64,000 bases of DNA from a virus: IMG/VR virus record IMGVR_UViG_3300008261_000001, positions 62,001 through 126,000 of that record; one strand, 5' to 3'. This document shows, piece by piece, positions 1 through 64,000 of the stretch; position 1 is the stretch's first letter; each line of letters starts with the position of its first letter. The position numbers and the translations under genes were made by a program. The notes under the pieces were generated by a model, which saw only the letters and a program-made list of their open reading frames with translations, made no database searches and was not told where the DNA came from.

Positions 1-23
1 AAACCGCCCTTACCCTTACCCTC

Positions 24-108
24 CATATAGATCTACCTTATCCCTTATCCTCCATATAGACCCATATCCCTTATCCGCATATAGACCCTTACCCTTATCC
101 CATATAGA
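24..108. repeat. four copies of CATATAGA in a pyrimidine-rich leader
   Basis: CATATAGA occurs at 24-31, 53-60, 78-85 and 101-108, so the copies start 29, 25 and 23 bases apart. They are separated by CCCTTATCC- and CCCTTACCC-like runs. On the minus strand this reads as TCTATATG followed by purine-rich GGATAAGGG segments. Similar TCTATATGGGG and TCTATATAAGGGG strings precede genes elsewhere (near 47090 on the minus strand and 41096 on the plus strand). It may be a tandem promoter or leader for a minus-strand gene beyond the left edge; no function is shown. Confidence 0.5.
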
Positions 109-120
109 CCGTCTTACATA

Positions 121-352
121 TGAGGATTCATCTTGCTCCTTATATACGGCTGATTGGGGTGAGTGGTTTAGTTCGAAAAGGGGTTAGGATTCTGTTAAAT
201 TTTTCAAAATGGAAACTTGGAAAAGTGGTCCTAAAAATAGTTTTGGGTAAATTTTTTTGGGTTGATTTTGAAACCCCCTATTCTGCTTGAGTGTTTATAT
301 GTGGGCGTAGGGTGTATTGGGCATAAGGTGTATTGGGCATAAGGTGTAGTAT
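121..352 (+). promoter_or_regulatory. non-coding leader with a 16-bp tandem repeat before the first gene
   Basis: No convincing gene lies in 1-352. The part from 121 is AT-rich in its middle and ends in a tandem duplication of GGTGTATTGGGCATAA (311-326 and 327-342) followed by a partial third copy. The last AAGG lies 8 bases before the ATG at 353, so the repeat unit carries and duplicates the ribosome-binding site. A promoter is likely here but no clear -35/-10 pair stands out. Confidence 0.4.
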
Positions 353-784
353 ATGAGAGCAAAGACGACAAAGAACAGTGGGGGGGAGAGGGTGTGGGAG
401 GGTTGGGTATTGGATAAGTCTATATTGCTGTCGGGGGTGTTTGATTATGATTTAGCGTTGGGTTTGTATGAGGACATAGTGTGTGGTTTGGAGGAGTCTA
501 ATTTAAAGTTGAGGGGTAGTGGAGGTGGGGACAAGTACAAGATAAGGGAGTTTGTGGTGGGTAGTAGGGTTGTGAGGCAGGAGAGTTTGGAGTTATCGAT
601 GAGGATTTACTTAGTGCGGTCGAGTTTATTTGGTGGTGCTATATGTTATGACATAATGGTGGTGGGAGAGTTTGAGGATGAGGGTATGTTATCGGTATCG
701 GGTAAGAGGTTAGATTTGCCGATGGTGGAGGACTCTATATGGGTGGACATAAGGGTATGTTGGAGGAGTTTGGGAGGTGAGTAG
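353..784 (+). CDS. small protein, first of three paralogues, unknown function
   Basis: I do not recognise this 143-residue protein. It is the first of three adjacent genes sharing a layout: a G-x-R-x-W motif near the start, a GL-E-x-x-hydrophobic helix around residue 45, and a C-terminal W-x-x-IR-x-x-W motif. Identity to the other two is low and rests mostly on those landmarks. The coding strand is G-rich and very poor in C, unlike the replication genes, so codon choice is skewed to GTG, GGG, AGG and TTG. It begins after a duplicated AAGG-containing repeat and ends just before the ribosome-binding site of the next gene. No signal peptide or membrane segment is evident. A small accessory early protein is possible but unsupported. 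Confidence 0.6.
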   Translation: MRAKTTKNSGGERVWEGWVLDKSILLSGVFDYDLALGLYEDIVCGLEESNLKLRGSGGGDKYKIREFVVGSRVVRQESLELSMRIYLVRSSLFGGAICYDIMVVGEFEDEGMLSVSGKRLDLPMVEDSIWVDIRVCWRSLGGE

Positions 785-800
785 TTGGGAGGTGACTAAG

Positions 801-1139
801 ATGAACGAGGTAGGGGAGAGGGTATGGAGGGAGGAGTGGGTGTGGGTTTTTGTAAGTTCTCATTTTACGGTAGAGAAGAGGGAGTATGTATTACACCGAG
901 GGTTGAGGGAGGCTGGGTTTGAGTTATTTTCGCCTGTGGGGGGATTTATTTACGAGTTGGGTGTGTTAGTGGGTGGGGAGCCGAGGTATATAAGGGTGTG
1001 TGGTCTTGAGTCGGATGGTGGACTTGAGATAGGGATATACAATAAGTGGGATTTATTAGTTCGTGGTGAGTTAAGTGGGGGGGAGTGGGGGCTTTTATGG
1101 GAGCGTATAAGGGGGTTATGGGTGAGTAGTTTTGTATAA
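801..1139 (+). CDS. small protein, second paralogue, unknown function
   Basis: This 112-residue protein resembles its downstream neighbour clearly: both end in a block of the form YNKWD-hydrophobic-hydrophobic-x-R-x-EL, then W-x-x-LWERIR-x-LW. I chose the ATG at 801 over an in-frame GTG at 777 because a strong Shine-Dalgarno GGAGGTGA lies 5 bases before it. Tryptophan content is unusually high. The coding strand is almost devoid of C. No known domain or membrane segment is visible. It lies 16 bases after the previous stop and 24 bases before the next start, so the three paralogues probably form one short operon. Confidence 0.65.
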   Translation: MNEVGERVWREEWVWVFVSSHFTVEKREYVLHRGLREAGFELFSPVGGFIYELGVLVGGEPRYIRVCGLESDGGLEIGIYNKWDLLVRGELSGGEWGLLWERIRGLWVSSFV

Positions 1140-1163
1140 GGGGCTTGGTAAGGAGGTTAGAGC

Positions 1164-1535
1164 ATGAGAAATGTTACGGAGAGAGACTTAGAGACTGGGA
1201 AGCGTAGGTGGAAAAGTGAAGTTTGTTATTTATTGGATGAGGGTGCGTTTATTTTAGTGTTGGATGTGTTGCACGAGGGTTTATTGGAGTCAGGTTTTAA
1301 GAAGTTAAATGTGGGTGGTTTTGAGTATGAGTTAGTGACAGCGGATGGGGAGTATTGGATAAGGTTGAGTTTGAAAGAGAATTCTTTGTTGGAGGTGAGT
1401 TTGTATAACAAGTGGGACATATTGGGTCGGGTGGAGTTGGAGAGAAAAGATTGGATAAGTTTATGGGAGCGTATAAGGGATTTGTGGGAGTGGGTATTGA
1501 GGTTTGCGGCGAATAAGTATCCGAACAATAAATGA
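1164..1535 (+). CDS. small protein, third paralogue, unknown function
   Basis: This 123-residue protein is the closest relative of the gene before it, sharing the YNKWDI segment near residue 80 and the LWERIR-DLW helix near residue 105. Its start has an excellent Shine-Dalgarno (AAGGAGG, 7 bases before ATG). The N-terminal half, with an FILVLDVLHEGL helix and a GGFEYEL strand, matches the same positions in the second paralogue. It converges on the minus-strand gene ending at 1543, only 7 bases away. The family is unknown to me. Tandem paralogues of this size are typical of phage accessory clusters, where duplicates diverge under selection. Confidence 0.65.
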   Translation: MRNVTERDLETGKRRWKSEVCYLLDEGAFILVLDVLHEGLLESGFKKLNVGGFEYELVTADGEYWIRLSLKENSLLEVSLYNKWDILGRVELERKDWISLWERIRDLWEWVLRFAANKYPNNK

Positions 1536-1542
1536 TCGGGGT

Positions 1543-2457
1543 TTAGGCTAGTTCAGCGAGGGATTTTTGGATAGAGGCGATAACGCCTTTGGTTTCGACC
1601 TTGTAGATAAGTTCGAGGGTCTCTGGGTCATTGGCGTAGAGTTCTACTGCCTTTTTAGCTCTCTTAGCCCAGTGGATATTCATATCCCATTCGACACCGC
1701 CTTCGAGGGTGACGATCTTGGATTGATCAGTACCTGTTGCTACAGCACCTGTGGCGGGGGTGGATTCGATAGCTTGTAGGGTTTGTAGGTCTTCGTTAGG
1801 GGTGGGGTTGTTCTCTTCTTCTAGGGGTGTGGCATCGTTTTGGTCTTCGATGACGGTCACTTTAAAGGAAGAGCGTGTGCCTTCTAGTTCTTCGAGTTTG
1901 GAGAGTTCGCGGTCTATAGCGGAGGCATCGGTGAGGATGGTCTTTTGCTTAGAGGCGGTCTTCAGTGCGGGTGTGATGGACTTAGAGGCTTGTGCTTCAG
2001 CCATAGCGTTTGTATTTGAGTCGGAGGCTGAGGAAGCCGAGGAGATAGAGGCTCCGCTTGAGTCTTTGACGAAGGACACTTCTTTGGTGTCTTCATCTGA
2101 GGACTCGACAACGATGGGGAACTTGGTAGTGGGGGCTTCTGCCTCTTCCTTTTTGACCGTGGTGACGGAGCGTTCTTCGTCATAGACGACTTGCACCTTA
2201 CTAGGTGTCTCTGCTTTGGGGGTGGGTTTAACCACCACTGGGGTTTCCTCGGTGTCGGTGGAGGGGGTCAGCCACCCTCTCTTAATGCCAGCCTTGAGTT
2301 CGGGCATATCGACATTCTGTCCGTTGAACTTAAGTGTAAAGCCATCGAACTCGACGATATCGCCCTCGTAGATGTTCCGCTCTAGGCGACCGAGGTGGAT
2401 TGTGTTCTTAGCCTTGAACTTTAGGAACTTGCCCTTAGAAAAAGATAACTCGCTCAT
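1543..2457 (-). CDS. acidic low-complexity protein at end of tail-fibre operon, unknown
   Basis: The predicted product is 304 residues from the ATG at 2457. An upstream in-frame ATG at 2472 is less likely because it has no Shine-Dalgarno, whereas GGAG lies 9 bases before 2457. Residues 1 to about 70 look like a compact beta-rich domain (KGKFLKFKAKNTIHLGR, then GDIVEFDGFTLKF). The middle, about 75-240, is low complexity, rich in Thr, Glu, Pro, Ala and Ser, and probably disordered. A final 50 residues look helical. It lies last in the minus-strand fibre operon, so a virion or assembly role is plausible, but no family is recognised. Confidence 0.6.
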   Translation of the reverse strand: MSELSFSKGKFLKFKAKNTIHLGRLERNIYEGDIVEFDGFTLKFNGQNVDMPELKAGIKRGWLTPSTDTEETPVVVKPTPKAETPSKVQVVYDEERSVTTVKKEEAEAPTTKFPIVVESSDEDTKEVSFVKDSSGASISSASSASDSNTNAMAEAQASKSITPALKTASKQKTILTDASAIDRELSKLEELEGTRSSFKVTVIEDQNDATPLEEENNPTPNEDLQTLQAIESTPATGAVATGTDQSKIVTLEGGVEWDMNIHWAKRAKKAVELYANDPETLELIYKVETKGVIASIQKSLAELA

Positions 2458-2510
2458 GTTTATGTACTCCATAGTGATGGGTGTGTGGGTTTTGTGTTAT
2501 TTATACCGAG

Positions 2511-3095
2511 CTATATCAGAGAACCTAACTCTGTTGTTTGAAGTGTATAGGTTGAGCCTTGTGATGGTCTAGCCCAAGTCACCGTAAGACCCTCACCTCC
2601 ACCATACTCCTGCATTCTCGCCCTAAACGAATACTGAGTCCCTGCTGTCAAAGAAATCGTCCCTGTCATTGGACCACTCATCCCATGACCCCCATAATAA
2701 GAGACAACAAAGTTCCCCCCTATAAACAAATCGCTTCCGTCGTCAGAGTTGATGGCGAAGGTATATGTGCCTGTCTCTTGAGGGATAAAAGTTCCCTCAG
2801 CCATGAGGGAGAAATAATCTCCTGAGGCGAGCGTCACGCCCGCATTGGTTAGGCTCGTGTAGTTGGAGAAGTTTATAGCAGGTGTGGCGTTCAGAGTTCC
2901 TTGCCAAGAAAGAGTTGTGTTCGTGTACGCTGTATCAAAAAGCCTATCGAACTGAGCGGTCGTGGAAGGGTAGCTGTCGTACTGAGTCGTGCTTCCATTT
3001 CCTGCGTGAGTCCTATAGACCTTAACGCTTAGAGAACCCTCAACGAGTCCAATACGAGCATCGCTCAGTACGCCATGTATTAATCTGATTATCAT
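2511..3095 (-). CDS. PA14-domain adhesin with MIIR leader
   Basis: This 194-residue protein starts with MIIRLIHGVLSD, the leader shared with three neighbours, then carries a PA14-like beta-barrel over residues ~45-185. Diagnostic signs are the GTYTFAINSDDGSDLFI segment (the DDGSxLxI core of PA14, which usually binds calcium and glycans) and the later FRARMQEYGGGEGLTVTW strand pair. PA14 domains in phage fibres are thought to bind surface carbohydrates. Its ATG abuts the stop of the upstream LamG gene (TAAATG), so translation is probably coupled. It is likely an accessory receptor-binding component at the distal tail; the exact ligand cannot be told. Confidence 0.75.
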   Translation of the reverse strand: MIIRLIHGVLSDARIGLVEGSLSVKVYRTHAGNGSTTQYDSYPSTTAQFDRLFDTAYTNTTLSWQGTLNATPAINFSNYTSLTNAGVTLASGDYFSLMAEGTFIPQETGTYTFAINSDDGSDLFIGGNFVVSYYGGHGMSGPMTGTISLTAGTQYSFRARMQEYGGGEGLTVTWARPSQGSTYTLQTTELGSLI

Positions 3096-3830
3096 TTAGT
3101 GTCCATAAGGTGTCTTGGTGGCATCGTAGAAATCAGTAACCTCTGTACTTGATAAGGCTTTATTCCACACATGGAAAGCCCCTAGTCTAAATATAGACCC
3201 TGCACCGCTACCCATATGCGTGCTAGTTGGATACCCAAGCGTGTAGTACAACCCCACGCTACTTGTATTGTAAGGGGTCTGTCTTGCTTTCACGAGGCTT
3301 CCTGCAAGCTGTCCGTTTACATAACCCCTCAGAGTCGTGCCGTCATACACGAAGCCTACCAAATGCCAAGCGTTCAACCCCGCACTCACAGACGAACTTA
3401 CCCAATAACCACTTCCTATCGTGTATGGCCAGACAGAAAAGTGAGGGGTGCCACTTATCCACTCTATCTGAGAGTCAAACCAAGAACTATCAGGTGCGGT
3501 TGTCCCTTGCTCCGATAAAATCACACCGTTCGTTGTCGGATAAACCCAAGTCAAAACAGAAATAATCGTAGAGGTATTAGGGGGGGATAGATAGGGGTTC
3601 AGATTGGTCGTGGTGCGTACATAATTTGAAGTGCTACTATCCAAGCTCAAGTAGTTGGGCGTACCGCTGGTGTAAGGAACGCTCCCCACGAGTAATCCGT
3701 TATTTGTCCCATCAAGGTCGGTGATTGCAGTACCCGTTCCCCCATAGGAAGAAAGATTTTGAATATCCCAAGAGGTGATAAGCTCCCCTAGTTTTCTCGC
3801 TAACGCCCCATGAAGAACACGGATTATCAT
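3096..3830 (-). CDS. LamG/concanavalin-like lectin adhesin with MIIR leader
   Basis: This 244-residue protein has the MIIRVLHGALA leader followed by a LamG/pentraxin-type jelly-roll over residues ~40-235. Recognisable strands include the ISVLTWVYPTTNGVILSEQG segment, AWHLVGFVYDGTTLRGYVNGQLAG (the classic W-x-x-V-x-x-x-YDG-x-x-x-x-x-Y-x-NG core) and a closing FRLGAFHVWNKALSSTEV strand. LamG folds in phage tails bind host polysaccharide. The start codon overlaps the previous stop as ATGA (3827-3830), so translation is coupled. It is related to both halves of the two-LamG protein encoded just upstream, suggesting duplication within the fibre locus. Confidence 0.8.
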   Translation of the reverse strand: MIIRVLHGALARKLGELITSWDIQNLSSYGGTGTAITDLDGTNNGLLVGSVPYTSGTPNYLSLDSSTSNYVRTTTNLNPYLSPPNTSTIISVLTWVYPTTNGVILSEQGTTAPDSSWFDSQIEWISGTPHFSVWPYTIGSGYWVSSSVSAGLNAWHLVGFVYDGTTLRGYVNGQLAGSLVKARQTPYNTSSVGLYYTLGYPTSTHMGSGAGSIFRLGAFHVWNKALSSTEVTDFYDATKTPYGH

Positions 3831-5203
3831 GAGGGGTACTTATCCTTGTCGTTGTTGTAGTTCGCTAAGACTTCCGCCCCACTCAGAGCCTTACTATAAA
3901 TCCGTACCACCCCCACATCTCCATTCAGATATTGGCTGTACTCCCCATTGTTATAGCTCCCTATGTACAAGCCATTAGCCGTATTGAGTATGCTCGTGTA
4001 GCTCATAGCCGATGAGGTGTGTTCCACCCCATTTATGTAGAGATACATAAGATTATTCGTGTTATCAATCACGCCCACCACTTGATACCAAGTGCCTGTG
4101 GTGGCTTGGTATCCACTTGTGCTTGTAGCGGCAGAGCCGTTACCCACCTCAAGTCTGATTAGTCCTGAAGCGTTGCACCTGACTCCATAAGACACATCAG
4201 CCGAAGCCCCGCCATTATCAAACTTTCCAATCACCACCGCGTTTTGGATAACGGAGAGTCTTACCCATATCTCTATTGAGAAATCCCCCCCCGCTGGCTC
4301 TAGGAGGGCACTATCCGCTATGGCAATCTGAGAGCTAGAACCGTTGAAGCTGAAATAAGTTCCATTATCCACCACATTGCTCATCGTTCCCGTGAGCGTA
4401 TTAGGGGCAAGATTAAAGATAGAGTTCCCTGCATTTGGATAAGAGTATGAGTTGGAAGGCTCATAATAAAGCACAAGGGATTCGGTGATAAGGGGGGCGA
4501 TATTTCCTGCTCTAGCCGCGTAGTTTCGATAAACCTCCGAGTCTGAGAGGGCTACACTATATATGCGGATAATGCCTATCCGCCCATCGAAGTAAGTCCC
4601 ATCACCCTGATCGGTGGTGTCCTGAGAGCCAAAGTTCATGTAGAGGTTATTGGGTGATGTGTCCTCTGGAGAGTCCCAATTCACATTAACTGACCCTGCA
4701 AGGCTTCCATCTAGATAACCCTTCAGAGTCGTGCCGTCATAGGTCAATACGACTTGGTGCCACGCATTGAAGGATATATTAGATGTCGGACCTGTAGAGG
4801 TTATGGCGGATCCGTTCCAAAGACCATACTCAACCTTGCCCGCTACTATTTCTAAAGCTGAGTGGTGATACGCGGAGTTGGGGGTTTGCTGTGCGTTGTA
4901 CTGATACACCACACCATTTGCGGTGGGGTATATCCAAACCTCAGTTGTGTGTGTTTCTGTTAAGTACGCAGCCAGATTCTGAGTGGATATATTGTCGTTT
5001 GAGAAAGTGAGATAGTTAGTGGTGAACACAGGCGAGCCTGTTATGTCTCCATGAAGAAAGTTCCCTGAAATATCAGAGATAGTCGCACCTGAGTCCTTGT
5101 TGTAGGAGTTCTCATTAAAGGTGGAGAAATACACCACCAAGTTATTAAGGATAACGGACTGCTGAATAGCGGATATTATCCCATTGAGTGCTTTGATTAT
5201 CAT
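3827..5203 (-). CDS. double LamG-domain adhesin with MIIK leader
   Basis: This 458-residue protein begins MIIKALNGIIS and contains two LamG-like jelly-rolls, roughly residues 40-235 and 245-455. Each has the diagnostic core: AWHQVVLTYDGTTLKGYLDG in the first and TWYQVVGVIDNTNNLMYLYINGVEH in the second. Each closes with a GIIRIYSVALSDSEV- or GVVRIYSKALSGAEV-type strand. It overlaps the upstream 117-residue gene as ATGA. The first LamG is closer to the single-LamG neighbour than to its own second domain by eye, fitting repeated duplication and reshuffling. Probable role: carbohydrate-binding adhesin on the tail. No signal peptide is expected or seen. Confidence 0.8.
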   Translation of the reverse strand: MIIKALNGIISAIQQSVILNNLVVYFSTFNENSYNKDSGATISDISGNFLHGDITGSPVFTTNYLTFSNDNISTQNLAAYLTETHTTEVWIYPTANGVVYQYNAQQTPNSAYHHSALEIVAGKVEYGLWNGSAITSTGPTSNISFNAWHQVVLTYDGTTLKGYLDGSLAGSVNVNWDSPEDTSPNNLYMNFGSQDTTDQGDGTYFDGRIGIIRIYSVALSDSEVYRNYAARAGNIAPLITESLVLYYEPSNSYSYPNAGNSIFNLAPNTLTGTMSNVVDNGTYFSFNGSSSQIAIADSALLEPAGGDFSIEIWVRLSVIQNAVVIGKFDNGGASADVSYGVRCNASGLIRLEVGNGSAATSTSGYQATTGTWYQVVGVIDNTNNLMYLYINGVEHTSSAMSYTSILNTANGLYIGSYNNGEYSQYLNGDVGVVRIYSKALSGAEVLANYNNDKDKYPS

Positions 5204-5553
5204 AGGTTCTTATCTATGTGCTGTATGAGAAACCATTGGGGATTACCCAAAGCATTAAATCCTGCAATAACTCCTATTACCCCATAATCTCTCGTAATGG
5301 TGTCTGAGGCTGCCCCATCTATATTATAAGTCGTTGGACTATGCACGCATTGGATAATCACATTTGAAGTATGTGCTGCCCCTAGCTTGATGTAATAACA
5401 CCGACCTCTTACGGAGGCGATAGTGGGGTCGGGAAGATTAATCGTCTGTCCATTCTGAGCAATGTAAAAGAAATCAGTAGAGGTTAGCTGATAGGGGTCT
5501 GAGTTGGTTGCGGTTCTTATGGGGTGGAGATTAGAATCTACTTTGAAGGTCAT
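5200..5553 (-). CDS. small fibre-associated domain protein
   Basis: This 117-residue protein is a stand-alone copy of the N-terminal domain of the fibre protein at 7530-8726. Both share a spaced pattern: D-x-N-L-x-P near the start, SDPY, then GQTI-x-LP, GR followed by KLG-x-A-x-TS, and a late TI-x-G / ITxDYG segment. The fold is probably a small beta-sandwich seen as a repeat in phage fibre tips, but I cannot name the family. A Shine-Dalgarno GAGAGGCG precedes the ATG. It sits between two LamG adhesin genes and its stop overlaps the next start, so it is most likely a structural linker or fibre-tip subunit. Confidence 0.65.
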   Translation of the reverse strand: MTFKVDSNLHPIRTATNSDPYQLTSTDFFYIAQNGQTINLPDPTIASVRGRCYYIKLGAAHTSNVIIQCVHSPTTYNIDGAASDTITRDYGVIGVIAGFNALGNPQWFLIQHIDKNL

Positions 5554-5566
5554 GGTTCATCGCCTC

Positions 5567-6259
5567 TCACATGGTGGGGTAGCTGAAGGCTGTCCAAGAG
5601 ACACCCGTATTAGTGACGGTCTTATTCAGTCCGCTAGAGTCTGAAGAAACGCTTCCGCTCGTGGTTGCGAGGAGCAGGAGTTTGGTGTTGGCTACAGGAG
5701 AAATAGGTGTTTTAGGGGGGGTGAACGCCCCTGTGTAAAGAGCGGTGCCTTTGACCCAATGGAAGTTGGTTAAGTATCCACCGAAAGAAGCGTCTGCTGA
5801 GAGAGACAGCTCATTTCCAATAGTGAGAGAGTTAACGGACTCTGAGAAGTTGGTGGAGTTTGCGATAGACCCTATCTGGGTGCCATTCTTGAAGGCTCTC
5901 AGAGTTCCGCTTGAGCGAGACACAGCGAAGTGAACCCATTGGTTCTTAAAAGTTCCTGGTGAAAACCCTATGGCACTACCGCCTGCCCAAAAGTAGAAGA
6001 CCCCACCCTCTAAAGATACGCCTATGTTTGCACTTGGATAAGTTCCCATAGAGAACACACGAGGGAAAGCATTTGAGTCAGTCTGATACTGCCACCACTC
6101 TATGGTGAAGTCGCCTGAACCCATACGCAAATCGGCATCGTTGGCTACGACTAAATAATCTGAAGTCGAGCCATTGAAGTTCATAGTCCCCACAAGGGCA
6201 GGGGGTGTCTCGACAGTAAGGGTGTCAGAAACGATTCCATGTAGGGCTCTGATTATCAT
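5567..6259 (-). CDS. LamG-domain adhesin with MIIR leader
   Basis: The 230-residue product has the leader MIIRALHGIVSD and a LamG/concanavalin-like jelly-roll over residues ~25-200. Key segments are FNGSTSDYLVVANDADLRMG, GDFTIEWWQYQTD, WVHFAVSRSSGTLRAFKNG and an LTIGNELSL strand. This subtype, with FTIEWW and FTPP near the end, is common in phage tail fibres and virion adhesins. There is no strong Shine-Dalgarno; the start lies 6 bases after the stop of the upstream fibre gene, so translational coupling is likely. It is probably part of the adhesin set that decorates the fibre tips. Confidence 0.8.
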   Translation of the reverse strand: MIIRALHGIVSDTLTVETPPALVGTMNFNGSTSDYLVVANDADLRMGSGDFTIEWWQYQTDSNAFPRVFSMGTYPSANIGVSLEGGVFYFWAGGSAIGFSPGTFKNQWVHFAVSRSSGTLRAFKNGTQIGSIANSTNFSESVNSLTIGNELSLSADASFGGYLTNFHWVKGTALYTGAFTPPKTPISPVANTKLLLLATTSGSVSSDSSGLNKTVTNTGVSWTAFSYPTM

Positions 6260-6265
6260 GTGCAG

Positions 6266-7492
6266 TTATCCAATAATCATCCAATGAAGGACACAAGTCT
6301 GAACAGCACCTGTCGTGTTATTCACACCCAAATCCACTATGAAGTTAGCTCCACCATTTATTTCTCTAATCACAGGACTTCGTGTGACTAAGAATAGAGC
6401 GTCATTAGGGGCTTGTAGCGTGACTTGTATCATGCTATTCGCCCCTATAAACGCACCTACTACAGTCTGTTGGATAACGGCATTTACGCCTATACCCACA
6501 TTAAAGCTCTGCCTTCCATAAGCATTAGAGACAACCACACTACTAGATACCGAGAGGACTCCATCTTGAACATAATCTAAAAGATGAAGCTCTTTATTTA
6601 CCAAGACCGCCCCATTAGTCGCTCCCGCATTACCTGTTCCCGGTGTGAGTTCTATATCGCCTGCTGTGTGACCCGCACCCCTTCCTTCTCCGCCATTTAG
6701 ATTTACTGACCCCCCATTAGACACAGCGATGAACCCCCCAATACCACCACCAGAAATATTGACGCTCCCTGCGGTTGCATCCACATTGTCAATAACGGGG
6801 CCTGCCAGCAAGTTAATATCTCCCCCACTAAACCCTGCACCCCAAACAGGTCCAGAGTAAATATTAACATCTCCCCCATCGGCAGAGGGATTATCACCCG
6901 CAGAAATAGTGATTGCTCCCGCACTCGCTACACCCCCACCACGCCCCCCATAAATCCCTATATCTCCCCCATCACCTGTAGGACTATCTGAACCTCTTAT
7001 TTCAACAGAGCCTGCGGGTCCTACCCCAAGTCCATTTCCCGATTGTATTGTGATTGAGCCACCCTGTTCCCCCTCTACTGTGGCATCACCACCCAAGATA
7101 GAAATAGATGTACCCTGTCCAAAACCCGTGACTCCATCTCCACCTACTATTTTATATTCAGAGTCTTCTAAGCCCACACTTGCTGTGTACTTGAATAGAA
7201 GTTCTCCTGTTTCTCCATCAAAATCTTCTTGAGTAATATTTCTGAACCCCTCAAGGAAAGTTGTTGAGATAAGCCCTTGATTTGAAAAAGTCCGTATCGC
7301 CCCTTGCTCATACGAGTACTGCACTTGCTCAGAGAATATTAAGTCAACATAGCCATCCACAGGGACATATTGAGGTGGCTTTCGGTTATTAACCCTTCCG
7401 TTTTGGTCTTTTCCGTCATGGACATCGGATAAGAAAATAGACGAGTTTATAGTGTTGGAGTGGGTCACTCTCAGTAAAGTTCCATATGCCAT
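6266..7492 (-). CDS. fibre protein with Gly-rich beta-helical repeats
   Basis: The 408-residue product carries a central run (about 135-310) of short repeats of the form GG-x-hydrophobic-x-hydrophobic-x-x-G, such as GGSITIQSGNG, GGDIGIYGGRG and GGDVNIYSGP. This periodicity suits a thin beta-helix or glycine-rich fibre shaft. The first ~130 residues, with GKDQNGRVNNRKPPQYVPVDG, are likely a globular attachment domain. The last ~100, with two hydrophobic beta stretches, may be a tip or trimerisation domain. It lies between the LamG gene and the 398-residue fibre gene in the same operon. Receptor-binding or fibre-shaft function is inferred from sequence style and neighbours. Confidence 0.65.
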   Translation of the reverse strand: MAYGTLLRVTHSNTINSSIFLSDVHDGKDQNGRVNNRKPPQYVPVDGYVDLIFSEQVQYSYEQGAIRTFSNQGLISTTFLEGFRNITQEDFDGETGELLFKYTASVGLEDSEYKIVGGDGVTGFGQGTSISILGGDATVEGEQGGSITIQSGNGLGVGPAGSVEIRGSDSPTGDGGDIGIYGGRGGGVASAGAITISAGDNPSADGGDVNIYSGPVWGAGFSGGDINLLAGPVIDNVDATAGSVNISGGGIGGFIAVSNGGSVNLNGGEGRGAGHTAGDIELTPGTGNAGATNGAVLVNKELHLLDYVQDGVLSVSSSVVVSNAYGRQSFNVGIGVNAVIQQTVVGAFIGANSMIQVTLQAPNDALFLVTRSPVIREINGGANFIVDLGVNNTTGAVQTCVLHWMIIG

Positions 7493-7529
7493 GACGGTCT
7501 CTCTTTAGTGGTAGGGGGAGGGGCTAGGA

Positions 7530-8726
7530 TTAAGAAGCGGACAAGTCACCAAACAAGTACCAAGTGGTCGAAGTCCTCTTCACGAGCGTAGCCGCCCCAT
7601 ACTGACTAGAAATATATCTATTGCTAGACACCGAATAGAGGGTGTCGGAAGTAATAGCGATATTCACCTTGCCAGAGCCTAAACGAGCCACCACAATCTG
7701 TGTCCCTACAGGGAAGGCAACAGATGAGTTGGCAGGAATAGTGAGGGTGAGGTTAGAAGAGGAGTTGAACTCCACGAGCTTCCCTGCATCGGATAAAACA
7801 AGGGTGTAGCTTGAAGTCTGAGTAGAAATACCCAAAGCGGCTTTCTGTACGAACTCAGTTGTGGCTACCGTAGTGGAGTTATCCGTAAGAGTAGCGGTCG
7901 TACTCGTGATGCTTCCAAAAACCGCAGACCCTGCTGAACCCGAAAAGACTTCAGAGGAGTTGGTGGCATCAGGAATAAATGTGAAAGCAGACGCGGAGTC
8001 GTCATAGCCAAAGAAGCCCACTTTAGCAGCAGACCCATTGTGCCACCTAAACTCAATGCCCCTGTCCTTATTATCGTCAGATGAAGGGGCTGTGTCTCCA
8101 CCGAGAGTAAAGATAGGGTCATCTACGGTCGTGGTAGTGGAGTTGACGGTCGTGGTTGTTCCGTTTACGGTCACATTTCCTGTGACGACAAGATTTCCAC
8201 CTACGCTCAGACTATGTGTGGGGATTTCCCAAGTGTCATTGTCTTCATCCCACAAGAGTTTTGCGTTGGTGGCTTGAGTTCCGCGTTCCACTTCAAGCAC
8301 CACAGCGTCTGCTTCTTGAGAGGCACCTGTCCTATCCGCATTGATTAAAATACTTGGGTCTGTTGTGGTTGTCCTCTTGTTGACTCTGAGAGGTTTGTCG
8401 TTGGATAGAGTGATGCTCTCTTTAACGACTAACCACTTGCCCGTAGAAGCGATTAGCTCTACGAAGCCATAATCAGAAGTAATCTTGTAGCTTGTTCCAC
8501 CCTCTATCGTGTCGGTGCCTGACCTAGAAATAGTTACATCGGAGGTGCGAGCCTCACCTAGCTTGACTAAGAAAGACCTACCCACCATACTAGCGGTGAT
8601 TTCAGGAAGGGTGATAGTCTGCCCGCTGAGAGCCAAGTACTGCCCATCAGATAACCCTATGGTGTAAGGGTCACTTGTTGAGGCGACTTTTGTAGGCTTA
8701 AGGTTATTATCTACTAAGTATGTCAT
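7530..8726 (-). CDS. tail-fibre protein with two beta domains
   Basis: This 398-residue protein starts with a ~110-residue domain paralogous to the whole 5200-5553 product. A middle part follows (~120-290) that repeats the theme of the giant fibre next door: an EVERGTQATNAKLLWDEDNDTW segment, then GGNLVVTGNVTVNGTTTTVN. Its C-terminal ~100 residues (STQTSSYTLVLSDAGKLVEF onward) form another beta domain ending in a W-Y-L-F strand. A good Shine-Dalgarno (GAAGGAAG) precedes the ATG. The shared WDE repeat suggests it arose from a fragment of the 2658-residue fibre. Probable role: fibre or fibre-tip subunit. Confidence 0.75.
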   Translation of the reverse strand: MTYLVDNNLKPTKVASTSDPYTIGLSDGQYLALSGQTITLPEITASMVGRSFLVKLGEARTSDVTISRSGTDTIEGGTSYKITSDYGFVELIASTGKWLVVKESITLSNDKPLRVNKRTTTTDPSILINADRTGASQEADAVVLEVERGTQATNAKLLWDEDNDTWEIPTHSLSVGGNLVVTGNVTVNGTTTTVNSTTTTVDDPIFTLGGDTAPSSDDNKDRGIEFRWHNGSAAKVGFFGYDDSASAFTFIPDATNSSEVFSGSAGSAVFGSITSTTATLTDNSTTVATTEFVQKAALGISTQTSSYTLVLSDAGKLVEFNSSSNLTLTIPANSSVAFPVGTQIVVARLGSGKVNIAITSDTLYSVSSNRYISSQYGAATLVKRTSTTWYLFGDLSAS

Positions 8727-8748
8727 GGTCTAGCTTCCTTCTTTAGAC

Positions 8749-11700
8749 TTAGATGATGAACCAAGCAGTTCCATAAGCGATGAGGCTTAGGGTAGCACCT
8801 GCCGCGATGTCCTTAGTGAGTTCGCCCGCTATGGTCTGAGTGCCGTTCCCATCTACGGTGATGGTGTTTGTCCCCTTGTTGATTAACTGAAGGACATAGC
8901 CATCATAGGTAGAACCGCTGAGAGCAAAGAGGTTCAGAGTTCCTGCGGTCGCTCCGTTATTTAAGAAGTAAGCGTGCTTATTCTCATACGCTGTAGGTGC
9001 TGATAGGGTATAGGCATTGGTGACGAAGGTGGGTTCGACACACGAGTATCTTGCACCCTCAGAGGCTTTGGCAGTAATGACCCCATAAGAAGTCCCTGTG
9101 CCATTGTCCGCCATCCATCTATCTTCGCCTTCATCCCAAGTGAGCTTGGCGTTGGTGCTGTCTCCACGCTCTACCTCTATGGTCACATCTTCAGTAGCCG
9201 CAGGTGTTCCTGTTTGGTCGCTGTTGAGAAGGATAGAAGTCTTAGCAGAGGAGTTATCGCTTGAGGATTTAACTCTGAGATCTACGACTGCTGTGACTGA
9301 GCTTAGGTCAACCGAAGCGAGTTCTGAGTCTGAGGGCGTTACAGTAGTACCCTCAGAGTCAATCGTGGTTTCAGAACCGAAGAGAACGAACTTATCGTTT
9401 GAAGGCTGATAGACTAGCCCTGCGATGTAGTTTGTTCCTGCTTCTCGATATTGTCCGTAGAAGCCCACATGGTTGGCTGTTGTGTTATTGAGACCGAGGA
9501 AGAGGAGGGGGTCAGAGAGCTTAACAATAGAGCCGTTGCCCGTAATGATGCCACCGACCGTTAAGTCTGAAGTGATGGTTACGCTGTCGGGCAAGCCTAT
9601 GGATAATGTATCCGTACCCGTTCCGCTTACGGTGATTTCTTGGGCGTTGGCAGACTGAATAGTAAAGCTGTTGGTCGAACCCTGCTTGATAGCGTAGGTG
9701 TTTATGCTTACAAGCGTATCGTTGGAGTGAAGCACATTGTAGGCGTTAGTTCCATCATTGGAAATCATCCACCTATCTACGCCCTCATCCCACCTCAAGT
9801 AGGTATCGGTATTCGTGCCTCTATCCACATAGATGTAAGCGTCAACATCTGCCGCCGCGTTGACTACGCCTTGATTAAGAGTAAGCGTCTTGGTGGTAGC
9901 TATTGTGACATTGTCTTTGAAGGTGCCTGTACCTGTTATATCCAATCCGCCCGATTGAACGGTGATGCTCCCCCCTGTGATGAGCGTACCTGTGAAGTTG
10001 GTGTTTCCGTTAGTGGCATCCACCTCAAACACCACCGATCCGTTGTTAATAATGGATAAGTCAGTAGTACCTGTGGTGCTTGTAAGGGTGAGGGTGCCTT
10101 GAATAGATGTATTACCTGTGGTGTCAGCCACAACGAACTTATTCGTATCTACAGATATGCCACCATTAGCGTTGAGGTTGCCCGCTATCGTGGTCACGCC
10201 TGCATTGGTCACTCCAAACACCGCTGTGGGTACTGCGTTGTTTATGGTGAACCCAACATTGGATAAAGTCACCGCACCCTTAAACTCAGATGTAGAGACA
10301 GCCTCAAAGGTGTTGGTGGTTGTCTTACCCGTTGTGGTGAGGTTATCCGAGCCGAAGGATATCCCTGAGTTATTGGCGGTTGTGATAGAACCATCACTCA
10401 GAAGGAGAGAATTTAAGGCTACCCCAACAAGTAAATCGTTCTGTACTTCGACATTACCCGCACCTGTGAAAGTCCAATTGTTAGTGCCTTCATCCCAATA
10501 GAAGATAGCGTCTTCGCCCGCTGTGGGTCTAACTACGGTGATGCCGAAGTCGTGTGCGTCTAGCTCACCTGTTGAGTCAGAGTTGAAGGTGATTGCCCCT
10601 TGTGAGGGGGTGTCTATCGCCAACACACCACCCGTGGTCTTTATTGTCCCTGCGGATGTCACAGCACCCGCAGTACTTACCGAGAAGTTCTTGGTTAAAA
10701 CCCCAAGTGCCTCAGTACCTACGGATAACTCAGTAGAGGAGAAGAGCTTGCCCCCCTCTATCTTGAAGGAGTCCTCTGAGTCGTCCCACTTCAAGTAAGC
10801 GTCTACAGCACCTACCGCACCTCCATCCTCGACATGGATAAGTACAGCGTCAAAGTCTGCTCCATTAGGTACATCCCCCACCGCTCTGTCTGAGTTAAAC
10901 ACAACACCCGTATCCGAACCTGACTTCTTAATGTAAAGAGAATCGGATAGAGTTGTTATGCCTGTAATGGATAAAGTACTCGATAGAGAAGTCGCTTGAT
11001 GGAGCGTGATTAGCTCCGACCCGTTTGTCGTTGCGAGGGTCACATAGTCTAAGCCCGCTCCCGTTCCTTGACGGATAACCAACCCTGTCGCTTGGTTATC
11101 CGCCATTTCAACGATAAAGCCATCCGCGTCTGTGTTGGTGATTTTGTTCAGACTCACCACATCGGTTGTCACAACACCTGCTGTTGTGATTGTGGTTGTT
11201 GGGCTATTAGCTGAGTTTGCCCCACCTATGGACAAAGCGAGTCCTGCCGCCTTGCCTACAAGGTGTAAGCCTGAGGCGGAGTTGAGATTGATCTCATCTC
11301 TAGTCTCGTCCCAGCTCAATACAGCGTCTGCGGAGTCGCCCCTCTCAATCTTAATGAGGTTAGCGTCTTCTGCACCCGCTCCTGTCACATCAGCGTTAAA
11401 GATAATCCCATCTGTTAGAGACTTGTTTAAGAGCAAGTCACCGCTGAAAGTCACCCTATTGTTGGTCGTGTCCACAGCCAACACATCTGTGCCGTCAGCC
11501 TTCTCAACCACGAAGGCACTCGTGTTGCCTGTCTTAACATTTAAGGTGTTAAGGATAGAGGTCACACCCAAGTTGCTTACGCTAAATACGCTCGCTCCGA
11601 CATCAATACCCGCATTAGGCTCAAGCAGAGAAGAAATCGTAACCGCCTCTGTGCCGTCAGCCGTATTGATATTCAGTACATCTGTTCCATTAGCCTTCTC

Positions 11701-14700
11701 AACCACAAACGCTGTAGCAGAGTTCAGAGTTATCTGAACATCCCCCGTTGTAGCGAGCTTATAGGTCGCACCATCTACGGTGAACTTATCCGTATCTACA
11801 GCCAAACCACCATTCGCGTTCACAACACCTGATGAAGTAATCGTTGAAGTTGTGGTGAGCGTTCCAACCTTCAAAGCACCCCAAGTGCTAGGCTCAGTAA
11901 AGTCAGTAGCTGTAGAGGCTACATTGGTAAGACCCATCTTGAAGACAGAGTCGTTCTCGTCAAAGAAGAACACCGCATCGTCTTCGTCACTTCCACGCTC
12001 CATGAATATCCCGATGTCGCGTGTGTTATTAGGAGCCGCACTCGCTCCCTTATTCAAACGGATAACTGAGTCCGACACCTCTAGGTCAGTTGAGTTAATC
12101 GTGGTGAGTGTCCCATTCACCGTCATATTGGTGCAAGTGACGCTCCCTGTCGTTAAGAGGTTATTCGCCACGAAGTCTATAGTGGCTGTCGCGGAAGTAA
12201 TCTCGCCATTATTTATTGTAAAGTCCGCTATTGTGTGACCCTCTGCCTCTGCCGTTACCACCCCTGTTACACCTAGCGTACCTTCCACGGTGGTGTCACC
12301 CGTAGCGGAAGCCACAATGAACTTAGAAGCACCGACTGAGAACTCGCCCTCAGAGTTGAGCTTATTGGAAACAACCCAGCTATCTGCACTCTCATCCCAA
12401 AGGAGATAAGAGTTAGTCGCAGTACCTCTCTCGACCTCTATCCGGGCGTCCCTCTCTGCATTAAGGGCAGTCGCATCAGAGTTGAGAAGGACTACAGCCG
12501 ATTGATTATTTGCGTCACCCGCTAAATCAGCAGACTTAATAGATAACACACCCGATAGCTCTGTATTGCCTGAAGCAGAAGCGATAGTAAAGACCTTATC
12601 GCCATCTCTCACACCAACCGAGAAGTTCCCTTCAGAGTTTAAGCCATCTGTTACCGTGAAGCTCTCGTTAGTATCCCAAGAAATAGTGGCGAAGCTACCA
12701 CCCTTATTTACCCTAACAAGTGTAGCGTCAGCATTACCCACCGCCTCAGAACGGAAAGTCACTCCATTAGAGGAAGCCGTTGTAAGGTCAAGAGAGCCTA
12801 CTAGTGTGGTCTTACCCGTCACATCAAGGGTATTTGAGACCCCTACGCTCCCTGTCACATCAAGGGTCTTAGCTGGAGCGTTATTAGCGATACCCACTCT
12901 ATCCGTAGAGGCATCCACAAATAAGAGATGAGTCTGAGTATCACCCTCTACGCGGAAATCTGAGTCCGCTCCCGTTTCGTTAATAACCACACCACCATTT
13001 AGAGTCGTCACACCTGTGATAAGCGTGTCCCCCACCACATCTAGCTGAACGCTTGGTGTGGCGTTATTGATACCCACTCTGTCTGTAGAAGCATCGGTAA
13101 AGATTAAGTGAGTCTGATTGTCGCCTTCTACTCGGAAGTCTAAGTCTGCTCCGTTTTCGTTTACGACCACCAAGCTATTAAGAGCCACACCTCCTGTAAG
13201 GGTAGCGGTAGAGGTAATGGATAAGGGCTTGCTGATTGTGACGAGTTCAGAACCATCGGTGGTGTCAAACTTCAAGTAAGAGTTAGCCCCTTGAAGGACT
13301 TCAAACGCTCCCGCTTGGTTATCCGTCATAGAAACTTGGATAGTCGAAGCGTCAGCCGAAATAGTGTCTAAGGCTATATCCCCCACATTGGTGATATTCC
13401 CCTCAGAGACATTTAAGCTATCTACGGTGGTAGCCCCAAAGTCAGCGGTCCCCGTTGTTGAGATGTTATTGTCGTTGAAGCTGATAGCGTCTGTAGCCGA
13501 GTCTATATTTCCATTAGTGATGGTCAGATTTGCAATCACCGAAGAAGCGGGAGCCTCAATCAGCTTTCCAAAGACAACCTTCTCTGTGCCATTTGTAGTC
13601 ACGAAGGTCTGATAAGCATTTAGACCCTCGGCTATCTGTAGAGAAGTCGCTTGGTTATCCGTTAAAGACACAGCGATGATGTTGGTCTGAGCCTCGATTA
13701 CACCTACTGAAAGGGTGTGAACATCTGTGATGTCATTATCGGATAGATCTAGCGTGTTATTAAGAGTGGTTACACCTGTGACTTCAAGGGTTCCACCGAT
13801 GGTGGTATTTCCCGAAGCACTCTGTATGCTGAAGGTCTGAACATCGTTAATATCAGTAAAGGCTAACGAGCCATCCTTTATGGTGACTGAGTTAGAGACA
13901 TTAACGACTGAAAGGGTAGCAGTGCCTGTGGACTCAATGTCGGTGGCTGAAATATCCCCTGTTGTCGTGAGGTCATCATCACCAAAGCTGAACCCTGCTA
14001 CATTGGTGGTGGTCATTTCTCCGTTGTTGAAGGTTATATCAGCTAAGAGATGACCTTCAGCGGCGGTAGAAATAACTCCCGCATTGCTCAACGAGAAGGT
14101 CGCTCCGACAATCAAGTCGCCTGCGACAACGGATAAGTTGCCTGTAGTCACCTCAAGGGCATCTGAAAGCGTGAAGGTATCAGACCCTGCGTTCCAAGAG
14201 AGGTCCGAGAAGCCTTCCGCACCTCTGTTGACGCGAAGGATAGTGGCGTTGCCATCTAAGCCACCACCAGCTATCTCAGACCTAAAGGTGATGCCGTTAG
14301 TGGCGGCGGTGGTTATATTCACACTCTCAGTATAAGTGGTGATACCCTCAATGGTGAGGTTATCTTGCACCTTGAGGTTATTGGATAAAACCCATTCTGA
14401 GTCGGCTTGTACCCAAGTGAAAGTTGTGTAAGTGCCTACACCTGTACCAACAGCGAGGGCGACCGCGTTTTGAGCTGGAGTTCCTGTGCCATCCGCCACA
14501 TCAGAGTTAAGGATAATCAGAGGGTTGGTTGCGTCTGCGGTAGCCGCTTGGATAAGAAGGGCTTTATCCGTAGTGATAGTGGCATTCTCATTAAGGATAG
14601 TATCCCCATCAGCGGTCAAAGTACCCGCTACGGTGAGTGTTCCTGTCCCTGTAGTTGAGATATTTCCTGATGTGGTGAGATTGTTGTCGTTGAAGGATAT

Positions 14701-16725
14701 GTTATTATCAACAGCCGTTGTCTCAATAAGCCCATCGGAGATGGTTATATCTCCGATAGTGCTTCCTGAAGCGAGGGTCGATGTACCCACAACCTCAAGT
14801 GTGCCTTCGATTAGAGTGTCGCCGGTATCTGTAGCTACCGAGAACTTGGTGTTCTCATTTACATCTTGGATAGCGAAGGTCTTTGTTTCGCCAATGATGG
14901 TGGTGTTTCCATTAAGGGTAGTGCCATCACCTGCTGTGCCGTTGACGACAAGATTTCTTCCTACAACGAGGTCTTGTCCGATGTTGGCATCTACAGCCAC
15001 CTCAAAGTTATTGGATAAGACCCATTCTGAGTCAGCTTGAACCCAAGTAAGGGTAGCTGTGGTAGCCGCACCTGTCTTGACGGCTAGTACGGCATTTTGA
15101 GCGGGAACACCTGCTCCGTTTACATTGGAGTTAAGAAGGATAAGGGGGTCAGCGGGGTTGGTGGCTACCTGTACGAGCAAAGAAGCGTCAGTCGTAAGGG
15201 TAGCGTCAGAGTTAAGGGTAGTCGCCCCATCAACCTCAAGGGTGGTTGTGGTGGAAATATCACCGAGGCTGGAGATAGAGGCGGTGGGGGCTCCGAGGTT
15301 TGAGCCTACATCAAGACCACCTACGCCTTGAAGCGTATGAGAGAGAGCGAACTTCTCAGAGCCTTCGTCCCAAGTGAAAGACGAAGGTCCAAAAGCTCCG
15401 CGTGTAACTGAGATGATGTTCGCGTTTGCTTCCTCGCCTGCACCATCCAAGTCAGCGTTGATGACGATGGCGGAGATGGAGGGGTTTGCCTTAATGGATA
15501 AGTTGTCATCGAGGGTGGTGATGCCCGTTACGGCTAGTGTGCCTTCGATGATTGTGTTTCCATTATCTGAGTCCACCGAGAACTTAGAGGCACCCGCACT
15601 CGTCTTAATAGAGAAGGTTGAGTTGTCTGCTTGGAGGGTGGTGTCCCCATTAACGACTAGGGAAGACGAGGCGTTAAGGGTAGCGAGGTTAAGAGTACCT
15701 TTGGTGAGGGTAGTGGTAGCGGAGAAGTCTGTGGTGGCTCCCGTAGCTCCGTTAGCAGTTCCCAAGAAGAACTGATCATTACCTTCATCCCAATAGATAA
15801 CAGCGGGGTTTTCGGTTGAGCCTCTAGTAAATACAAAGCCTGCATCGGTGGAGGCGTTAGGGTTAGCGGAGGCATTACGAGCGAGTTCAATAACGGGGTC
15901 TTCAACGGATAAGTTATCCGTATTGACGGTAGTTGTGGTGCCGTTAACGATGAGGTTGCCTGTGACGGTGGCGTTGCCTGTAATAGTGGCATTACCGCCT
16001 ACGGAGAGGATATTAGTGATTAAGACTTCAGAGCCTGCACCACCGATGGTGAGGGTGGTGGGGTTTCCGAGTCCGTCATCGGTCATGGAGGCGGCGAGGG
16101 AAGCGTCAGCGTTGGTGAAGTTAATACCTGTCATACCTGAGAGGGTAGTGGAGGTATTTCCGAGTTCTATTTCGGTTGAGCCGATAGTGACAGAGTCGTT
16201 AACGAGCTTGTTATTGGCAATAGTTGCGAGGGCGATGTCCCCGTCAACGATAGTGTTGGCTACGATTTGGACTTCGCCTGTATTGGATAGAGTGACATCG
16301 CCTGTAATGGAAACATTTTTCCATTTATCATCATTAGCACCTGCGTCATTATCATAGACGAGGATTTGGGCGTTGGCTTTATCTACGATGTGGGTATCAC
16401 CGAGTTCTTCGAGGAGAATATCTGAAGCACCTGCGGAGTCAACATATGCTTTTGTGGCGACATCTTGAGGGAGGGTAGGGTCAGCCACATTGGATAGTTT
16501 TACGGTCACATCGCCATCGTTGTCGGTGAAGTCAACGGAGGTGGCTGGGTCAAAGTCAATATTGGATAAGTCGGTACGGGCTGTTTCAGTACCACCTGCG
16601 GTGGCTCCATCGTGTACGCGGATGCTATTGCGTGTGGTATCTACGGTAATCTCACCCGACGCACCGATAAAGGCGTTGTTTTCAGCCGAAGTACCCCTTC
16701 TAAGTTGAACTCTACGAACGGACAT
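8749..16725 (-). CDS. giant tail-fibre protein (2658 aa) with repeats
   Basis: The N-terminal ~45 residues (VQLRRGTSAENNAFIGASGE, then DTTRNSIRVHDG) match the RRGT-type head domain found at the start of many phage fibres and of the Mtd tropism determinant. The remaining ~2600 residues are long runs of related beta-rich units. Two recurring elements are a GDL-x-V-x-GT-T-x-x-x-hydrophobic unit and a unit ending in ERG-x-x-x-NA-x-LxWDE-x-x-D-x-W. Such an architecture fits a long side fibre or a beta-helical shaft. The C terminus has a final beta domain (GNGTQTIAGELTKDIAAG). It starts after a stem-loop carrying the Shine-Dalgarno. No enzymatic motif is visible. Length is several times that of typical long tail fibres. 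Confidence 0.85.
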   Translation of the reverse strand: MSVRRVQLRRGTSAENNAFIGASGEITVDTTRNSIRVHDGATAGGTETARTDLSNIDFDPATSVDFTDNDGDVTVKLSNVADPTLPQDVATKAYVDSAGASDILLEELGDTHIVDKANAQILVYDNDAGANDDKWKNVSITGDVTLSNTGEVQIVANTIVDGDIALATIANNKLVNDSVTIGSTEIELGNTSTTLSGMTGINFTNADASLAASMTDDGLGNPTTLTIGGAGSEVLITNILSVGGNATITGNATVTGNLIVNGTTTTVNTDNLSVEDPVIELARNASANPNASTDAGFVFTRGSTENPAVIYWDEGNDQFFLGTANGATGATTDFSATTTLTKGTLNLATLNASSSLVVNGDTTLQADNSTFSIKTSAGASKFSVDSDNGNTIIEGTLAVTGITTLDDNLSIKANPSISAIVINADLDGAGEEANANIISVTRGAFGPSSFTWDEGSEKFALSHTLQGVGGLDVGSNLGAPTASISSLGDISTTTTLEVDGATTLNSDATLTTDASLLVQVATNPADPLILLNSNVNGAGVPAQNAVLAVKTGAATTATLTWVQADSEWVLSNNFEVAVDANIGQDLVVGRNLVVNGTAGDGTTLNGNTTIIGETKTFAIQDVNENTKFSVATDTGDTLIEGTLEVVGTSTLASGSTIGDITISDGLIETTAVDNNISFNDNNLTTSGNISTTGTGTLTVAGTLTADGDTILNENATITTDKALLIQAATADATNPLIILNSDVADGTGTPAQNAVALAVGTGVGTYTTFTWVQADSEWVLSNNLKVQDNLTIEGITTYTESVNITTAATNGITFRSEIAGGGLDGNATILRVNRGAEGFSDLSWNAGSDTFTLSDALEVTTGNLSVVAGDLIVGATFSLSNAGVISTAAEGHLLADITFNNGEMTTTNVAGFSFGDDDLTTTGDISATDIESTGTATLSVVNVSNSVTIKDGSLAFTDINDVQTFSIQSASGNTTIGGTLEVTGVTTLNNTLDLSDNDITDVHTLSVGVIEAQTNIIAVSLTDNQATSLQIAEGLNAYQTFVTTNGTEKVVFGKLIEAPASSVIANLTITNGNIDSATDAISFNDNNISTTGTADFGATTVDSLNVSEGNITNVGDIALDTISADASTIQVSMTDNQAGAFEVLQGANSYLKFDTTDGSELVTISKPLSITSTATLTGGVALNSLVVVNENGADLDFRVEGDNQTHLIFTDASTDRVGINNATPSVQLDVVGDTLITGVTTLNGGVVINETGADSDFRVEGDTQTHLLFVDASTDRVGIANNAPAKTLDVTGSVGVSNTLDVTGKTTLVGSLDLTTASSNGVTFRSEAVGNADATLVRVNKGGSFATISWDTNESFTVTDGLNSEGNFSVGVRDGDKVFTIASASGNTELSGVLSIKSADLAGDANNQSAVVLLNSDATALNAERDARIEVERGTATNSYLLWDESADSWVVSNKLNSEGEFSVGASKFIVASATGDTTVEGTLGVTGVVTAEAEGHTIADFTINNGEITSATATIDFVANNLLTTGSVTCTNMTVNGTLTTINSTDLEVSDSVIRLNKGASAAPNNTRDIGIFMERGSDEDDAVFFFDENDSVFKMGLTNVASTATDFTEPSTWGALKVGTLTTTSTITSSGVVNANGGLAVDTDKFTVDGATYKLATTGDVQITLNSATAFVVEKANGTDVLNINTADGTEAVTISSLLEPNAGIDVGASVFSVSNLGVTSILNTLNVKTGNTSAFVVEKADGTDVLAVDTTNNRVTFSGDLLLNKSLTDGIIFNADVTGAGAEDANLIKIERGDSADAVLSWDETRDEINLNSASGLHLVGKAAGLALSIGGANSANSPTTTITTAGVVTTDVVSLNKITNTDADGFIVEMADNQATGLVIRQGTGAGLDYVTLATTNGSELITLHQATSLSSTLSITGITTLSDSLYIKKSGSDTGVVFNSDRAVGDVPNGADFDAVLIHVEDGGAVGAVDAYLKWDDSEDSFKIEGGKLFSSTELSVGTEALGVLTKNFSVSTAGAVTSAGTIKTTGGVLAIDTPSQGAITFNSDSTGELDAHDFGITVVRPTAGEDAIFYWDEGTNNWTFTGAGNVEVQNDLLVGVALNSLLLSDGSITTANNSGISFGSDNLTTTGKTTTNTFEAVSTSEFKGAVTLSNVGFTINNAVPTAVFGVTNAGVTTIAGNLNANGGISVDTNKFVVADTTGNTSIQGTLTLTSTTGTTDLSIINNGSVVFEVDATNGNTNFTGTLITGGSITVQSGGLDITGTGTFKDNVTIATTKTLTLNQGVVNAAADVDAYIYVDRGTNTDTYLRWDEGVDRWMISNDGTNAYNVLHSNDTLVSINTYAIKQGSTNSFTIQSANAQEITVSGTGTDTLSIGLPDSVTITSDLTVGGIITGNGSIVKLSDPLLFLGLNNTTANHVGFYGQYREAGTNYIAGLVYQPSNDKFVLFGSETTIDSEGTTVTPSDSELASVDLSSVTAVVDLRVKSSSDNSSAKTSILLNSDQTGTPAATEDVTIEVERGDSTNAKLTWDEGEDRWMADNGTGTSYGVITAKASEGARYSCVEPTFVTNAYTLSAPTAYENKHAYFLNNGATAGTLNLFALSGSTYDGYVLQLINKGTNTITVDGNGTQTIAGELTKDIAAGATLSLIAYGTAWFII

Positions 16726-16734
16726 AGTGCGACT

Positions 16735-16771
16735 CCTCTGTTAGTCTATTTAGATACAGAGGGGTATAAAA
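16735..16771 (-). promoter_or_regulatory. TATA-like box and ribosome-binding-site stem-loop before the 2658-aa fibre
   Basis: On the minus strand, CTTTTATACCCC is followed by a stem-loop with arms CCTCTGT (16756-16762 complement) and ACAGAGG (16735-16741 complement). The right arm is part of the Shine-Dalgarno ACAGAGGAG, 8 bases before the ATG at 16725. The same order (TATA-like box, stem, ribosome-binding site, ATG) recurs before many other genes in the window. Confidence 0.6.
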
Positions 16772-16811
16772 GCACTATTGTGTTTAGTGTGTGGGTTAGA
16801 TAATCTCTTTA

Positions 16812-19800
16812 TTAAGAGACAAGGACTCCGTAGTCTTCTTGAGCGTACACGACAACATCACTGAAGCCTGTTCCGTTCCAATCTGTAGAGAAATCAACAC
16901 CAGGCATAAAGACTGAACTTACCTGTCCATAGTCGATTGTCTCTATGACTCGCCCAAGCACAATAAGGTCGGCTACGGCATTTACATTTTGTTGAGTAGG
17001 TTCGCTTAGTAAGAGTATTTCGTTGGGTGAGGTGCCAACATCATAATCGCTCGCTGTACCCAAGAGTGTGGGTACTAGCTTGTTTAACCCGCCTGCGGTC
17101 GAATACCTTAAAACTTGTTTATCCAATGTGGGGGCTGAGTCCACATCGGTGAGGTCTGAGGTTTGGATAGAGAGGGCTACGCTTATGGTGTTGTTCAAGT
17201 CGTCGTAGCTGAAGTCTAATGAAGTGACTCCCGTATGTGTCCCATTATCGAGGGCTGTGGTCACAAGGCTTCTGACTTGGTCAGCGGTCAGTCCCCCATC
17301 AGGGGTGGATATAATGAAACCACCGAGTCCACCATTAGCAGTTTCGTCCCAAATGATGGTATTTCCATCCTCTATACCTGTTAGGTCAACATCTGAGTGA
17401 AGCCCTATAGAGCCGAGGGCGGTTAGGTTAACACCAGATACAGCGGGCAAACCTGTTGCTCCGAGTACAGGTATTTGTCCATCGGCTGTACCTACATCAT
17501 AGGAGCTGGCTGTACCAAGCCCATCCACTACGCTCTTTATTTGCCCATCGAGAACAAAGTCAGCATTGGATAAACTTGTGGTTGCACCTAAGTAGTTAGA
17601 ACCCACAGGGGTTATGTAAGAACCATCTGTATCTAAGCCTGCTCCAAGTTGCGTATCGTCAATCTCGTTTTGGATATCTGTAAAGGTATCGGATAAGTTC
17701 TTAATCTCTGTGTCCAAGAGAGAGTCAGCGGAGAATAAGCTAGTAGCACCTGCCAAGTAGTTAGAACCTACTGGTGCAGTATAGGTGCCATCCACACCGA
17801 GCCCAGCACCGAGTTGTGTGTCGTCTAACTCGTCTTGTAAGTCTGAGGTAAGGTTATTTAAGTTCGTCTCTAAGCCGAAGAGTGCGTTGTCTAGATTTCC
17901 TAAAGATGTGTGGTGTGATTCGGTGTCGTTTATGAAGTGTGTGGAGGAATAAACGGGTAGTGACCCATCTACACCTACACCTACGGAAAGCTGGGTGTTA
18001 TCTAGCTCTAGTTGTAGACCACCCTCTACACCTGTAGCCCTTAGGATTTCAGCGTCCAAGTTATCCGATACGCTCTTTATTTGACCATCGAGAATCGTAT
18101 CGGCATTGAATAGGCTTGTGGCTATGTTTATGTAGTTGGATGCAAGGGGTGGTGCATAAGTGCCATCTCCATCTAAGCCCGCACCTGTGACAACATTGGA
18201 TAGTTGAGTGCTTATGTTTCCAACATCCGTCTGTGTGTTGGATAGAGAGGTAGCTACATCGAATATGCTCTGGTCGAGAGTGCCTATGGCATCGTGATGA
18301 GATTGCAGATCAGTGATGTAGTTGGTGGCTGTGTAAACAGGTCTGGATGCGTCTACATTCAGCCCAAGAGAAGATAAAGAAGTATCCAATAAGTCGGAGG
18401 TGTTTCCGAGGCTTATGTCGAGGGCGAGGTCAGCACTTGCCAAGCTCGTAGTTAGATCTAAGTAGTTAGAGCCTACAGGGACGATGTAAGAGCCATCGGT
18501 GTCTAAGCCTGCACCCTCTTGAGTCGCATCGAGTTCAGCTAAAGCCCCGCCTGTTGCGTTATTGACGGCAGTATCCAATAAGGACAGAGCCTCGTGGTGG
18601 GAAGTGCCGTTGGGTAGGTAGAAGTTAGAGGTGTAATCAGGTAATGACCCATCAGCGTTTAAGCCCAAAGAAGTCTGTGTGTTATCAAGCTCTAGCTGAA
18701 TATCCCCCTCTACATCTGTTGCTCTGTTAATCTCATTCAGCAGAGCGGTATCGAGAGCTTTAATCTCGGTGTCCAATAGGCTATCCGCATTGAACAAGCT
18801 CGTGGCGAGCCTTATGTAGTTGGATGCCCCATCTGCTGTGTATGTACCATTAGCGTTTAAGCCAGCACCACCTTGTGTGTTATCTAGTTCTAGCTGTAGA
18901 TCTCCCTCTACACCTGTTGCCCTTAGTATTTCTGCATCTAGGTTATCCGATACTCCCTTAATGGCTCCATCTAAAGCAAAGTCTGCATTGGATAAACTCG
19001 TGGTAGCCCCTAAGTAGTTAGAACCGACAGGAGTTATGTAAGAACCATCCGTATCTAAGCCCGCCCCCTCTTGCGTGTCATCTAGTTCTAGCTGTAGATC
19101 TCCCTCTACACCAGTAGCTCTGAGGATTTCAGCATCTAGGTTATCCGATACTCCCTTAATAGCTCCATCAAGGGTCGCATCGGCATTGGATAAACTTGTA
19201 GTTGCTCCTAAGTAGTTAGTGCCTACAGGGACTAAATAAGAACCATCTGTATCCAAGCCAGCACCAGATTGGGTGTTATCAAGCTCTAGCTGTGCGTCAG
19301 ATAGGGCAGAAGATCTGACCCAGTTAGTTCCGTTCCATGCTAGGACTTGACCCGCAACAGAGGGATCCGTTGTATCAACATCGGATAGTGCGTTAATGGA
19401 TAAGTCTCGTACCCATTCGGTCGTAGCGACTAGGCTTGAGTCTTCAGCAGAGGGTGGGGTAAGAGCCGAGATTGTACCAGTGGTTGAAAGAGCGGAAGCA
19501 CCAAAGGTTATTGTGTTATTGGCGGATAGTATAGACCCAGCGGAGAGGGTTAGTTGAGCTGGGTCTCCTACGCCTATTAGAGCAGAGGTTGAGGCTTTGA
19601 GGGTGGATAGATTTAAGGGTTGGAGGGTGGGGTTGAGGGGAGAAAAATCGATTGTGTCGTCATTAGCGTTGGGGGCTGTTGTGAGGAAGTACTCATTAAC
19701 GCCCTCGTCCCAATAGAACGCGGCAGGGTCTTCGGTAGAGCCTCTTGTAAAGATAAAGCCTGTGTCTGTAGAAGCGTTGGGGTCAGCATCGGCTCCGTTG

Positions 19801-22800
19801 GCTAATCGGATAATAGGCTCTGTGACAGATAAAGACTCTGTGTTGATTGTGGTGGTGGTTCCGTTCACTACAAGGTTTTGTGTAGTGATAGTCCCTGTAG
19901 TGGTGAGGTTGTTCGCACCGAAGTTTATAGCCGCAGATAGGCTAGTGATAGACCCATCGCTTATGGAGATGTCGGCAAGGGTATGACCTTGTGCTGTAGA
20001 GGTGATAGCTCCAATAATGGATAAGTCACCTGTTATTTCTACATCACCAGCAACATCTGAGAGTACGACCAAGTCTCCATTGGATAAATCAGAGGTAGAG
20101 AGGACTCTATTGACGAAGTTTCCTGTGTTGTCTTGTACGAGGACTTGAAACTCCTCTAAGGCACCAAGATCAACATCGCTAAGATCACCTATAGAGAGGC
20201 TTACAGAAGCGGATATGGTGTGATTAAGTGGATCGTGGTCAAAAGATATGCCCGTGTGGGCGGATGCTTCTAAAGCCACACCAACAGCGTCTATGGCTTG
20301 GTTATCCGTGTATGTGGAGGGGGCGTTTTGAGCAGTCCAAAGGTTGCCTGCACTCCAAGTTAAAACTTGACCTAGAGCGGGAGGGGTGGTCGTTGTGTCT
20401 ACATCGGATAAGTCGTCAATAGAAGACGAGGTGGTGAGCAAGTCGCCAACATCGGATAAGTCAGAACTAGAGAGAGAAGCGTTCTCGAAGCCGTTGGCTA
20501 CGCCTGTGTATTTAAGCGTCTGCCCAACAAGCGGTCCTGTGATTTTAACATCGGTGAGGTCATCAAGTTGGGTGACTCCACCTGCACCTGCAATCAAAGA
20601 ACGGACAAACGAAGCCGTGGCTACTTCTCTACCCACGGCTGTAAGATCTGGCGTATCAGCAGTTATGTCTCCGCCAAAGAAATCTACATTCCCTGTGAAG
20701 GTCTGATTAGCGTTCAACCGAGCTATGTTAGCCGTATCGGATAAGTCGAGAGACGAAAGCGACTTGTTTCTAAAGGTGTTATTAGCGAGGTCATAAACGA
20801 GCGTCTGCCCATCTACTAAGGGAACTCCACCTGGTACACCCGCAAGGGTAATGAGAGAGCTAGATAGGAAATCCCCAGTATCCGCTTGAGAGGCAGTACC
20901 TAGATTAAGGGCGGTTATTTCTTGTTGTACAAACGCGGTTGTAGCGATGAGGGTTGAGCTATCGGCTAGGGGCTGTGTCGTGACCCTTACAGAGCCTGTG
21001 AAGGTTTGGTTAGCGTCTAATAGGGCTATATTAGCTGTATTGGATAAGTCCGTAGAGGCTAGAAGTCTATTCGTGAACTGCCCAAGTCCATTATGAACTA
21101 AGACATGACCTACTAGGGGTAGGTTTACTTGTACATCGGATAAGTCATCGAGTCCTGCACTAGAGGCTAAGAAGTCGGTCGTATTGGATAGGGAAGCAGA
21201 TCCGAGACCCAAAGTCGTGCGGACTGCGGGAGCGTCTGCGTCATCGAGCAGTGAGCGAGCAAAGGTTGTAAGGTTGGCTTCTGCCCAAGTGTTCACGCCT
21301 GTGGTGTAGATAAGTTTATCTGCACCTGTGCCGAGGGTAGAGATGGAGTTGAGGTTAAGGTTAAAGGCTTGGACATCAACACCTGGCTCAAGCTCTAAGG
21401 TCGCCCTAGCGGTGGCGACATCGGTGTCGTCTATGAGGCTTCGACCGAAAGCTGTTATATCGCTCTCTGCCCATGTATCTACACCCACGCTATAGATGAT
21501 CTTATCCGCACCTGTGCCAAGTGTGGCTATAGACGAGAGGGTTGCGTCTAAGGGCTGATAGAGTCCATCTAGGTTTAGGGTAGTCCTAACTTGAGATGGG
21601 TCTTGGGATACTAGGTTAGCACCATCACCTACAATGAAGTTGCCCGCTGTTGGGGCAATAATGGATAAGTCGGTAAGTCTTGCGTTAAGAGGCTGATATG
21701 TATCAGCGAGGTCGAGGGCGGTTATTTCCTGCTGTACGAACTCAGTTGTGGCAAGCTGTGCGGTGTTTGTCCCTAAAGGAGCAGTGGGTGCCTCAGGTAC
21801 ACCCACAAACACTGGACTATCCAATAGAGCCAAATCTGCACTATTGGATAAGTCGGTGGATGAAAGCTCCCTATTCGTGAACTGACCGAGTCCATTATGA
21901 ACTAAGACATGACCTGCTAGGGGTAGGTTTACTTGTACATCGGATAAGTCGTCTAGGGAGAGGCTTACGCTGGCATTGAGTAAAGCGTTGTCGTCATCGT
22001 ATGTGAAGGTGATACCCGAGTTCCCTGCTTGGTTATCCGTAAACATCGCTCCGACGAGGTCTTGAACTTGCTCTGCATCTAAGCCCTCAAGATCATCCGC
22101 TTGAGTTATAACCCCGCCCACGACCTTGAGGACTTTTCCATTTACTAGAACACCACCCAAGTCAACATCGGATAAGTCATCAATAGAAGCATTTGAGGCT
22201 AAGAAATCTCCTGTATCTGCTTGGGAAGCCGTACCCAAGTTGAGTGCGGTTATTTCTTGTTGTACAAAGGCAGTGGAAGCGAGGAGTGTAGAGTTATCCG
22301 CTAGGGGCTGTGTTGTTGCTCTTACAGAGCCTGTGAAGGTTTGGTTCGCATCTAATAGGGCTATATTGGCACTATTGGATAAGTCCGTAGAAGCCAAAGA
22401 GACAACAGCAGATATCTGAGCATTGTCGTCATCGTAAGTCCAAGTCACGCCCCCACCATCGACGAGCATTCCCCCAACGAGGTCTTGAACTTGCTCTGCG
22501 TCTAACCCACCAGCTTCATCTGCTTGGGTTAGAACCCCACCTACAACCTTGAGGACTTTTCCATTTATTAAAGCCCCACCTAGATTGACATCGGATAAGT
22601 CGTCAATAGAGGCGTTGGAGGCTAAGAAATCTCCTGTGTCCGCTTGGGAAGCAGAGCCTAGATTAAGAGCGTTTATTTCTTGTTGTACGAAGGCTGTGTT
22701 AGCAACGAGGGAGGAGTTATCGGCTAGGGGCTGATTGGAGACTCTAGTGTTGCCTGTGAAGGTTTGGTTAGCGTCTAAGCGGGCGAGGTTAGCTGTGTCC

Positions 22801-23939
22801 GAGAGGTTTGTGGAGGCGAGGGTAACAACGGCTGATATTTCAGAGTTATCATCGTCATAAGTCCAAGTGACCCCCCCTCCATTGACAAACATAGCTCCGA
22901 CGAAGTCTTCTATTTCCTCTTGGGTGAACCCTCCCCCACCGCCTGCTTCGTCAGCTTGAGTGATGACTCCGCCTACGACCTTGAGGATCTTTCCATTTAC
23001 TAAAGCTCCGCCTAGATTGACATCTGATAGATCGTCAATAGAGGCGTTTGAAGGTAAGAAATCCCCAGTGTCTGCTTGAGAAGCCGACCCCAAGTTGAGT
23101 GCGGTTATTTCTTGTTGTACGAAAGCGGTTGTAGCTAGGAGGGTCGAGTTATCGGCTAGGGGTTGAGTCGTTGCTCTAGTGTTACCTGTGAAGGTTTGGT
23201 TCGCATTGAGAAGAGGAATATTGGCACTATTGGATAAGTCTGTGGACGCTATAGAGACAACAGCAGATATTTCAGAGTTGTCGTCATCATAAGTCCAAGT
23301 GACTCCTCCGCCATTGACGAACATAGCTCCAACAAAATCTTCTATTTCCTCTTGGGTGAACCCACCCCCACCTCCGGCAGGGTCTGCTTGTGTAATGACA
23401 CCGTCAACGACCTTGAGGATCTTTCCATTTACTAAAGCCCCACCCAAATCAACATCAGAGAGGTCATCAATAGAGGCGGTAGAGGATAAGAAATCTGTGG
23501 TGTCTGCTATAGAGGCAGAGCCTAGTCCGAGATTGGAGCGGGCGGAGGCTTGTGCTACTGCACCTGCTGTGGCGATTTCGGATAGGTTATTAGCTTTGAG
23601 CAGTAGAGAGGTGAGTGCTGTAGTGGCTGTGGAGGACAAGCCGAGGTTGGCTCGTGCGTTGGCTTGAGCTTGAGCCCCTTCATCTGCGAACTCGGATAAG
23701 TAGTTCGAGGCGATGAGATAACCAACGGGGTTAGAGCCATCTATAGTGCCAACCTCGTCTACAGCCACCTGCATGGCTGTGTTCACTTCTACAGGGTAAG
23801 TTCCGTTCCAAGTCACACCATTTCTACGGACATTTCCAATAGACACATACCCGTACTGATCCCTAGTGACGGTGAATGTAAAACGCCCAACAGGGGTGAC
23901 TACAAGGTATTGTAGGGAGACTGATTGCTGTATAGCCAT
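16812..23939 (-). CDS. giant tail-fibre protein (2375 aa) with tandem repeats
   Basis: I placed the start at the ATG at 23939 rather than an in-frame TTG 15 bases upstream, because the Shine-Dalgarno TTGGAGG lies inside that longer version. The N-terminal ~100 residues are a probable attachment domain. After it come at least four long repeats containing LDANQTFTG, an LADNSTLLA-TTAFVQQEI stretch, SIDDLSDV and YDDDN. A second family of about nine repeats follows, with ELDDTQ-x-GAGLDTDGSY and SNYLGATTSL. The first family resembles fibre repeats that promote trimeric coiled shafts. Repeats are conserved at DNA level, making the locus prone to length variation. Probable role: second long tail fibre. 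Confidence 0.85.
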   Translation of the reverse strand: MAIQQSVSLQYLVVTPVGRFTFTVTRDQYGYVSIGNVRRNGVTWNGTYPVEVNTAMQVAVDEVGTIDGSNPVGYLIASNYLSEFADEGAQAQANARANLGLSSTATTALTSLLLKANNLSEIATAGAVAQASARSNLGLGSASIADTTDFLSSTASIDDLSDVDLGGALVNGKILKVVDGVITQADPAGGGGGFTQEEIEDFVGAMFVNGGGVTWTYDDDNSEISAVVSIASTDLSNSANIPLLNANQTFTGNTRATTQPLADNSTLLATTAFVQQEITALNLGSASQADTGDFLPSNASIDDLSDVNLGGALVNGKILKVVGGVITQADEAGGGGGFTQEEIEDFVGAMFVNGGGVTWTYDDDNSEISAVVTLASTNLSDTANLARLDANQTFTGNTRVSNQPLADNSSLVANTAFVQQEINALNLGSASQADTGDFLASNASIDDLSDVNLGGALINGKVLKVVGGVLTQADEAGGLDAEQVQDLVGGMLVDGGGVTWTYDDDNAQISAVVSLASTDLSNSANIALLDANQTFTGSVRATTQPLADNSTLLASTAFVQQEITALNLGTASQADTGDFLASNASIDDLSDVDLGGVLVNGKVLKVVGGVITQADDLEGLDAEQVQDLVGAMFTDNQAGNSGITFTYDDDNALLNASVSLSLDDLSDVQVNLPLAGHVLVHNGLGQFTNRELSSTDLSNSADLALLDSPVFVGVPEAPTAPLGTNTAQLATTEFVQQEITALDLADTYQPLNARLTDLSIIAPTAGNFIVGDGANLVSQDPSQVRTTLNLDGLYQPLDATLSSIATLGTGADKIIYSVGVDTWAESDITAFGRSLIDDTDVATARATLELEPGVDVQAFNLNLNSISTLGTGADKLIYTTGVNTWAEANLTTFARSLLDDADAPAVRTTLGLGSASLSNTTDFLASSAGLDDLSDVQVNLPLVGHVLVHNGLGQFTNRLLASTDLSNTANIALLDANQTFTGSVRVTTQPLADSSTLIATTAFVQQEITALNLGTASQADTGDFLSSSLITLAGVPGGVPLVDGQTLVYDLANNTFRNKSLSSLDLSDTANIARLNANQTFTGNVDFFGGDITADTPDLTAVGREVATASFVRSLIAGAGGVTQLDDLTDVKITGPLVGQTLKYTGVANGFENASLSSSDLSDVGDLLTTSSSIDDLSDVDTTTTPPALGQVLTWSAGNLWTAQNAPSTYTDNQAIDAVGVALEASAHTGISFDHDPLNHTISASVSLSIGDLSDVDLGALEEFQVLVQDNTGNFVNRVLSTSDLSNGDLVVLSDVAGDVEITGDLSIIGAITSTAQGHTLADISISDGSITSLSAAINFGANNLTTTGTITTQNLVVNGTTTTINTESLSVTEPIIRLANGADADPNASTDTGFIFTRGSTEDPAAFYWDEGVNEYFLTTAPNANDDTIDFSPLNPTLQPLNLSTLKASTSALIGVGDPAQLTLSAGSILSANNTITFGASALSTTGTISALTPPSAEDSSLVATTEWVRDLSINALSDVDTTDPSVAGQVLAWNGTNWVRSSALSDAQLELDNTQSGAGLDTDGSYLVPVGTNYLGATTSLSNADATLDGAIKGVSDNLDAEILRATGVEGDLQLELDDTQEGAGLDTDGSYITPVGSNYLGATTSLSNADFALDGAIKGVSDNLDAEILRATGVEGDLQLELDNTQGGAGLNANGTYTADGASNYIRLATSLFNADSLLDTEIKALDTALLNEINRATDVEGDIQLELDNTQTSLGLNADGSLPDYTSNFYLPNGTSHHEALSLLDTAVNNATGGALAELDATQEGAGLDTDGSYIVPVGSNYLDLTTSLASADLALDISLGNTSDLLDTSLSSLGLNVDASRPVYTATNYITDLQSHHDAIGTLDQSIFDVATSLSNTQTDVGNISTQLSNVVTGAGLDGDGTYAPPLASNYINIATSLFNADTILDGQIKSVSDNLDAEILRATGVEGGLQLELDNTQLSVGVGVDGSLPVYSSTHFINDTESHHTSLGNLDNALFGLETNLNNLTSDLQDELDDTQLGAGLGVDGTYTAPVGSNYLAGATSLFSADSLLDTEIKNLSDTFTDIQNEIDDTQLGAGLDTDGSYITPVGSNYLGATTSLSNADFVLDGQIKSVVDGLGTASSYDVGTADGQIPVLGATGLPAVSGVNLTALGSIGLHSDVDLTGIEDGNTIIWDETANGGLGGFIISTPDGGLTADQVRSLVTTALDNGTHTGVTSLDFSYDDLNNTISVALSIQTSDLTDVDSAPTLDKQVLRYSTAGGLNKLVPTLLGTASDYDVGTSPNEILLLSEPTQQNVNAVADLIVLGRVIETIDYGQVSSVFMPGVDFSTDWNGTGFSDVVVYAQEDYGVLVS

Positions 23940-24128
23940 GACTCGAACCTCCAAAAGATTGGATACTTTAAGGGGTGTTCATCATTAAAAGATTATTGTT
24001 TCTTATAGGTGTATGTAGTTCTGCCCCCTCCAGAGTGTTGTTGATGTAGTCCGAGTGTCGATTATCGACCAAGAGGGGGGGGGTTAATACATACAAATAC
24101 TTAGCTTAAAAGAGAAAGGTGGGGTAGT
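23940..24128. promoter_or_regulatory. divergent intergenic region with palindrome and G9 tract
   Basis: This region separates the minus-strand fibre operon from the plus-strand replication genes, so it should carry promoters for both. It contains a perfect 6-bp inverted repeat, GTCGAT-T-ATCGAC, at 24057-24069, a candidate operator. A run of nine G (24075-24083) follows shortly after; a CCCCCTC at 24024-24030 could pair with it. The plus-strand gene is preceded by GAAAGGTGGGG. No clear -35/-10 pair is evident. Confidence 0.4.
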
Positions 24129-25118
24129 ATGGGTCTATCTATTATGACGCAGGAAGAAGCAGAAGACCCTATGCGTAACATCTATTGGTCGCACTTGAAG
24201 ATGATGAGGGCTTGCCCTCAGCAGTACTTATGGCACAAGGGGCATCCAGACATTGACTTGGGGGCTGGTAAGGGAAACCCCAAGCCGTTGCCAGATGACA
24301 AGAGGGAGTCGGAACACCATCAGCTAATGGGTACGGTTTTATCCAAAGTCGTTGAGGATGTGTACAACCACGAGTTATGGAAAGAACCGAAGGTGTTATT
24401 GGAAAAGGTGCAAGACATAGCTCGCAGGGAGTTTGTATTTGCGGAGCAACGGCACTATGTGGAGTGGACTCTCATGACGAGGGAGAGTGCGTTAGAAACT
24501 TGTGTCGAGGGGGCGAGGAACTTTTTGGAAATCATGAGGGACAACAAGATGATTGGCCCTTTTGCGAAGTCCGAGATGAAGATGACCCCCACGATGAACA
24601 AGTACTTCAATGTGTGTGGTGTGGCGGACTTGGTCTATAGGGATAAGGAGGGAAGGGTATTTATTCTTGATGGCAAGAACGCGATGACACCGATGAAGTA
24701 TGAGGACGAGGATCAGCTTAGGTGGTATGCGTTATGTTTTAGGCTTCAGTACGGAAAGACTCCAGATAAGTTGGGGTTTTTCTTCTTTCGTTATCCGAAG
24801 TCTAATCCGCCCGCTGATTGGGACACTTCAAGTAGTGGTGAGTGGACTGGCTTTGTAGAGGTCAAGATAGACGAGGAAGACATTAAGCGTCTTGGCAAGG
24901 AAGCGATTGAGACGAATAGGGCTATCCATTTTGGGAAGTTCGAGCCGAACCCACAGCCTAAGCACTGTAAAATGTGTAAGTTCGAAAACATCTGTGAGGA
25001 GCGTCAAGCTCAAAAGAAGCACAACGCTGCCAAGAGGGGTTTGGGTAGGTCTGACACGGAAGACCCTGCTTCGGTGGGTGGGGGGTTTGTGGATTTGGAT
25101 ATGAGCAAAAAAGGGTAG
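24129..25118 (+). CDS. RecB/Cas4-like PD-(D/E)XK nuclease, probable Fe-S
   Basis: The 329-residue product looks like a PD-(D/E)XK nuclease of the RecB/Cas4 type. The catalytic region is GVADLVYRDKEGRVFILDGK around residues 162-181, giving the GxxD and DxK motifs, followed by a QLRWYALCF helix typical of this family (QxxxYA). A cysteine near the N terminus (ACPQQYLWH) and the cluster CKMCKFENIC near residue 280 match the four-cysteine iron-sulphur site of Cas4/AddB-like nucleases. Expected role is single-strand DNA exonuclease activity in recombination or end processing. It precedes the sliding clamp. The last ~35 residues are a low-complexity tail ending in acidic and basic residues. Confidence 0.8.
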   Translation: MGLSIMTQEEAEDPMRNIYWSHLKMMRACPQQYLWHKGHPDIDLGAGKGNPKPLPDDKRESEHHQLMGTVLSKVVEDVYNHELWKEPKVLLEKVQDIARREFVFAEQRHYVEWTLMTRESALETCVEGARNFLEIMRDNKMIGPFAKSEMKMTPTMNKYFNVCGVADLVYRDKEGRVFILDGKNAMTPMKYEDEDQLRWYALCFRLQYGKTPDKLGFFFFRYPKSNPPADWDTSSSGEWTGFVEVKIDEEDIKRLGKEAIETNRAIHFGKFEPNPQPKHCKMCKFENICEERQAQKKHNAAKRGLGRSDTEDPASVGGGFVDLDMSKKG

Positions 25119-25187
25119 TTCTGAAGGGAGCTGATGGGGTGGATTTTATAAGTGTGAACTGCACCAATCGATCCTAAGGAGGAAGAA

Positions 25188-25451
25188 ATGGATTTGGAGC
25201 AGTTAGTAGCCAAGAAGTCGGAGCTAGAAAAGAGGAGAGAGAGGCTTCTTGGTAAGATGGAGTCTGCTAGGGCATCTTTAGCCGATTTGGATAAGAAGCT
25301 CATGGAGAGGGGCATAAACCCCGAAAACCTTGAGGACGAGATCGTAAGGTTGAAGTCTAAGAGGGACGATTTAATGAAGCAGTTATCTGAAGCTATCGCT
25401 GAAGCAGAGACAATTTTAACACGCATCGAGACACGAGTGGAGAACCTATGA
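25188..25451 (+). CDS. small coiled-coil protein
   Basis: This 87-residue product is almost entirely a heptad-patterned coiled coil rich in Leu, Glu, Lys and Arg (for example LEKRRERLLGKMESARASL), with one break at a Gly-Ile-Asn-Pro turn near residue 42, giving a probable helical hairpin. A very strong Shine-Dalgarno (AAGGAGGAAGAA) precedes it. Its stop overlaps the start of the sliding-clamp gene by four bases, so the two are co-translated. No known family is recognised. It may be a clamp accessory protein, or a fragment like those between halves of SMC-type proteins, since the SbcC C-half lies just downstream. Confidence 0.65.
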   Translation: MDLEQLVAKKSELEKRRERLLGKMESARASLADLDKKLMERGINPENLEDEIVRLKSKRDDLMKQLSEAIAEAETILTRIETRVENL

Positions 25452-26665
25452 AGATTACGATTTCGACTAATGACCTCAAGGAAGCCTTGAGCATTGCCCA
25501 AAACACATTGGGTTCGGCATCTGACATTACATCACATTTTGTGTTTGTGCCGAGTTCTAATGGTGTGTCGGTGATGGCTTGTGAGCCACCTCGCATCTTT
25601 TCCAAAATCCCTTGTTTGGGGGCGACCGTTCAAGAAGCAGATGACTCTGTGGGCTTTTCTTTCGATGGTAAGCGAGCCATGCAAGCTATCGGAGCGGTGA
25701 GCGGGGTACTTGAGATTTCCGATGCTGAGGGTGAGGTGACCATCAAGTCGGATAAGGGTACGATCAGCCTATCGAGCCTCGACCCCAATGCGTTTCCTCC
25801 GTGGTTGGATAAGTTTAACGAGTCCACCGGAGACAAGTCTGTTCCATCGGGTGTGTTGTACGATTGTTTGAATCAGCTTAAGGGGTACATCTCTACGGAT
25901 GACTCTCGTAGACCTGAGCTTGCTATGTTGTACATCAATGATGGTAAGGCGTATGCTTGCGATGGTTTTGGGCTTTGTGTGTCTCGTCACGAGGCTTTGC
26001 AAGGGGTGACGCTGAAGCTCCACTTCAAGGATGTTGCCCCCTTGTGTAAGTTCTTGAAGGCACACGATGGTCACGCCATCTCCATAAAGGCAGGTGGGCA
26101 AGCGACATTCTTTGTGTCTGAGAACAACGCGGTGTTTGGCACGATGGATTTGCCTTACACTTATCCTATGGCGATCACGACACACAATGCTTTGGACTTC
26201 GACATGGTTCCGAGGAGGGTGTGGAGGCTCTCTAAGGGAGATGTTTTGACCGCGATCAACTTCCTCTCAGCAGGTGCAGATAAGACCGACCTCAAGGTGG
26301 TGTTCAAAGACCCTGAGGGTGAGATTGGATCATCACCTGTGATGGAGATGCGTCCAGCGAGCGGTAAGGGCTATATGTCTTATACGCTTGAGACTCCAAA
26401 CTACGATTTGGATAATGCCAAGCTAGAGACGCTGACCGACCCTGGGGAGCGTATGTTTGTTTCTCGCTCTAAGGCTAAGGACACCGAGGGAGAAGACATC
26501 GAGTCGTTTAACTTCAACTACTTGTACATGAAGAGGGCTTTGGAGGGTATCGATCAGTTTGTATATATGGGTTGTAATCGTCAACAGGGCAAGGGCTATA
26601 TGTTGTTCAAGAGCCAATGCTCATCTAGCGTTGAGATTGTATCCGTTATCGGTTGGATGATCTAA
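25448..26665 (+). CDS. dnaN: DNA sliding clamp, DNA polymerase III beta-like
   Basis: The 405-residue protein has beta-clamp features. It starts with MKITISTNDLKEALSIAQNTLG, like the first helix of DnaN. A second domain begins near residue 132 with a VPSGVLYDCLNQLKGYIST helix and reaches the ACDGFGLCVS segment at 170-179, matching the ATDGHRLAV hallmark of the beta subunit. The clamp encircles DNA and tethers polymerase and other partners. A DnaX-type clamp loader lies at 47661-48887. In T4-like phages the clamp also activates late transcription. It overlaps the gene before by four bases and the SbcC C-half after by one. Sequence divergence from cellular DnaN is high. Confidence 0.75.
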   Translation: MKITISTNDLKEALSIAQNTLGSASDITSHFVFVPSSNGVSVMACEPPRIFSKIPCLGATVQEADDSVGFSFDGKRAMQAIGAVSGVLEISDAEGEVTIKSDKGTISLSSLDPNAFPPWLDKFNESTGDKSVPSGVLYDCLNQLKGYISTDDSRRPELAMLYINDGKAYACDGFGLCVSRHEALQGVTLKLHFKDVAPLCKFLKAHDGHAISIKAGGQATFFVSENNAVFGTMDLPYTYPMAITTHNALDFDMVPRRVWRLSKGDVLTAINFLSAGADKTDLKVVFKDPEGEIGSSPVMEMRPASGKGYMSYTLETPNYDLDNAKLETLTDPGERMFVSRSKAKDTEGEDIESFNFNYLYMKRALEGIDQFVYMGCNRQQGKGYMLFKSQCSSSVEIVSVIGWMI

Positions 26666-27279
26666 TGAATGACCTTGCCTCTCGCCTTCATCGTCTTTCT
26701 ATCCTAAAGGAAACGACCGAGCAAAGGATTTCGTCCCTTGAGCGGGAGATAGCGTTCCTAGAGGTGGACAAGGACAAGAGGGTAGAGGCAAGTGCCATAT
26801 TGGATAAACTAGCAGAGGACGAGGTGGAACAGGGTGTGTCCACCTATGTAACTCTGTTAGAGGAGGGGTTAAAGGCTATCTTTCCCGACCAAGAGGTGGG
26901 GCTAACAGCCTCAGTCGAAAAGGTGAGGGGGAAGGTATCTGTAAAGCTAAAGACTAGCTTTAAGGGTCAAGACGGCTTAGAGGTAGAGGGTGAGGGCATA
27001 GATGCGTTCGGAGGGGCGGTAGCTACCGTTCAGAGCCTCTTATTGAGAGTCGCTCTTATCCTTAAACGCAATCTGAGACCCATACTTATCCTAGACGAGA
27101 CTTTCCCCGCAGTAGATGAGGGGAGGGTTGGTTTGTTGGTGGACTTCTTAAAAGTTCTGTGTGATCGGTTAGATATGGAAATCCTTTGTATAACACACGA
27201 CCCCTCAATAGCGGAGGGGGCTGATGTCGCATACAAGATCAAGCCCACCGCTCATGGGGCTAAACTGAAACGGATATGA
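26665..27279 (+). CDS. C-terminal half of SbcC/Rad50-type ATPase (separate gene)
   Basis: The 204-residue product is the C-terminal lobe of an SMC/Rad50/SbcC ATPase. It has a coiled-coil start (residues 1-60), then the ABC signature region FGGAVATVQSLLLR at 115-128, Walker B LILILDE ending near 145, and an ITHD H-loop at 176-179. It has no Walker A. I chose the ATG overlapping the clamp stop (TAATG) over an in-frame TTG 12 bases upstream. The missing N-terminal half, with Walker A and a zinc-hook CPLC, is encoded separately at 41133-42278. Together with SbcD at 45130-46116 they should form a Mre11-Rad50-like complex for DNA end processing. Confidence 0.85.
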   Translation: MNDLASRLHRLSILKETTEQRISSLEREIAFLEVDKDKRVEASAILDKLAEDEVEQGVSTYVTLLEEGLKAIFPDQEVGLTASVEKVRGKVSVKLKTSFKGQDGLEVEGEGIDAFGGAVATVQSLLLRVALILKRNLRPILILDETFPAVDEGRVGLLVDFLKVLCDRLDMEILCITHDPSIAEGADVAYKIKPTAHGAKLKRI

Positions 27280-27282
27280 ACT

Positions 27283-27759
27283 ATGAAGTCTCAAGGGGCT
27301 ATCCGTCATAAGTTAAAGCAAGTTAAGGCGAGGCTACTTCAAAAGGCTATACGGAACAATCTATCCAAAAAGCCTTGCAACTGCAAGCACAGCGGACTCG
27401 TGAGGGGTTCAGCTTCAGAACCCCTCTTTTATGTGTGCCTATTGGATAGTGACAAGCCTAAAGAGTGGGAGGGGACAATCTGCGACCCATCAGTTCCCAA
27501 TAACTGTCCCTTCTTCAAGCCACCAAAGTCAAAAGAAGAAATAGAGCAAGAGTTCGAGGAGGAGTTCAACAAGCTCATAGACTCTGGGGATATGGGTGAG
27601 ATAGCGTCTAAATATCCAGATGTTGCCGCTCTCGTTTGGGTTTTATCTGGAGATGGGGACATAGACAGCGATACTCAAATCAGCGAGAGCGAAACTACCA
27701 CAGAGGAAGTTCAGTCTAACACCACAGAGGAAACTAAAAAAGATGTTGGAGATAGTTAG
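27283..27759 (+). CDS. cysteine-containing protein with acidic tail, unknown
   Basis: This 158-residue protein begins with a basic helical region (residues 1-30) and then a block with several cysteines: CNCKH near 33, then VCLL, TICD and NCPFF, suggesting a small zinc- or iron-binding module. The C-terminal 60 residues are acidic and rich in Glu, Ser and Thr, likely disordered. It starts 3 bases after the SbcC C-half, in the same operon. The following gene overlaps its end by 17 bases. I do not recognise a family; a DNA-repair accessory role is only suggested by position. Confidence 0.5.
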   Translation: MKSQGAIRHKLKQVKARLLQKAIRNNLSKKPCNCKHSGLVRGSASEPLFYVCLLDSDKPKEWEGTICDPSVPNNCPFFKPPKSKEEIEQEFEEEFNKLIDSGDMGEIASKYPDVAALVWVLSGDGDIDSDTQISESETTTEEVQSNTTEETKKDVGDS

Positions 27760-28165
27760 GTTAAAAGGAAAACAGCCCCTTTTCTTGGAGGCAAATGTAC
27801 CCCCCTTGTGTTATCCATATCTTGTCGGAAATCCAAAAGGGGAAGGTTTTTTGAAATGGGTAGAGAAGCCCACGGCTAAAGAGACCATCCTTACATGGGG
27901 GGTAGAAGCCACAATCGAACAAATCTTAGCCGAGATGATTCGTTTAACCCTAGACAGAAGTGAGGTAGAGGGTTGGGGTGTTCGGCAGAAGAGTTTTAAT
28001 TTAGCCGAAAAGAGGCTAAAGGATTTGGGCGTAAACGACCTTGAAGTGTCGAACAAGCTGATTTATCCAAAAGACCCGTCTTTATTGGGGACTATCCTTA
28101 TATCGGAAAAGAAGTGCTTTCCTATTATTCACAATGTGAGCAGAGGATTGTGCGTACTAGAATAA
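27743..28165 (+). CDS. unknown 140-aa protein
   Basis: The 140-residue product has mixed alpha/beta character and no motif I can name. It overlaps the preceding gene by 17 bases in another frame. It contains a proline-rich start (EANVPPLCYPYLVG), a central amphipathic helix (TIEQILAEMIRLTLDR), and ends with a hydrophobic strand. The overlap and continuous reading frame support it as a real gene in the same operon. A promoter-like leader with stem-loop follows before the next gene, so it probably ends this transcription unit. Confidence 0.55.
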   Translation: MLEIVRLKGKQPLFLEANVPPLCYPYLVGNPKGEGFLKWVEKPTAKETILTWGVEATIEQILAEMIRLTLDRSEVEGWGVRQKSFNLAEKRLKDLGVNDLEVSNKLIYPKDPSLLGTILISEKKCFPIIHNVSRGLCVLE

Positions 28166-28174
28166 ATTATCCCA

Positions 28175-28228
28175 ACTCTCTTTGAGTCTTATTATTGGGT
28201 AAGTGTTAAGACCCATTCTCAAAGGAGT
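28175..28228 (+). promoter_or_regulatory. stem-loop enclosing the ribosome-binding site of the 60-aa gene
   Basis: ACTCTCTTTGAG (28175-28186) pairs with CTCAAAGGAGT (28218-28228) over 11 base pairs with one bulged T. The right arm contains the Shine-Dalgarno AAAGGAG, 5 bases before the ATG. Folding would hide the ribosome-binding site. A smaller GGGT/ACCC pair sits inside the loop. Confidence 0.55.
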
Positions 28229-28233
28229 CTCCC

Positions 28234-28416
28234 ATGTTAGACGACTACATTATCAAGATAGAGATTGAAAGAGAGAGGGATAGGAGAAGAAGGGTACAAG
28301 AGGAGGATGGGAGGCGGATACAGCTTCCGATACCAGAGTACGAGGATAGGGGCGAGGGTAGGGGCGAGACAAAGCCACAAGATGAACCGAAAAGGGTGAT
28401 AGTAATAGATCTGTAG
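28234..28416 (+). CDS. small charged protein, unknown
   Basis: The 60-residue product is highly charged: an acidic/basic helical stretch with ERERDRRRRVQEEDGRR around residues 12-28, then a short disordered acidic linker and a final RVIVIDL strand. Its ATG follows a strong Shine-Dalgarno (AAAGGAG) embedded in an 11-bp stem-loop. Size and composition suggest a small nucleic-acid- or protein-binding factor, but no family is recognised. It lies alone with its own leader upstream of the P-loop kinase. Phage operons contain many such genes, and the good ribosome-binding site is the main support. Confidence 0.55.
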   Translation: MLDDYIIKIEIERERDRRRRVQEEDGRRIQLPIPEYEDRGEGRGETKPQDEPKRVIVIDL

Positions 28417-28477
28417 CGGTATAAAGGGGGGGTGTGGATAATCAAGTCCCACCTTTTCACCCTTTAGAGGACGCTCT
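28417..28477 (+). promoter_or_regulatory. TATAAAG leader and stem-loop before the P-loop kinase
   Basis: TATAAAG followed by a seven-G run (28424-28436 region) starts the leader. TAAAGGG plus GTG can pair with CAC plus CCCTTTA just before the ribosome-binding site TAGAGGA. The order TATA-like box, stem, ribosome-binding site, ATG matches other units in the window. Function as promoter is inferred. Confidence 0.4.
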
Positions 28478-29056
28478 ATGTCAGCGACTATTATTCTTGT
28501 GCGTGGTCTTACAGGTTCGGGCAAGACGACCCTTGCCGATCTTATTATTGGTGACGATGAAAACCGAGTGAGCATTTCTGTTGATGATTACTTCACAGAC
28601 GATGCTGGTTTTAACTTCGATCACACGAAGCTAAAGGAAGCCCACGATTGGTGTAAGAACAAGACCCTTGAGTTTATTCTAGAGGGCTACGAGGTGGTGG
28701 TTGTACACAACACATTCACTCGTAAGTGGGAGTGCGACCCCTACTTGGAGATGGCTAAGGAGAGGGGTTGTAACATCCATGTAATCAACCTGTACGATGC
28801 TGGGTTGAACGATGTGGAGTTATCCAATAGAAATGGTCACAATGTTCCTGCTCATGTGATTCAAGCACAGCGTAAGCGTTGGGATAAGGATGTTTACCGT
28901 GAGCGGAAGCAACATACACCACAGCAGAACTTCATGCCTTACCCTCCCCCTTATGGATATGGGAACTATCACCCTCAACAGCCGTTCGGTGGTTATCCCC
29001 CATATGTGCCTAACGAGGGTGGGTATCAGCGTAAGTCACCTCGCCCTAGTCGTTAA
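28478..29056 (+). CDS. P-loop nucleotide kinase-like protein with aromatic low-complexity tail
   Basis: This 192-residue protein is a P-loop phosphotransferase of the N4BP2/T4 polynucleotide-kinase-like type. Walker A is GLTGSGKTT at 10-18, followed by SVDDYF near 36 and a WC-x-NK helix after it. VVVHNTFTRKWE near residue 74 matches the HN-T-x-x-x-E motif of this ATPase family. It probably phosphorylates nucleic acid ends or a nucleotide. Unusually, the last ~50 residues are a disordered tail rich in Pro, Tyr, Gly and Gln (YPPPYGYGNY-type), resembling condensate-prone sequences. It has its own stem-loop leader. A tandem 13-bp duplication covers its stop codon. Confidence 0.75.
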   Translation: MSATIILVRGLTGSGKTTLADLIIGDDENRVSISVDDYFTDDAGFNFDHTKLKEAHDWCKNKTLEFILEGYEVVVVHNTFTRKWECDPYLEMAKERGCNIHVINLYDAGLNDVELSNRNGHNVPAHVIQAQRKRWDKDVYRERKQHTPQQNFMPYPPPYGYGNYHPQQPFGGYPPYVPNEGGYQRKSPRPSR

Positions 29057-29086
29057 GTTTAGTCGTTAAGTTTAGTTTTTCTTAAC
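29051..29086 (+). repeat. 13-bp tandem duplication at gene end, possible terminator
   Basis: CGTTAAGTTTAGT occurs at 29051-29063 and again at 29064-29076; the first copy contains the kinase stop codon. GTTAAG in the second copy can pair with CTTAAC at 29081-29086 across a T-rich loop. This could act as a weak terminator or simply be a replication-slippage product. Confidence 0.4.
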
Positions 29087-29100
29087 CTATTACTCTTCTT

Positions 29101-29146
29101 ATTGTATAACCTCTCTTAAAGAGGCTACAAAAGAGGGTGTGGTTAA
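29101..29146 (+). promoter_or_regulatory. GTATAAC box and stem-loop leader
   Basis: GTATAAC is followed by CCTCT (29110-29114) pairing with AGAGG (29120-29124), with alternative pairing to AAGAGG at 29131-29136, which is also the likely ribosome-binding site of the next gene. It resembles the other TATA-plus-stem leaders here. Confidence 0.4.
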
Positions 29147-29572
29147 ATGGATAAGTTTAGAATAGGGCAGACGGTGCTCGTTGGGGAGAACTCTTTCGAC
29201 GAGCATACGATCATAACTATCACTAAAGATGATTTTGATTTGCTTTATGTTACGGACGATAAAAAGTCTATACGCTCGGAAAGCATTGTGGCGATATTAT
29301 CAGGACCTACTCAGCCTGAGACAGAGGATGTAGAAGACACCATTACGGTTCAAGACCCATACACAACAGACTACAACACGGAAATGTTCCGTTGGGGGGA
29401 CGAGGTTGTGTTCACCTCTAGGTATCTAGACGCTGAGATAGAGATAGAGGGGTATGTACTTGTACCTGGTAGGTCGTGGTGTGTCTTAACAGAAAAAGGT
29501 ATTTCCATACCCAATCGGCATTGGCGTGTACACAAAAATGCGATTCGCTTAAAGAACGACTTAAAGAAGTGA
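29147..29572 (+). CDS. unknown beta-rich protein
   Basis: This 141-residue protein shows two similar beta-rich segments: FRIGQTVLVGENSFDEHTI near the start and FRWGDEVVFTSRYLDAEIE near residue 85. Each is followed by a strand pair, suggesting two SH3-like barrels in tandem (KOW-like spacing but without a clear KOW signature). A short acidic linker joins them. It is preceded by a TATA-plus-stem leader and followed by three tandem 12-bp repeats that begin at its stop codon. The family is unknown; RNA or DNA binding through SH3-like folds is a guess. Confidence 0.5.
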   Translation: MDKFRIGQTVLVGENSFDEHTIITITKDDFDLLYVTDDKKSIRSESIVAILSGPTQPETEDVEDTITVQDPYTTDYNTEMFRWGDEVVFTSRYLDAEIEIEGYVLVPGRSWCVLTEKGISIPNRHWRVHKNAIRLKNDLKK

Positions 29573-29607
29573 GACCATTAATCAGACCATTAATCAGACC
29601 ATTTATC
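29572..29607 (+). repeat. three tandem 12-bp repeats
   Basis: AGACCATTAATC occurs at 29572-29583 and 29584-29595, followed by AGACCATTTATC at 29596-29607. They start in the stop codon of the preceding gene and lie between convergent genes. Protein-binding iterons or slippage products are both possible. No gene is seen from 29608 to 29693. Confidence 0.6.
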
Positions 29608-29693
29608 GTCTTTGATGTGTTTGGGGTCGATGGTGTTGCTGAGGATCTGTCGGGTGGTGTAGTAACCGATGGTTATGTAAATAATCAGTAGTG

Positions 29694-30158
29694 TCAAAGT
29701 GGTAGTCCCCTTTTTCTGGCAAGATTTCTAACTGCTCTGTAGCATGAAGAAGCGTCGAAATAGCCGACAATCTTTGCTATCTCTCTATAGGTTAGTCCAC
29801 TCTGTCTTCTTAGATTGTAGCTTAAAAAAGCATTTTTATCCAAAGACAAAGGGTCGGTGTCCCCTATTAACTGAGCATATGCGTTTATCCAATTTCGAGC
29901 GGTCATAGAGGTGACAGAGAAAAGTAGACCTATGTCTTGGGTGTTCATCCCATTTATGTATAGGCAGTAAGCATATTGAGTGGGTGCAGTTCTAGGATAG
30001 GGCAAGAAGTTCTTCTTAGCGTACTTTTTAATCCTAATACTCGCGTTGTGGGGGTGTGTAAGGCTTATGCCCAAAGCGTCACATATTTCTCTGTATGTAA
30101 GTCCATCCATGTAAAGTCTATAGGCGTTAGCCCAATCTATCTTGCTCTCACAAGTCAT
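29694..30158 (-). CDS. protein with three helix-turn-helix repeats, putative regulator
   Basis: The 154-residue protein has three related helix-turn-helix-like segments: DGLTYREICDALGIS near residue 20, NGMNTQDIGLLFSVT near 70, and SGLTYREIAKIVGYF near 120. Each starts with a tyrosine-containing helix (AYRLYMDG, AYCLYING, LSYNLRRQ) and ends with a basic helix. Such homeodomain-like triplicated units occur in transcription factors, homing-endonuclease DNA-binding tails and transposase N-termini; no catalytic domain is present here. A DNA-binding regulator is the most likely role. Its start overlaps the end of the gene upstream by about 11 bases. Confidence 0.65.
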   Translation of the reverse strand: MTCESKIDWANAYRLYMDGLTYREICDALGISLTHPHNASIRIKKYAKKNFLPYPRTAPTQYAYCLYINGMNTQDIGLLFSVTSMTARNWINAYAQLIGDTDPLSLDKNAFLSYNLRRQSGLTYREIAKIVGYFDASSCYRAVRNLARKRGLPL

Positions 30159-30462
30159 GTGTTTGCTCCCAGATCTCTAGGTCTCCATAATCACTCAAAA
30201 ACTTACGCTCCTCAGACAAAATAATGGATAGTTCATCTGAGGTCATAGAGTTATCCATTATAGACGAAGACTTGTCGTAAGAGACTACACAGAACCCATG
30301 TTCCCTTGCATAAGACCCTCCTTTGTTCAGTGCCTCAACCCAACAAAGAGCCGATAAGAAAGAGTTATGCGTGTCCTGCACAAAATGGATATGTGGACAA
30401 CCCTTATCCATTTTTATTTGAAGTGCTAGGGTTATAGACGATGTGAGGAAGAGCGTGGGCAT
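30148..30462 (-). CDS. unknown 104-aa protein
   Basis: The start at the ATG at 30462 is preferred over a GTG six bases upstream because AGGTGA lies just before it; the GTG version would begin MIMPT. The product has an initial hydrophobic stretch (LFLTSSITLALQI) that might be a weak signal or a buried strand, then mixed alpha/beta sequence with two histidines (CPHIHFVQD) and an acidic C-terminal helix. No family is recognised. It lies between the endolysin and the helix-turn-helix gene on the same strand. A lysis accessory is conceivable but unsupported. Confidence 0.45.
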   Translation of the reverse strand: MPTLFLTSSITLALQIKMDKGCPHIHFVQDTHNSFLSALCWVEALNKGGSYAREHGFCVVSYDKSSSIMDNSMTSDELSIILSEERKFLSDYGDLEIWEQTHDL

Positions 30463-30494
30463 AATCACCTAAAGATGATGCGGTCAATGAGTGT

Positions 30495-31403
30495 TTATCC
30501 AAAAATAGAGTCCCACCAACAAGCTATGTCCCATTTGTTATCCGTAAGGTGATGATGCCCCACAACGCCCTTAAAGTATTCCACCAAGAAATCTTTATCC
30601 AATACATCATGTGTATTGGGAAAGCGATAGGGTACATCTAGGGTATCGCATAAGGACTTTACAGCGGAGCGAGTGGCTTGTGCTATGCGTGGGTCTAAGC
30701 TCAACACCTTACTTGGACCTCTAGAGGTAGGGTTGTCCACAATGGAAACTTGATAGCCGAGTTTGGTGTAGTGATCTTTCCATTTTACATCTGGCTGTTG
30801 GCAGATGTCGATGCCGACAGAGTGAGGGTTAACCCAACCTCCATGCCACGAAATATGCTGTAGATCGAGCCATTGGTAGATAGTAGCCTCTTGTTCATTT
30901 AGCCCTATGCCCGCATGACTAGACACCTTGCGGTCAGGATCTGAGAACACACGAAAACAATGCCGAGGGTCAAGCCCTCCCCAATGCACAACAATGAGGT
31001 GTGGTGGCTTGTTTCTACGAGTAGAGAAGTGACCGAACCTATGTAGGTCAAGACCACCATCTTGGTCGAAGTTTATGATTTGTGTTGAGCTATCTACGCG
31101 AACTCGTCTGTCTTTGTGTACCCAATAAGCGTCTAGTGACTCAACATAGTCGTAAAGTTTAAGAAGTTCAGCCCATGTGCCTCGCCCGAGTTTTCCGTCT
31201 ATCTGAGAAGATCCTTTTCCGTAAATCGCTGTCTGAAATTGGATAACCCCTAGAGCGAAGTCGTTCGAGTCGGCAGGGTTGGATAACAGAGGGTATTTCT
31301 CAAGGGCATTAGGGGGTATGCTATTCGCCCACCCTAGAGAAACAGAGGCGGTAGCGTTAAACTTTTTAGCTGAACCTAGCGTCTGTATAACAGAGTGAGA
31401 CAA
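30495..31403 (-). CDS. endolysin: N-acetylmuramoyl-L-alanine amidase
   Basis: The 302-residue product has an N-terminal peptidoglycan-binding-like region (residues ~45-85, FALGVIQFQTAIYG, then IDGKLGRGTWAEL, as in PG_binding_1). A C-terminal amidase_2 domain starts near 130. Zinc-site candidates are His140 (VVHWGG), His163 (SSHAGIGL) and the late His-rich segment GHHHLTDNKWD; an ISWHGGW motif follows the expected order. It cleaves the amide bond between muramic acid and the stem peptide during host lysis. The start is a TTG with Shine-Dalgarno TAGGAG 6 bases upstream. It is transcribed away from the chaperonin gene, 29 bases apart. No signal peptide is seen. Confidence 0.85.
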   Translation of the reverse strand: MSHSVIQTLGSAKKFNATASVSLGWANSIPPNALEKYPLLSNPADSNDFALGVIQFQTAIYGKGSSQIDGKLGRGTWAELLKLYDYVESLDAYWVHKDRRVRVDSSTQIINFDQDGGLDLHRFGHFSTRRNKPPHLIVVHWGGLDPRHCFRVFSDPDRKVSSHAGIGLNEQEATIYQWLDLQHISWHGGWVNPHSVGIDICQQPDVKWKDHYTKLGYQVSIVDNPTSRGPSKVLSLDPRIAQATRSAVKSLCDTLDVPYRFPNTHDVLDKDFLVEYFKGVVGHHHLTDNKWDIACWWDSIFG

Positions 31404-31432
31404 CTGATACTCCTATCTAGTGCGGTGTTTAC

Positions 31433-32800
31433 ATGAGCTTAGAACTCTTAATGCCAGATATAAACCAAGCTGTACAGCTACTTATCCTAAGCCATGCAAG
31501 CAAGGGTGGGTCTGTTTGCTTATACCGAAATGGAAAAGTGTGGAACAACCTATCTGCGTTATCCATTTTGAACGCTTGGTCACCCACACATAAAGTGGTT
31601 CAAAAAGGGTTCTTAGATGTATGTGGTACAGGCGGAGATGGTGGGAAAATGGGGGTGTTCATCACCGCGTCTTTGTTGAAGTCCATCTACAGAACAGGTG
31701 AAAGCCTAACCCCTTCGGAAGTGGAAGATTTCTTAGGGAACTTCAAAGAGGCAGTCAGCAAAAAGAAAAAGAAAGCCACCTACGATGTGCTGTTGGAGAT
31801 CGGGAGTAGATCAAAGCTCCATGCAGAACACCTAGAGAAGATCTGTGACGCTCTGATGACACATGGGGTTGACTCCCATATCTCATTAGAGCGTGGTAGG
31901 TCAGTCCATACGGAGGTTATCCAATCCGAGGCGTTGGAAACGCCTGTTATAGCTGGAATAGACACGGATCAGATTTCCTTAAAGGGTGCGATGTTTGCTT
32001 TCTTCGACTATCCATTATTCTCTTACACGCAAGTTCAAGATGCGATGGAACAGATGGGGGAGTTCGAGGGCAGACCTTTGTGTATAGTCTCACCGCTCAT
32101 GGGTAAAGAGGTGAAGGCGACCATAGCCCTCAATAGGAATAAGGGGGTGGTGGAGGTCTATGGGCTAGAAGCTCCACAGATCACTTGGAGCAAGGGGTGG
32201 TTAGAAGACCTTTGTGCTTTTACAGGTGGCACAATACACACAAAAATGGATAAGTCCTTTCCTGTGGAGTTTTATGGTTCAGCACTAGAGGTGTTAATCA
32301 AGCCTTCGTCTTTGCTGATAGAGCCATATGAGGATCATGCAGAACAGACAGCTAAACACGCTGAGGCGTTATTGAGAGAGGCTGAGTTTATCCCTCACGC
32401 ACACACACAAGATCTGTGGCGTAAGAGAGCTTCTTCTCTGATGGGGTCTTTGATCCGAGTCCAAGTGGGTGGGACGACCGAGGCGGAGTCTAGGGTGAAC
32501 TTAAACCTAGCCGAGAAATCTTTATTGTCCATGACTGACGCTCTAGAAAATGGATATGTCGAGGGGTCGATTCCATTTTTAGCGGAGGTGCAGTCAAGCT
32601 CTATAATAGGACACGCTATGCGTTGCCCTTTAAGGGTAGTCGCACACAACCTCAACCTCCCTCAACACTCCGTATTGGATAACCCAATACTAAGGGAGAG
32701 CTTCCCTACAGGTCGCTTAGTTTCCCTTATGGAGCGTTCTCTCTCTGTGGCGTACACACTAGGTACTATAGGTCACATAATCAAAGCAAAGGGGCATTAA
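31433..32800 (+). CDS. divergent GroEL-like chaperonin
   Basis: The 455-residue protein follows the GroEL order at low identity. It has GTGGDGGKMGVFITAS at 65-80 (GroEL GDGTTTATVLAQ) and an apical segment ending LEDLCAFTGGT at 258-267 (GroEL LQDIAILTGGT). It then has SLMGSLIRVQVGGTTEAE ending at 352 (GroEL GGVAVIKVGAATEVE) and the helix RVNLNLAEKSLLSMTDALE (GroEL RVEDALHATRAAVE). GroEL is 548 residues, so ~90 are missing. The residues aligned with catalytic Asp52 and Asp398 do not appear to be Asp, so ATPase may be altered. It likely folds phage proteins such as the giant fibres. No GroES partner is in the window. Confidence 0.7.
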   Translation: MSLELLMPDINQAVQLLILSHASKGGSVCLYRNGKVWNNLSALSILNAWSPTHKVVQKGFLDVCGTGGDGGKMGVFITASLLKSIYRTGESLTPSEVEDFLGNFKEAVSKKKKKATYDVLLEIGSRSKLHAEHLEKICDALMTHGVDSHISLERGRSVHTEVIQSEALETPVIAGIDTDQISLKGAMFAFFDYPLFSYTQVQDAMEQMGEFEGRPLCIVSPLMGKEVKATIALNRNKGVVEVYGLEAPQITWSKGWLEDLCAFTGGTIHTKMDKSFPVEFYGSALEVLIKPSSLLIEPYEDHAEQTAKHAEALLREAEFIPHAHTQDLWRKRASSLMGSLIRVQVGGTTEAESRVNLNLAEKSLLSMTDALENGYVEGSIPFLAEVQSSSIIGHAMRCPLRVVAHNLNLPQHSVLDNPILRESFPTGRLVSLMERSLSVAYTLGTIGHIIKAKGH

Positions 32801-32802
32801 AG

Positions 32803-33216
32803 ATGTTTAAGAACTATCATTGGACAGTGGTCGAAGCTGAAAATGCTTGTACGGGTTTTAAGCTCGCCAAACAAAGCGACAACACCTTCGAGAACTTCAA
32901 CCGATACTATATCGTCAACCCCAACACACAAATCCTTTTTGAGGAAATCGAGTACTTGATCGAGAGTACAAAGGACACCCGCTCCCCATCTCGGTCTCGC
33001 TCCTGTTGTTGCTTTGTCCTTCAAGGAAATAAGTACTTCTTCTATGTCAAGAAGTCCTCCTTAGTCAAAGCGGACAAGCTGTTTATCCAAAACATCGGCA
33101 GGATACTGCATGGAGGTGGCGACTTAACCGAGGACGACTTAAATAAGCTCGCTTCCTCTGTACAGAGGCTCAAGGCTTCCCTTAAAAGCACACCCAAGAA
33201 AGCGGATGGTCGATGA
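32803..33216 (+). CDS. unknown 137-aa protein
   Basis: This 137-residue product starts 2 bases after the chaperonin stop and ends overlapping the first methyltransferase module as ATGA, so it is translated within the same operon. It has a beta-rich centre (FNRYYIVNPNTQILFEEIEYLIE, CCCFVLQGNKYFFYVKK) with a three-cysteine run, and a basic C-terminal helix. The segment from 66 to 85 resembles the core of small phage proteins of unknown function. No motif allows a functional call. Confidence 0.5.
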   Translation: MFKNYHWTVVEAENACTGFKLAKQSDNTFENFNRYYIVNPNTQILFEEIEYLIESTKDTRSPSRSRSCCCFVLQGNKYFFYVKKSSLVKADKLFIQNIGRILHGGGDLTEDDLNKLASSVQRLKASLKSTPKKADGR

Positions 33217-33833
33217 TAATCACCCTGTTGAGAAAGCCCCTAGACGGGAGCGTAGCTGAGAACGCCTTACAGCATGGCTGTGGGGCTATCAATATAGACG
33301 CTACAAGAGTAGGTTTTGTGAATGGAGAAAACCCCTCCGCCTCCTCACGAGAGGCGTACACTCCCAATCACTCGGCAGTGGCGGACATGAACGCGAGCGG
33401 TGTCATCTATTCCGATCCAACACGGCAACTCGGCAGGTGGCCCGCTAACTTTATCCTTAACCACCTAGAGAGCTGTGAGCTAAAAGGTACTAAGAAAGTT
33501 AAAGGGGCGATAAGCAAACCTTCGGTGGGATACAAAGCTAAGACCTCCACCTCTTGGTTCAACTCTAAAGATGGTATTCATAGGGTTGGTCATGCGGATG
33601 AAGATGGGAATGAAGAAGTAGCGGATTGGGCTTGTGTAGAGGGTTGCCCTGTCCAAGAGCTAGACCAACAAAGTGGACATCTGAAAAGTGGGAAGATGGG
33701 TGCTAAGTCATATCAAATGTGGGGGGTAAATGGGATATATGGGGGAGGTAAAGAACACCCTGCGACATATTATGGAGATGAGGGTGGTGCTTCTAGGTTC
33801 TTCATGCAGTTTAAGAAAGACCCAGAAGAATGA
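33213..33833 (+). CDS. split DNA methyltransferase, middle module (copy A1)
   Basis: The 206-residue product corresponds to the middle third of beta-class phage DNA methylases, the part between the DPPY core and the SAM-binding motif. Landmarks are KPLDGSVAENALQHGCGAIN at 8-27 (usually ARKPL..TVAENVL..GTGGIN), INIDATRV, RWPANFILNHLE, and GGASRFFMQFKKD at the end. It lacks both DPPY and FxGxG motifs, so alone it cannot be a methylase. In intact enzymes this region helps recognise the target. Unlike the other two A copies, it is not preceded by a B module. It overlaps B1 as ATGA. Confidence 0.8.
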   Translation: MIITLLRKPLDGSVAENALQHGCGAINIDATRVGFVNGENPSASSREAYTPNHSAVADMNASGVIYSDPTRQLGRWPANFILNHLESCELKGTKKVKGAISKPSVGYKAKTSTSWFNSKDGIHRVGHADEDGNEEVADWACVEGCPVQELDQQSGHLKSGKMGAKSYQMWGVNGIYGGGKEHPATYYGDEGGASRFFMQFKKDPEE

Positions 33834-34408
33834 TAGAAATAAAAATCGGAGACTGCGTGGATAGGCTCAAAGACCTAGAGGATAACTCCGTTGACGCTAT
33901 TATTTCTGACCCCCCCTATGGTCTGAAGTTCATGAGTAAGGGTTGGGATGATATTGGAGAGGGTGCCGAACAACGAGAGTGGCACCGAGCTTGGCTTACT
34001 GAAGCCTATAGAGTCTTAAAGCCTAATGGAGTCCTTAAAGCCTTCTCAGGTACGAGAACTTTCCATCACCTCATAGCGATGATGGGAGAGGTGGGGTTCT
34101 CAGAGTTATCTGTGGAGGCATGGACATACGGAAGCGGTTTTCCAAAATCCCATAATGTGAGCAAGGCACTCGATAAAGGATTTGGGGCGGAAAGAACAGT
34201 AGTAGGGACGCAAAAAATGGGGGGTTCTGCGAGAAAACTAAAAGGTTCAAATAGGAACGGTCAGAAAATGGTCGGAGTTGACTTGGAATACGAAGAGACA
34301 TACGCAGAAATAACTATCCCCGCAACAGATGAAGCAAAAACATGGGAGGGATGGGGAACTGCTCTTAAGCCAGCTTGGGAGCCCATCTGCATAGGAGTTA
34401 AGAAATGA
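33830..34408 (+). CDS. split DNA methyltransferase, N-terminal catalytic module (copy B1)
   Basis: The 192-residue product is the N-terminal third of a beta-class DNA amino-methyltransferase. It starts with MIEIKIGDCVDRLKDL and carries catalytic motif IV SDPPYG at 26-31, then a VLKPNG-LKAF strand, the YGSGFPKSHN segment and the terminal WEGWGTALKPAWEPI. DPPY marks N6-adenine or N4-cytosine methylation. The SAM-binding FxGxG motif is absent. It belongs to the GLKFM/TYGSGFPKSH subtype with B3. Its last bases overlap A2, which supplies the next part of the intact enzyme, so B1-A2 look like a broken single protein. Confidence 0.85.
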   Translation: MIEIKIGDCVDRLKDLEDNSVDAIISDPPYGLKFMSKGWDDIGEGAEQREWHRAWLTEAYRVLKPNGVLKAFSGTRTFHHLIAMMGEVGFSELSVEAWTYGSGFPKSHNVSKALDKGFGAERTVVGTQKMGGSARKLKGSNRNGQKMVGVDLEYEETYAEITIPATDEAKTWEGWGTALKPAWEPICIGVKK

Positions 34409-35016
34409 TAATCACCCTCCTAAGAAAGCCCCTAGAGGGTACTGTAGCTGAGAACGCCTTACAGCATGGCTGTGGGGCTATCAATATAGACGCTACGAGA
34501 GTGTCCACTTCCGATAATCTTAATGGCGGGGCTTATCGTTGTGAAAACCCTACTGATAGTGAATCAGTTTCCTATTCTTTGAGAAAAGGGATAGGTGAGT
34601 ATGAGCAACCGAGTGGGAGGTGGCCAGCTAACTTTATCCTTAACCACCTAGAGGGCTGTGAACTAAAAGGCACTAAGAAAGTTAAAGAGGGTAAAAGTAG
34701 CTCTGCTGTTGGTGGCTCTGACAGAAAAGTAGGTCTTTATAAGGATGGACTTAAGAAAGAAGCGGAAAATCGCTATCGAGGAGAGGAAGAAGTGGCAGAT
34801 TGGGCTTGTGCCGAGGGATGCCCTATTAAGAAATTGGATACTCAGTCTGGGATACTCAAAAGTGGAGCATTGAAACCCGATGCTTATGTTAAAAATGACA
34901 GGGTCAACTCCTCTATGTTTGCAGGAGCAGGTACTTACTCAAATAAGGGATATTCATCTGAGGAGGGTGGAGCGTCTAGGTTCTTCATGCAGTTTAAGAA
35001 AGACCCCGAACAATGA
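34405..35016 (+). CDS. split DNA methyltransferase, middle module (copy A2)
   Basis: This 203-residue module aligns along its length with A1 and A3: LRKPLEGTVAENALQHGCGA at 6-25, INIDATRV, RWPANFILNHLEGCELKG, and GGASRFFMQFKKDPEQ at the end. The central ~60 residues (after ATRV and again after KKVK) differ strongly between copies, as expected for a target-recognition or specificity segment between conserved flanks. It follows B1 with an ATGA overlap and precedes B2 with another. Alone it lacks both catalytic and SAM motifs, so function depends on B modules and the C subunit. Confidence 0.8.
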   Translation: MIITLLRKPLEGTVAENALQHGCGAINIDATRVSTSDNLNGGAYRCENPTDSESVSYSLRKGIGEYEQPSGRWPANFILNHLEGCELKGTKKVKEGKSSSAVGGSDRKVGLYKDGLKKEAENRYRGEEEVADWACAEGCPIKKLDTQSGILKSGALKPDAYVKNDRVNSSMFAGAGTYSNKGYSSEEGGASRFFMQFKKDPEQ

Positions 35017-35600
35017 TAGAAATAAAAATCGGAGACTGCGTTGACCGACTTAAAGACCTCGCGGATAACTCTATTGACGCGGTTATTTCTGACCCTCCTT
35101 ATGGTGTTAAGGTATTAGGGAAGGGTTGGGATAATATCGGTGAGGGGATTCAACAACGAGAATGGCATAGAGGTTGGCTCATGGAAGCCTATAGAGCCTT
35201 AAAGCCTAATGGAGTCCTTAAAGCCTTTTCTAGTGCGGTCACTTATCATCACTTATTAGAGGTAATGGGAGAGGTGGGGTTCTCGGACTTGAGCGTAGAG
35301 GCTTGGGTTTATTCAAGCGGTATGCCCGCTGGAAACTTTGATTTGGCGAAGGGGGTTGAGTGTCAGATTCTCTTTGGTGACTCGAACAACAAGCAGTTTA
35401 AGAAACTTAAAGGTAGTCGTAGAGAGGGTAAAACAGGTTTGGGGCAACTCAACTTTTTACACGACTCAAGACCTGAGAACTACAAACAGCATGGGGCGTT
35501 TACGCTCGACCCTCAAACAGAGCAAGGTGCTTTGTGGGCAGGCTGGGGAACAACACTAAAGAAATCTTGGGAACCCATTTGCATTGGAGTTAAGAAATGA
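35013..35600 (+). CDS. split DNA methyltransferase, N-terminal catalytic module (copy B2)
   Basis: The 195-residue product keeps motif IV SDPPYG (26-31) but belongs to the second B subtype, with GVKVLGKGWDNI, FSSAVTYHHLLEVM and YSSGMPAGNFDLAKGVECQ in place of the B1/B3 versions. It ends with WAGWGTTLKKSWEPICIGV. It is closest to B4. Here no A module follows: the next gene is B3, again through ATGA. The subtype-specific stretch after motif IV may recognise a different DNA target. The start region is nearly identical at DNA level in all four B copies. Confidence 0.85.
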   Translation: MIEIKIGDCVDRLKDLADNSIDAVISDPPYGVKVLGKGWDNIGEGIQQREWHRGWLMEAYRALKPNGVLKAFSSAVTYHHLLEVMGEVGFSDLSVEAWVYSSGMPAGNFDLAKGVECQILFGDSNNKQFKKLKGSRREGKTGLGQLNFLHDSRPENYKQHGAFTLDPQTEQGALWAGWGTTLKKSWEPICIGVKK

Positions 35601-36166
35601 TAGAAATAAAAATCGGAGACTGCGTTGATAGGCTTAAAGACCTCGCGGATAACTCCGTTGACGCTATTATTTCTGACCCCCCCTATGGTCTGAAGTTCAT
35701 GGGTAAAGGTTGGGATGATATTGGAGAGGGTGCCGAACAACGAGAGTGGCATAGGGCATGGCTTACTGAAGCCCACCGCGTCTTAAAGCCTAATGGAGTC
35801 CTTAAAGCCTTCTCAGGGACGAGGACTTTCCATCATCTGATAGCGATGATGGAAGAAATAGGTTTCTCAGACTTGAGCGTAGAGGCTTGGGCATATGGGA
35901 GCGGTTTCCCGAAGTCTCACAACCTTGCCAAGCAGTTCGATAAGAAGGCTGGTGTAGAGGGTGAGATAATAGGTCATAAGCCCGGAGTGTCAGTAGAGGA
36001 CTCTCAAGGACATGGGGGCATCGCGAGAGGTGGTGTGGGGATTGTTCAGAAGAACGCGATGATACCCATTAGAGCTTCGGTGACGGATGACGCGAAAGTA
36101 TGGGAGGGATGGGGAACGGCTCTTAAACCAGCTTGGGAGCCCATCTGCATAGGAGTTAAGAAATGA
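35597..36166 (+). CDS. split DNA methyltransferase, N-terminal catalytic module (copy B3)
   Basis: This 189-residue module is of the same subtype as B1: SDPPYGLKFM at 26-35, EQREWHRAWLTEAHRVLKPN, FSGTRTFHHLIAMM, YGSGFPKSHN and a WEGWGTALKPAWEPI ending. From the PKSHN segment to the WEGWG segment it diverges fully from B1 (here LAKQFDKKAGVEGEIIGHKP), which is where target-specific differences would lie. It is the only B copy that directly follows another B. Its overlap with A3 recreates the B-A order of an intact methylase. Confidence 0.85.
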   Translation: MIEIKIGDCVDRLKDLADNSVDAIISDPPYGLKFMGKGWDDIGEGAEQREWHRAWLTEAHRVLKPNGVLKAFSGTRTFHHLIAMMEEIGFSDLSVEAWAYGSGFPKSHNLAKQFDKKAGVEGEIIGHKPGVSVEDSQGHGGIARGGVGIVQKNAMIPIRASVTDDAKVWEGWGTALKPAWEPICIGVKK

Positions 36167-36813
36167 TAATCACTTTGCTCAGAAAGCCCCTAGAGGGTAC
36201 TGTAGCTGAGAACGCCTTACAGCATCGCTGTGGGGCAATCAACATTGACGCTACAAGAGTGTCCACTTCCGATAATCTTAATGGTGGAGCGTATGCAGAA
36301 AACCCTACAGAGCGTGGGGGGGCGGATATGTGGACTTCAACAAGAAAAGGGGATTCTAACTGCTTTAAGCGTGGTGGTGGGGGTGAATATGAGCAACCGA
36401 GTGGCAGATGGCCCGCTAACTTTATCCTTAACCACCTAGAGGGCTGTGAGCTAAAAGGCACTAAGAAAGTTAAAGGGGCGATAAGCAAACCTTCGGAGGG
36501 AAACAAAGCTAAGACTTCTATCTCTATGAACAACTCTAAAGAAGGTATTCATAGGGTTAGTCACGCTGATGAAGATGGGAATGAAGAAGTGGCAGATTGG
36601 GCTTGTGTAGAGGGATGCCCTGTTAAGACCCTCGATGAACAAAGTGGTATTTCTAAAAGTACAGGTGGGCGTATCGGTAATAAGCAAGGAGCTTATGCTC
36701 ATCAGGGGCCGGGGGGGTGGTCAACGGATTATACGAAAGGTGACCCAGGTTTTGGAGATGAGGGTGGTGCTTCTAGGTTCTTTATGCAGTTTAAGAAAGA
36801 CCCCGAACAATGA
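36163..36813 (+). CDS. split DNA methyltransferase, middle module (copy A3)
   Basis: The 216-residue copy shares the same flanks as A1 and A2 (LRKPLEGTVAENALQHRCGA, RWPANFILNHLEGCELKG, GGASRFFMQFKKDPEQ). One cysteine-neighbouring Gly in A1/A2 is Arg here (QHRCG). A block KGAISKPSEGNKAKTS plus GIHRVSHADEDGNEEVADWA is nearly identical to A1 but absent from A2, so pieces have been exchanged among copies. It has an insert of ~20 residues after ATRV relative to A1. It sits between B3 and B4 with ATGA overlaps at both ends. Confidence 0.8.
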   Translation: MIITLLRKPLEGTVAENALQHRCGAINIDATRVSTSDNLNGGAYAENPTERGGADMWTSTRKGDSNCFKRGGGGEYEQPSGRWPANFILNHLEGCELKGTKKVKGAISKPSEGNKAKTSISMNNSKEGIHRVSHADEDGNEEVADWACVEGCPVKTLDEQSGISKSTGGRIGNKQGAYAHQGPGGWSTDYTKGDPGFGDEGGASRFFMQFKKDPEQ

Positions 36814-37400
36814 TAGAAATAAAAATCGGAGACTGCGTGGATAGGCTCAAAGACCTAGAGGATAACTCCATTGATGCGGTTATTTCTGACCCCCCTTATG
36901 GTGTTAAAGTACTAGGGAAGGGTTGGGATAATATCGGAGAAGGTGCCTTACAGAGAGAGTGGCATAAAGGTTGGGTTCAAGAAGCCTATAGAGTCTTAAA
37001 GCCTAATGGAGTCCTTAAAGCCTTTTCTAGTGCGGTCACTTATCATCACTTATTAGAGGTAATGGGGCAGATGGGCTTCTCAGACTTGAGCGTAGAAGCG
37101 TGGGTTTATTCAAGCGGTATGCCCGCAGGGAACTTCGACTTGGCGAAGGGGGTTGAGTGTCAGCTTCTCTTTGGGGTGTCGAACTCAAAACACTTCCATA
37201 AACTTAAAGGGACAAAGCGAGCAGGGAAGACAGGGATAAACAAGTGGGGGGTAGAGCATGGCTCTCGTCAGGTGGACTCTCAGATAGGGGCTTCCGCCTT
37301 TGACCTAGAGCCACAGACGAAGGAGGGGGAGACATGGATGGGGTGGGGTTCTGTTCTCAAGAAATCTTGGGAGCCTATCTGCATAGGGGTTAAGAAGTGA
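36810..37400 (+). CDS. split DNA methyltransferase, N-terminal catalytic module (copy B4)
   Basis: The 196-residue module carries SDPPYG at 26-31 and matches B2 in subtype (GVKVLGKGWDNIGEGALQREW, FSSAVTYHHLLEVMGQMGFS, YSSGMPAGNFDLAKGVECQ). The region after VECQ differs moderately from B2. It ends WMGWGSVLKKSWEPICIGVKK. It is the last of the seven array genes; its stop overlaps the GTG start of dCMP deaminase (GTGA). As with the other B modules, the SAM-binding motif is missing and must come from another protein, most plausibly the C subunit 450 bases downstream. Confidence 0.85.
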   Translation: MIEIKIGDCVDRLKDLEDNSIDAVISDPPYGVKVLGKGWDNIGEGALQREWHKGWVQEAYRVLKPNGVLKAFSSAVTYHHLLEVMGQMGFSDLSVEAWVYSSGMPAGNFDLAKGVECQLLFGVSNSKHFHKLKGTKRAGKTGINKWGVEHGSRQVDSQIGASAFDLEPQTKEGETWMGWGSVLKKSWEPICIGVKK

Positions 37401-37858
37401 AAGACAAACACCTAAAAACACGGATTATCCAATGCGACTTGATTGCCTCTAACTCCCCTTGTTGTAGGCGGAAAGTGGGGGCTTTGGTGATAGACCCAGA
37501 GAGTAATGTGGTTATTTCCGAGGGGTACAATGGAACACCACGAGGATCTACTTATCCATTGTGTGGCGGAGAGTTCTGTTTAAGGGAAGAGTTATCCATT
37601 AAGAGTGGGACACAAAACGATGTGGGGTGCATACACGCGGAACAGAACGCAATCTATAATGCCTCAAGGACAGGGAACAGCACACTCAACAAGTGGATGA
37701 TCACTAACTGCGACCCTTGCCTTATGTGTGCGAAGGCTATTCACCAAGCGGGAATAACAAGGGTCTATCTACCTCTACACGAGCAAGTCCACATAGAGGG
37801 CGTAAAGTTCCTCAGAAACAACCAAGTAGAACTCATTAAGACGGAGAGCTTCAAATGA
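37397..37858 (+). CDS. dCMP deaminase
   Basis: The 153-residue enzyme should convert dCMP to dUMP, feeding dTMP synthesis. It shows the zinc-binding cytidine/deoxycytidylate deaminase motifs HAE at 80-82 and PCLMC at 107-111, plus GYNGTPRG near residue 43, typical of dCMP deaminases. Additional cysteines (PCCRR, LCGGEFC) in the N-terminal half match the second zinc site seen in phage dCMP deaminases such as T4 gp cd. The start is a GTG overlapping the B4 stop. It is placed between the methyltransferase array and the C subunit and overlaps that C gene as ATGA, so all are co-translated. Confidence 0.9.
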   Translation: MKDKHLKTRIIQCDLIASNSPCCRRKVGALVIDPESNVVISEGYNGTPRGSTYPLCGGEFCLREELSIKSGTQNDVGCIHAEQNAIYNASRTGNSTLNKWMITNCDPCLMCAKAIHQAGITRVYLPLHEQVHIEGVKFLRNNQVELIKTESFK

Positions 37859-38637
37859 ACGAGATGATAGATTATTTCCTCAAGATGATTACGCCACCAG
37901 TGGAAGACGCTTATGTGCTAGTGTCTGACCCAAGTGAGATAAACTTCGATCTTTATCTAAAAGAGATAGGGGCTGAAGACTCACTTACAAGTACCTTCGA
38001 GCCTATGCTTCATGGTCTTATCCTCTTGGGAGAACCGACTGCGGACGAAGCAGATCAGATTATGAGGATACTAAAGCCTGGTGCTCATGTAGTTCTCATC
38101 CCTAAGAGCGACTCCCCCATAGGCTACAAGGGTGTGATCGCTATGGAGGACAACGGATTTGAGGTGCGTGACGCAATCTTCGTTGCCGAGGGGAACTCAG
38201 ATTTCTTCTATGGCTCAAAGGCAGGTCGGAGTGAGAGAGAGGCGGGGCTAGAGGGCTTTGAAGAGAAAGAGGGTCATGGCGGGATGACGGCTACAAAGAA
38301 CCAAGACATGAAAACAGGAAGCGGAAATGACCGAGACAACTCGCGTAAGAATATACACCCAACCGTTAAGCCGATTGATGTGATGGAGTGGTGTGCTAGG
38401 GATATTGGAAAGAAGTGTAAGGTGGTCGATCCATTCTTAGGAAGTGGGACAACGGGCTGTGCTATGGCTCGACTAGGTCACGACTTTGTGGGGATAGAGC
38501 TTCAGCCAGAATATGGAAAGATTTGTGAGGCTCGTATTCGTCATTGGATGCCGATAGGTACGGAACTCAAGTCCGAGGCTGTAGGGGTAGCGAAGTCCCC
38601 TACGAAGGGTGGGATGGTTTCTATATTTGACTTTTGA
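37855..38637 (+). CDS. split DNA methyltransferase, SAM-binding subunit (module C)
   Basis: The 260-residue product carries the C-terminal part of a beta-class DNA methylase. It has KAGRSEREAGLEGFEEKEG at 122-140, HPTVKP at 168-173, the SAM-binding motif DPFLGSGTTG at 192-201, and GIELQPEYGKICEARI after it. Residues ~45-110 look like a decayed N-terminal core (RILKPGAHVVLIPKS, NGFEVRDAIFV), but where DPPY should be the sequence reads ILLGEPT, so the catalytic motif is lost. It therefore complements the B modules, which have DPPY but no FxGxG. It is the only copy in the window and follows dCMP deaminase with an ATGA overlap. Confidence 0.85.
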   Translation: MNEMIDYFLKMITPPVEDAYVLVSDPSEINFDLYLKEIGAEDSLTSTFEPMLHGLILLGEPTADEADQIMRILKPGAHVVLIPKSDSPIGYKGVIAMEDNGFEVRDAIFVAEGNSDFFYGSKAGRSEREAGLEGFEEKEGHGGMTATKNQDMKTGSGNDRDNSRKNIHPTVKPIDVMEWCARDIGKKCKVVDPFLGSGTTGCAMARLGHDFVGIELQPEYGKICEARIRHWMPIGTELKSEAVGVAKSPTKGGMVSIFDF

Positions 38638-38650
38638 GCCAACAGAGGCT

Positions 38651-38671
38651 CCTAAGTCTTAGGGGTGAGAT
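38651..38671 (+). promoter_or_regulatory. palindrome over ribosome-binding site
   Basis: CCTAAG-T-CTTAGG (38651-38663) is a perfect 6-bp inverted repeat whose right arm runs into the Shine-Dalgarno AGGGGTGAG just before the ATG at 38672. It fits the pattern of stem-loops at ribosome-binding sites. Confidence 0.45.
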
Positions 38672-39055
38672 ATGGGGTACGGTTTCAGCTACTTAGAAAA
38701 TGGCTTGAGGACAATAGACGGTACGAAGCTACCTATCCCCAACACGCTTTACTTTGTGTTATGCTTGTTGGAGGAGTGCGGTTTCGAGGACGAGAATAAA
38801 GTCCCTGTAAACACAAGTAATGCCTATTTTAAGCTAGTGCATAAAACAGACGAAAAACTTAAAGTCACCGTTAGCACCCGCGAGATAGGCATCTTATCCA
38901 TTTCTTTAGTCTTGGATAACTATAAATCGAGCCTCAAGTTCGACATAAGCAACAAGGATCTCTTATTACACACTCAGATGGACATAGGCACTACCATACT
39001 GAGACAGATAAGGGGTCTTTATGTGTTCAGTAGTAAACACCATGAGAAAGGATAA
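38672..39055 (+). CDS. unknown 127-aa protein
   Basis: The 127-residue product has no recognised domain. The first half contains an amphipathic helix around LYFVLCLLEECGF, the second two beta hairpins (KLKVTVSTREIGILSISLVL, then SLKFDISNKDLLLH) and a last helix (IGTTILRQIRGLYVF). It begins after a Shine-Dalgarno AGGGGTGAG set in a palindrome and ends 3 bases before the resolvase gene. It is probably a small cytoplasmic phage protein in the recombination operon; the role is unknown. Confidence 0.5.
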   Translation: MGYGFSYLENGLRTIDGTKLPIPNTLYFVLCLLEECGFEDENKVPVNTSNAYFKLVHKTDEKLKVTVSTREIGILSISLVLDNYKSSLKFDISNKDLLLHTQMDIGTTILRQIRGLYVFSSKHHEKG

Positions 39056-39058
39056 GCG

Positions 39059-39772
39059 ATGATACTTGGACTTGATCCGTCATTGAGAAACTTCGGTTGG
39101 GTGTTGATGACGGACGAGGGAGATTTCTTGGATAAGGGCATGATGAGTACGGAGGCGGATATGGTGTTTGTGGAGCGGTATATCTACTTGAGGGAGGGTC
39201 TGAGGAAAGTGGTGCAGATGCTGAGGGAAAAGTATCCAAATGATGTGATGAGGGTAGGCATAGAGTCGCCCATCTTTAACGACCTCTATTCTGAGGGTAT
39301 GTATGGGTTATTCCTCTACTCGAACGAGGCGTTGATGTTAGAGAAGTTGGATACGGTGTATTTAACACCGAACCAAGTGAAGGCTCATGCTCATGTGTAC
39401 TTGGGTCGTCCGAAGGGTTGGAAAATGCAGAAGGCGGACATGGTGGACGCGGTAAAGAAAGCCACACAAGGTCAAGGTGCTAAGGCGTGGAATCACCACC
39501 AAGCAGACGCTTATTGGGTGGGTCGTACAGCGGGTAGATTTTGGAAACTTGTGGAGGGGGATCTAGATATAGCGGACTTATCCGATTTGGAGAGGAAGCA
39601 TTTCACAGATCTAGAGCGGTATGTACAGGGAAAGAAAGCTGGCAAGATTAAGCGTATGGGGATAACCCACAAAGAAGATGACCGATATTTTAGGTGGTCT
39701 TCTATAACTACAACCGATGAGTCACCTAGCGTGGGAGACTCAGACAACCCGAACGGAGCGAGCGATGAGTAA
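39059..39772 (+). CDS. RuvC-like Holliday junction resolvase
   Basis: The 237-residue product has the RNase H-like fold of RuvC resolvases. Catalytic acidic residues are visible: Asp6 in MILGLDPSLRNFGW, Glu69 in GIESP, and Asp150 in the HHQADAYWVGR helix, the order expected for RuvC. RuvC cuts Holliday junctions; in phages such enzymes resolve branched replication intermediates before packaging. The last ~75 residues form a non-conserved tail with charged and Ser-rich parts. It overlaps the recA start (ATGAGTAA) and has Shine-Dalgarno AAAGGATAAG. Neighbours RecA and the SbcC N-half fit a recombination module. Confidence 0.8.
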   Translation: MILGLDPSLRNFGWVLMTDEGDFLDKGMMSTEADMVFVERYIYLREGLRKVVQMLREKYPNDVMRVGIESPIFNDLYSEGMYGLFLYSNEALMLEKLDTVYLTPNQVKAHAHVYLGRPKGWKMQKADMVDAVKKATQGQGAKAWNHHQADAYWVGRTAGRFWKLVEGDLDIADLSDLERKHFTDLERYVQGKKAGKIKRMGITHKEDDRYFRWSSITTTDESPSVGDSDNPNGASDE

Positions 39773-41009
39773 AGCACCGAATAAAAAGGTGGAGGGCGTG
39801 AAGTCAGCCCTCAATAAGAAGGCGGATTTGATGGGGACTCTTAAGGAGGTTGAGAAGGGTACGAAGGACTCTGCACTTGTAGAGCTAGACCCTGCGTCTT
39901 TGACAACATCTATGCCCCATATCTCTACAGGGGCTGTGGCGTTGGATTATCTCATTGGGGGCAAGGAGAACGCTCAAGGTGTGCGTCCATGTCCAGGTAT
40001 CCCTCGTGGGCGTATCACCAACATTTACGGCATGGCAGGTGCAGGTAAGACGACCATCGCTCTACAGACCGCAGCGAGCGTTTGTGCTGAGGGTGGGACT
40101 TGCGTGTACATAGATTGGGAGAACGAAGTTGAGCCTCGTTATGCCTCAGTCTTAGGTGTTCCCGTGACGGATAAAAATCATTTCCTTTTGCTTCAGCCTG
40201 AGACCCTAGAGCAAGGGTTCAAGCTCATGGTGAAGTTCGCTCATGCAGGGGTGGACTTAATCGTCGTGGACTCTGTGGGTGCAGGTGTACCTGAGGCGAT
40301 GTACAAGAAGGAAGCGGGCGAGCAAGGTGGTGTGGGTTTATTGGCTCGTCAATGGTCGCAGTTCTTGCCCTTGTTTAAGAAGGTTATTGCAAGCTCCAAC
40401 ACGGCTGTTATTGGTATCTCTCAGTTGCGTGAGGCTATCGGTGGTATGCCAGGTTTTGGTGCTGGACCTACGAAGAAGCCACAAGGCGGTCAGGCTTGGA
40501 CTTTCTACTCTACGCTCAAGATTATGCTCACCGTTATTGGAAAGGATAAAGGCAAGGAGTGGGATGGGCTACAGAACAAGATGATCGAGACGGTGAAGGG
40601 CAACATCGTCAAGGCGGCATTGGATAAGTGCAAGGTGTCGGACTCGTATAAGCACGAGGCTCAGTTCTACCTCATGTCGGGCAAGGGCGTAGATAACGAG
40701 CGTACGGTGATTGACTTGGCTATCGCCACGAACATCTTGGTTAAGAAGGGTGCTTGGTTCTCATGGATGGGACCAGAGGGCGAAGTGCGTGGGCAAGGGC
40801 TTGAGGGCTTTAGAGCTAACTTGCCTGAGGGTTGGCTCGACTTCATGTTCGCACAGGTGAAGCCATACCTTACTTCAAAAAAGGGAGACGAGGGTGGAGC
40901 TACCACAGCTTTGAGCGGTGGTGCAGGTGGTGCTTTGGAGTTGGGAGATGAAGCAGATGACGCTATGGAAGAGCTTGACGCTTTGTTCGGTGGTGAAGAC
41001 GAGGAGTAA
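39765..41009 (+). CDS. recA: RecA/UvsX-like recombinase
   Basis: The start was set at the ATG at 39765, which overlaps the RuvC stop and has GGAG 6 bases upstream, rather than 39717. The 414-residue product has an N-terminal basic helix, then the RecA core with Walker A GMAGAGKTT at 89-97 and a TCVYIDWENE segment, then a Walker B-like VDLIVVDSVG strand. The SISQLRE-like VIGISQLREA stretch follows (compare FINQIR of RecA), and GGQAWTFYST matches RecA GGNALKFYAS. It forms filaments on ssDNA for strand exchange. The acidic C-terminal tail (EELDALFGGEDEE) resembles that of RecA and SSB proteins. It lies downstream of the resolvase and upstream of the SbcC N-half. Confidence 0.88.
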   Translation: MSKAPNKKVEGVKSALNKKADLMGTLKEVEKGTKDSALVELDPASLTTSMPHISTGAVALDYLIGGKENAQGVRPCPGIPRGRITNIYGMAGAGKTTIALQTAASVCAEGGTCVYIDWENEVEPRYASVLGVPVTDKNHFLLLQPETLEQGFKLMVKFAHAGVDLIVVDSVGAGVPEAMYKKEAGEQGGVGLLARQWSQFLPLFKKVIASSNTAVIGISQLREAIGGMPGFGAGPTKKPQGGQAWTFYSTLKIMLTVIGKDKGKEWDGLQNKMIETVKGNIVKAALDKCKVSDSYKHEAQFYLMSGKGVDNERTVIDLAIATNILVKKGAWFSWMGPEGEVRGQGLEGFRANLPEGWLDFMFAQVKPYLTSKKGDEGGATTALSGGAGGALELGDEADDAMEELDALFGGEDEE

Positions 41010-41022
41010 GCAGAGTAGGGTA

Positions 41023-41093
41023 GTGGATATAATGGGGGGGGTAGGGTAAGTGGTGGATATAATGGGGTAGATAGTGGTGGTGGATATAATAGG
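41023..41093 (+). promoter_or_regulatory. three tandem GTGGATATAATgG repeats with TATAAT boxes
   Basis: GTGGATATAATGGG occurs at 41023-41036 and 41053-41066, and GTGGATATAATAGG at 41080-41093. Each carries a perfect TATAAT, 30 and 27 bases apart. An eight-G run follows the first. They precede the SbcC N-half and could be three promoters or a repeat-born array; no clear -35 is seen. Confidence 0.5.
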
Positions 41094-41132
41094 GTATCTA
41101 TATAAGGGGTTAAGGAGAGAGGGGATACACCT

Positions 41133-42278
41133 ATGAAGGTCACTATAGAGAACTTTCAGTCTATTGAACACACCGAGTTTGAGGTGAAGGGGCTTACGGT
41201 CATAACAGGTCCAAACAACACGGGTAAATCAGCGTGTGCAAGGGCTGTTATAGGGGCTTTCACCAACACAAGGGGGTCTAGCTTTGTCCGTCAAGGTACA
41301 AAGGGCTGTAGGGTTCAAATCGACTTCAAAGATGGGAAAAGCCTTGTTTGGGAAAAGGGGAAAAACACTAACCGATATGAGGTCGATGGCTTCGAGATCA
41401 ACAAGGTCGGCTCTGGAGTTCCAGACGAGGTCAAACAGCTTGGGGTTGTGGCTGTAGAGGTGGATGGAAAAGAAGTCTATCCACAAATTGCCAAGCAGTT
41501 TGAGCAGATTTTTCTTTTGGATATGCCACCGAGCGTTTTGTCTAGTGCTTTGTCCGATGTGGATAAAATCCAAGTGTTGGAGCAAGCTACTGCGATGGCA
41601 CGAAACGAGGTTAAGAGCATAAACAATAGGATAAAAGTCAAATCGGAGGACTTAGATCTAGAAAGGAAAAAAGTAAAAGCATTTGATGAACTGTACTTGG
41701 CACAACAAGCGAATCTTGTAGTCCAATCCTTACAAAACGAGTTATCCAATTTAGAACAAACAGTAAAGGTTTTAGGGGATATAATGGATAAAAGGTCTCA
41801 GTGTAAAAATATATTAAGTGTGTTGGGTGATGCTGTTCAAGTGTCTTTACCAGACACTAGAGCGGTTTATGATTTCGACAGGATACCAGAGCTTGAGCGG
41901 ATAAAGCGTGAGAGATCCAAGTGCTTACTATTGGATAAGTCTATATCTATTGGTTTGGATTCTTTACCGAGTCTTCCAGAGATTAAGGGCTTTGAGAAGA
42001 TAGAAAACCTAGAGCGTATTGTTGGTGTTCGTAATGGATATATTCAGTTATCGAGAGGTTTATCCAATATCCAAGAAATGAACATGAGTTTCAGTTCTGC
42101 CGAGGTGGAGCAGGTTATCCTATTTTTAGAGTACATGGAAAAGAGGAACGACTTAGCTTCAAAGTTAAAAGTTGCGGACTTGGAGGTAGAGCGTATATCG
42201 GATGAGTTAAGCTCACTGAAGACATCTTTAGGTGCTGTGTGTCCGCTCTGTGAGAAGGCGTGTGGGGATACACATTAA
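41133..42278 (+). CDS. N-terminal half of SbcC/Rad50-type ATPase with zinc hook
   Basis: The 381-residue product begins with the Rad50/SbcC N-lobe: FQSIEHTEFEVKGLTVITG then Walker A GPNNTGKS at 26-33. A Q-loop region and a long coiled coil follow from ~140 to the end. The last residues are CPLCEKACG at 370-378, a CxxC zinc hook lying exactly at the C terminus. No signature motif or Walker B is present. The missing half is the 204-residue protein at 26665-27279. The coiled coil is short for Rad50. It converges on, and overlaps by 4 bases, the gene at 42275. With SbcD it should process DNA ends. Confidence 0.85.
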   Translation: MKVTIENFQSIEHTEFEVKGLTVITGPNNTGKSACARAVIGAFTNTRGSSFVRQGTKGCRVQIDFKDGKSLVWEKGKNTNRYEVDGFEINKVGSGVPDEVKQLGVVAVEVDGKEVYPQIAKQFEQIFLLDMPPSVLSSALSDVDKIQVLEQATAMARNEVKSINNRIKVKSEDLDLERKKVKAFDELYLAQQANLVVQSLQNELSNLEQTVKVLGDIMDKRSQCKNILSVLGDAVQVSLPDTRAVYDFDRIPELERIKRERSKCLLLDKSISIGLDSLPSLPEIKGFEKIENLERIVGVRNGYIQLSRGLSNIQEMNMSFSSAEVEQVILFLEYMEKRNDLASKLKVADLEVERISDELSSLKTSLGAVCPLCEKACGDTH

Positions 42279-42802
42279 ACTTTGAGTGGGTTCCCATCAT
42301 CGTCAAACATACGCTCGATGTCGTAAGAACCGTCTTCGGCTAACTTAACCGACCATAGGTCTTTGGTCGCCTTATGGACTAATACGGCATCGTCGTTAGC
42401 GAACATAGAGTGAGCCATAAGGGAGGGACCACTAAGGATAACAAAGTGGTCGTCTATGGATGCGACCCTCTTAGAAACGACTTGTAAGAACTCTGAGGGG
42501 ATGCGGTCTATCTTCGCACCCCTACCATCGAACTTTACAAATACCTCTCCACCCATAGAGGTGACCTCGCCTGAGGCTGTCCTCACCGCCACAACCGTTC
42601 CCTTAGTGCCACTCATGGGAACTTGTGTGGGGATCACTACGCCATTGTTGGTGTAAACGGCTACCCGAGTTCCCTCTTTGAAGTTAATCCGTTTAGCTTT
42701 CCGACCTGTATCTGTAAGGTCAGAAATCTTGGTGTTCAACACCGCGTCCATGCTAGAGGTCTTGGCGTTCCCATAGAAGGTAATCTCGTCATCGTCCCAC
42801 AT
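42275..42802 (-). CDS. unknown protein with SH3-like segment
   Basis: This 175-residue product contains a probable SH3-like barrel near residues 45-110 (GTRVAVYTNNG, then GTKGTVVAVRTASGEV and GGEVFVKFDGRG). The ending, LWSVKLAEDGSYDIERMFDDDGNPL, looks like a small beta domain with an acidic tail. Related phage proteins act at RNA polymerase or in virions, but I cannot assign it. The start has Shine-Dalgarno AAGGAGAG, set in a 7-bp stem-loop. It follows a terminator-like hairpin, so it is a separate transcription unit downstream of the SSB gene. It converges on the SbcC half. Confidence 0.5.
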   Translation of the reverse strand: MWDDDEITFYGNAKTSSMDAVLNTKISDLTDTGRKAKRINFKEGTRVAVYTNNGVVIPTQVPMSGTKGTVVAVRTASGEVTSMGGEVFVKFDGRGAKIDRIPSEFLQVVSKRVASIDDHFVILSGPSLMAHSMFANDDAVLVHKATKDLWSVKLAEDGSYDIERMFDDDGNPLKV

Positions 42803-42811
42803 GGTATCTCT

Positions 42812-42870
42812 CCTTATGTGTCATTCCATAAGGCTGAGATATAAAGGGTTTATTGAGAGACCCTTAAAGC
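42812..42870 (-). promoter_or_regulatory. leader with two stem-loops, one covering the ribosome-binding site
   Basis: CCTTATG (42812-42818) and CATAAGG (42827-42833) form a perfect 7-bp stem; its arm contains the Shine-Dalgarno AAGGAGAG on the minus strand. Upstream of it, AAGGGT (42845-42850) and ACCCTT (42860-42865) form another. TTTATATC lies between them. The position is 9 bases before the ATG at 42802. Confidence 0.55.
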
Positions 42871-42873
42871 ACA

Positions 42874-42923
42874 AAGCCCCAGCCCCCTTTAGCCTTTGTG
42901 AGGGCGTTAAGGGGCTGGGGCTT
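42874..42923 (-). terminator. strong hairpin terminator after SSB gene
   Basis: AAGCCCCAGCCCC (42874-42886) and GGGGCTGGGGCTT (42911-42923) are a perfect 13-bp inverted repeat around a 24-base loop. On the minus strand it is followed by TTTGTGCTTT. It lies 40 bases after the stop of the SSB-like gene, so it probably ends that transcript. The final T-run is imperfect. Confidence 0.7.
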
Positions 42924-42962
42924 GTTAGCCCTCTAGTGTTGGGGGGAGTCTAGGTGCGGTTT

Positions 42963-43694
42963 TTAGCCGAGGACATCATCGAGGATGTCATCCGCGTCAA
43001 ACGAGCTATTAAAGCTCCCACCGCCCTTGTTGCCCGTGGGTGAACCAACCTGACCGCTGATACGCTCACGGATCTGATCAATCGTGAGGTCTTGGGCGAT
43101 GTCGTTTTGGATATTGCCGTGGATACCACGAGCGTGTTCCACAATCGTCTTGTAGATGTCAGCACCCTTGTCGCAGAGGGTCTTAAAGAGCGACTCCTTG
43201 CAAGGGGCGAAGGACATCTTATGGAACTGAGGGTCGGTCACAGTGATGGAGAGGTCGTGATGAGACAGAGGGAACTCCCCATTAATCGACTCTAACTGCT
43301 TGTACTTATCGAGGCTGAAGACCCAAGTCTTGATCTCGTACTCACCGTTGGCGAAGCGAGCCTTATCCAAGTTGCCGTTGGCATCCACAGGCCAGAACAC
43401 AAGGGTCGTAGCGATAGAGGTCTTAGACCCCTTACCATCATCCGCGTACTTCTGATACTCGGGGCCGTGGTCGAGGAAGTACCCAACCTTCTGATTGTAC
43501 AGACGCTTGCCCCCCTTGAAAGAGGGGTTTGTGGGGTTGCCATTCGCATCCGAGAAGATGGGGGCGTTCTTGTCGAGACCTGGGAGAGCCACGAAGGTCA
43601 CGCGATACTTGCCCTTCTGGGGCTTCCAACGAACCTTGTCGCCAGAGAGGAGGGGGGCTGAACCACCGAGGGAAAAATCTGAGAAGCCTGCCAT
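42963..43694 (-). CDS. probable ssDNA-binding protein
   Basis: The start is set at the ATG at 43694, with AAGGAG 8 bases upstream, rather than at an in-frame start 39 bases further out. The 243-residue product has a beta-rich core (KYRVTFVALPGLDKNAPIF, KTSIATTLVFWPVDANG, YEIKTWVFSLDKYKQLESIN) like phage gp32-type SSBs. It ends with a flexible Gly/Ser region and an acidic tip (DADDILDDVLG), the hallmark of SSB tails that bind partner proteins. It would coat ssDNA for replication and RecA-mediated recombination. A strong terminator follows it. The alternative is another OB-fold or T4-like recombination mediator. Confidence 0.6.
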   Translation of the reverse strand: MAGFSDFSLGGSAPLLSGDKVRWKPQKGKYRVTFVALPGLDKNAPIFSDANGNPTNPSFKGGKRLYNQKVGYFLDHGPEYQKYADDGKGSKTSIATTLVFWPVDANGNLDKARFANGEYEIKTWVFSLDKYKQLESINGEFPLSHHDLSITVTDPQFHKMSFAPCKESLFKTLCDKGADIYKTIVEHARGIHGNIQNDIAQDLTIDQIRERISGQVGSPTGNKGGGSFNSSFDADDILDDVLG

Positions 43695-43713
43695 AGCAGT
43701 CACTCCTTGTATG

Positions 43714-43778
43714 AGGGTTAAGAGCGTTAGCAAGTCATTCGTATGATAGGCTCATCGCTCACCTAACCCTTATAAAAT
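43714..43778 (-). promoter_or_regulatory. TATAA box and long stem-loop before the SSB gene
   Basis: On the minus strand ATTTTATA is followed directly by AGGGTTA (complement of 43764-43770), then GAGCG, which pair with CGCTC and TAACCCT (complements of 43722-43726 and 43714-43720). The Shine-Dalgarno AAGGAG and ATG follow within 25 bases. This gives 12 base pairs in two helices with a small asymmetry. Confidence 0.5.
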
Positions 43779-43828
43779 CTCACCCTCACTCTAAGGGTTT
43801 TTTTAAGTTTTTTCTGCCCCCCCCCAAA

Positions 43829-45043
43829 CTATCCATTATTCTCCTCTTTTACCTTAGCTTCATATTCAGCCTGAGCCTGAGCCGCCTCCGCTTCCCATCG
43901 TGCTCCCTCTTCTTGTCTCTTTCTAGCCTCTGCTTCCCAATCTTGTGCTCTGCTTTGTTGGTTCTTTTTACGCCTCTGCTCTTTCTCATACTCTTTCTGT
44001 AGCCTTTTAGCTTCACGCTCCGCCGCCTCTTGAGCTATTTGACGAGCTAGGGCTTCCTCCCTGGCTTTAGCTTCTTCTTCTTCCTTAAGCCTCTTCTGAT
44101 TATTCTCATGTAGGGCTTTATTTTGCTCATCACTAAGGATTTCTAGTGGGTCGCAGTTCACCTCGTCAGACTGACCATAAGGAACAATAGACTTAATAAA
44201 AATCCCCTCAAGTCGCCACTTATGCTCTTTGATTATCTCATTAACTATCCTTCTCCTTAGTTCCGCACTTTGGCTGTTTCTCTCTCTACCCCTAGCGAAG
44301 TTCTCTAATAAAGGTAGCTTCTTAATAGTTATGGTGTTCTCACTACCCTCTTCTTTTAGCTCAATGTCTTTATCCAAGTACTTCTTTAAGTCTGAGTCGT
44401 TCGTGTGGATGTTGGACTCCAAGATAATCAAAATCGTAAGCCCCCCATGCTCTATGGTTATTTTGTTGTAACTCTCTTGGCTAACACCGAAGTATCCTTT
44501 GGAAGTCCACAATGACTTCACTAAAGCCAGTTGCACACTATCTTCATCTTTGAAGAAACTTCCGATTGCCTTAACCACCGTGTCTTCTGAGATACTCCTA
44601 AGATCCATCCTCCATTGTGTATGCCTATTAAACTCCAAAGGTACGACACCTGCCCTACCAAACCTAAAGCTCTCCTCATAGGTTTTGTAAGCCGCATATT
44701 CAATATCTTCGTTATATATGGCTTTTATGCCGTCCTCAGTAATTATTGCTGGGCTGTTATTAAGGGAAGTCACGAGCTTGTTATAATCTTGCCTTTGCCT
44801 ATTCAACAGCCTGTCTAGATGGTCTGGGTGTACACGCATTGCTCGGCTAATCGCCACGCAAGGGCCACCGCTACCTAAGGGGGGGGTTAGGTCGGCTTGT
44901 CTCTCCAACATCGCCACTCTCTGCATAAGACGCTCTATTTGAGCGGCGAGCTTATCTGTAGAGGCAACCCTAGAAATCTTATTCTGAGCCACAAGGGAAG
45001 CTATCTTCCTTTGTGCTACGCGGACAATCATAAATCTATCCAT
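43829..45043 (-). CDS. virion-like protein with long charged helix
   Basis: The 404-residue protein has a basic N terminus (MDRFMIVRVAQRKIASLVAQ), then RVASTDKLAAQIERLMQRV, a coiled coil whose style matches N-terminal tags on 58374-58796 and 59208-59822. The middle (~120-300) is globular with SPFH/stomatin-like features by general feel (VKSLWTSKGYFGVS, a strand-rich stretch and an RRRIVNEIIKEHKWRLEGIFIKSIVPYG end). The last ~110 residues are a charged helix with repeated E-A-x-R-x-Q-E motifs. I cannot name the family. A virion or membrane-associated scaffold role is possible. Confidence 0.5.
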   Translation of the reverse strand: MDRFMIVRVAQRKIASLVAQNKISRVASTDKLAAQIERLMQRVAMLERQADLTPPLGSGGPCVAISRAMRVHPDHLDRLLNRQRQDYNKLVTSLNNSPAIITEDGIKAIYNEDIEYAAYKTYEESFRFGRAGVVPLEFNRHTQWRMDLRSISEDTVVKAIGSFFKDEDSVQLALVKSLWTSKGYFGVSQESYNKITIEHGGLTILIILESNIHTNDSDLKKYLDKDIELKEEGSENTITIKKLPLLENFARGRERNSQSAELRRRIVNEIIKEHKWRLEGIFIKSIVPYGQSDEVNCDPLEILSDEQNKALHENNQKRLKEEEEAKAREEALARQIAQEAAEREAKRLQKEYEKEQRRKKNQQSRAQDWEAEARKRQEEGARWEAEAAQAQAEYEAKVKEENNG

Positions 45044-45056
45044 TTTCAGCTCCTTC

Positions 45057-45090
45057 TATGAGTTATCCTAAATGTAACCTCATAAAAGGA
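45057..45090 (-). promoter_or_regulatory. stem-loop before ribosome-binding site of the 404-aa gene
   Basis: TATGAGTTA (45057-45065) pairs with TAACCTCATA (45075-45084) with one bulge. On the minus strand CCTTTTATGAGG leads into it, and the Shine-Dalgarno GAAGGAG follows, 7 bases before the ATG at 45043. Confidence 0.45.
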
Positions 45091-45129
45091 TAATACACCC
45101 CCCACCAAAGAGCTAGTATCCACCTCCCA

Positions 45130-46116
45130 CTAGAGGTCGAGCTTATCCACCTGCTCTAAATAAGCCAAAGCACACTCCTTTGCTCCGTTGGAAGCCGACA
45201 CGCTCATGACACGCTCACGGAGGGTTAAACTAGACCAACCTGTGGTAGCAACGCTCTTCATTTTCTCTACTATGGTTTCCATACGCTCTTTTGAGTCTTT
45301 GTCCCTTATGGCTTCCTCTACCTTAAAAGCCTCCGTAGCGGGACGACAAGGCACATCGTGTCGAATAATGGATAAATCTGTCTCAGATACGGAAACCTCT
45401 ACAGCACAAGGTGTACGGTCTAGGTCGTCTAGGTGTAAAGACCCTCGTGTCAAAGACCCTACATTTACGACATGAGAGCCATTGGATAACTTGGTGATTC
45501 CTTGATCCTTATGCCAATGACCGAAGAACCAACAATCCACATCGGTTATGCTATCCAATAAATCATAGCCTACGATGTCCTCGTTCTCGAACATAGAGCC
45601 ACCCTCACCTTTGCGGGCTAAAAGATGGCAAGCTACGAATAAGTAGTCCTCTGGACCTTTTTGGATACTTTTGAGCCTCTCGAAGTCGTAGCTTGTGCCA
45701 TGATACGGCACACCGACTATCCTTAATGAAACCCCTGACTTATCCGTAATGAATACCTCTTGGTTGTCTCCGAACTGCTTGAACACACCAGATGAAAACA
45801 AGACGCTCAGTGGTTGCTCAGGTAAATACTCGATGTTTCCGTATTTCACATCGTGATTGCCGACAAGGGCGTAAACGGGACACGGATAGTTGCTGTGAGC
45901 CTCACACGCTTGACGAACAAGGGCATGGGAGTTTCTTGTGGGCGACTTCACATCAAAAAAGTCACCACCATCCAGCACTAGGTCTGCACCCACCTCTTGA
46001 GCGAGCTTCCCTATCCATTTTAGCTTATCCACCACATCGAGCGTCCAATCGCCTGTACGCCTACGAGGGGTTTTATCGGACAGATGGACATCAGTCCGCC
46101 AGATTAGTTTTATCAT
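45130..46116 (-). CDS. SbcD/Mre11-like nuclease subunit
   Basis: The 328-residue product is a calcineurin-type metallophosphoesterase of the SbcD/Mre11/gp47 group. Motifs are D-x-H at 9-11, GGDFFD at 50-55, GNHD at 86-89, a His at 163 (ACHLLAR) and GHWH at 199-202, in order. These residues bind two metal ions. The partner ATPase SbcC is encoded in two pieces at 26665-27279 and 41133-42278. The complex should trim and cut DNA ends. The protein is shorter than E. coli SbcD (400 residues). Its start is preceded by a stem-loop with a TATAAT box. Confidence 0.88.
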   Translation of the reverse strand: MIKLIWRTDVHLSDKTPRRRTGDWTLDVVDKLKWIGKLAQEVGADLVLDGGDFFDVKSPTRNSHALVRQACEAHSNYPCPVYALVGNHDVKYGNIEYLPEQPLSVLFSSGVFKQFGDNQEVFITDKSGVSLRIVGVPYHGTSYDFERLKSIQKGPEDYLFVACHLLARKGEGGSMFENEDIVGYDLLDSITDVDCWFFGHWHKDQGITKLSNGSHVVNVGSLTRGSLHLDDLDRTPCAVEVSVSETDLSIIRHDVPCRPATEAFKVEEAIRDKDSKERMETIVEKMKSVATTGWSSLTLRERVMSVSASNGAKECALAYLEQVDKLDL

Positions 46117-46120
46117 GGTA

Positions 46121-46142
46121 GCTCTCCTAGAGCCTTATTATA
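46121..46142 (-). promoter_or_regulatory. TATAAT box and ribosome-binding-site stem-loop before SbcD
   Basis: GCTCT (46121-46125) and AGAGC (46129-46133) form a 5-bp stem with loop CCT, containing the minus-strand Shine-Dalgarno AGGAG. A minus-strand TATAAT lies at 46137-46142, just outside. The ATG is at 46116. Confidence 0.5.
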
Positions 46143-46154
46143 ACATAAAACCCA

Positions 46155-46640
46155 TCAAGGTGTAGGCGGTTTCTTGGTGTACTTGTCCGCTATACATGAA
46201 GCACACCAAGCATTGGGCTTTATTTCTACACGCTCGTATCCAAAGCCTTTGGCTATGCTCACTAGACCCTTCGACCACCTATGGGTGTATCCCCTCTCAT
46301 TAGAGTTCACATCTAAATGGATAACTATCGGCATCGAGGGATACGCTTGTTTGAGTGCATTAGCGACTTCTAGGGTTGCCTCAAACTCCGTATATAGCCT
46401 TGTGTACAAATCCATGAACGGCTTCAGCATCGGAAGGCTCTTATGAAAGCACCTCCCATGATGGGCTGTGTTATTGGATAACACACACACAGCCACCACA
46501 ACGAAAGTACCCTCTTTGAAGGGCTGACTGTCTGCACCCACAACCACCTCTATGAGATCTCCGCTCCTAAGGTAAGAACCAACCTCAGTTAAGAAATGTT
46601 CTTCTGTGTACAGATCACTACCGCGTATCCATTTATCCAT
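46155..46640 (-). CDS. YkuK-like RNase H-fold protein
   Basis: The 161-residue product matches the YkuK/DUF458 style of RNase H-like proteins: VVVGADSQPFKEGTFVVVAVC near residues 34-54 gives the first acidic strand, and VIHLDVNSNERGYTHRWSKG near 110-130 gives the second. A C-terminal ADKY segment completes it. The enzymatic role of the family is not established; RNase H-like folds often cut nucleic acids. It lies beside SbcD in the same orientation, 38 bases apart, so a link to DNA processing is plausible. Its ribosome-binding site AAGGGG precedes a small palindrome (GGTCTCAGACC, 46646-46656). Confidence 0.7.
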   Translation of the reverse strand: MDKWIRGSDLYTEEHFLTEVGSYLRSGDLIEVVVGADSQPFKEGTFVVVAVCVLSNNTAHHGRCFHKSLPMLKPFMDLYTRLYTEFEATLEVANALKQAYPSMPIVIHLDVNSNERGYTHRWSKGLVSIAKGFGYERVEIKPNAWCASCIADKYTKKPPTP

Positions 46641-46685
46641 TTTTTGGTCTCAGACCCCTTATGGACTCGGATAAGCCTTAGAGGG

Positions 46686-47045
46686 CTAGTTATTGGGTGT
46701 AATCCTCAGAGTGGGGACCACAGAGTTTGAGGAGTTTTTCTCAACGAGGTCGGTGGGGATAACACCTTGTTGAATCGCCTCAGCGAGCATCTTGCGGTTG
46801 ATAGATACTACCACATCACCAATCAATGTGGGGTCGATACCCTTTTCTAGCAGATCTTTAAGAAACTGTGCCTCATCGTAGCTCGTGCGGTTAACCCCAA
46901 CAAGATGTACCTTGCCCGCAGATGTTGTAATGGAGTCTCCAACCTCAAGATAAGCCCTTAGGGATTTAACCTCTTGATCGAGCATCACACGAAGAGACTC
47001 GATACGGCACAAACGCTCACACACTTGGTTTTTATCCAATGTCAT
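46686..47045 (-). CDS. unknown 119-aa phage protein
   Basis: I chose the ATG at 47045 with AGGAG 7 bases upstream; an in-frame TTG codon just before it gives one extra residue. The first 40 residues form a helix-rich coiled region with two cysteines (QVCERLCRIESLRVMLDQEV). A GDSITTSAGKVHLVGVNR beta hairpin follows, then a helix and another strand (GDVVVSINRKMLAEAIQQG). This layout occurs in small phage proteins of unknown function near recombination genes. Between 47046 and 47240 no gene is seen, only a GGGGTG/CACCCC hairpin (47070-47082) near the start. Confidence 0.5.
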   Translation of the reverse strand: MTLDKNQVCERLCRIESLRVMLDQEVKSLRAYLEVGDSITTSAGKVHLVGVNRTSYDEAQFLKDLLEKGIDPTLIGDVVVSINRKMLAEAIQQGVIPTDLVEKNSSNSVVPTLRITPNN

Positions 47046-47240
47046 CAAAACACTCCTAGAGAGGGTTGAGGGGTGTCACCCCCATATAGATTTTGGTAAG
47101 GACATTTTGAGAGATTGGGTATAAGTCCACGCACATGATGCCTATCACTACACCTAGTCGCATTTATCCAATACGGATACTCGAAGAAGAAGGGTGTCAG
47201 AGGCGATTGGGAGTAGAAATCTGTTTGACTCCGTAGATTT

Positions 47241-47585
47241 TCACCCTTTCTTTACGGGGGAGGAGACGATAGGGTCATGTGCTTTATGTTCTGAGTTATT
47301 TGGGGGGTGTGGATTATTTGTGACCTCTTGTTCGTCTAAGAGTTTGAAGTAAAAGAAGTCTCCGTTATCCAACAAGAAGGCGAAGGCGATCTGTGGGTAG
47401 CGTCTGCATTTAAGGTGTTTAGAGGCTCTTATCTTGGCTTCTTCTAGAGTTTGCACCTCAAGTCCTTTGGGTAAGACATAGGACTTTTTATCCTCAAAGC
47501 CAGCTTGTGTTTTCACTCTCTCTAAGAACAGAGTTTTTAGACCACGACTGCGGTCTGGATTGGTCACGATTATGTACTCGTACAT
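47241..47585 (-). CDS. unknown 114-aa protein
   Basis: This 114-residue protein begins with a strand-rich YEYIIVTNPDRSRGLKTLFL segment, then two helices with a KIRASKHLKCRRY stretch, a QIAFAFLLDNGDFFYFKLL strand pair and a proline/asparagine-rich disordered tail. It resembles small phage proteins with a DUF-type alpha/beta fold but is not assignable. Its ribosome-binding site is CGGAG. It is transcribed divergently from dnaX, with 75 bases between the two starts, which probably hold promoters for both. Confidence 0.45.
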   Translation of the reverse strand: MYEYIIVTNPDRSRGLKTLFLERVKTQAGFEDKKSYVLPKGLEVQTLEEAKIRASKHLKCRRYPQIAFAFLLDNGDFFYFKLLDEQEVTNNPHPPNNSEHKAHDPIVSSPVKKG

Positions 47586-47642
47586 GGGGACTCCGTTTAT
47601 AGATGGGTCGGTTCAATCCTATAGTATAGGGACTCACACACT

Positions 47643-47659
47643 AGTTCATAAGGAGAACT
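47643..47659 (+). promoter_or_regulatory. ribosome-binding-site stem-loop before dnaX
   Basis: AGTTC (47643-47647) pairs with GAACT (47655-47659) around a loop ATAAGGA. The Shine-Dalgarno AAGGAG lies in the loop and right arm, and the ATG is at 47661. Pairing would place the ribosome-binding site in a small hairpin. Confidence 0.5.
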
Positions 47660-47660
47660 G

Positions 47661-48887
47661 ATGTCGTTAGACACAAAATACCGCCCCAAAGCGTACTCGG
47701 ATGTGTTAGGACAGCAAGGGTCGATACAAGCTCTGAAGGGGTTTATTAAGTCAGGTGCGGGTTGGAGGCAGTCTTATCTTTTCGCTGGGCCATATGGGTC
47801 AGGTAAGACCACCCTCGGTCGCATCATGGCTCGTGCTTTATTGTGTATGAGTCCACGCGATGGCGAGCCGTGTGACGAGTGTGCTTCTTGTGTATCTATG
47901 CTTAATGGATCTTCGGATAGCTTTGTGGAGGTGGACGCGGCTACGAACTCTGGTAAGGCAGATGTAAAGAAGCTGTTAGAGGAGATTGGATACTCTAGCT
48001 TCTCTGGTAATCGGAAACTTTATCTTTTTGACGAGGCACATCAGCTTTCCAAAGACGCACTCGATGCACTGCTCAAGCCTATGGAGGAAAACGAAAGGGG
48101 TACATTGGATAAAAGGCTTGTGGTCATTTTCGCCACGACTGAGCCTGAGAAGATGAGGCAGACGGTTTTATCTCGTTGTGCTCCAGCGTTCATTATCCGT
48201 CATGTGAACTCCGAGGAGATTGCGGATAGACTTCAATGGGTGTGTGAGCAAGAGAATATCTCTTGGGAGCGAGAGGCTCTTTTGCTCATTGCTGACTTCA
48301 CTGAGGGACACATAAGGGATGCCCTTAAAGCCATCGAGGGGGTTGCATCGGCTTGTGGGGGGAGCGTCACTTTAAAGGGGGTGAGGACATACCTTCATGT
48401 GGATCGAAACGATACGATATGTAAGATGTTGTTATCCAATGGTGGAGAGAGCCTAGCCCTTGCAGACGAGCTTTTAGAATCTACTCCAGTGGGTACTGCT
48501 TATGATAGGCTCTTATCGGCTAGTATGTACGCGGTGAGTCTTGGGCTTGGAGCAGGTTCACCACCCCCTTATTGGAGCAAAGACGACATACAACGCATTT
48601 GGGACACCTATGGTTTGAGCCTTTTGTCTTTATCGGATAGTTTGGCGAGCAGACCTATACGCCCCACTTCTGCTATGTTTAAGTGTGATTTATTAAAATG
48701 GAAAATCGGAGGTGTGGCACCTACAAGGAGTTTGGGGTCTAGCACTTCCGACTTAGTGATGACGACTCCCTCAGTGGGGATGACGAACCCTTCCGTGAAA
48801 CAAGAGAAAGAAGTATCCAATATAATAAAGGATTTATCGCTATCGGATTTCGCTAGGTTGGTAAAAGGGTTTTTGAATAACCAATAG
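47661..48887 (+). CDS. dnaX: DnaX-like clamp-loader ATPase
   Basis: The 408-residue product is a gamma/tau clamp loader: start SLDTKYRPKAYSDVLGQQ, Walker A GPYGSGKTT at 43-51, zinc cysteines 62, 71, 74 and 77 (CDECASC), Walker B plus DEAH at 124-127, and sensor SRC at 171-173. It opens and loads the sliding clamp (dnaN at 25448-26665) onto primed DNA. It matches the gamma form (E. coli gamma 431 aa, tau 643 aa). The C-terminal ~60 residues are Ser/Thr-rich. No delta-subunit genes were recognised, so the phage may use host proteins or unrecognised partners. The NusG-like gene follows 18 bases later. Confidence 0.92.
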   Translation: MSLDTKYRPKAYSDVLGQQGSIQALKGFIKSGAGWRQSYLFAGPYGSGKTTLGRIMARALLCMSPRDGEPCDECASCVSMLNGSSDSFVEVDAATNSGKADVKKLLEEIGYSSFSGNRKLYLFDEAHQLSKDALDALLKPMEENERGTLDKRLVVIFATTEPEKMRQTVLSRCAPAFIIRHVNSEEIADRLQWVCEQENISWEREALLLIADFTEGHIRDALKAIEGVASACGGSVTLKGVRTYLHVDRNDTICKMLLSNGGESLALADELLESTPVGTAYDRLLSASMYAVSLGLGAGSPPPYWSKDDIQRIWDTYGLSLLSLSDSLASRPIRPTSAMFKCDLLKWKIGGVAPTRSLGSSTSDLVMTTPSVGMTNPSVKQEKEVSNIIKDLSLSDFARLVKGFLNNQ

Positions 48888-48905
48888 CCAACGAGTAGGA
48901 GACCT

Positions 48906-49421
48906 ATGAAAGAACCTGCATGGGTCACATTAGAGATAACACCACGCGGTGAAGAGGAAGCAAGAGCTGGAAGGTTGAGAAGCCTCCTCTCAAATAGAAG
49001 TCCATTTAAAGAGGAGGACATCTATATCCCGATCATTAGGTCGGGGAAAGACCCAGTTTTTTTACTTGAGGGGTACATATTCATAAAGTGGGGGTATCCA
49101 ACAAGCGACTATGTGCATCTGAAACGCACACCGTGGATATCGGGTTTAATGGCGAGGATTGACCCAAGAACGGGTCTTATCAGTAGCGGTGTGCTAAAGG
49201 ATAAAGACCTAAAGGCAATGGTCAAGAGGGCAGATAACATGGGGGGCAAGTTTCAGATAGGGGACTTGGTGGAGATAAAGTCTGGTGAGATGAAGGGGTT
49301 CTCTGCCATTGTGATGGATTGGTGGATGAACGAAGAGGGTTTAAGAAGCTATACGCTCCTTATTGAGTTACGGAGCGTAGAGGTTGTCTTATCCGTCGAT
49401 TGCCTATCTTTGGAGGGGTGA
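48906..49421 (+). CDS. NusG-like transcription factor
   Basis: The 171-residue protein fits the NusG/RfaH layout. The N-terminal region has an EPAWVTLEITPRGEEEARA start and a FLLEGYIFIKWGY stretch (compare the LFPGYVFV strand of NusG). A C-terminal KOW domain reads GDLVEIKSGEMKGFSAIVMDWW, then YTLLIELRSVEVVLSVD. NusG proteins bind RNA polymerase clamp helices and alter elongation or antitermination. Sequence identity to cellular NusG looks low. It is followed directly by a sigma-like gene, giving a transcription module after dnaX. The stop TGA lies inside the ribosome-binding site of the next gene. Confidence 0.7.
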   Translation: MKEPAWVTLEITPRGEEEARAGRLRSLLSNRSPFKEEDIYIPIIRSGKDPVFLLEGYIFIKWGYPTSDYVHLKRTPWISGLMARIDPRTGLISSGVLKDKDLKAMVKRADNMGGKFQIGDLVEIKSGEMKGFSAIVMDWWMNEEGLRSYTLLIELRSVEVVLSVDCLSLEG

Positions 49422-49422
49422 T

Positions 49423-49992
49423 ATGGACTCTAAGTTAATGGAAAGATTGTTTTCATCTGAACAGGGGTTGCACACACTACCCACTGCACCAGAGGAGCTA
49501 TCCGAGGAAGCAAAGGGTCAGTTAGCGACTATAATAGAGAACATGGGGCGAATATCTCCCTTAGAAGCTGATCTGTTGGAGATGTATTTGCTCAAAGGGG
49601 TCAGTCAGGCAACTCTTGGTAAGATTTTTCAGTACACCCAACCGAATATCCATTACAGAATAAATAGGGGTTTACAGAGGCTCCGTGTGTTTGTAAGCAT
49701 ACGAATCTACACAGAGGAAGAGCTAAGGAAACGCTTATCCACTTTTTTCACCGACACAAAAGACATAGAGGTAATGACGCTCATTTATGTACACTCTAGT
49801 CAGAGCTTGGTAGCCCGTATGATAGGTGAGTCACAAGGTAAAGTTAGATATCGTTACCTCAAGTGCATAAAGGCACTCGAACAAGCTCCATCGCTTCAAG
49901 ATGTGTATCTAACCCTCAAGTCCATAGGTGACAATATCACCCTACTGAGAAAACACAAAGACGACGACCTTGAGAAGAAGGTCATATTATGA
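49423..49992 (+). CDS. sigma-factor-like helix-turn-helix protein
   Basis: The start at ATG 49423 has a GGAGGGG Shine-Dalgarno 4 bases upstream; the longer in-frame TTG version overlaps the NusG-like gene. The 189-residue product has an ISPLEADLLEMYLLKGVSQA, then GKIFQYTQPNIHYRINRGLQRL segment (residues ~45-85) typical of sigma-70 region 4 or of related helix-turn-helix regulators. A second half with a VRYRYLKCIKALEQ helix follows. Regions 2 and 3 are not evident, so it may be a divergent phage sigma such as a late factor, or a regulator. It is co-translated with the next gene (ATGA overlap). Confidence 0.6.
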   Translation: MDSKLMERLFSSEQGLHTLPTAPEELSEEAKGQLATIIENMGRISPLEADLLEMYLLKGVSQATLGKIFQYTQPNIHYRINRGLQRLRVFVSIRIYTEEELRKRLSTFFTDTKDIEVMTLIYVHSSQSLVARMIGESQGKVRYRYLKCIKALEQAPSLQDVYLTLKSIGDNITLLRKHKDDDLEKKVIL

Positions 49993-50246
49993 GCGAGGAA
50001 AACAAAACACCACCCATCCTAGCAAAAGCTGTGGTGGATAAATGGCTGTCTGAGATTCTCTCTTACGAGTACTCCATTACTATTTATCCAAAAGACAAGC
50101 CTTTTCGTGAAAGGTTTGTGCGTTCTTTAACGGATAAGTATCAGGTAAGTATCTCTGGGGATAAGCTCGTAATATTATCTAATAATCCCATAGAGCTGGC
50201 GGAACTGTCTTTAGCACTACAAAATCAAGGTTACTTAGTGGACTGA
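49989..50246 (+). CDS. small unknown protein after sigma-like gene
   Basis: The 85-residue protein has an ILAKAVVDKWLSEILSYEYS helix, a basic patch and a beta strand pair near the end (SGDKLVILS, LSLALQNQGYLVD). It overlaps the sigma-like gene as ATGA, so the two are probably co-expressed and may interact, perhaps like a co-activator. No known family. Followed by a 55-base gap holding the leader of the SNF2 helicase gene. Confidence 0.5.
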   Translation: MSEENKTPPILAKAVVDKWLSEILSYEYSITIYPKDKPFRERFVRSLTDKYQVSISGDKLVILSNNPIELAELSLALQNQGYLVD

Positions 50247-50305
50247 CTTTTAGTTTATTTATGATAGCCGACCCCTAGACACATCTTTCACATGGGGTGC
50301 TTCAT

Positions 50306-53300
50306 ATGCTTTTCCTAAGAAATAAAAACAGATCGGTGGTTCCCTTTAAGGGGGAGCTGTTCAAGATGATAGAGACGAAGTTCTCTAGGATTCCAGTCTT
50401 GAACGCTATGGGTCAGCAGATAGTGGATCCTTCCACCAAGAAGGTCAAGACGACAAAAGCTGAAGAAGTGACGATGCCCTTTTTCGTCTATAACTCTCTT
50501 GTGTCCTTAGACGAGTATGTCATGGGCAAAATGGAGCAACTAGAGGCGGATAAGGATAGGAAAAGGGTTAAGTCAGACTTAACGACTAAGTTCGCTGCGT
50601 CTTGGCGGTTTATACTTCGTAGGTGGACGGTGACCGCCCCCAAAGGCATGAGGGACAACTGCGTTAAGATCGAAAGATTTATCGAAGCACTCGACAACGA
50701 AATGGAAAACCTTATCAACGATAGGAATACCCCCTTCACAGAGAAGGTTAAAGCCATCAAAGATTATGCGAAGAGTACCGAGGGCAAAAAGCTCATGGAG
50801 CTTTACTGCGACTTCATGCGTAATGTGTTTCAGACCTTCGGCATGGTCGTGGCAGTATCCATTAAGGTCAATAACAGAGTCGGTGTAAGATATCTTCAGT
50901 TCAAGCTCGGCTCTCAAGTAGAGGCTATGCTTGAGGAAGCAAGCAACTCTGAAAAGGTTCGTATCGAACGAGCCATGAAGATGACCGAACTTCGTGATCT
51001 CAAGCTCAAAGCCCAAATGGATAACATGGGCTATGTTGTTGAGTCTATGCCCGTCTACGGAGATGGGGATAAACCCATCTTCGCCCTCGTAGCGTACGAC
51101 CCCGCATACAAGCAAATCCCCGTACCCAAAGTCCCCACAAGGGTAAAAGTAAGTGACGAGGAAAAGAAGCTCATTAAAGAGCTTTATCCCAACGAACAAG
51201 GGCTTTATTCAGTACTCCCCCCTAGAGCCACAAAGGAAGACAGGGATAGGCTTTTGGAAAGGATTGAGTTCCTTAAAGAAGAGATTAAGGATCAAATAGG
51301 AAAGTCACAAAAATTCTATCTCCCTGGTTATGGGATAAAACCTGATGGGACACCAGAGAAAACGGATAAAAACGGCAAGCCTATTTACAAGTACATAAAT
51401 ACAGAAACTGAACGCAGAAAAGCCGCTAGAGCCGCTAAAGCACTAGAAAAACTGCAATACAATATGAGCCTTCAGCTCTCTTCCAATGTAACCAAAGAAA
51501 TCAAAGATCAATACAGAAGGGCTATAGAGCCTTACATCAAGGGCATATACCACCCCAACTTCACCACAAACCTCGGCAACGAGTACGAGTACTTCCCCTC
51601 GCTACAAGCCTTAAAGGATAAAATAGCAGTACAACAAGCCTCTAGTACTGCTATTCAAACCGTACTCGTCCCTGAGTTCCAAACACAGAAGGTCAATGTG
51701 CCTAACTATCCTGTTTGGGATGATGTCACGCAGAAGATTAAGTATGAGTCCAAAGATCTCACTGTACCCGTGATAACAATCGGACCAAACAACACCGCAG
51801 TACCCCACTACGCAACAGAGCTTGCTAGTGTGAACTACGAAAAAGACGAAATCGTCACTAGAGAGATCAGGGACTTCGGTGAATCCCAAGTCGTAGGTAG
51901 TGGGATTTCTCGCTCTGTAGAGACAAAGCAGATAGTAGTAAACGGCTCACCAAAGTCTCTCATCGTAAAGGGTCGCTATGCAGGCTATCTCTTAGAACAC
52001 ATCGTTAACCTTGAGGGTAAGTTCATCGAGGGTGGGTACATCAACAAGGTTGGTGGAGATAACAAGACGGTCTCCCTCCTTGAAGACCGCATGATTGTTA
52101 AGGACGGAGTAGTACAGACCATAGACTACTTAGCGGACAATAAGGTACGCCAACGCTTAATCGAGCCTTATGTGACCCTCACAGAAGATGGGCAGTCGCT
52201 CTTGTTGGGTCTCCCTGGATCATCCCCTCGTGGGATAAATCTCGACCATAGCATAATGGATAAACTATCCAAAAAGGTAGCCACTATTGAGAAGGTGATC
52301 AATAAGGATATACCAGAGTCTCACTCATGGCATAGGTCTCGTAACCCTTACTACACCTTCAAGGTTGAAGACTTTGAGCTAGTTCGTAAGAGCCTCGGTT
52401 CTGTTGGTGTGAGCAAGCCAGCCTCCGACTTCATTGACGCTTATTTCAATAAGCTCAAAGCACAAGAGGCGGCGATGGCTGTAGAAAACCTAGAACGCTT
52501 CACCCCAGCGTCTCTAGGTGGCTTCGTTAAGCAAACGGATAGAGGCCCGTTTAGGTTCAACAATAAGCAACTCGAAGCCCTTGCTTGGATCGACTCCGCT
52601 GAAATGAAGGGTGTAGTCGGTCTAGACACAGGTGTAGGAAAGACGGTGACGGCTCTCGCCGCCATCAAGAACGCCATAAACCAAGAGATGTACGAGGGGC
52701 TACCTAAGCGTAAGTTCCTATTCGTATCGCCTGCTCGTCTTGTGGGCAACCTCAAGAAAGAGATAGATGCCTACATGGATGAGGGTGGTGAAGAAGTCAC
52801 TCTCGCTGACGGCACTAAGGATGTGTCTCCAAACTGGCGTAAGATACTCAACGACCGCGTGGTCGAGATGTCTTATGACAAGTACACGGAAACTTTCCAA
52901 GATTTCGGTGGGCAGTTCGCCTCCACAGAAGAGGGTTCTAAGCTACTGGAAGAGTTATCCGTTCTAGAGAGAGAAATACAGCTACAAGGTCGTCCCGTTG
53001 ACCCTAACAACCTAGAGGGCGAAAAGCACCCCACCCTAAGCGATAAGCAACTAGAGGCTAAGAAAAAGCTCATCAAAGAACTCAAGAAGCAAATCCGTCT
53101 GCTTCAAAAGGCACTCGTGGTGGAGAGTTATCCTAAAGCGGATAAGTATTTCCAAAAGGAGTTCTATGCCTGCTTCTTTGACGAGGTGAACGAAGCCCTT
53201 GTTGGGGATAAGAGGAAAGCCCTCGCCTCTCTCAAGCACCCTCGTAAGGTTTTCCTTACCGCCTCTACCATGCAGAAGGATCCCCTCGACCTTTACAGAT

Positions 53301-55882
53301 TCGTTACGCTCGCTAAGGGTGCAGATTACTCAGCGGCAGATGAAGAAGCCTTCGTTAAGAAATACGGAAATGTCGTGGGCGGTCGCTTTGTAGGCATCAA
53401 GAACGACCCTGAGGCTCAGAGAGAGTTCTACACATGGGTCAAGGAAAACGCTTTCTTTGCCTTTAAGGAGAGCGTCAACTATGAGGAGGTTGGCTTACCC
53501 AAGCTACTCCCCAAGACCTCACGCACCTTAACGGTTAAGATGCCACAGGCTGTTCAAAACGCCTATAAGCAAGAGGCTTCTAAAATCAAACGCGAACTCG
53601 CAGCCATGCTCAAGAAGTATCGTGACTTGAGTGCTGAAGAGCTTTCCTCATACAGCGACACCGAGGATGACGACTTCAGAGAGCTTAATCCCTCCGCTGT
53701 GGGTCGTGGCAGAAACCGCACCATGCAGAAGAAGCTACTCCAAGACTACGCTCAGAAGTCTCTTACACCGCTCATTAAGAAGCTCATGAAGCTATCCAAT
53801 AGACCTGAGAGCGTTATCAAGGGAGCTAAAAATGTAAAGGTGGAACAGGCTGTTGCTCTAGCCCTTGAGTACAGAACAACTAAGACCCTTTACTTCACCG
53901 CAGATAACCTCTTAGCTGTAGAGACAGGTAAGAGCATCAGTAAGAAGATGCCTGCAAAAGTCGTAGCTGTGTGCTTACCAGAAGCTATCCGCTTCTATCA
54001 AGCGGGCAAGCTCATCTACACCGTCAACTCAAGGGATAACCTCTCCCTTGAGCAGTTTGAAAAGCTAGATGTGGCTAAGATCATCAAGCGTTCAAACGAA
54101 ATGCCTGAGGGTGAAGAGATGGAGGCTGAGGCTACATGGGCAATGGATATCTCCAAGCAGTACATCAACAACAACCCCCACATCGGGTCTACCGTGTGTA
54201 CTGACGCTTATGCGTTCGGCTTTAACTTCCAAACCTTCACCAAAGTTATCCATTTGGATAGAGGTGCGGGATTCAACTCCGAAGTGATTAAGCAACGCAC
54301 AGCTAGAGCCTATAGAGCGGGACAAGACAAAGAGGTCGAAGAAATCTTCATCGACACCACAATGAGTGAAGCCACAGACTCACCCACCGCTGTGTCTCAG
54401 AATATCCAAGAGGGCGACATAGAGAACCTATCCATTGACGAGCTTCAGGGTCTAGTCGCCATGAAGGATCAAGAGTTCTTTACGGACATTATCCGTAAGA
54501 GCCTCACAATGGATTTAACCGCTGGTGCAGACGCAGTACAAAGAGACTCCTCTAAGGTGGTTAACTTCACCAACGAGATGCTCTCTTCTATTGTGGATCC
54601 TACGCCTCAGAACATCACCGCTCTTGAGGTACAGCTTGACGATTTTGAGAAGAATCCAGTAAATCATGTGTCTCTACCTGCGGATAGATATGCTCGGCTT
54701 AAAGGTAAATATAGTTTTGCTGTAGAGGGTTATCCACCTAAGAATTTAACTCTTATTCAAGCAATAAATACATTCACAAATGTGCCTGTAGAGCGTCTTT
54801 TCGACTCCATTGGGTTGTTCTTTAACAACTCAGACACAGAAAGCACTCAAAAAAGGATAAACATAGAAAAATATATGACTAAGGGATGGCAGATTTCCTA
54901 CCTAACACCCTTTGCCAGAACTACCGCTACAATAAAGTTTACTCAGGATACTGGTGAAGAGTATATTTATGGGGACTACACGGTGGCTGGAGAGTGTGCT
55001 CCAAGCGGTACTGGTATAAGGATAATGATTACCCGTGCCATATCCGCGATGAAGTCTGGTTTGAAGTCCGTGAGGAACACCTCTGCATTAACTGGTGGAC
55101 CGCGTGTGTGGCCGAAGGTTGGAATGAATGGTAAGGTCGATGTAGGTAGTATCGCAAACACTTGGAGATACAAGCATAACGGTTCTGCCGTTGCCGAACA
55201 GGAAGTAGAGTGGATGAAAGATCTTCTTGAAAGCGACAATAGCATCCTCAGGCTTATTGCTTCAGAGAGAAATCCTGGAGACAAGTTAGGTGAGCGTATG
55301 TGGTCTGCGGGAGCCCACGCTTTCAGCGGAAAAATAGACCTCACTCCAGGGAGTCTATCTCTACAGGTGCTGAACGGATACATTAAAAAGAAGTGTGAGC
55401 AGTTAGGCATAAGCGTACAAGATTACCTCACCGCACCACTAGAGCCTTTCGATCTCGAATCTGTGGATTGCTGGCGTAACCTAGCTAATGGGACTAAGTT
55501 CACTTATGAGGGGAAGGAAATAACCCTTGAGGAAGCAGCCTCGTTATTCCCCACAGAGTTCAAGATTGCCCTTAGGAGTAGTTCAATCCTTAGGGAAGTT
55601 TTGAAGTATTCCAAGCCAGAACTTTTGTCCAAGTATTTCCGCACACCTGTAGAACCCACGGTAGGGAGAACAGCCTCTCCTAGTCACAAGTACTCTTCTG
55701 AACAGCAAGAGGGTGTGGAAATGGATAGCATCCTTAAAGGCATGATGAATGACCCCATATTGGATAGTGTATGGGACGCTATTCGTAGGCAACACTCTAT
55801 CATCTCTATGGAGATAGACCTAGAGATAGACAGAGGCGACACCGACCTCTCACTCGTTGAGAAACTCAAAGGAGCTAACTGA
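50306..55882 (+). CDS. large SNF2-type helicase-domain protein (1858 aa)
   Basis: I preferred the ATG at 50306, with GGGG upstream, over a GTG at 50297. The 1858-residue product has a ~740-residue N-terminal region without recognised domain. A helicase core follows: Walker A LDTGVGKTV near 772, a DEVN Walker B near 957, LTAST (motif III) after it, and a helicase-C part with RTARAYRAGQ near 1331. This is the SNF2/superfamily-2 arrangement. The last ~500 residues are unrecognised. Such very large proteins in phages can be injected virion components, anti-restriction factors or DNA remodellers. A SNF2 fold suggests DNA translocation. Confidence 0.8.
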   Translation: MLFLRNKNRSVVPFKGELFKMIETKFSRIPVLNAMGQQIVDPSTKKVKTTKAEEVTMPFFVYNSLVSLDEYVMGKMEQLEADKDRKRVKSDLTTKFAASWRFILRRWTVTAPKGMRDNCVKIERFIEALDNEMENLINDRNTPFTEKVKAIKDYAKSTEGKKLMELYCDFMRNVFQTFGMVVAVSIKVNNRVGVRYLQFKLGSQVEAMLEEASNSEKVRIERAMKMTELRDLKLKAQMDNMGYVVESMPVYGDGDKPIFALVAYDPAYKQIPVPKVPTRVKVSDEEKKLIKELYPNEQGLYSVLPPRATKEDRDRLLERIEFLKEEIKDQIGKSQKFYLPGYGIKPDGTPEKTDKNGKPIYKYINTETERRKAARAAKALEKLQYNMSLQLSSNVTKEIKDQYRRAIEPYIKGIYHPNFTTNLGNEYEYFPSLQALKDKIAVQQASSTAIQTVLVPEFQTQKVNVPNYPVWDDVTQKIKYESKDLTVPVITIGPNNTAVPHYATELASVNYEKDEIVTREIRDFGESQVVGSGISRSVETKQIVVNGSPKSLIVKGRYAGYLLEHIVNLEGKFIEGGYINKVGGDNKTVSLLEDRMIVKDGVVQTIDYLADNKVRQRLIEPYVTLTEDGQSLLLGLPGSSPRGINLDHSIMDKLSKKVATIEKVINKDIPESHSWHRSRNPYYTFKVEDFELVRKSLGSVGVSKPASDFIDAYFNKLKAQEAAMAVENLERFTPASLGGFVKQTDRGPFRFNNKQLEALAWIDSAEMKGVVGLDTGVGKTVTALAAIKNAINQEMYEGLPKRKFLFVSPARLVGNLKKEIDAYMDEGGEEVTLADGTKDVSPNWRKILNDRVVEMSYDKYTETFQDFGGQFASTEEGSKLLEELSVLEREIQLQGRPVDPNNLEGEKHPTLSDKQLEAKKKLIKELKKQIRLLQKALVVESYPKADKYFQKEFYACFFDEVNEALVGDKRKALASLKHPRKVFLTASTMQKDPLDLYRFVTLAKGADYSAADEEAFVKKYGNVVGGRFVGIKNDPEAQREFYTWVKENAFFAFKESVNYEEVGLPKLLPKTSRTLTVKMPQAVQNAYKQEASKIKRELAAMLKKYRDLSAEELSSYSDTEDDDFRELNPSAVGRGRNRTMQKKLLQDYAQKSLTPLIKKLMKLSNRPESVIKGAKNVKVEQAVALALEYRTTKTLYFTADNLLAVETGKSISKKMPAKVVAVCLPEAIRFYQAGKLIYTVNSRDNLSLEQFEKLDVAKIIKRSNEMPEGEEMEAEATWAMDISKQYINNNPHIGSTVCTDAYAFGFNFQTFTKVIHLDRGAGFNSEVIKQRTARAYRAGQDKEVEEIFIDTTMSEATDSPTAVSQNIQEGDIENLSIDELQGLVAMKDQEFFTDIIRKSLTMDLTAGADAVQRDSSKVVNFTNEMLSSIVDPTPQNITALEVQLDDFEKNPVNHVSLPADRYARLKGKYSFAVEGYPPKNLTLIQAINTFTNVPVERLFDSIGLFFNNSDTESTQKRINIEKYMTKGWQISYLTPFARTTATIKFTQDTGEEYIYGDYTVAGECAPSGTGIRIMITRAISAMKSGLKSVRNTSALTGGPRVWPKVGMNGKVDVGSIANTWRYKHNGSAVAEQEVEWMKDLLESDNSILRLIASERNPGDKLGERMWSAGAHAFSGKIDLTPGSLSLQVLNGYIKKKCEQLGISVQDYLTAPLEPFDLESVDCWRNLANGTKFTYEGKEITLEEAASLFPTEFKIALRSSSILREVLKYSKPELLSKYFRTPVEPTVGRTASPSHKYSSEQQEGVEMDSILKGMMNDPILDSVWDAIRRQHSIISMEIDLEIDRGDTDLSLVEKLKGAN

Positions 55883-55884
55883 AA

Positions 55885-56166
55885 ATGGAACCTGAGAACC
55901 TACAAGAATGGATAGATTTTATCCTTAATGAGATACCTATGGAGGAGCTTATCTTCCAAGCCCAAGCCATAGGCTCTATCGCCTTCCAAAATCAGCTACA
56001 GCAAGAGGGCTATACAGGTGAAGACCTACTAGCCATCTATAGAGCCGTAGCCCTTCGCTTTACACGCGATGATTTTCGTATCCCATCTCAGATGGACGAT
56101 TGTATCGTGGACTATCAAGAAATAGCGGATTTCGACCCCAACAATCCGCTCAATATGCCTCAGTAA
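55885..56166 (+). CDS. unknown 93-aa protein after helicase
   Basis: This 93-residue protein starts 2 bases after the helicase stop with no strong ribosome-binding site, so it is probably translated by coupling. It is acidic and helical (PENLQEWIDFILNEIPMEEL, then a GEDLLAIYRAVALRF stretch) with a final Asp/Asn/Pro tail. No known domain. It converges on the minus-strand gene ending at 56169 with two bases between. A small accessory partner of the helicase is a reasonable but unproven idea. Confidence 0.5.
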   Translation: MEPENLQEWIDFILNEIPMEELIFQAQAIGSIAFQNQLQQEGYTGEDLLAIYRAVALRFTRDDFRIPSQMDDCIVDYQEIADFDPNNPLNMPQ

Positions 56167-56168
56167 TC

Positions 56169-56954
56169 TTAACCCTCGAACTCGGAGAACAGATCGTCTA
56201 GATTTAACTCGTCTATGTTCGAGGTGTCTACTTGAGTGAGGGGGGTCTTGGCAAACTCCTCAATAGCATCCATATCCGACACATTATCCAATAACTGAGC
56301 CTTAGGTGGTGTCGCTAAGGCTCGGTTCAACTCGTCCTCCGCATCTTCGGCTTCTTGCCTTCGGTCTAGATAGTCTTTTACGAGCGAGTCCGTGTTGGCT
56401 TGTGTGTCGGGTGCTTTGCTTGCAGGGAGCTTCAAGTCCGAGGGCAACCCAAAGTCTTGTGCCGTGTAAGCCCTACTACCCCAACGCTGACCTAAGCCCA
56501 ACTGCTCTTGGCAGAGCTTCAACTGATCCTTAAGCCTCCCTTGTAGGTCTTTCAAGTCCGCCCGCTTCGCTTTGATTACGGCTAAGACATCCTCCAAGTC
56601 ATGAACTGCAAGGGTCAAGTCATTAATGGAAACTTGCAAGGGTACTAAGCGAGTAGCCGCTATAGCCTCTCGCTCAGGCTGAGATCTGCCCGACCTCACA
56701 ATGGGGTCGTTCGTCATTAGGCTCGTCACCTCTAGCTTGTACTGCGTCTGAGCCACCAACAGATTACGCTTGTATTGCTGAAGGTTATGAGACACCTCCA
56801 TGAATATACGCTCTGTATTGGATAAATAACCGCGTACTTCTGCTGTCTTTTGATTAAGCCTCGATGGTCCAAACTGCAAAGGGTCTGCGTCTAGCTCCAC
56901 ATCCATTTCGGATAAACGCTGATAAACACCATCAATATAGTCTTGGGTTATCAA
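56169..56954 (-). CDS. coiled-coil protein with acidic C terminus
   Basis: The 261-residue product begins from a TTG preceded by GGAGGGG. It has a long coiled coil (residues ~40-160; ERIFMEVSHNLQQYKRNLL and VLAVIKAKRADLKDLQGRL), a flexible Ala/Pro linker and an acidic C-terminal tip (DELNLDDLFSEFEG), which resembles SSB- and RecA-type acidic tails that dock partners. No catalytic motif. It may be a recombination mediator or structural protein; the family is unknown. The leader on the minus strand carries TATAATAGGG, and TAGGG/CCCTA can pair just before the ribosome-binding site. Confidence 0.5.
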   Translation of the reverse strand: MITQDYIDGVYQRLSEMDVELDADPLQFGPSRLNQKTAEVRGYLSNTERIFMEVSHNLQQYKRNLLVAQTQYKLEVTSLMTNDPIVRSGRSQPEREAIAATRLVPLQVSINDLTLAVHDLEDVLAVIKAKRADLKDLQGRLKDQLKLCQEQLGLGQRWGSRAYTAQDFGLPSDLKLPASKAPDTQANTDSLVKDYLDRRQEAEDAEDELNRALATPPKAQLLDNVSDMDAIEEFAKTPLTQVDTSNIDELNLDDLFSEFEG

Positions 56955-57034
56955 TGTACTCGCCCCTCCTGCTAGGGTTTAGGTGTAGGTCAGCCCTATT
57001 ATATAAAGCTCAACCCTCAACCCCACCAAAATCC

Positions 57035-57898
57035 CTACACACCCACCTCTTTAGCCGTTAAGTGTCCATTTTTGTACAGCCAATAAAGCTGAAGACCTAG
57101 CGTTGGAATAATCAGAGCGTTCCAACCTATCTGTAAAGACTTCATCACCCAACCTCCAGGGATACCAGGGAACATCAGCGTCACCAAGAACCCAAGCCCG
57201 CTCTCAGGTAATGACGCAAGCAACTCCCCCCATGAGATCATCCCTAGAAATCCCTTTAGGATATCCGTGATCTTCCAACTCACCTCCGTCACATTTATCC
57301 AGATTATCCAAAATATGTAGGCTTTAGCGGGAGTGGTTAAAGCGGACAATAAGGGGTTCGCCTCTAAGAACTTAGTCATCCAATCCGTCAGAGAGCGTGT
57401 GCCTTTGGTGAGCTTGCCCACATAAGCTGAAACAGCGGATCTCTTTTCCTCTGGTAGCTTCTTTATGAGGTCTGTCACTAAGGAGGTAAGCGTAGGGGCG
57501 TTGTTAGCGTAGGCAAAGAAAAACCTAACGAACGCATACTTGTCCTCTAAAGATTTCTTCTTTGAATCTATCCATTTTTTCCCCTCGTCCAAGAACTTCT
57601 CGAACTTGGTGGATAGCTCTTTGTAGAGGCTCAAAACATTCGTAGATGTGATGCCGAGCATCTCTTTGAACTGCTCCCACAGCTTAGGTGCTTTTTGGAA
57701 GCCTTGATAGATTTCTTTAATCTTTGAGACAAGCCCTTTGATACTCGCCCGCTTAACCGAACCTTTGAGGATTTGGTTTCCAAAGGGGATGAGGGTAATC
57801 TCGTTCAGTTCTTGGCGAACCAAATAAGCAGAGGCTGTACGAACTCTTGGGGATGTCCTTACAGCCTCTCTACAGGCAAAAGAGATTGTAGATCTCAT
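57035..57898 (-). CDS. virion-like protein with Arg-rich N terminus, unknown
   Basis: The 287-residue protein has an Arg/Ser/Ala-rich start (MRSTISFACREAVRTSPRVR) ending in TASAYLVRQ, similar in style to propeptides that phage proteases cleave from virion proteins. A coiled-coil region follows (~50-125). The C-terminal half (~165-270) has several hydrophobic stretches, such as AYIFWIIWINVTEVSW and GWNALIIPTLGLQLYWLY, so it may insert into a membrane. A virion pilot or ejection protein is possible. Its ATG lies inside a 14-bp inverted repeat. No family is recognised. Confidence 0.5.
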   Translation of the reverse strand: MRSTISFACREAVRTSPRVRTASAYLVRQELNEITLIPFGNQILKGSVKRASIKGLVSKIKEIYQGFQKAPKLWEQFKEMLGITSTNVLSLYKELSTKFEKFLDEGKKWIDSKKKSLEDKYAFVRFFFAYANNAPTLTSLVTDLIKKLPEEKRSAVSAYVGKLTKGTRSLTDWMTKFLEANPLLSALTTPAKAYIFWIIWINVTEVSWKITDILKGFLGMISWGELLASLPESGLGFLVTLMFPGIPGGWVMKSLQIGWNALIIPTLGLQLYWLYKNGHLTAKEVGV

Positions 57899-57935
57899 AG
57901 TGGGTTATCCTATCTGTTTAAGGATAACCCACTAT
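57897..57935 (-). promoter_or_regulatory. perfect 14-bp inverted repeat overlapping a start codon
   Basis: ATAGTGGGTTATCC (57897-57910) and GGATAACCCACTAT (57922-57935) are exact inverted repeats around an 11-base loop. The inner end holds AGGAT, the likely ribosome-binding site on the minus strand, and the outer end reaches the ATG at 57898. Minus-strand TTTTATAG abuts the other side. Folding should hide the start site. Confidence 0.75.
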
Positions 57936-57976
57936 AAAAGACTTACACAAGATAAGGGGTGTTGATCAAAAGCTAA

Positions 57977-58306
57977 TCAGCCCTCGCTATTGCCCTTAAT
58001 GAGATAAGTGAAGTTTCCTTTAATCTTCTTGATAGAGGCTTCCATCTGAGCTTGTGTGATAAGACCACCTGCGGCAGCTTGCTCGTGAGCGAGTACATTT
58101 ACATCCAAGCCCAACAGATGGGTTGCAACACGCACATCTGCATGGTCTAGACCCTCAGTCAAGTCATCAGGGGTTCCGTAGTTTGCAGTAAGAGAGACAA
58201 ACACATCACCACCACCGCGTGGGAGCTTCACAACACGGCTTACCATAATCTGAGTCACTTTGGTGTTCGACCTTATACGACTCACTTGTGCTTTCAAATC
58301 GCTCAT
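57977..58306 (-). CDS. unknown 109-aa protein
   Basis: The 109-residue product has a basic start (LKAQVSRIRSNTKVTQIMVSRVV), a strand-rich DVFVSLTANYGTPDD segment, then a His/Ala-rich helical part (HADVRVATHLLGLDVNVLAH) and a final FTYLIKG strand. It resembles small phage proteins of unknown role. A hairpin in its leader (CCCCTTT/AAAGGGG, within 58342-58364) lies between it and the gene upstream and may terminate the upstream transcript or mark a new start. The family is unknown. Confidence 0.45.
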   Translation of the reverse strand: MSDLKAQVSRIRSNTKVTQIMVSRVVKLPRGGGDVFVSLTANYGTPDDLTEGLDHADVRVATHLLGLDVNVLAHEQAAAGGLITQAQMEASIKKIKGNFTYLIKGNSEG

Positions 58307-58373
58307 ATAAAACCTCGTTTAAGTGCGGTAACTTACACCCCTTTATATAGGAAAGGGGGTTTAGAACACCGCC

Positions 58374-58796
58374 TTATTTACGGATTTTTCTCATGCGAGC
58401 GTTGATCTTGTTGAACACCGCCTCTACATCCTCGATAGCCTCGATAGACTCTTCCAAAATGGATAACGCCTTACCCAAGTCACCGCCAGGTAAATCGAGG
58501 TGGTTCATGAGGTTGTTCTGAAGGATACGAGCCTCAGCCCTAAGGGGGTTAGCCTCGTCCTCGTCAAAAGAAACCTCCTCGTCTTCGTCCAACTGAGATT
58601 GAATAGAACCAACCTCTTTCAGTACAGCCTTAAACTCCGACTTAACGGACTCTACTGCCTTCTTTAGACCACCGAGGTCGAGCTTCACATCCTTATCATC
58701 TGCGGCGATACGGCTAGAGAAATCATTACGACCCTCTAGGCGGGCTAAACGGGACTCAAGTTCACGGACTACTTCACTTGCTAGACGAGTTCTCAT
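58374..58796 (-). CDS. virion-type coiled-coil protein with ASEV tag
   Basis: The start at the ATG at 58796 (AGGAT upstream) gives 140 residues; a longer in-frame start lacks a ribosome-binding site. The N terminus MRTRLASEVVRELESRLARL is a near copy of the tag on 59208-59822 (MRTASEVLRSLEVRVARLE), an amphipathic helix. The rest is acidic and coiled-coil-like (AVESVKSEFKAVLKEVGSIQ, then an EDEEVSFDEDE acidic run and a final basic helix). A virion component or scaffold is plausible from the shared tag; no specific function is known. Confidence 0.5.
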   Translation of the reverse strand: MRTRLASEVVRELESRLARLEGRNDFSSRIAADDKDVKLDLGGLKKAVESVKSEFKAVLKEVGSIQSQLDEDEEVSFDEDEANPLRAEARILQNNLMNHLDLPGGDLGKALSILEESIEAIEDVEAVFNKINARMRKIRK

Positions 58797-58919
58797 AGCT
58801 GTCTTATCCTTTGTAAGTGGGGTGAAAAACACATGGGCAACAAAATATAAACGAATAAAAATCATCCCAACCCTGGTTATCCATTATTAGTGAGGAGAAC
58901 CAACAGCTAGGAGAGCTAA

Positions 58920-59186
58920 ATGAACAAGTACGATAACAAGATCACCCAATGGCTCTTTGAGAGCCCCGCCAATAACTTCAACCTCACCCTCAGCGAGCTA
59001 ACCGCCCTCAATGACCACCTCAAGGGGATTGACCTCGACAGCCTTGAGATTGAGATGCCCCAAGCCTCTGTCTCTACCAAGAGACTCTTAAACGCCCTCA
59101 AAGGCGATTTTGGAAGGTCGGTCAAGTTTAAGGCTTTTGAGTATCTGATGGCTACCTGCCCTAACTTCGCTCAGTATTGGGACTGA
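58920..59186 (+). CDS. small unknown plus-strand gene
   Basis: This 88-residue protein is encoded on the plus strand between two minus-strand genes. It has a good Shine-Dalgarno (AGGAGAG, 5 bases before ATG), which favours it over its antisense frame. The sequence is helical (WLFESPANNFNLTLSELTAL, then LLNALKGDFGRSVKFKAFEYL). No family is recognised. It sits alone, so it may have its own promoter in the short gap at 58866-58919. Isolated opposite-strand genes in an operon are often recent or mobile insertions. Confidence 0.5.
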   Translation: MNKYDNKITQWLFESPANNFNLTLSELTALNDHLKGIDLDSLEIEMPQASVSTKRLLNALKGDFGRSVKFKAFEYLMATCPNFAQYWD

Positions 59187-59207
59187 AGAGGAGCTAGGGG
59201 GGTAGGG

Positions 59208-59822
59208 TCACTCAGAGTAAACGATCTCGCTCTCCACAGAGACTAAGAGAGACACCACTAGGGTATTCCTCTCTTTCTTAGCGGAGAGGTTCACCACCTC
59301 TAGTTCGGTCGTTATGTCTTGGATATCCAATCCACGAACCTCGTAGTTGAGTTCGAGCTTGGTGGCTTCTATGAGGTCTTGCTCTACGCTAGAGAGCTTA
59401 GACTTCACAACCGAGAACAAAGTTTTGGATAGATCTTCATAGCCCATGCCACCGAGTACTAGGGGTGTGCCTAGTACTCTTTCGAAATCACTTCCATCAT
59501 AGACATAGGTGAGAACCATCGAGCCACCTACTACCACTTGATCTGGATAAGGGATAAGCTCAGTCTCTCGTTCTGCTCTGTTGTATCGCTCGATAGAGGC
59601 GTAGCCCTTTTTGGCTTTAAAGTTCGAAGAACCATCTAGGTTAGAACCGAATCCTTGAAGGATTACATTTAGGACTTGATTAGCGACTTTATCGTCTCCC
59701 TCTGTTTGAGGGAAAACAGCATGGACAGGCTTTAGGTCTAAAGCCGCCCTACGAGTCATTCCGCTTTCGAGGCGGGCGACTCTCACCTCTAGACTTCTCA
59801 ATACTTCACTTGCTGTTCTCAT
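59208..59822 (-). CDS. virion-type protein with ASEV tag
   Basis: This 204-residue protein begins MRTASEVLRSLEVRVARLES, a tag nearly identical to that of 58374-58796. After residue 25 comes a globular alpha/beta domain with FPQTEGDDKVANQVLNVILQ, then a Tyr-rich strand (GSMVLTYVYDGSDF) and two further helices. The tag suggests processing or sorting into the head, as prohead-protease targets often have such helices, but this is inference. Its ATG abuts a perfect 17-bp inverted repeat. It is translated from its own leader after the UvrD-like gene. Confidence 0.55.
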   Translation of the reverse strand: MRTASEVLRSLEVRVARLESGMTRRAALDLKPVHAVFPQTEGDDKVANQVLNVILQGFGSNLDGSSNFKAKKGYASIERYNRAERETELIPYPDQVVVGGSMVLTYVYDGSDFERVLGTPLVLGGMGYEDLSKTLFSVVKSKLSSVEQDLIEATKLELNYEVRGLDIQDITTELEVVNLSAKKERNTLVVSLLVSVESEIVYSE

Positions 59823-59870
59823 TTATAACCCCTTAGGTGAATCTTATTGTATCCACCTAAGGGGTTATAA
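59823..59870 (-). promoter_or_regulatory. perfect 17-bp inverted repeat abutting a start codon
   Basis: TTATAACCCCTTAGGTG (59823-59839) and CACCTAAGGGGTTATAA (59854-59870) are exact inverted repeats with a 14-base loop. The arm next to the ATG at 59822 contains the ribosome-binding site AAGGGG on the minus strand; both outer ends are TTATAA. It also lies just after the UvrD stop at 59884, so it may terminate that transcript, control the next gene, or act as an operator. Confidence 0.8.
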
Positions 59871-59883
59871 AGAGACTATAAAC

Positions 59884-62800
59884 TCAGTTAGACCTAAGGA
59901 ACTCCCGCATAGCTTCCATAAAGCTAACGCTTGCAGTACGAGTATCGAGGGAGATCTCGGGTTGGATACAAGCCTCAGAGATGAAGGGGGAAGGACCGCC
60001 CTTACCCTTATTCCCACGGTCTGAGGGGTTTCTGTCAGGACCATAAAGAATCTTAACGCGGTCTTGCCCACGAGTGATAGCCACATAAGCAAGCCTACGC
60101 TCAGACTCTATATCAGAGCGAGGGTCTGGGAAGTATCCATTTGTCATAGGGAGGTACATATCCCTACACTCAAGACCTTTCCAAGCGTGCATGGTGCCGA
60201 GGAACACAGAGTTCTTATTTCGACCACCCTCTTCGTTGGACTTATCCGCCATCGTCTTCGACTGTTTCTTTAGCTCAAAGAAGAAGGTCAACCCATCTTC
60301 GAGGGTTCGTTTCTCGAACACACGATGGACTACGCGGGTTCCAGACTCAGCGTACTGAGCCATATCATCCAGAGTGACCTCGCCTGACTCGGTCTCTCTG
60401 GATAGATCGTCGATCTCGGCAGCGGACAAGTTTTCACCCGTGCGTTCCAAGAGGTTCTTACCATCTAGACCACGGATATTACGGCACACAAAGTCTATCA
60501 GTTCTGAGTTAGTCCCTTCGAAGTCCATAATAGACTTCAAAGCATCCGCATACGCCTTAGCATTGGACAATCTCTTGGTTTGGCTTGAAGGATAGAGCGA
60601 CCTCCAACCGCCATTCACCAAGAAATCTAAGGGGTGTTGCCCAGCGTGTCTTGCTTGCTCATCTAGGCTGGCATTGAACTGAGAGTCGATGTAAAACAAC
60701 AAGTGCTTGTGAGCCATCTTAACGGCTTCAAGTTTGTACACTGGATTGTTTGAACGAACCGACATCAAGTGAACAGGTGCAAGCATTGTGGCTGTGTTCA
60801 TTAAGTCTCTCTTACAGAAGTAAGGAACTCCAGCTACCAATAACTCAAACGCATATCCAGTCAGTTCTGCGTTTGTACGGCAACCAATACCGAACTTGTG
60901 TTGCTCACCATTTTGGTGAGACCAACCCTCAATCTCAATAATCTCAGAGATCTCCTTAGCCACCTCTACAGCACCAGGTGATTGGGGTGTCGATGTATTG
61001 ATGTGATCCTCTGAGGTAATCCGACCCTCTTCTTTTGTGGGTGTAGGATTACAAACCATAGGGATTTGTTTGGTGTTATGGGCGATGAGTTTATTAGCCG
61101 CTTGGACGATGTTGCGACCTGATCTAAAGTTTGTCCTTAAAACAGATGTCTTGAACTCACCATTGTAAGCGTCTGAGATGTTGATGAACTCCTCGGGTTG
61201 AGCACCTCTAAACTCGTAAATGGCTTGCTTGTCGTCACCAATGAAGCAGTATGTGTCTGCCGTCATACGACCATCACCATATGGCTGTAAGGTCTCGGGA
61301 TTAATATGACCTGCAATAAGACCGAACAGAGTGTGTTGTGCCTTATTTAAGTCTTGTGCCTCGTCTACGAAGATGTACTTGTAAGCCGCCTGCATGGAGC
61401 GGAGCTTAGACGGATTCTCTACAAGGGATTTATTCGCCCACACCAAAAGGTCGTCATAATCAGCGAGCTTCTCCCTTGTCTTAAAGTACATATAAGCACC
61501 ATAAACTGCCGCTACCGCTCCACCATTGCCCCCAGACCAAAGCTCGGTGGGTGACACCATATCCGCCATGTAGATACCGATCTCCTTCATGTAATCGGAT
61601 ACCTTCTGGTCTTTAGAGAGGACATCTTCCCTCTCGTAGCCAATGTTAAACCACTGCCCTACAGGCTCAGGTTTACCAAAGGGAGGGAAAGAGGCGAACT
61701 TACCCGTAAAGCCAGGAAATGGACCAGCCTTTTGGATAGAGTTCTGCCCACGATTTGTGGTGATGAGAGCATTAACTGTATCCCTAAAACCCCTATCGTC
61801 CCAAATGGGACTGCTCGGAGGTAAGAATGTGATGTTCCCTCTGTTGTCGATGTTTTGGATAGATGGACGAATCTTATCCAAATCACCTCTACCCCACGAC
61901 ATATTGTTATTTATAGCCCAAATCGCCTTCTCACCGATTACGCGGGCGGTCTCAATAAGAAGTCTCTTTAGCTCGTCCACTTGTTGTGTGTTTCCAGCCG
62001 CTTGATCCACTTGTACGCTCATAGACTGAAGTGGAGCGGCGGCGAGGGCGAGGTTAATGAAAGGTCTAACAAGTGGAGGGGTATTACTAGCAGGGTGATA
62101 AAGCATAACCTGCTCTATAGCCGCCTTCATCCACGCCTCTGCCTTAGACTCTGACATTAGCTCCACACCCCTAAGAAAACCAGAATCGGTACAAATCTTA
62201 TGGGAGATAGAGTGTGTCGTAGAGCCAATAAAACGACCAGAATCCGATGCTCCATTCGAGTACTTAGATGCCCTAGACTTCAACTCGTTAGAAGCCTCCT
62301 TGCCGAAGGTCGTGGCGATTATCTGATCAGGGCTGGCACCTAACTCGTTAATGGTGTAGGCGATCTTAGATGCCAACACACGAGTCTTACCAGAACCTGC
62401 ACCCGCAGCAATAATCGACTTACCCGTCACCATCATCGCTTCCTCTTGCTCTGGAGTGAGCCTTTGGATCTCTCCAGTTCGAGTTTGGAAACTTGTGTTG
62501 GTGTTGATTACACGACCCGCCTCTGCCAACAAAGCCTGCCTGTCTTCCGAACCTTTCGTCATATCCAAGAGCTTGTCGTACAAAACCTCGCGGTTTTGAA
62601 GCATCTTGATCTGCTCCCCTTCAGGCAAACCACCCGCCCTGATCCTCGCATCTAAGCTCTTAATCTCCCCCGCCAGCTTCGCTACCTCCCTTATGTCCCT
62701 AAGGCTTTGCTCCACAGGGTTCGCTTGCTCCAATAGAGCACACGCATCAGCTATCCATTTCCCTATCGACTGTGCCTTGCTCGCCCTCTCGACTAAGAGT

Positions 62801-63255
62801 AGACCGTTAAGATCCACCATAACATCAAGACAAGCATTGCTAACCCCAATCAAAGCTACTTGAGTCGGCTTATCTGTAAAAGCTGACTTCAAAAGAGGCT
62901 GACGAGTTTTAAACCAACCAAAAACACTCTTATAAACACGGCTTACAGCCACCACACGCTTTATCGTGACTTGTGGCGTCCCGACCAACCTAGATAAATA
63001 AGCCACTAAACGAGGCTTACTCTTTAAACCGTCAAACGCCTGCCCCTCAAGCAAACTTAAAATAGACTTCTCAGTTTCGAGAAACTCCTCTTTGAAACGC
63101 CTCAAGAGAGCCTCCGCATCTCCCATTAAAGCAGAAACATCGACACCGCTCTCTACAGAAAGCTCCTCAACAGCCCTAACAGCTAGAGAAAACTTGATTA
63201 AATCAGCTTGAAGCCTTGTCTCAGGCAAGGGTCCAGTAGCGGTCTTTACTCTCAT
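59884..63255 (-). CDS. UvrD/Rep-like superfamily 1 helicase with N-terminal extension
   Basis: The 1123-residue protein has a ~265-residue N-terminal extension of helices (unrecognised), then the superfamily 1A core: RLTPEQEEAM Q-motif, Walker A AAGAGSGKT at 283-291, DEAQD (Walker B) near residue 640, GDDKQAIYEFRGA (motif III), TNFRSGRNI (motif IV), GTMHAWKGLE (motif V) and VAITRGQDR (motif VI). It unwinds DNA 3' to 5' in replication or repair. Several unusual insertions lie between motifs Ia and II. The C-terminal tail is short. Its start is preceded by a 10-bp stem-loop, its stop followed by the 17-bp inverted repeat. Confidence 0.92.
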   Translation of the reverse strand: MRVKTATGPLPETRLQADLIKFSLAVRAVEELSVESGVDVSALMGDAEALLRRFKEEFLETEKSILSLLEGQAFDGLKSKPRLVAYLSRLVGTPQVTIKRVVAVSRVYKSVFGWFKTRQPLLKSAFTDKPTQVALIGVSNACLDVMVDLNGLLLVERASKAQSIGKWIADACALLEQANPVEQSLRDIREVAKLAGEIKSLDARIRAGGLPEGEQIKMLQNREVLYDKLLDMTKGSEDRQALLAEAGRVINTNTSFQTRTGEIQRLTPEQEEAMMVTGKSIIAAGAGSGKTRVLASKIAYTINELGASPDQIIATTFGKEASNELKSRASKYSNGASDSGRFIGSTTHSISHKICTDSGFLRGVELMSESKAEAWMKAAIEQVMLYHPASNTPPLVRPFINLALAAAPLQSMSVQVDQAAGNTQQVDELKRLLIETARVIGEKAIWAINNNMSWGRGDLDKIRPSIQNIDNRGNITFLPPSSPIWDDRGFRDTVNALITTNRGQNSIQKAGPFPGFTGKFASFPPFGKPEPVGQWFNIGYEREDVLSKDQKVSDYMKEIGIYMADMVSPTELWSGGNGGAVAAVYGAYMYFKTREKLADYDDLLVWANKSLVENPSKLRSMQAAYKYIFVDEAQDLNKAQHTLFGLIAGHINPETLQPYGDGRMTADTYCFIGDDKQAIYEFRGAQPEEFINISDAYNGEFKTSVLRTNFRSGRNIVQAANKLIAHNTKQIPMVCNPTPTKEEGRITSEDHINTSTPQSPGAVEVAKEISEIIEIEGWSHQNGEQHKFGIGCRTNAELTGYAFELLVAGVPYFCKRDLMNTATMLAPVHLMSVRSNNPVYKLEAVKMAHKHLLFYIDSQFNASLDEQARHAGQHPLDFLVNGGWRSLYPSSQTKRLSNAKAYADALKSIMDFEGTNSELIDFVCRNIRGLDGKNLLERTGENLSAAEIDDLSRETESGEVTLDDMAQYAESGTRVVHRVFEKRTLEDGLTFFFELKKQSKTMADKSNEEGGRNKNSVFLGTMHAWKGLECRDMYLPMTNGYFPDPRSDIESERRLAYVAITRGQDRVKILYGPDRNPSDRGNKGKGGPSPFISEACIQPEISLDTRTASVSFMEAMREFLRSN

Positions 63256-63263
63256 AAGTAGCT

Positions 63264-63305
63264 CCTATGTGTGCTTAGATTATCCAAACACACATAGGGT
63301 TATAA
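63264..63305 (-). promoter_or_regulatory. TTATAA box and 10-bp stem-loop before the UvrD-like gene
   Basis: CCTATGTGTG (63264-63273) pairs with CACACATAGG (63289-63298), a perfect 10-bp stem. On the minus strand TTTATAAC abuts it on the outer side, and ATAGGAG, the ribosome-binding site, is its inner end, 8 bases before the ATG at 63255. Confidence 0.65.
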
Positions 63306-63317
63306 ACAAAGTATAAA

Positions 63318-63857
63318 TTATAAACCCTTTGCCCCAATCCTTACATACCCACGCCTAGAACCTAACTCCCAATCACTACTTCTTAACAAGAGCTTCTTCG
63401 CACTACCTCGCCCCAAAAATACCACCTGCTTAGTCGTGTTGTTCCTTAAGTCTACACTCGCACTCTTAAACTCATAACCCAACCTCAACTTGTCCAAGTA
63501 CTCCCCACGAGCCACCGACACAACATCACCACTTGGACTCACCAACAACACCGGCTTATCCGACCACGACTTCACCTGCCCTTCCGACTTCACTTGCTTT
63601 ACTCCCTCTAGATTGGAAATCACATCGTAGTTCACCCTCTCAAGTCCATAATGCGTCCCAAACTGAAAACCATGCTCCACCACCAAGTGCTTCACCACAT
63701 CATGCTGTCCACAGCTATACACACCTATGTCCGAGCGGTAAATGTTCACCACCCCCTTCGAACATAAAGACCAACCTAATCGAAAATAATCGGATAACTC
63801 ATCTCGGTTAATGGATAAAACCACTCCGTTTTTCTCTATCCTTATTGGCTTAACCAT
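63318..63857 (-). CDS. unknown protein made of two similar halves
   Basis: The ATG at 63857 is preferred because AGAAGGAG lies 5 bases before it; the frame continues open to the right edge but without a convincing start. The 179-residue product has two related units, roughly 1-80 and 105-179. Each has a VVLSINRDELSDYFRLG- or VVSVARGEYLDKLRLG-type start and ends with FG-x-x-YG or ELGSRRG. The family is unknown. The coding strand is G-rich and C-poor, like the paralogues at 353-1535, so both window ends carry similar base composition. From 63858 to 64000 no distinct gene is evident. Confidence 0.55.
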   Translation of the reverse strand: MVKPIRIEKNGVVLSINRDELSDYFRLGWSLCSKGVVNIYRSDIGVYSCGQHDVVKHLVVEHGFQFGTHYGLERVNYDVISNLEGVKQVKSEGQVKSWSDKPVLLVSPSGDVVSVARGEYLDKLRLGYEFKSASVDLRNNTTKQVVFLGRGSAKKLLLRSSDWELGSRRGYVRIGAKGL

Positions 63858-64000
63858 GTTGCTCCTTCTAAGGTTCTCTCTCCTAGAAGCACAGCGAAAC
63901 CTACCCCTCAACCACTCCATGAAAATCGGGTCCCTGAGCTTAATCTTATAGGCTTCTATCCTTTTAACAGCTACGGAACCTTGCCTAGACAAGAGTACTT

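Follow-up and report, generated by a model that had tools for sequence, protein, structure and literature searches.

Why should four small lectin-like proteins of one virus, carrying domains of different kinds, begin with nearly the same dozen residues? The window that we analysed, a stretch of 64,000 nucleotides, covers bases 62001-126000 of a 290,179-bp virus record, hereafter G000. A tail-fibre run occupies its minus strand (16812-23954, 8749-16725, 7530-8726 and 6266-7492), and downstream of this run lie the four lectin-like genes together with a gene for a 117-aa protein. The gene at 1543-2472 comes after this cluster in the list of open reading frames (ORFs).

The locus and its common leader

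The fibre run includes a 2658-aa fibre with an Mtd_N domain (Pfam) at its N-terminus (8749-16725) and a fibre protein with PHROG tail-fibre matches and a C-terminal tip domain ending ATLVKRTSTTWYLFGDLSAS (7530-8726). Between the fibre and the lectins stands a repetitive, glycine-rich protein of 408 aa, for which no Pfam or PHROG match was found (6266-7492). The lectin-like cluster, also on the minus strand, opens with a LamG protein of 230 aa, LamG-1, whose leader reads MIIRALHGIVSD (5567-6259; leader codons 1-12 at 6224-6259). It continues, beyond the 117-aa protein (5200-5553), with a double LamG protein of 458 aa, leader MIIKALNGIISA, whose start overlaps the previous stop as ATGA (3827-5203; leader codons at 5168-5203). 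LamG-2, of 244 aa, carries the leader MIIRVLHGALAR (3096-3830; leader codons at 3795-3830), and the PA14-domain protein, of 194 aa, carries MIIRLIHGVLSD (2511-3095; leader codons at 3060-3095). The leaders were placed by scans and codon comparison. Laminin_G_3 (PF13385) exceeds its curated cut-off in all three LamG proteins, twice along the double one, and PA14 (PF07691) does so in the fourth protein (4e-16), where GLEYA is also above its cut-off. The four ORFs to which an earlier note on this DNA, made from the letters alone, had ascribed a common leader are thus all present, on the minus strand, with PA14 or LamG domains by Pfam.

All four proteins begin MII[RK]xx[HN]G, after which come two hydrophobic residues and S or A. 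Three proteins have L at position 6 and the fourth has I; at position 7, H occurs three times and N once. The motif first proposed, MIIxxLxG, was therefore nearly right, fitting three proteins and failing for the one with I at position 6. A six-frame scan of the window found MII[RK] at the start of these four ORFs alone. At the DNA level, the pattern M-I-I-[RK]-x-x-[HN]-G has four matches in the whole record and none in the reversed control, and a looser pattern returned the same four. Summed over leader residues 2-12, the pairwise BLOSUM62 score of the four proteins is 186, which was reached by none of 200,000 random quadruples (maximum 172) drawn from 467 viral N-termini, a pool not cleared of paralogues. 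Of 1275 other gene pairs in the window, ten equal or exceed the lowest-scoring tagged pair; these probably stem from paralogy among ORFs, for instance the methylase-like repeats. The claim that about 12 conserved residues precede varied domains was also borne out: residues 15-26 are without similarity (scores -14 to +2), and the likeness is limited to the leader.

Agreeing leader residues often use different codons (Ser AGC, TCC or TCT; Leu CTG or TTA; Arg AGA or CGT), which indicates that selection acts on the protein sequence. Codons 1-3, ATG ATA ATC, are identical in all four genes, as no other codon position is, and this may reflect the overlap of start and upstream stop, as ATGA, in two of the four. 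These features, together with ATGATAATC, which gives the ATGA overlap and provides tandem stops TGA TAA for the upstream gene, are what would be expected if the common start had a nucleic-acid cause and merely reflected translational coupling. We consider this highly improbable, since coupling accounts for codons 1-3 only and fails for residues 4-11, which are alike with different codons; the overlap is absent from two of the four genes, and the tagged lectins of two other viruses, described below, use other codons.

Tags and bodies in three phages

Lectins with short common leaders, or tags, were found in two further records. The first, L087 (316 kb; hereafter G001), is a related phage that has many window genes in common at 34-74% identity, including a clamp (40%), a PD-(D/E)XK nuclease (55%), an SbcD-like protein (56%) and the gene at 27283 (74%). 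Three of its lectins are tagged MF[LK]ATHGI[IVL]KP. Two tandem ones start MFLATHGIIKP and MFLATHGIVKP, the latter with a PA14 domain nested inside a LamG domain; the third, MFKATHGILKP, is the counterpart of LamG-1 and starts 12 nt after a fibre gene. A relaxed tag pattern matched G001 at six places, namely these three lectins and positions 249, 67508 and 82969. Translation from the first of these positions starts MIIVHHGLGV, the other two fall within longer ORFs, and all three were taken as unrelated to the tag. The second record, L017 (hereafter G002), is a 40-kb contig of another phage group, and the neighbouring genes there are similar to those of L003 and L005-L007, not to those of G000. 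Its two lectins, which start MILTGIGMIKNV and MILTSYGMIKNV, are tagged MILT[GS][IY]GMIKNV. Every lectin ORF shorter than 500 aa and above the Pfam cut-off is tagged in these records (four in G000, three in G001 and two in G002). Tandem LamG genes with common N-termini also occur in L131 and LR756501.1, where the whole proteins are alike.

The earlier note would have given up its proposal if the lectins of other phages had no similar leader and no partner was predicted. Similar short leaders do stand on LamG and PA14 proteins of G001 and G002, and the proposal therefore holds on this point; the exact leader was not found. All 24 matches to it among IMG/VR viral contigs outside this record were due to chance; the pattern used there admitted only an AR-type codon 4 and His at position 7, so that some genuine instances would escape it, and it did not pick up G001 and G002, whose tags differ. 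Similarly, the leader was absent from the ORFs read in the distant 485-kb phages LR745208.1, L071 and L072, the only relatives reached through the neighbouring gene 1543-2472.

We then compared tags and bodies in a crossing test of nine tagged proteins from the three records (four, three and two, respectively), which are not fully independent. Left out of the test were a 2492-aa ORF of G000 that has two LamG matches but to which the whole-record pattern assigned no tag, and two ORFs of G002, of 982 and 1152 aa, whose LamG matches are weak. Every tag score within a phage (at least 22, mean 37.1, 10 pairs) exceeded every score between phages (at most 21, mean 7.8, 26 pairs). For the bodies the order was reversed, with means of 195 within a phage and 372 between phages. 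When labels were permuted, 17 of 20,000 permutations reached the observed difference, the lowest number that groups of 4, 3 and 2 allow. Overall, the tag depends on the phage and the body on the domain type: across phages, lectin bodies match at 50-75% identity under differing tags, and within one phage a common tag mostly stands before unlike bodies. For example, the body of LamG-2 is identical to that of its G002 counterpart at 172/228 positions with a tag score of 0, and to that of its G001 counterpart at 124/230 positions with differing leaders. LamG-1 and the MFKATHGILKP protein of G001 agree at 105/212 body positions with a tag score of 12. Conversely, the PA14 protein and LamG-2, both of G000, have unrelated bodies and a tag score of 33.

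These comparisons bear on whether paralogy alone could account for the leader, the four genes being duplicates of one ancestor and the leader an undiverged or gene-converted part with no docking role. LamG-2 and the double LamG protein are indeed paralogues (35%), and the three tagged genes of G001 encode their tags with nearly the same codons, so that recent DNA copying could explain tag sharing there. We nevertheless find this explanation unlikely: there is no relationship between PA14 and LamG bodies (10/32 local identity), agreeing residues in G000 use different codons, with Ser as AGC against TCC or TCT, and bodies common to several phages carry other tags.

A putative docking peptide

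Our preferred reading, which we hold to be probable, is that the leader serves as an N-terminal docking peptide, specific to each phage, for interchangeable virion lectins, and works like the short peptides of the K1-5/SP6 and KP34 phages. Each lectin would consist of a LamG or PA14 domain, small and globular, from which about 12 residues protrude as a free tail comprising two or three hydrophobic residues, an H/N-G turn, two more hydrophobic residues and S/A or K. One of the phage's own virion proteins would offer a single kind of site into which this tail inserts, and the particle would take up any lectin body placed behind the tail; as long as the tail was kept, bodies could thus undergo duplication, fusion or nesting, or come in from other phages. 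In the earlier note, the leader had been read as a docking or assembly tag that lets adhesins be swapped. The swapping is supported by the bodies that recur under other tags; as to docking, we infer that the leader binds a virion protein and that the tagged lectins bind cell-surface glycans.

The structural prediction is consistent with a free tail. An AlphaFold2 model of the PA14 protein, run with 15 relatives, has a mean pLDDT of 85.2, and its domain begins at about residue 17. Residues 1-14 are predicted to lie outside the folded domain, with pLDDT below 50, a low value that is partly expected because at most one other aligned row (L095) extends much into the leader. The model of LamG-2 had a mean pLDDT of 39.9, and nothing was drawn from it.

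A leader in this place could instead be an export or self-assembly signal, which would send the lectins to the host envelope or drive trimerisation with no docking on the virion. A PA14 search of viral contigs gave 38 loci, and in 27 of the 38 relatives the N-terminus at this place is hydrophobic and signal-like, as judged by eye. The leaders of G000 are not signal-like: their best 9-residue Kyte-Doolittle means are 1.5-2.2 and their longest hydrophobic runs 3-4 residues, compared with 2.7-3.6 and 4-9 in nine of the signal-like N-termini, and the tags of G001 and G002 are likewise much less hydrophobic than these nine. A Sec signal peptide was rejected by this hydropathy comparison, which found no long hydrophobic core in the first 30 residues. 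A self-assembly motif, in turn, would have no need of phage specificity. We judge an export or self-assembly role to be quite unlikely.

If the leader is a docking peptide, where would it dock? Our guess is a tail fibre, perhaps its tip domain, and the tip of 7530-8726 could be the partner. Docking on fibre proteins, the interaction that the earlier note suggested predicting, would make sense for the tagged gene that comes right behind the fibre genes. In G001, however, two of the three tagged genes lie about 26 kb away from the fibre cluster, which speaks against the fibre tip. So does the tip itself, which is identical at 71/99 positions to that of the G001 fibre whose gene is followed, after 12 nt, by the tagged LamG gene, although the tags of the two phages differ strongly; the tip thus does not co-vary with the tag. 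The 117-aa protein at 5200-5553 is a possible fibre-tip module or adapter. It is a single domain without the leader, had no Pfam or PHROG match, and is related to the N-terminal domain of 7530-8726 (48% over 98 aa); domains related to it are present in G000 and G001 and absent from the G002 fragment. A T4 gp9/10-like adapter (PF07880) was found in none of the three records, with a Pfam model that covers the N-terminal part of gp9/10 only.

A docking peptide of about 12 residues would show which of the small lectins encoded by large uncultured phages are part of the particle, and adhesin sets could then be read from sequence alone; it would also make it possible to observe directly how adhesin bodies pass from one phage group to another while their attachment remains local. 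Other phages can be put to the crossing test, in which the tag follows the phage and the body follows the domain, to find their tags. A bolder proposal, which we regard as rather doubtful, is that the tag is a general plug: the tagged lectins of one phage would compete for the same sites, virions would carry random mixtures of adhesins, one clone would display many specificities, and new bodies would be gained from unrelated phages by recombination behind the tag.

Comparable systems

Short conserved N-terminal peptides on receptor-binding proteins have been described in phages K1-5, K1E and SP6 and in Klebsiella phages of the KP34 type; those proteins have depolymerase tailspikes as bodies, and the adapter known from these phages contains T4gp10-like domains (PMC6872550). 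G000 resembles them in carrying the same short peptide on differing bodies within one phage, and the peptides there are specific to the phage group, just as the tags of G000, G001 and G002 differ. In contrast, the proteins described here are small LamG or PA14 lectins, three or four per genome. Because their bodies are not depolymerases and no adapter was found, we do not class the G000 lectins as members of this kind. Homology of the leader to the K1-5 endosialidase undecapeptide was also considered and did not rise above chance, 27 to 300 of 660 N-termini scoring as well. A literature search of open-licence PMC papers found none on short leaders of phage LamG or PA14 lectins.

A second comparison is with gp38 of T2-like phages, a small tip adhesin which is joined by its N-terminus to the long tail fibre gp37; there, a chimera exchanging 113 N-terminal residues was needed to restore N-terminal compatibility with gp37, and the body of gp38 is built as a polyglycine-helix sandwich (PMC12892980). 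The lectins of G000 differ in having a leader of about 12 residues, jelly-roll-type lectin domains and a putative attachment to the fibre. T-even gp38 genes stand directly behind the distal fibre gene; one of the three tagged genes of G001 starts 12 nt behind a fibre gene, and in the window the 408-aa gene intervenes.

Another leader, MPI[ST]QILLT, was found through two LamG matches in T4-like uncultured viruses. It stands at an ORF start in 18 of 20 pattern matches, some of them near-identical and one cut by the end of its stretch, and a run of at least four Gly follows it in 12 of the 18. LamG was present in nine of ten such proteins scanned, and at each of the nine loci read, 9 nt separate the upstream ORF from the start of the gene. 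The three upstream long fibres that we checked start with Mtd_N, as does 8749-16725, and fibre tips there weakly resemble that of 7530-8726 (29-30/100 in two of three compared, 22/97 in the third). The system is thus like that of G000 in its short common leader on varied bodies and in its Mtd_N-start long fibre with a related tip, the tagged gene there lying directly behind the fibre. It differs in the sequence of the leader and in having one tagged gene at each locus read: MPI[ST]QILLT is common across contigs, whereas the leader of G000 is common to several genes of one phage.

Leaders and domain architecture of lectin-like proteins

In contigs of T4-like uncultured viruses (L049-L068), LamG-type proteins are preceded by the leader MPI[ST]QILLT and a Gly linker, and a gap of 9 nt parts the gene carrying it from the long fibre gene upstream. 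Among PA14 relatives on viral contigs, 27 of 38 have signal-peptide-like N-termini (L073-L086, L089-L096, L099-L101, L103 and L104), as if destined for host export rather than virion building. Two phages, the related 316-kb record (L087:5566-6843) and a 40-kb contig of another group (L017:2423-3676), carry PA14 inside a LamG domain, in the order LamG front half, PA14, LamG back half.

Genes within and beside the lectin cluster

The fibre clusters of both the window phage (5200-5553) and the 316-kb phage (55728-56060 and 56117-56479; L153) contain free small single-domain proteins akin to fibre domains. At 3827-3830 and 5200-5203, the start codon overlaps the upstream stop as ATGATAA, thus creating tandem stops, TGA TAA. 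Gene 1543-2472 adjoins the lectins; its homologue in the 316-kb phage lies instead, as judged by eye, near an apparent capsid gene group (L128), as does that in the distant 485-kb phage LR745208.1.

Repeats elsewhere in the window

A short motif (ccttaccc/cttatcc...catatagacc) is repeated at the left end (1-120). At 33213-37400, tandem ORFs alternate, three beginning MIITLLRKPL and four beginning MIEIKIGDCVDRLKDL with an SDPPYG motif; these are methylase-like, resembling repeated halves of a DNA methylase.
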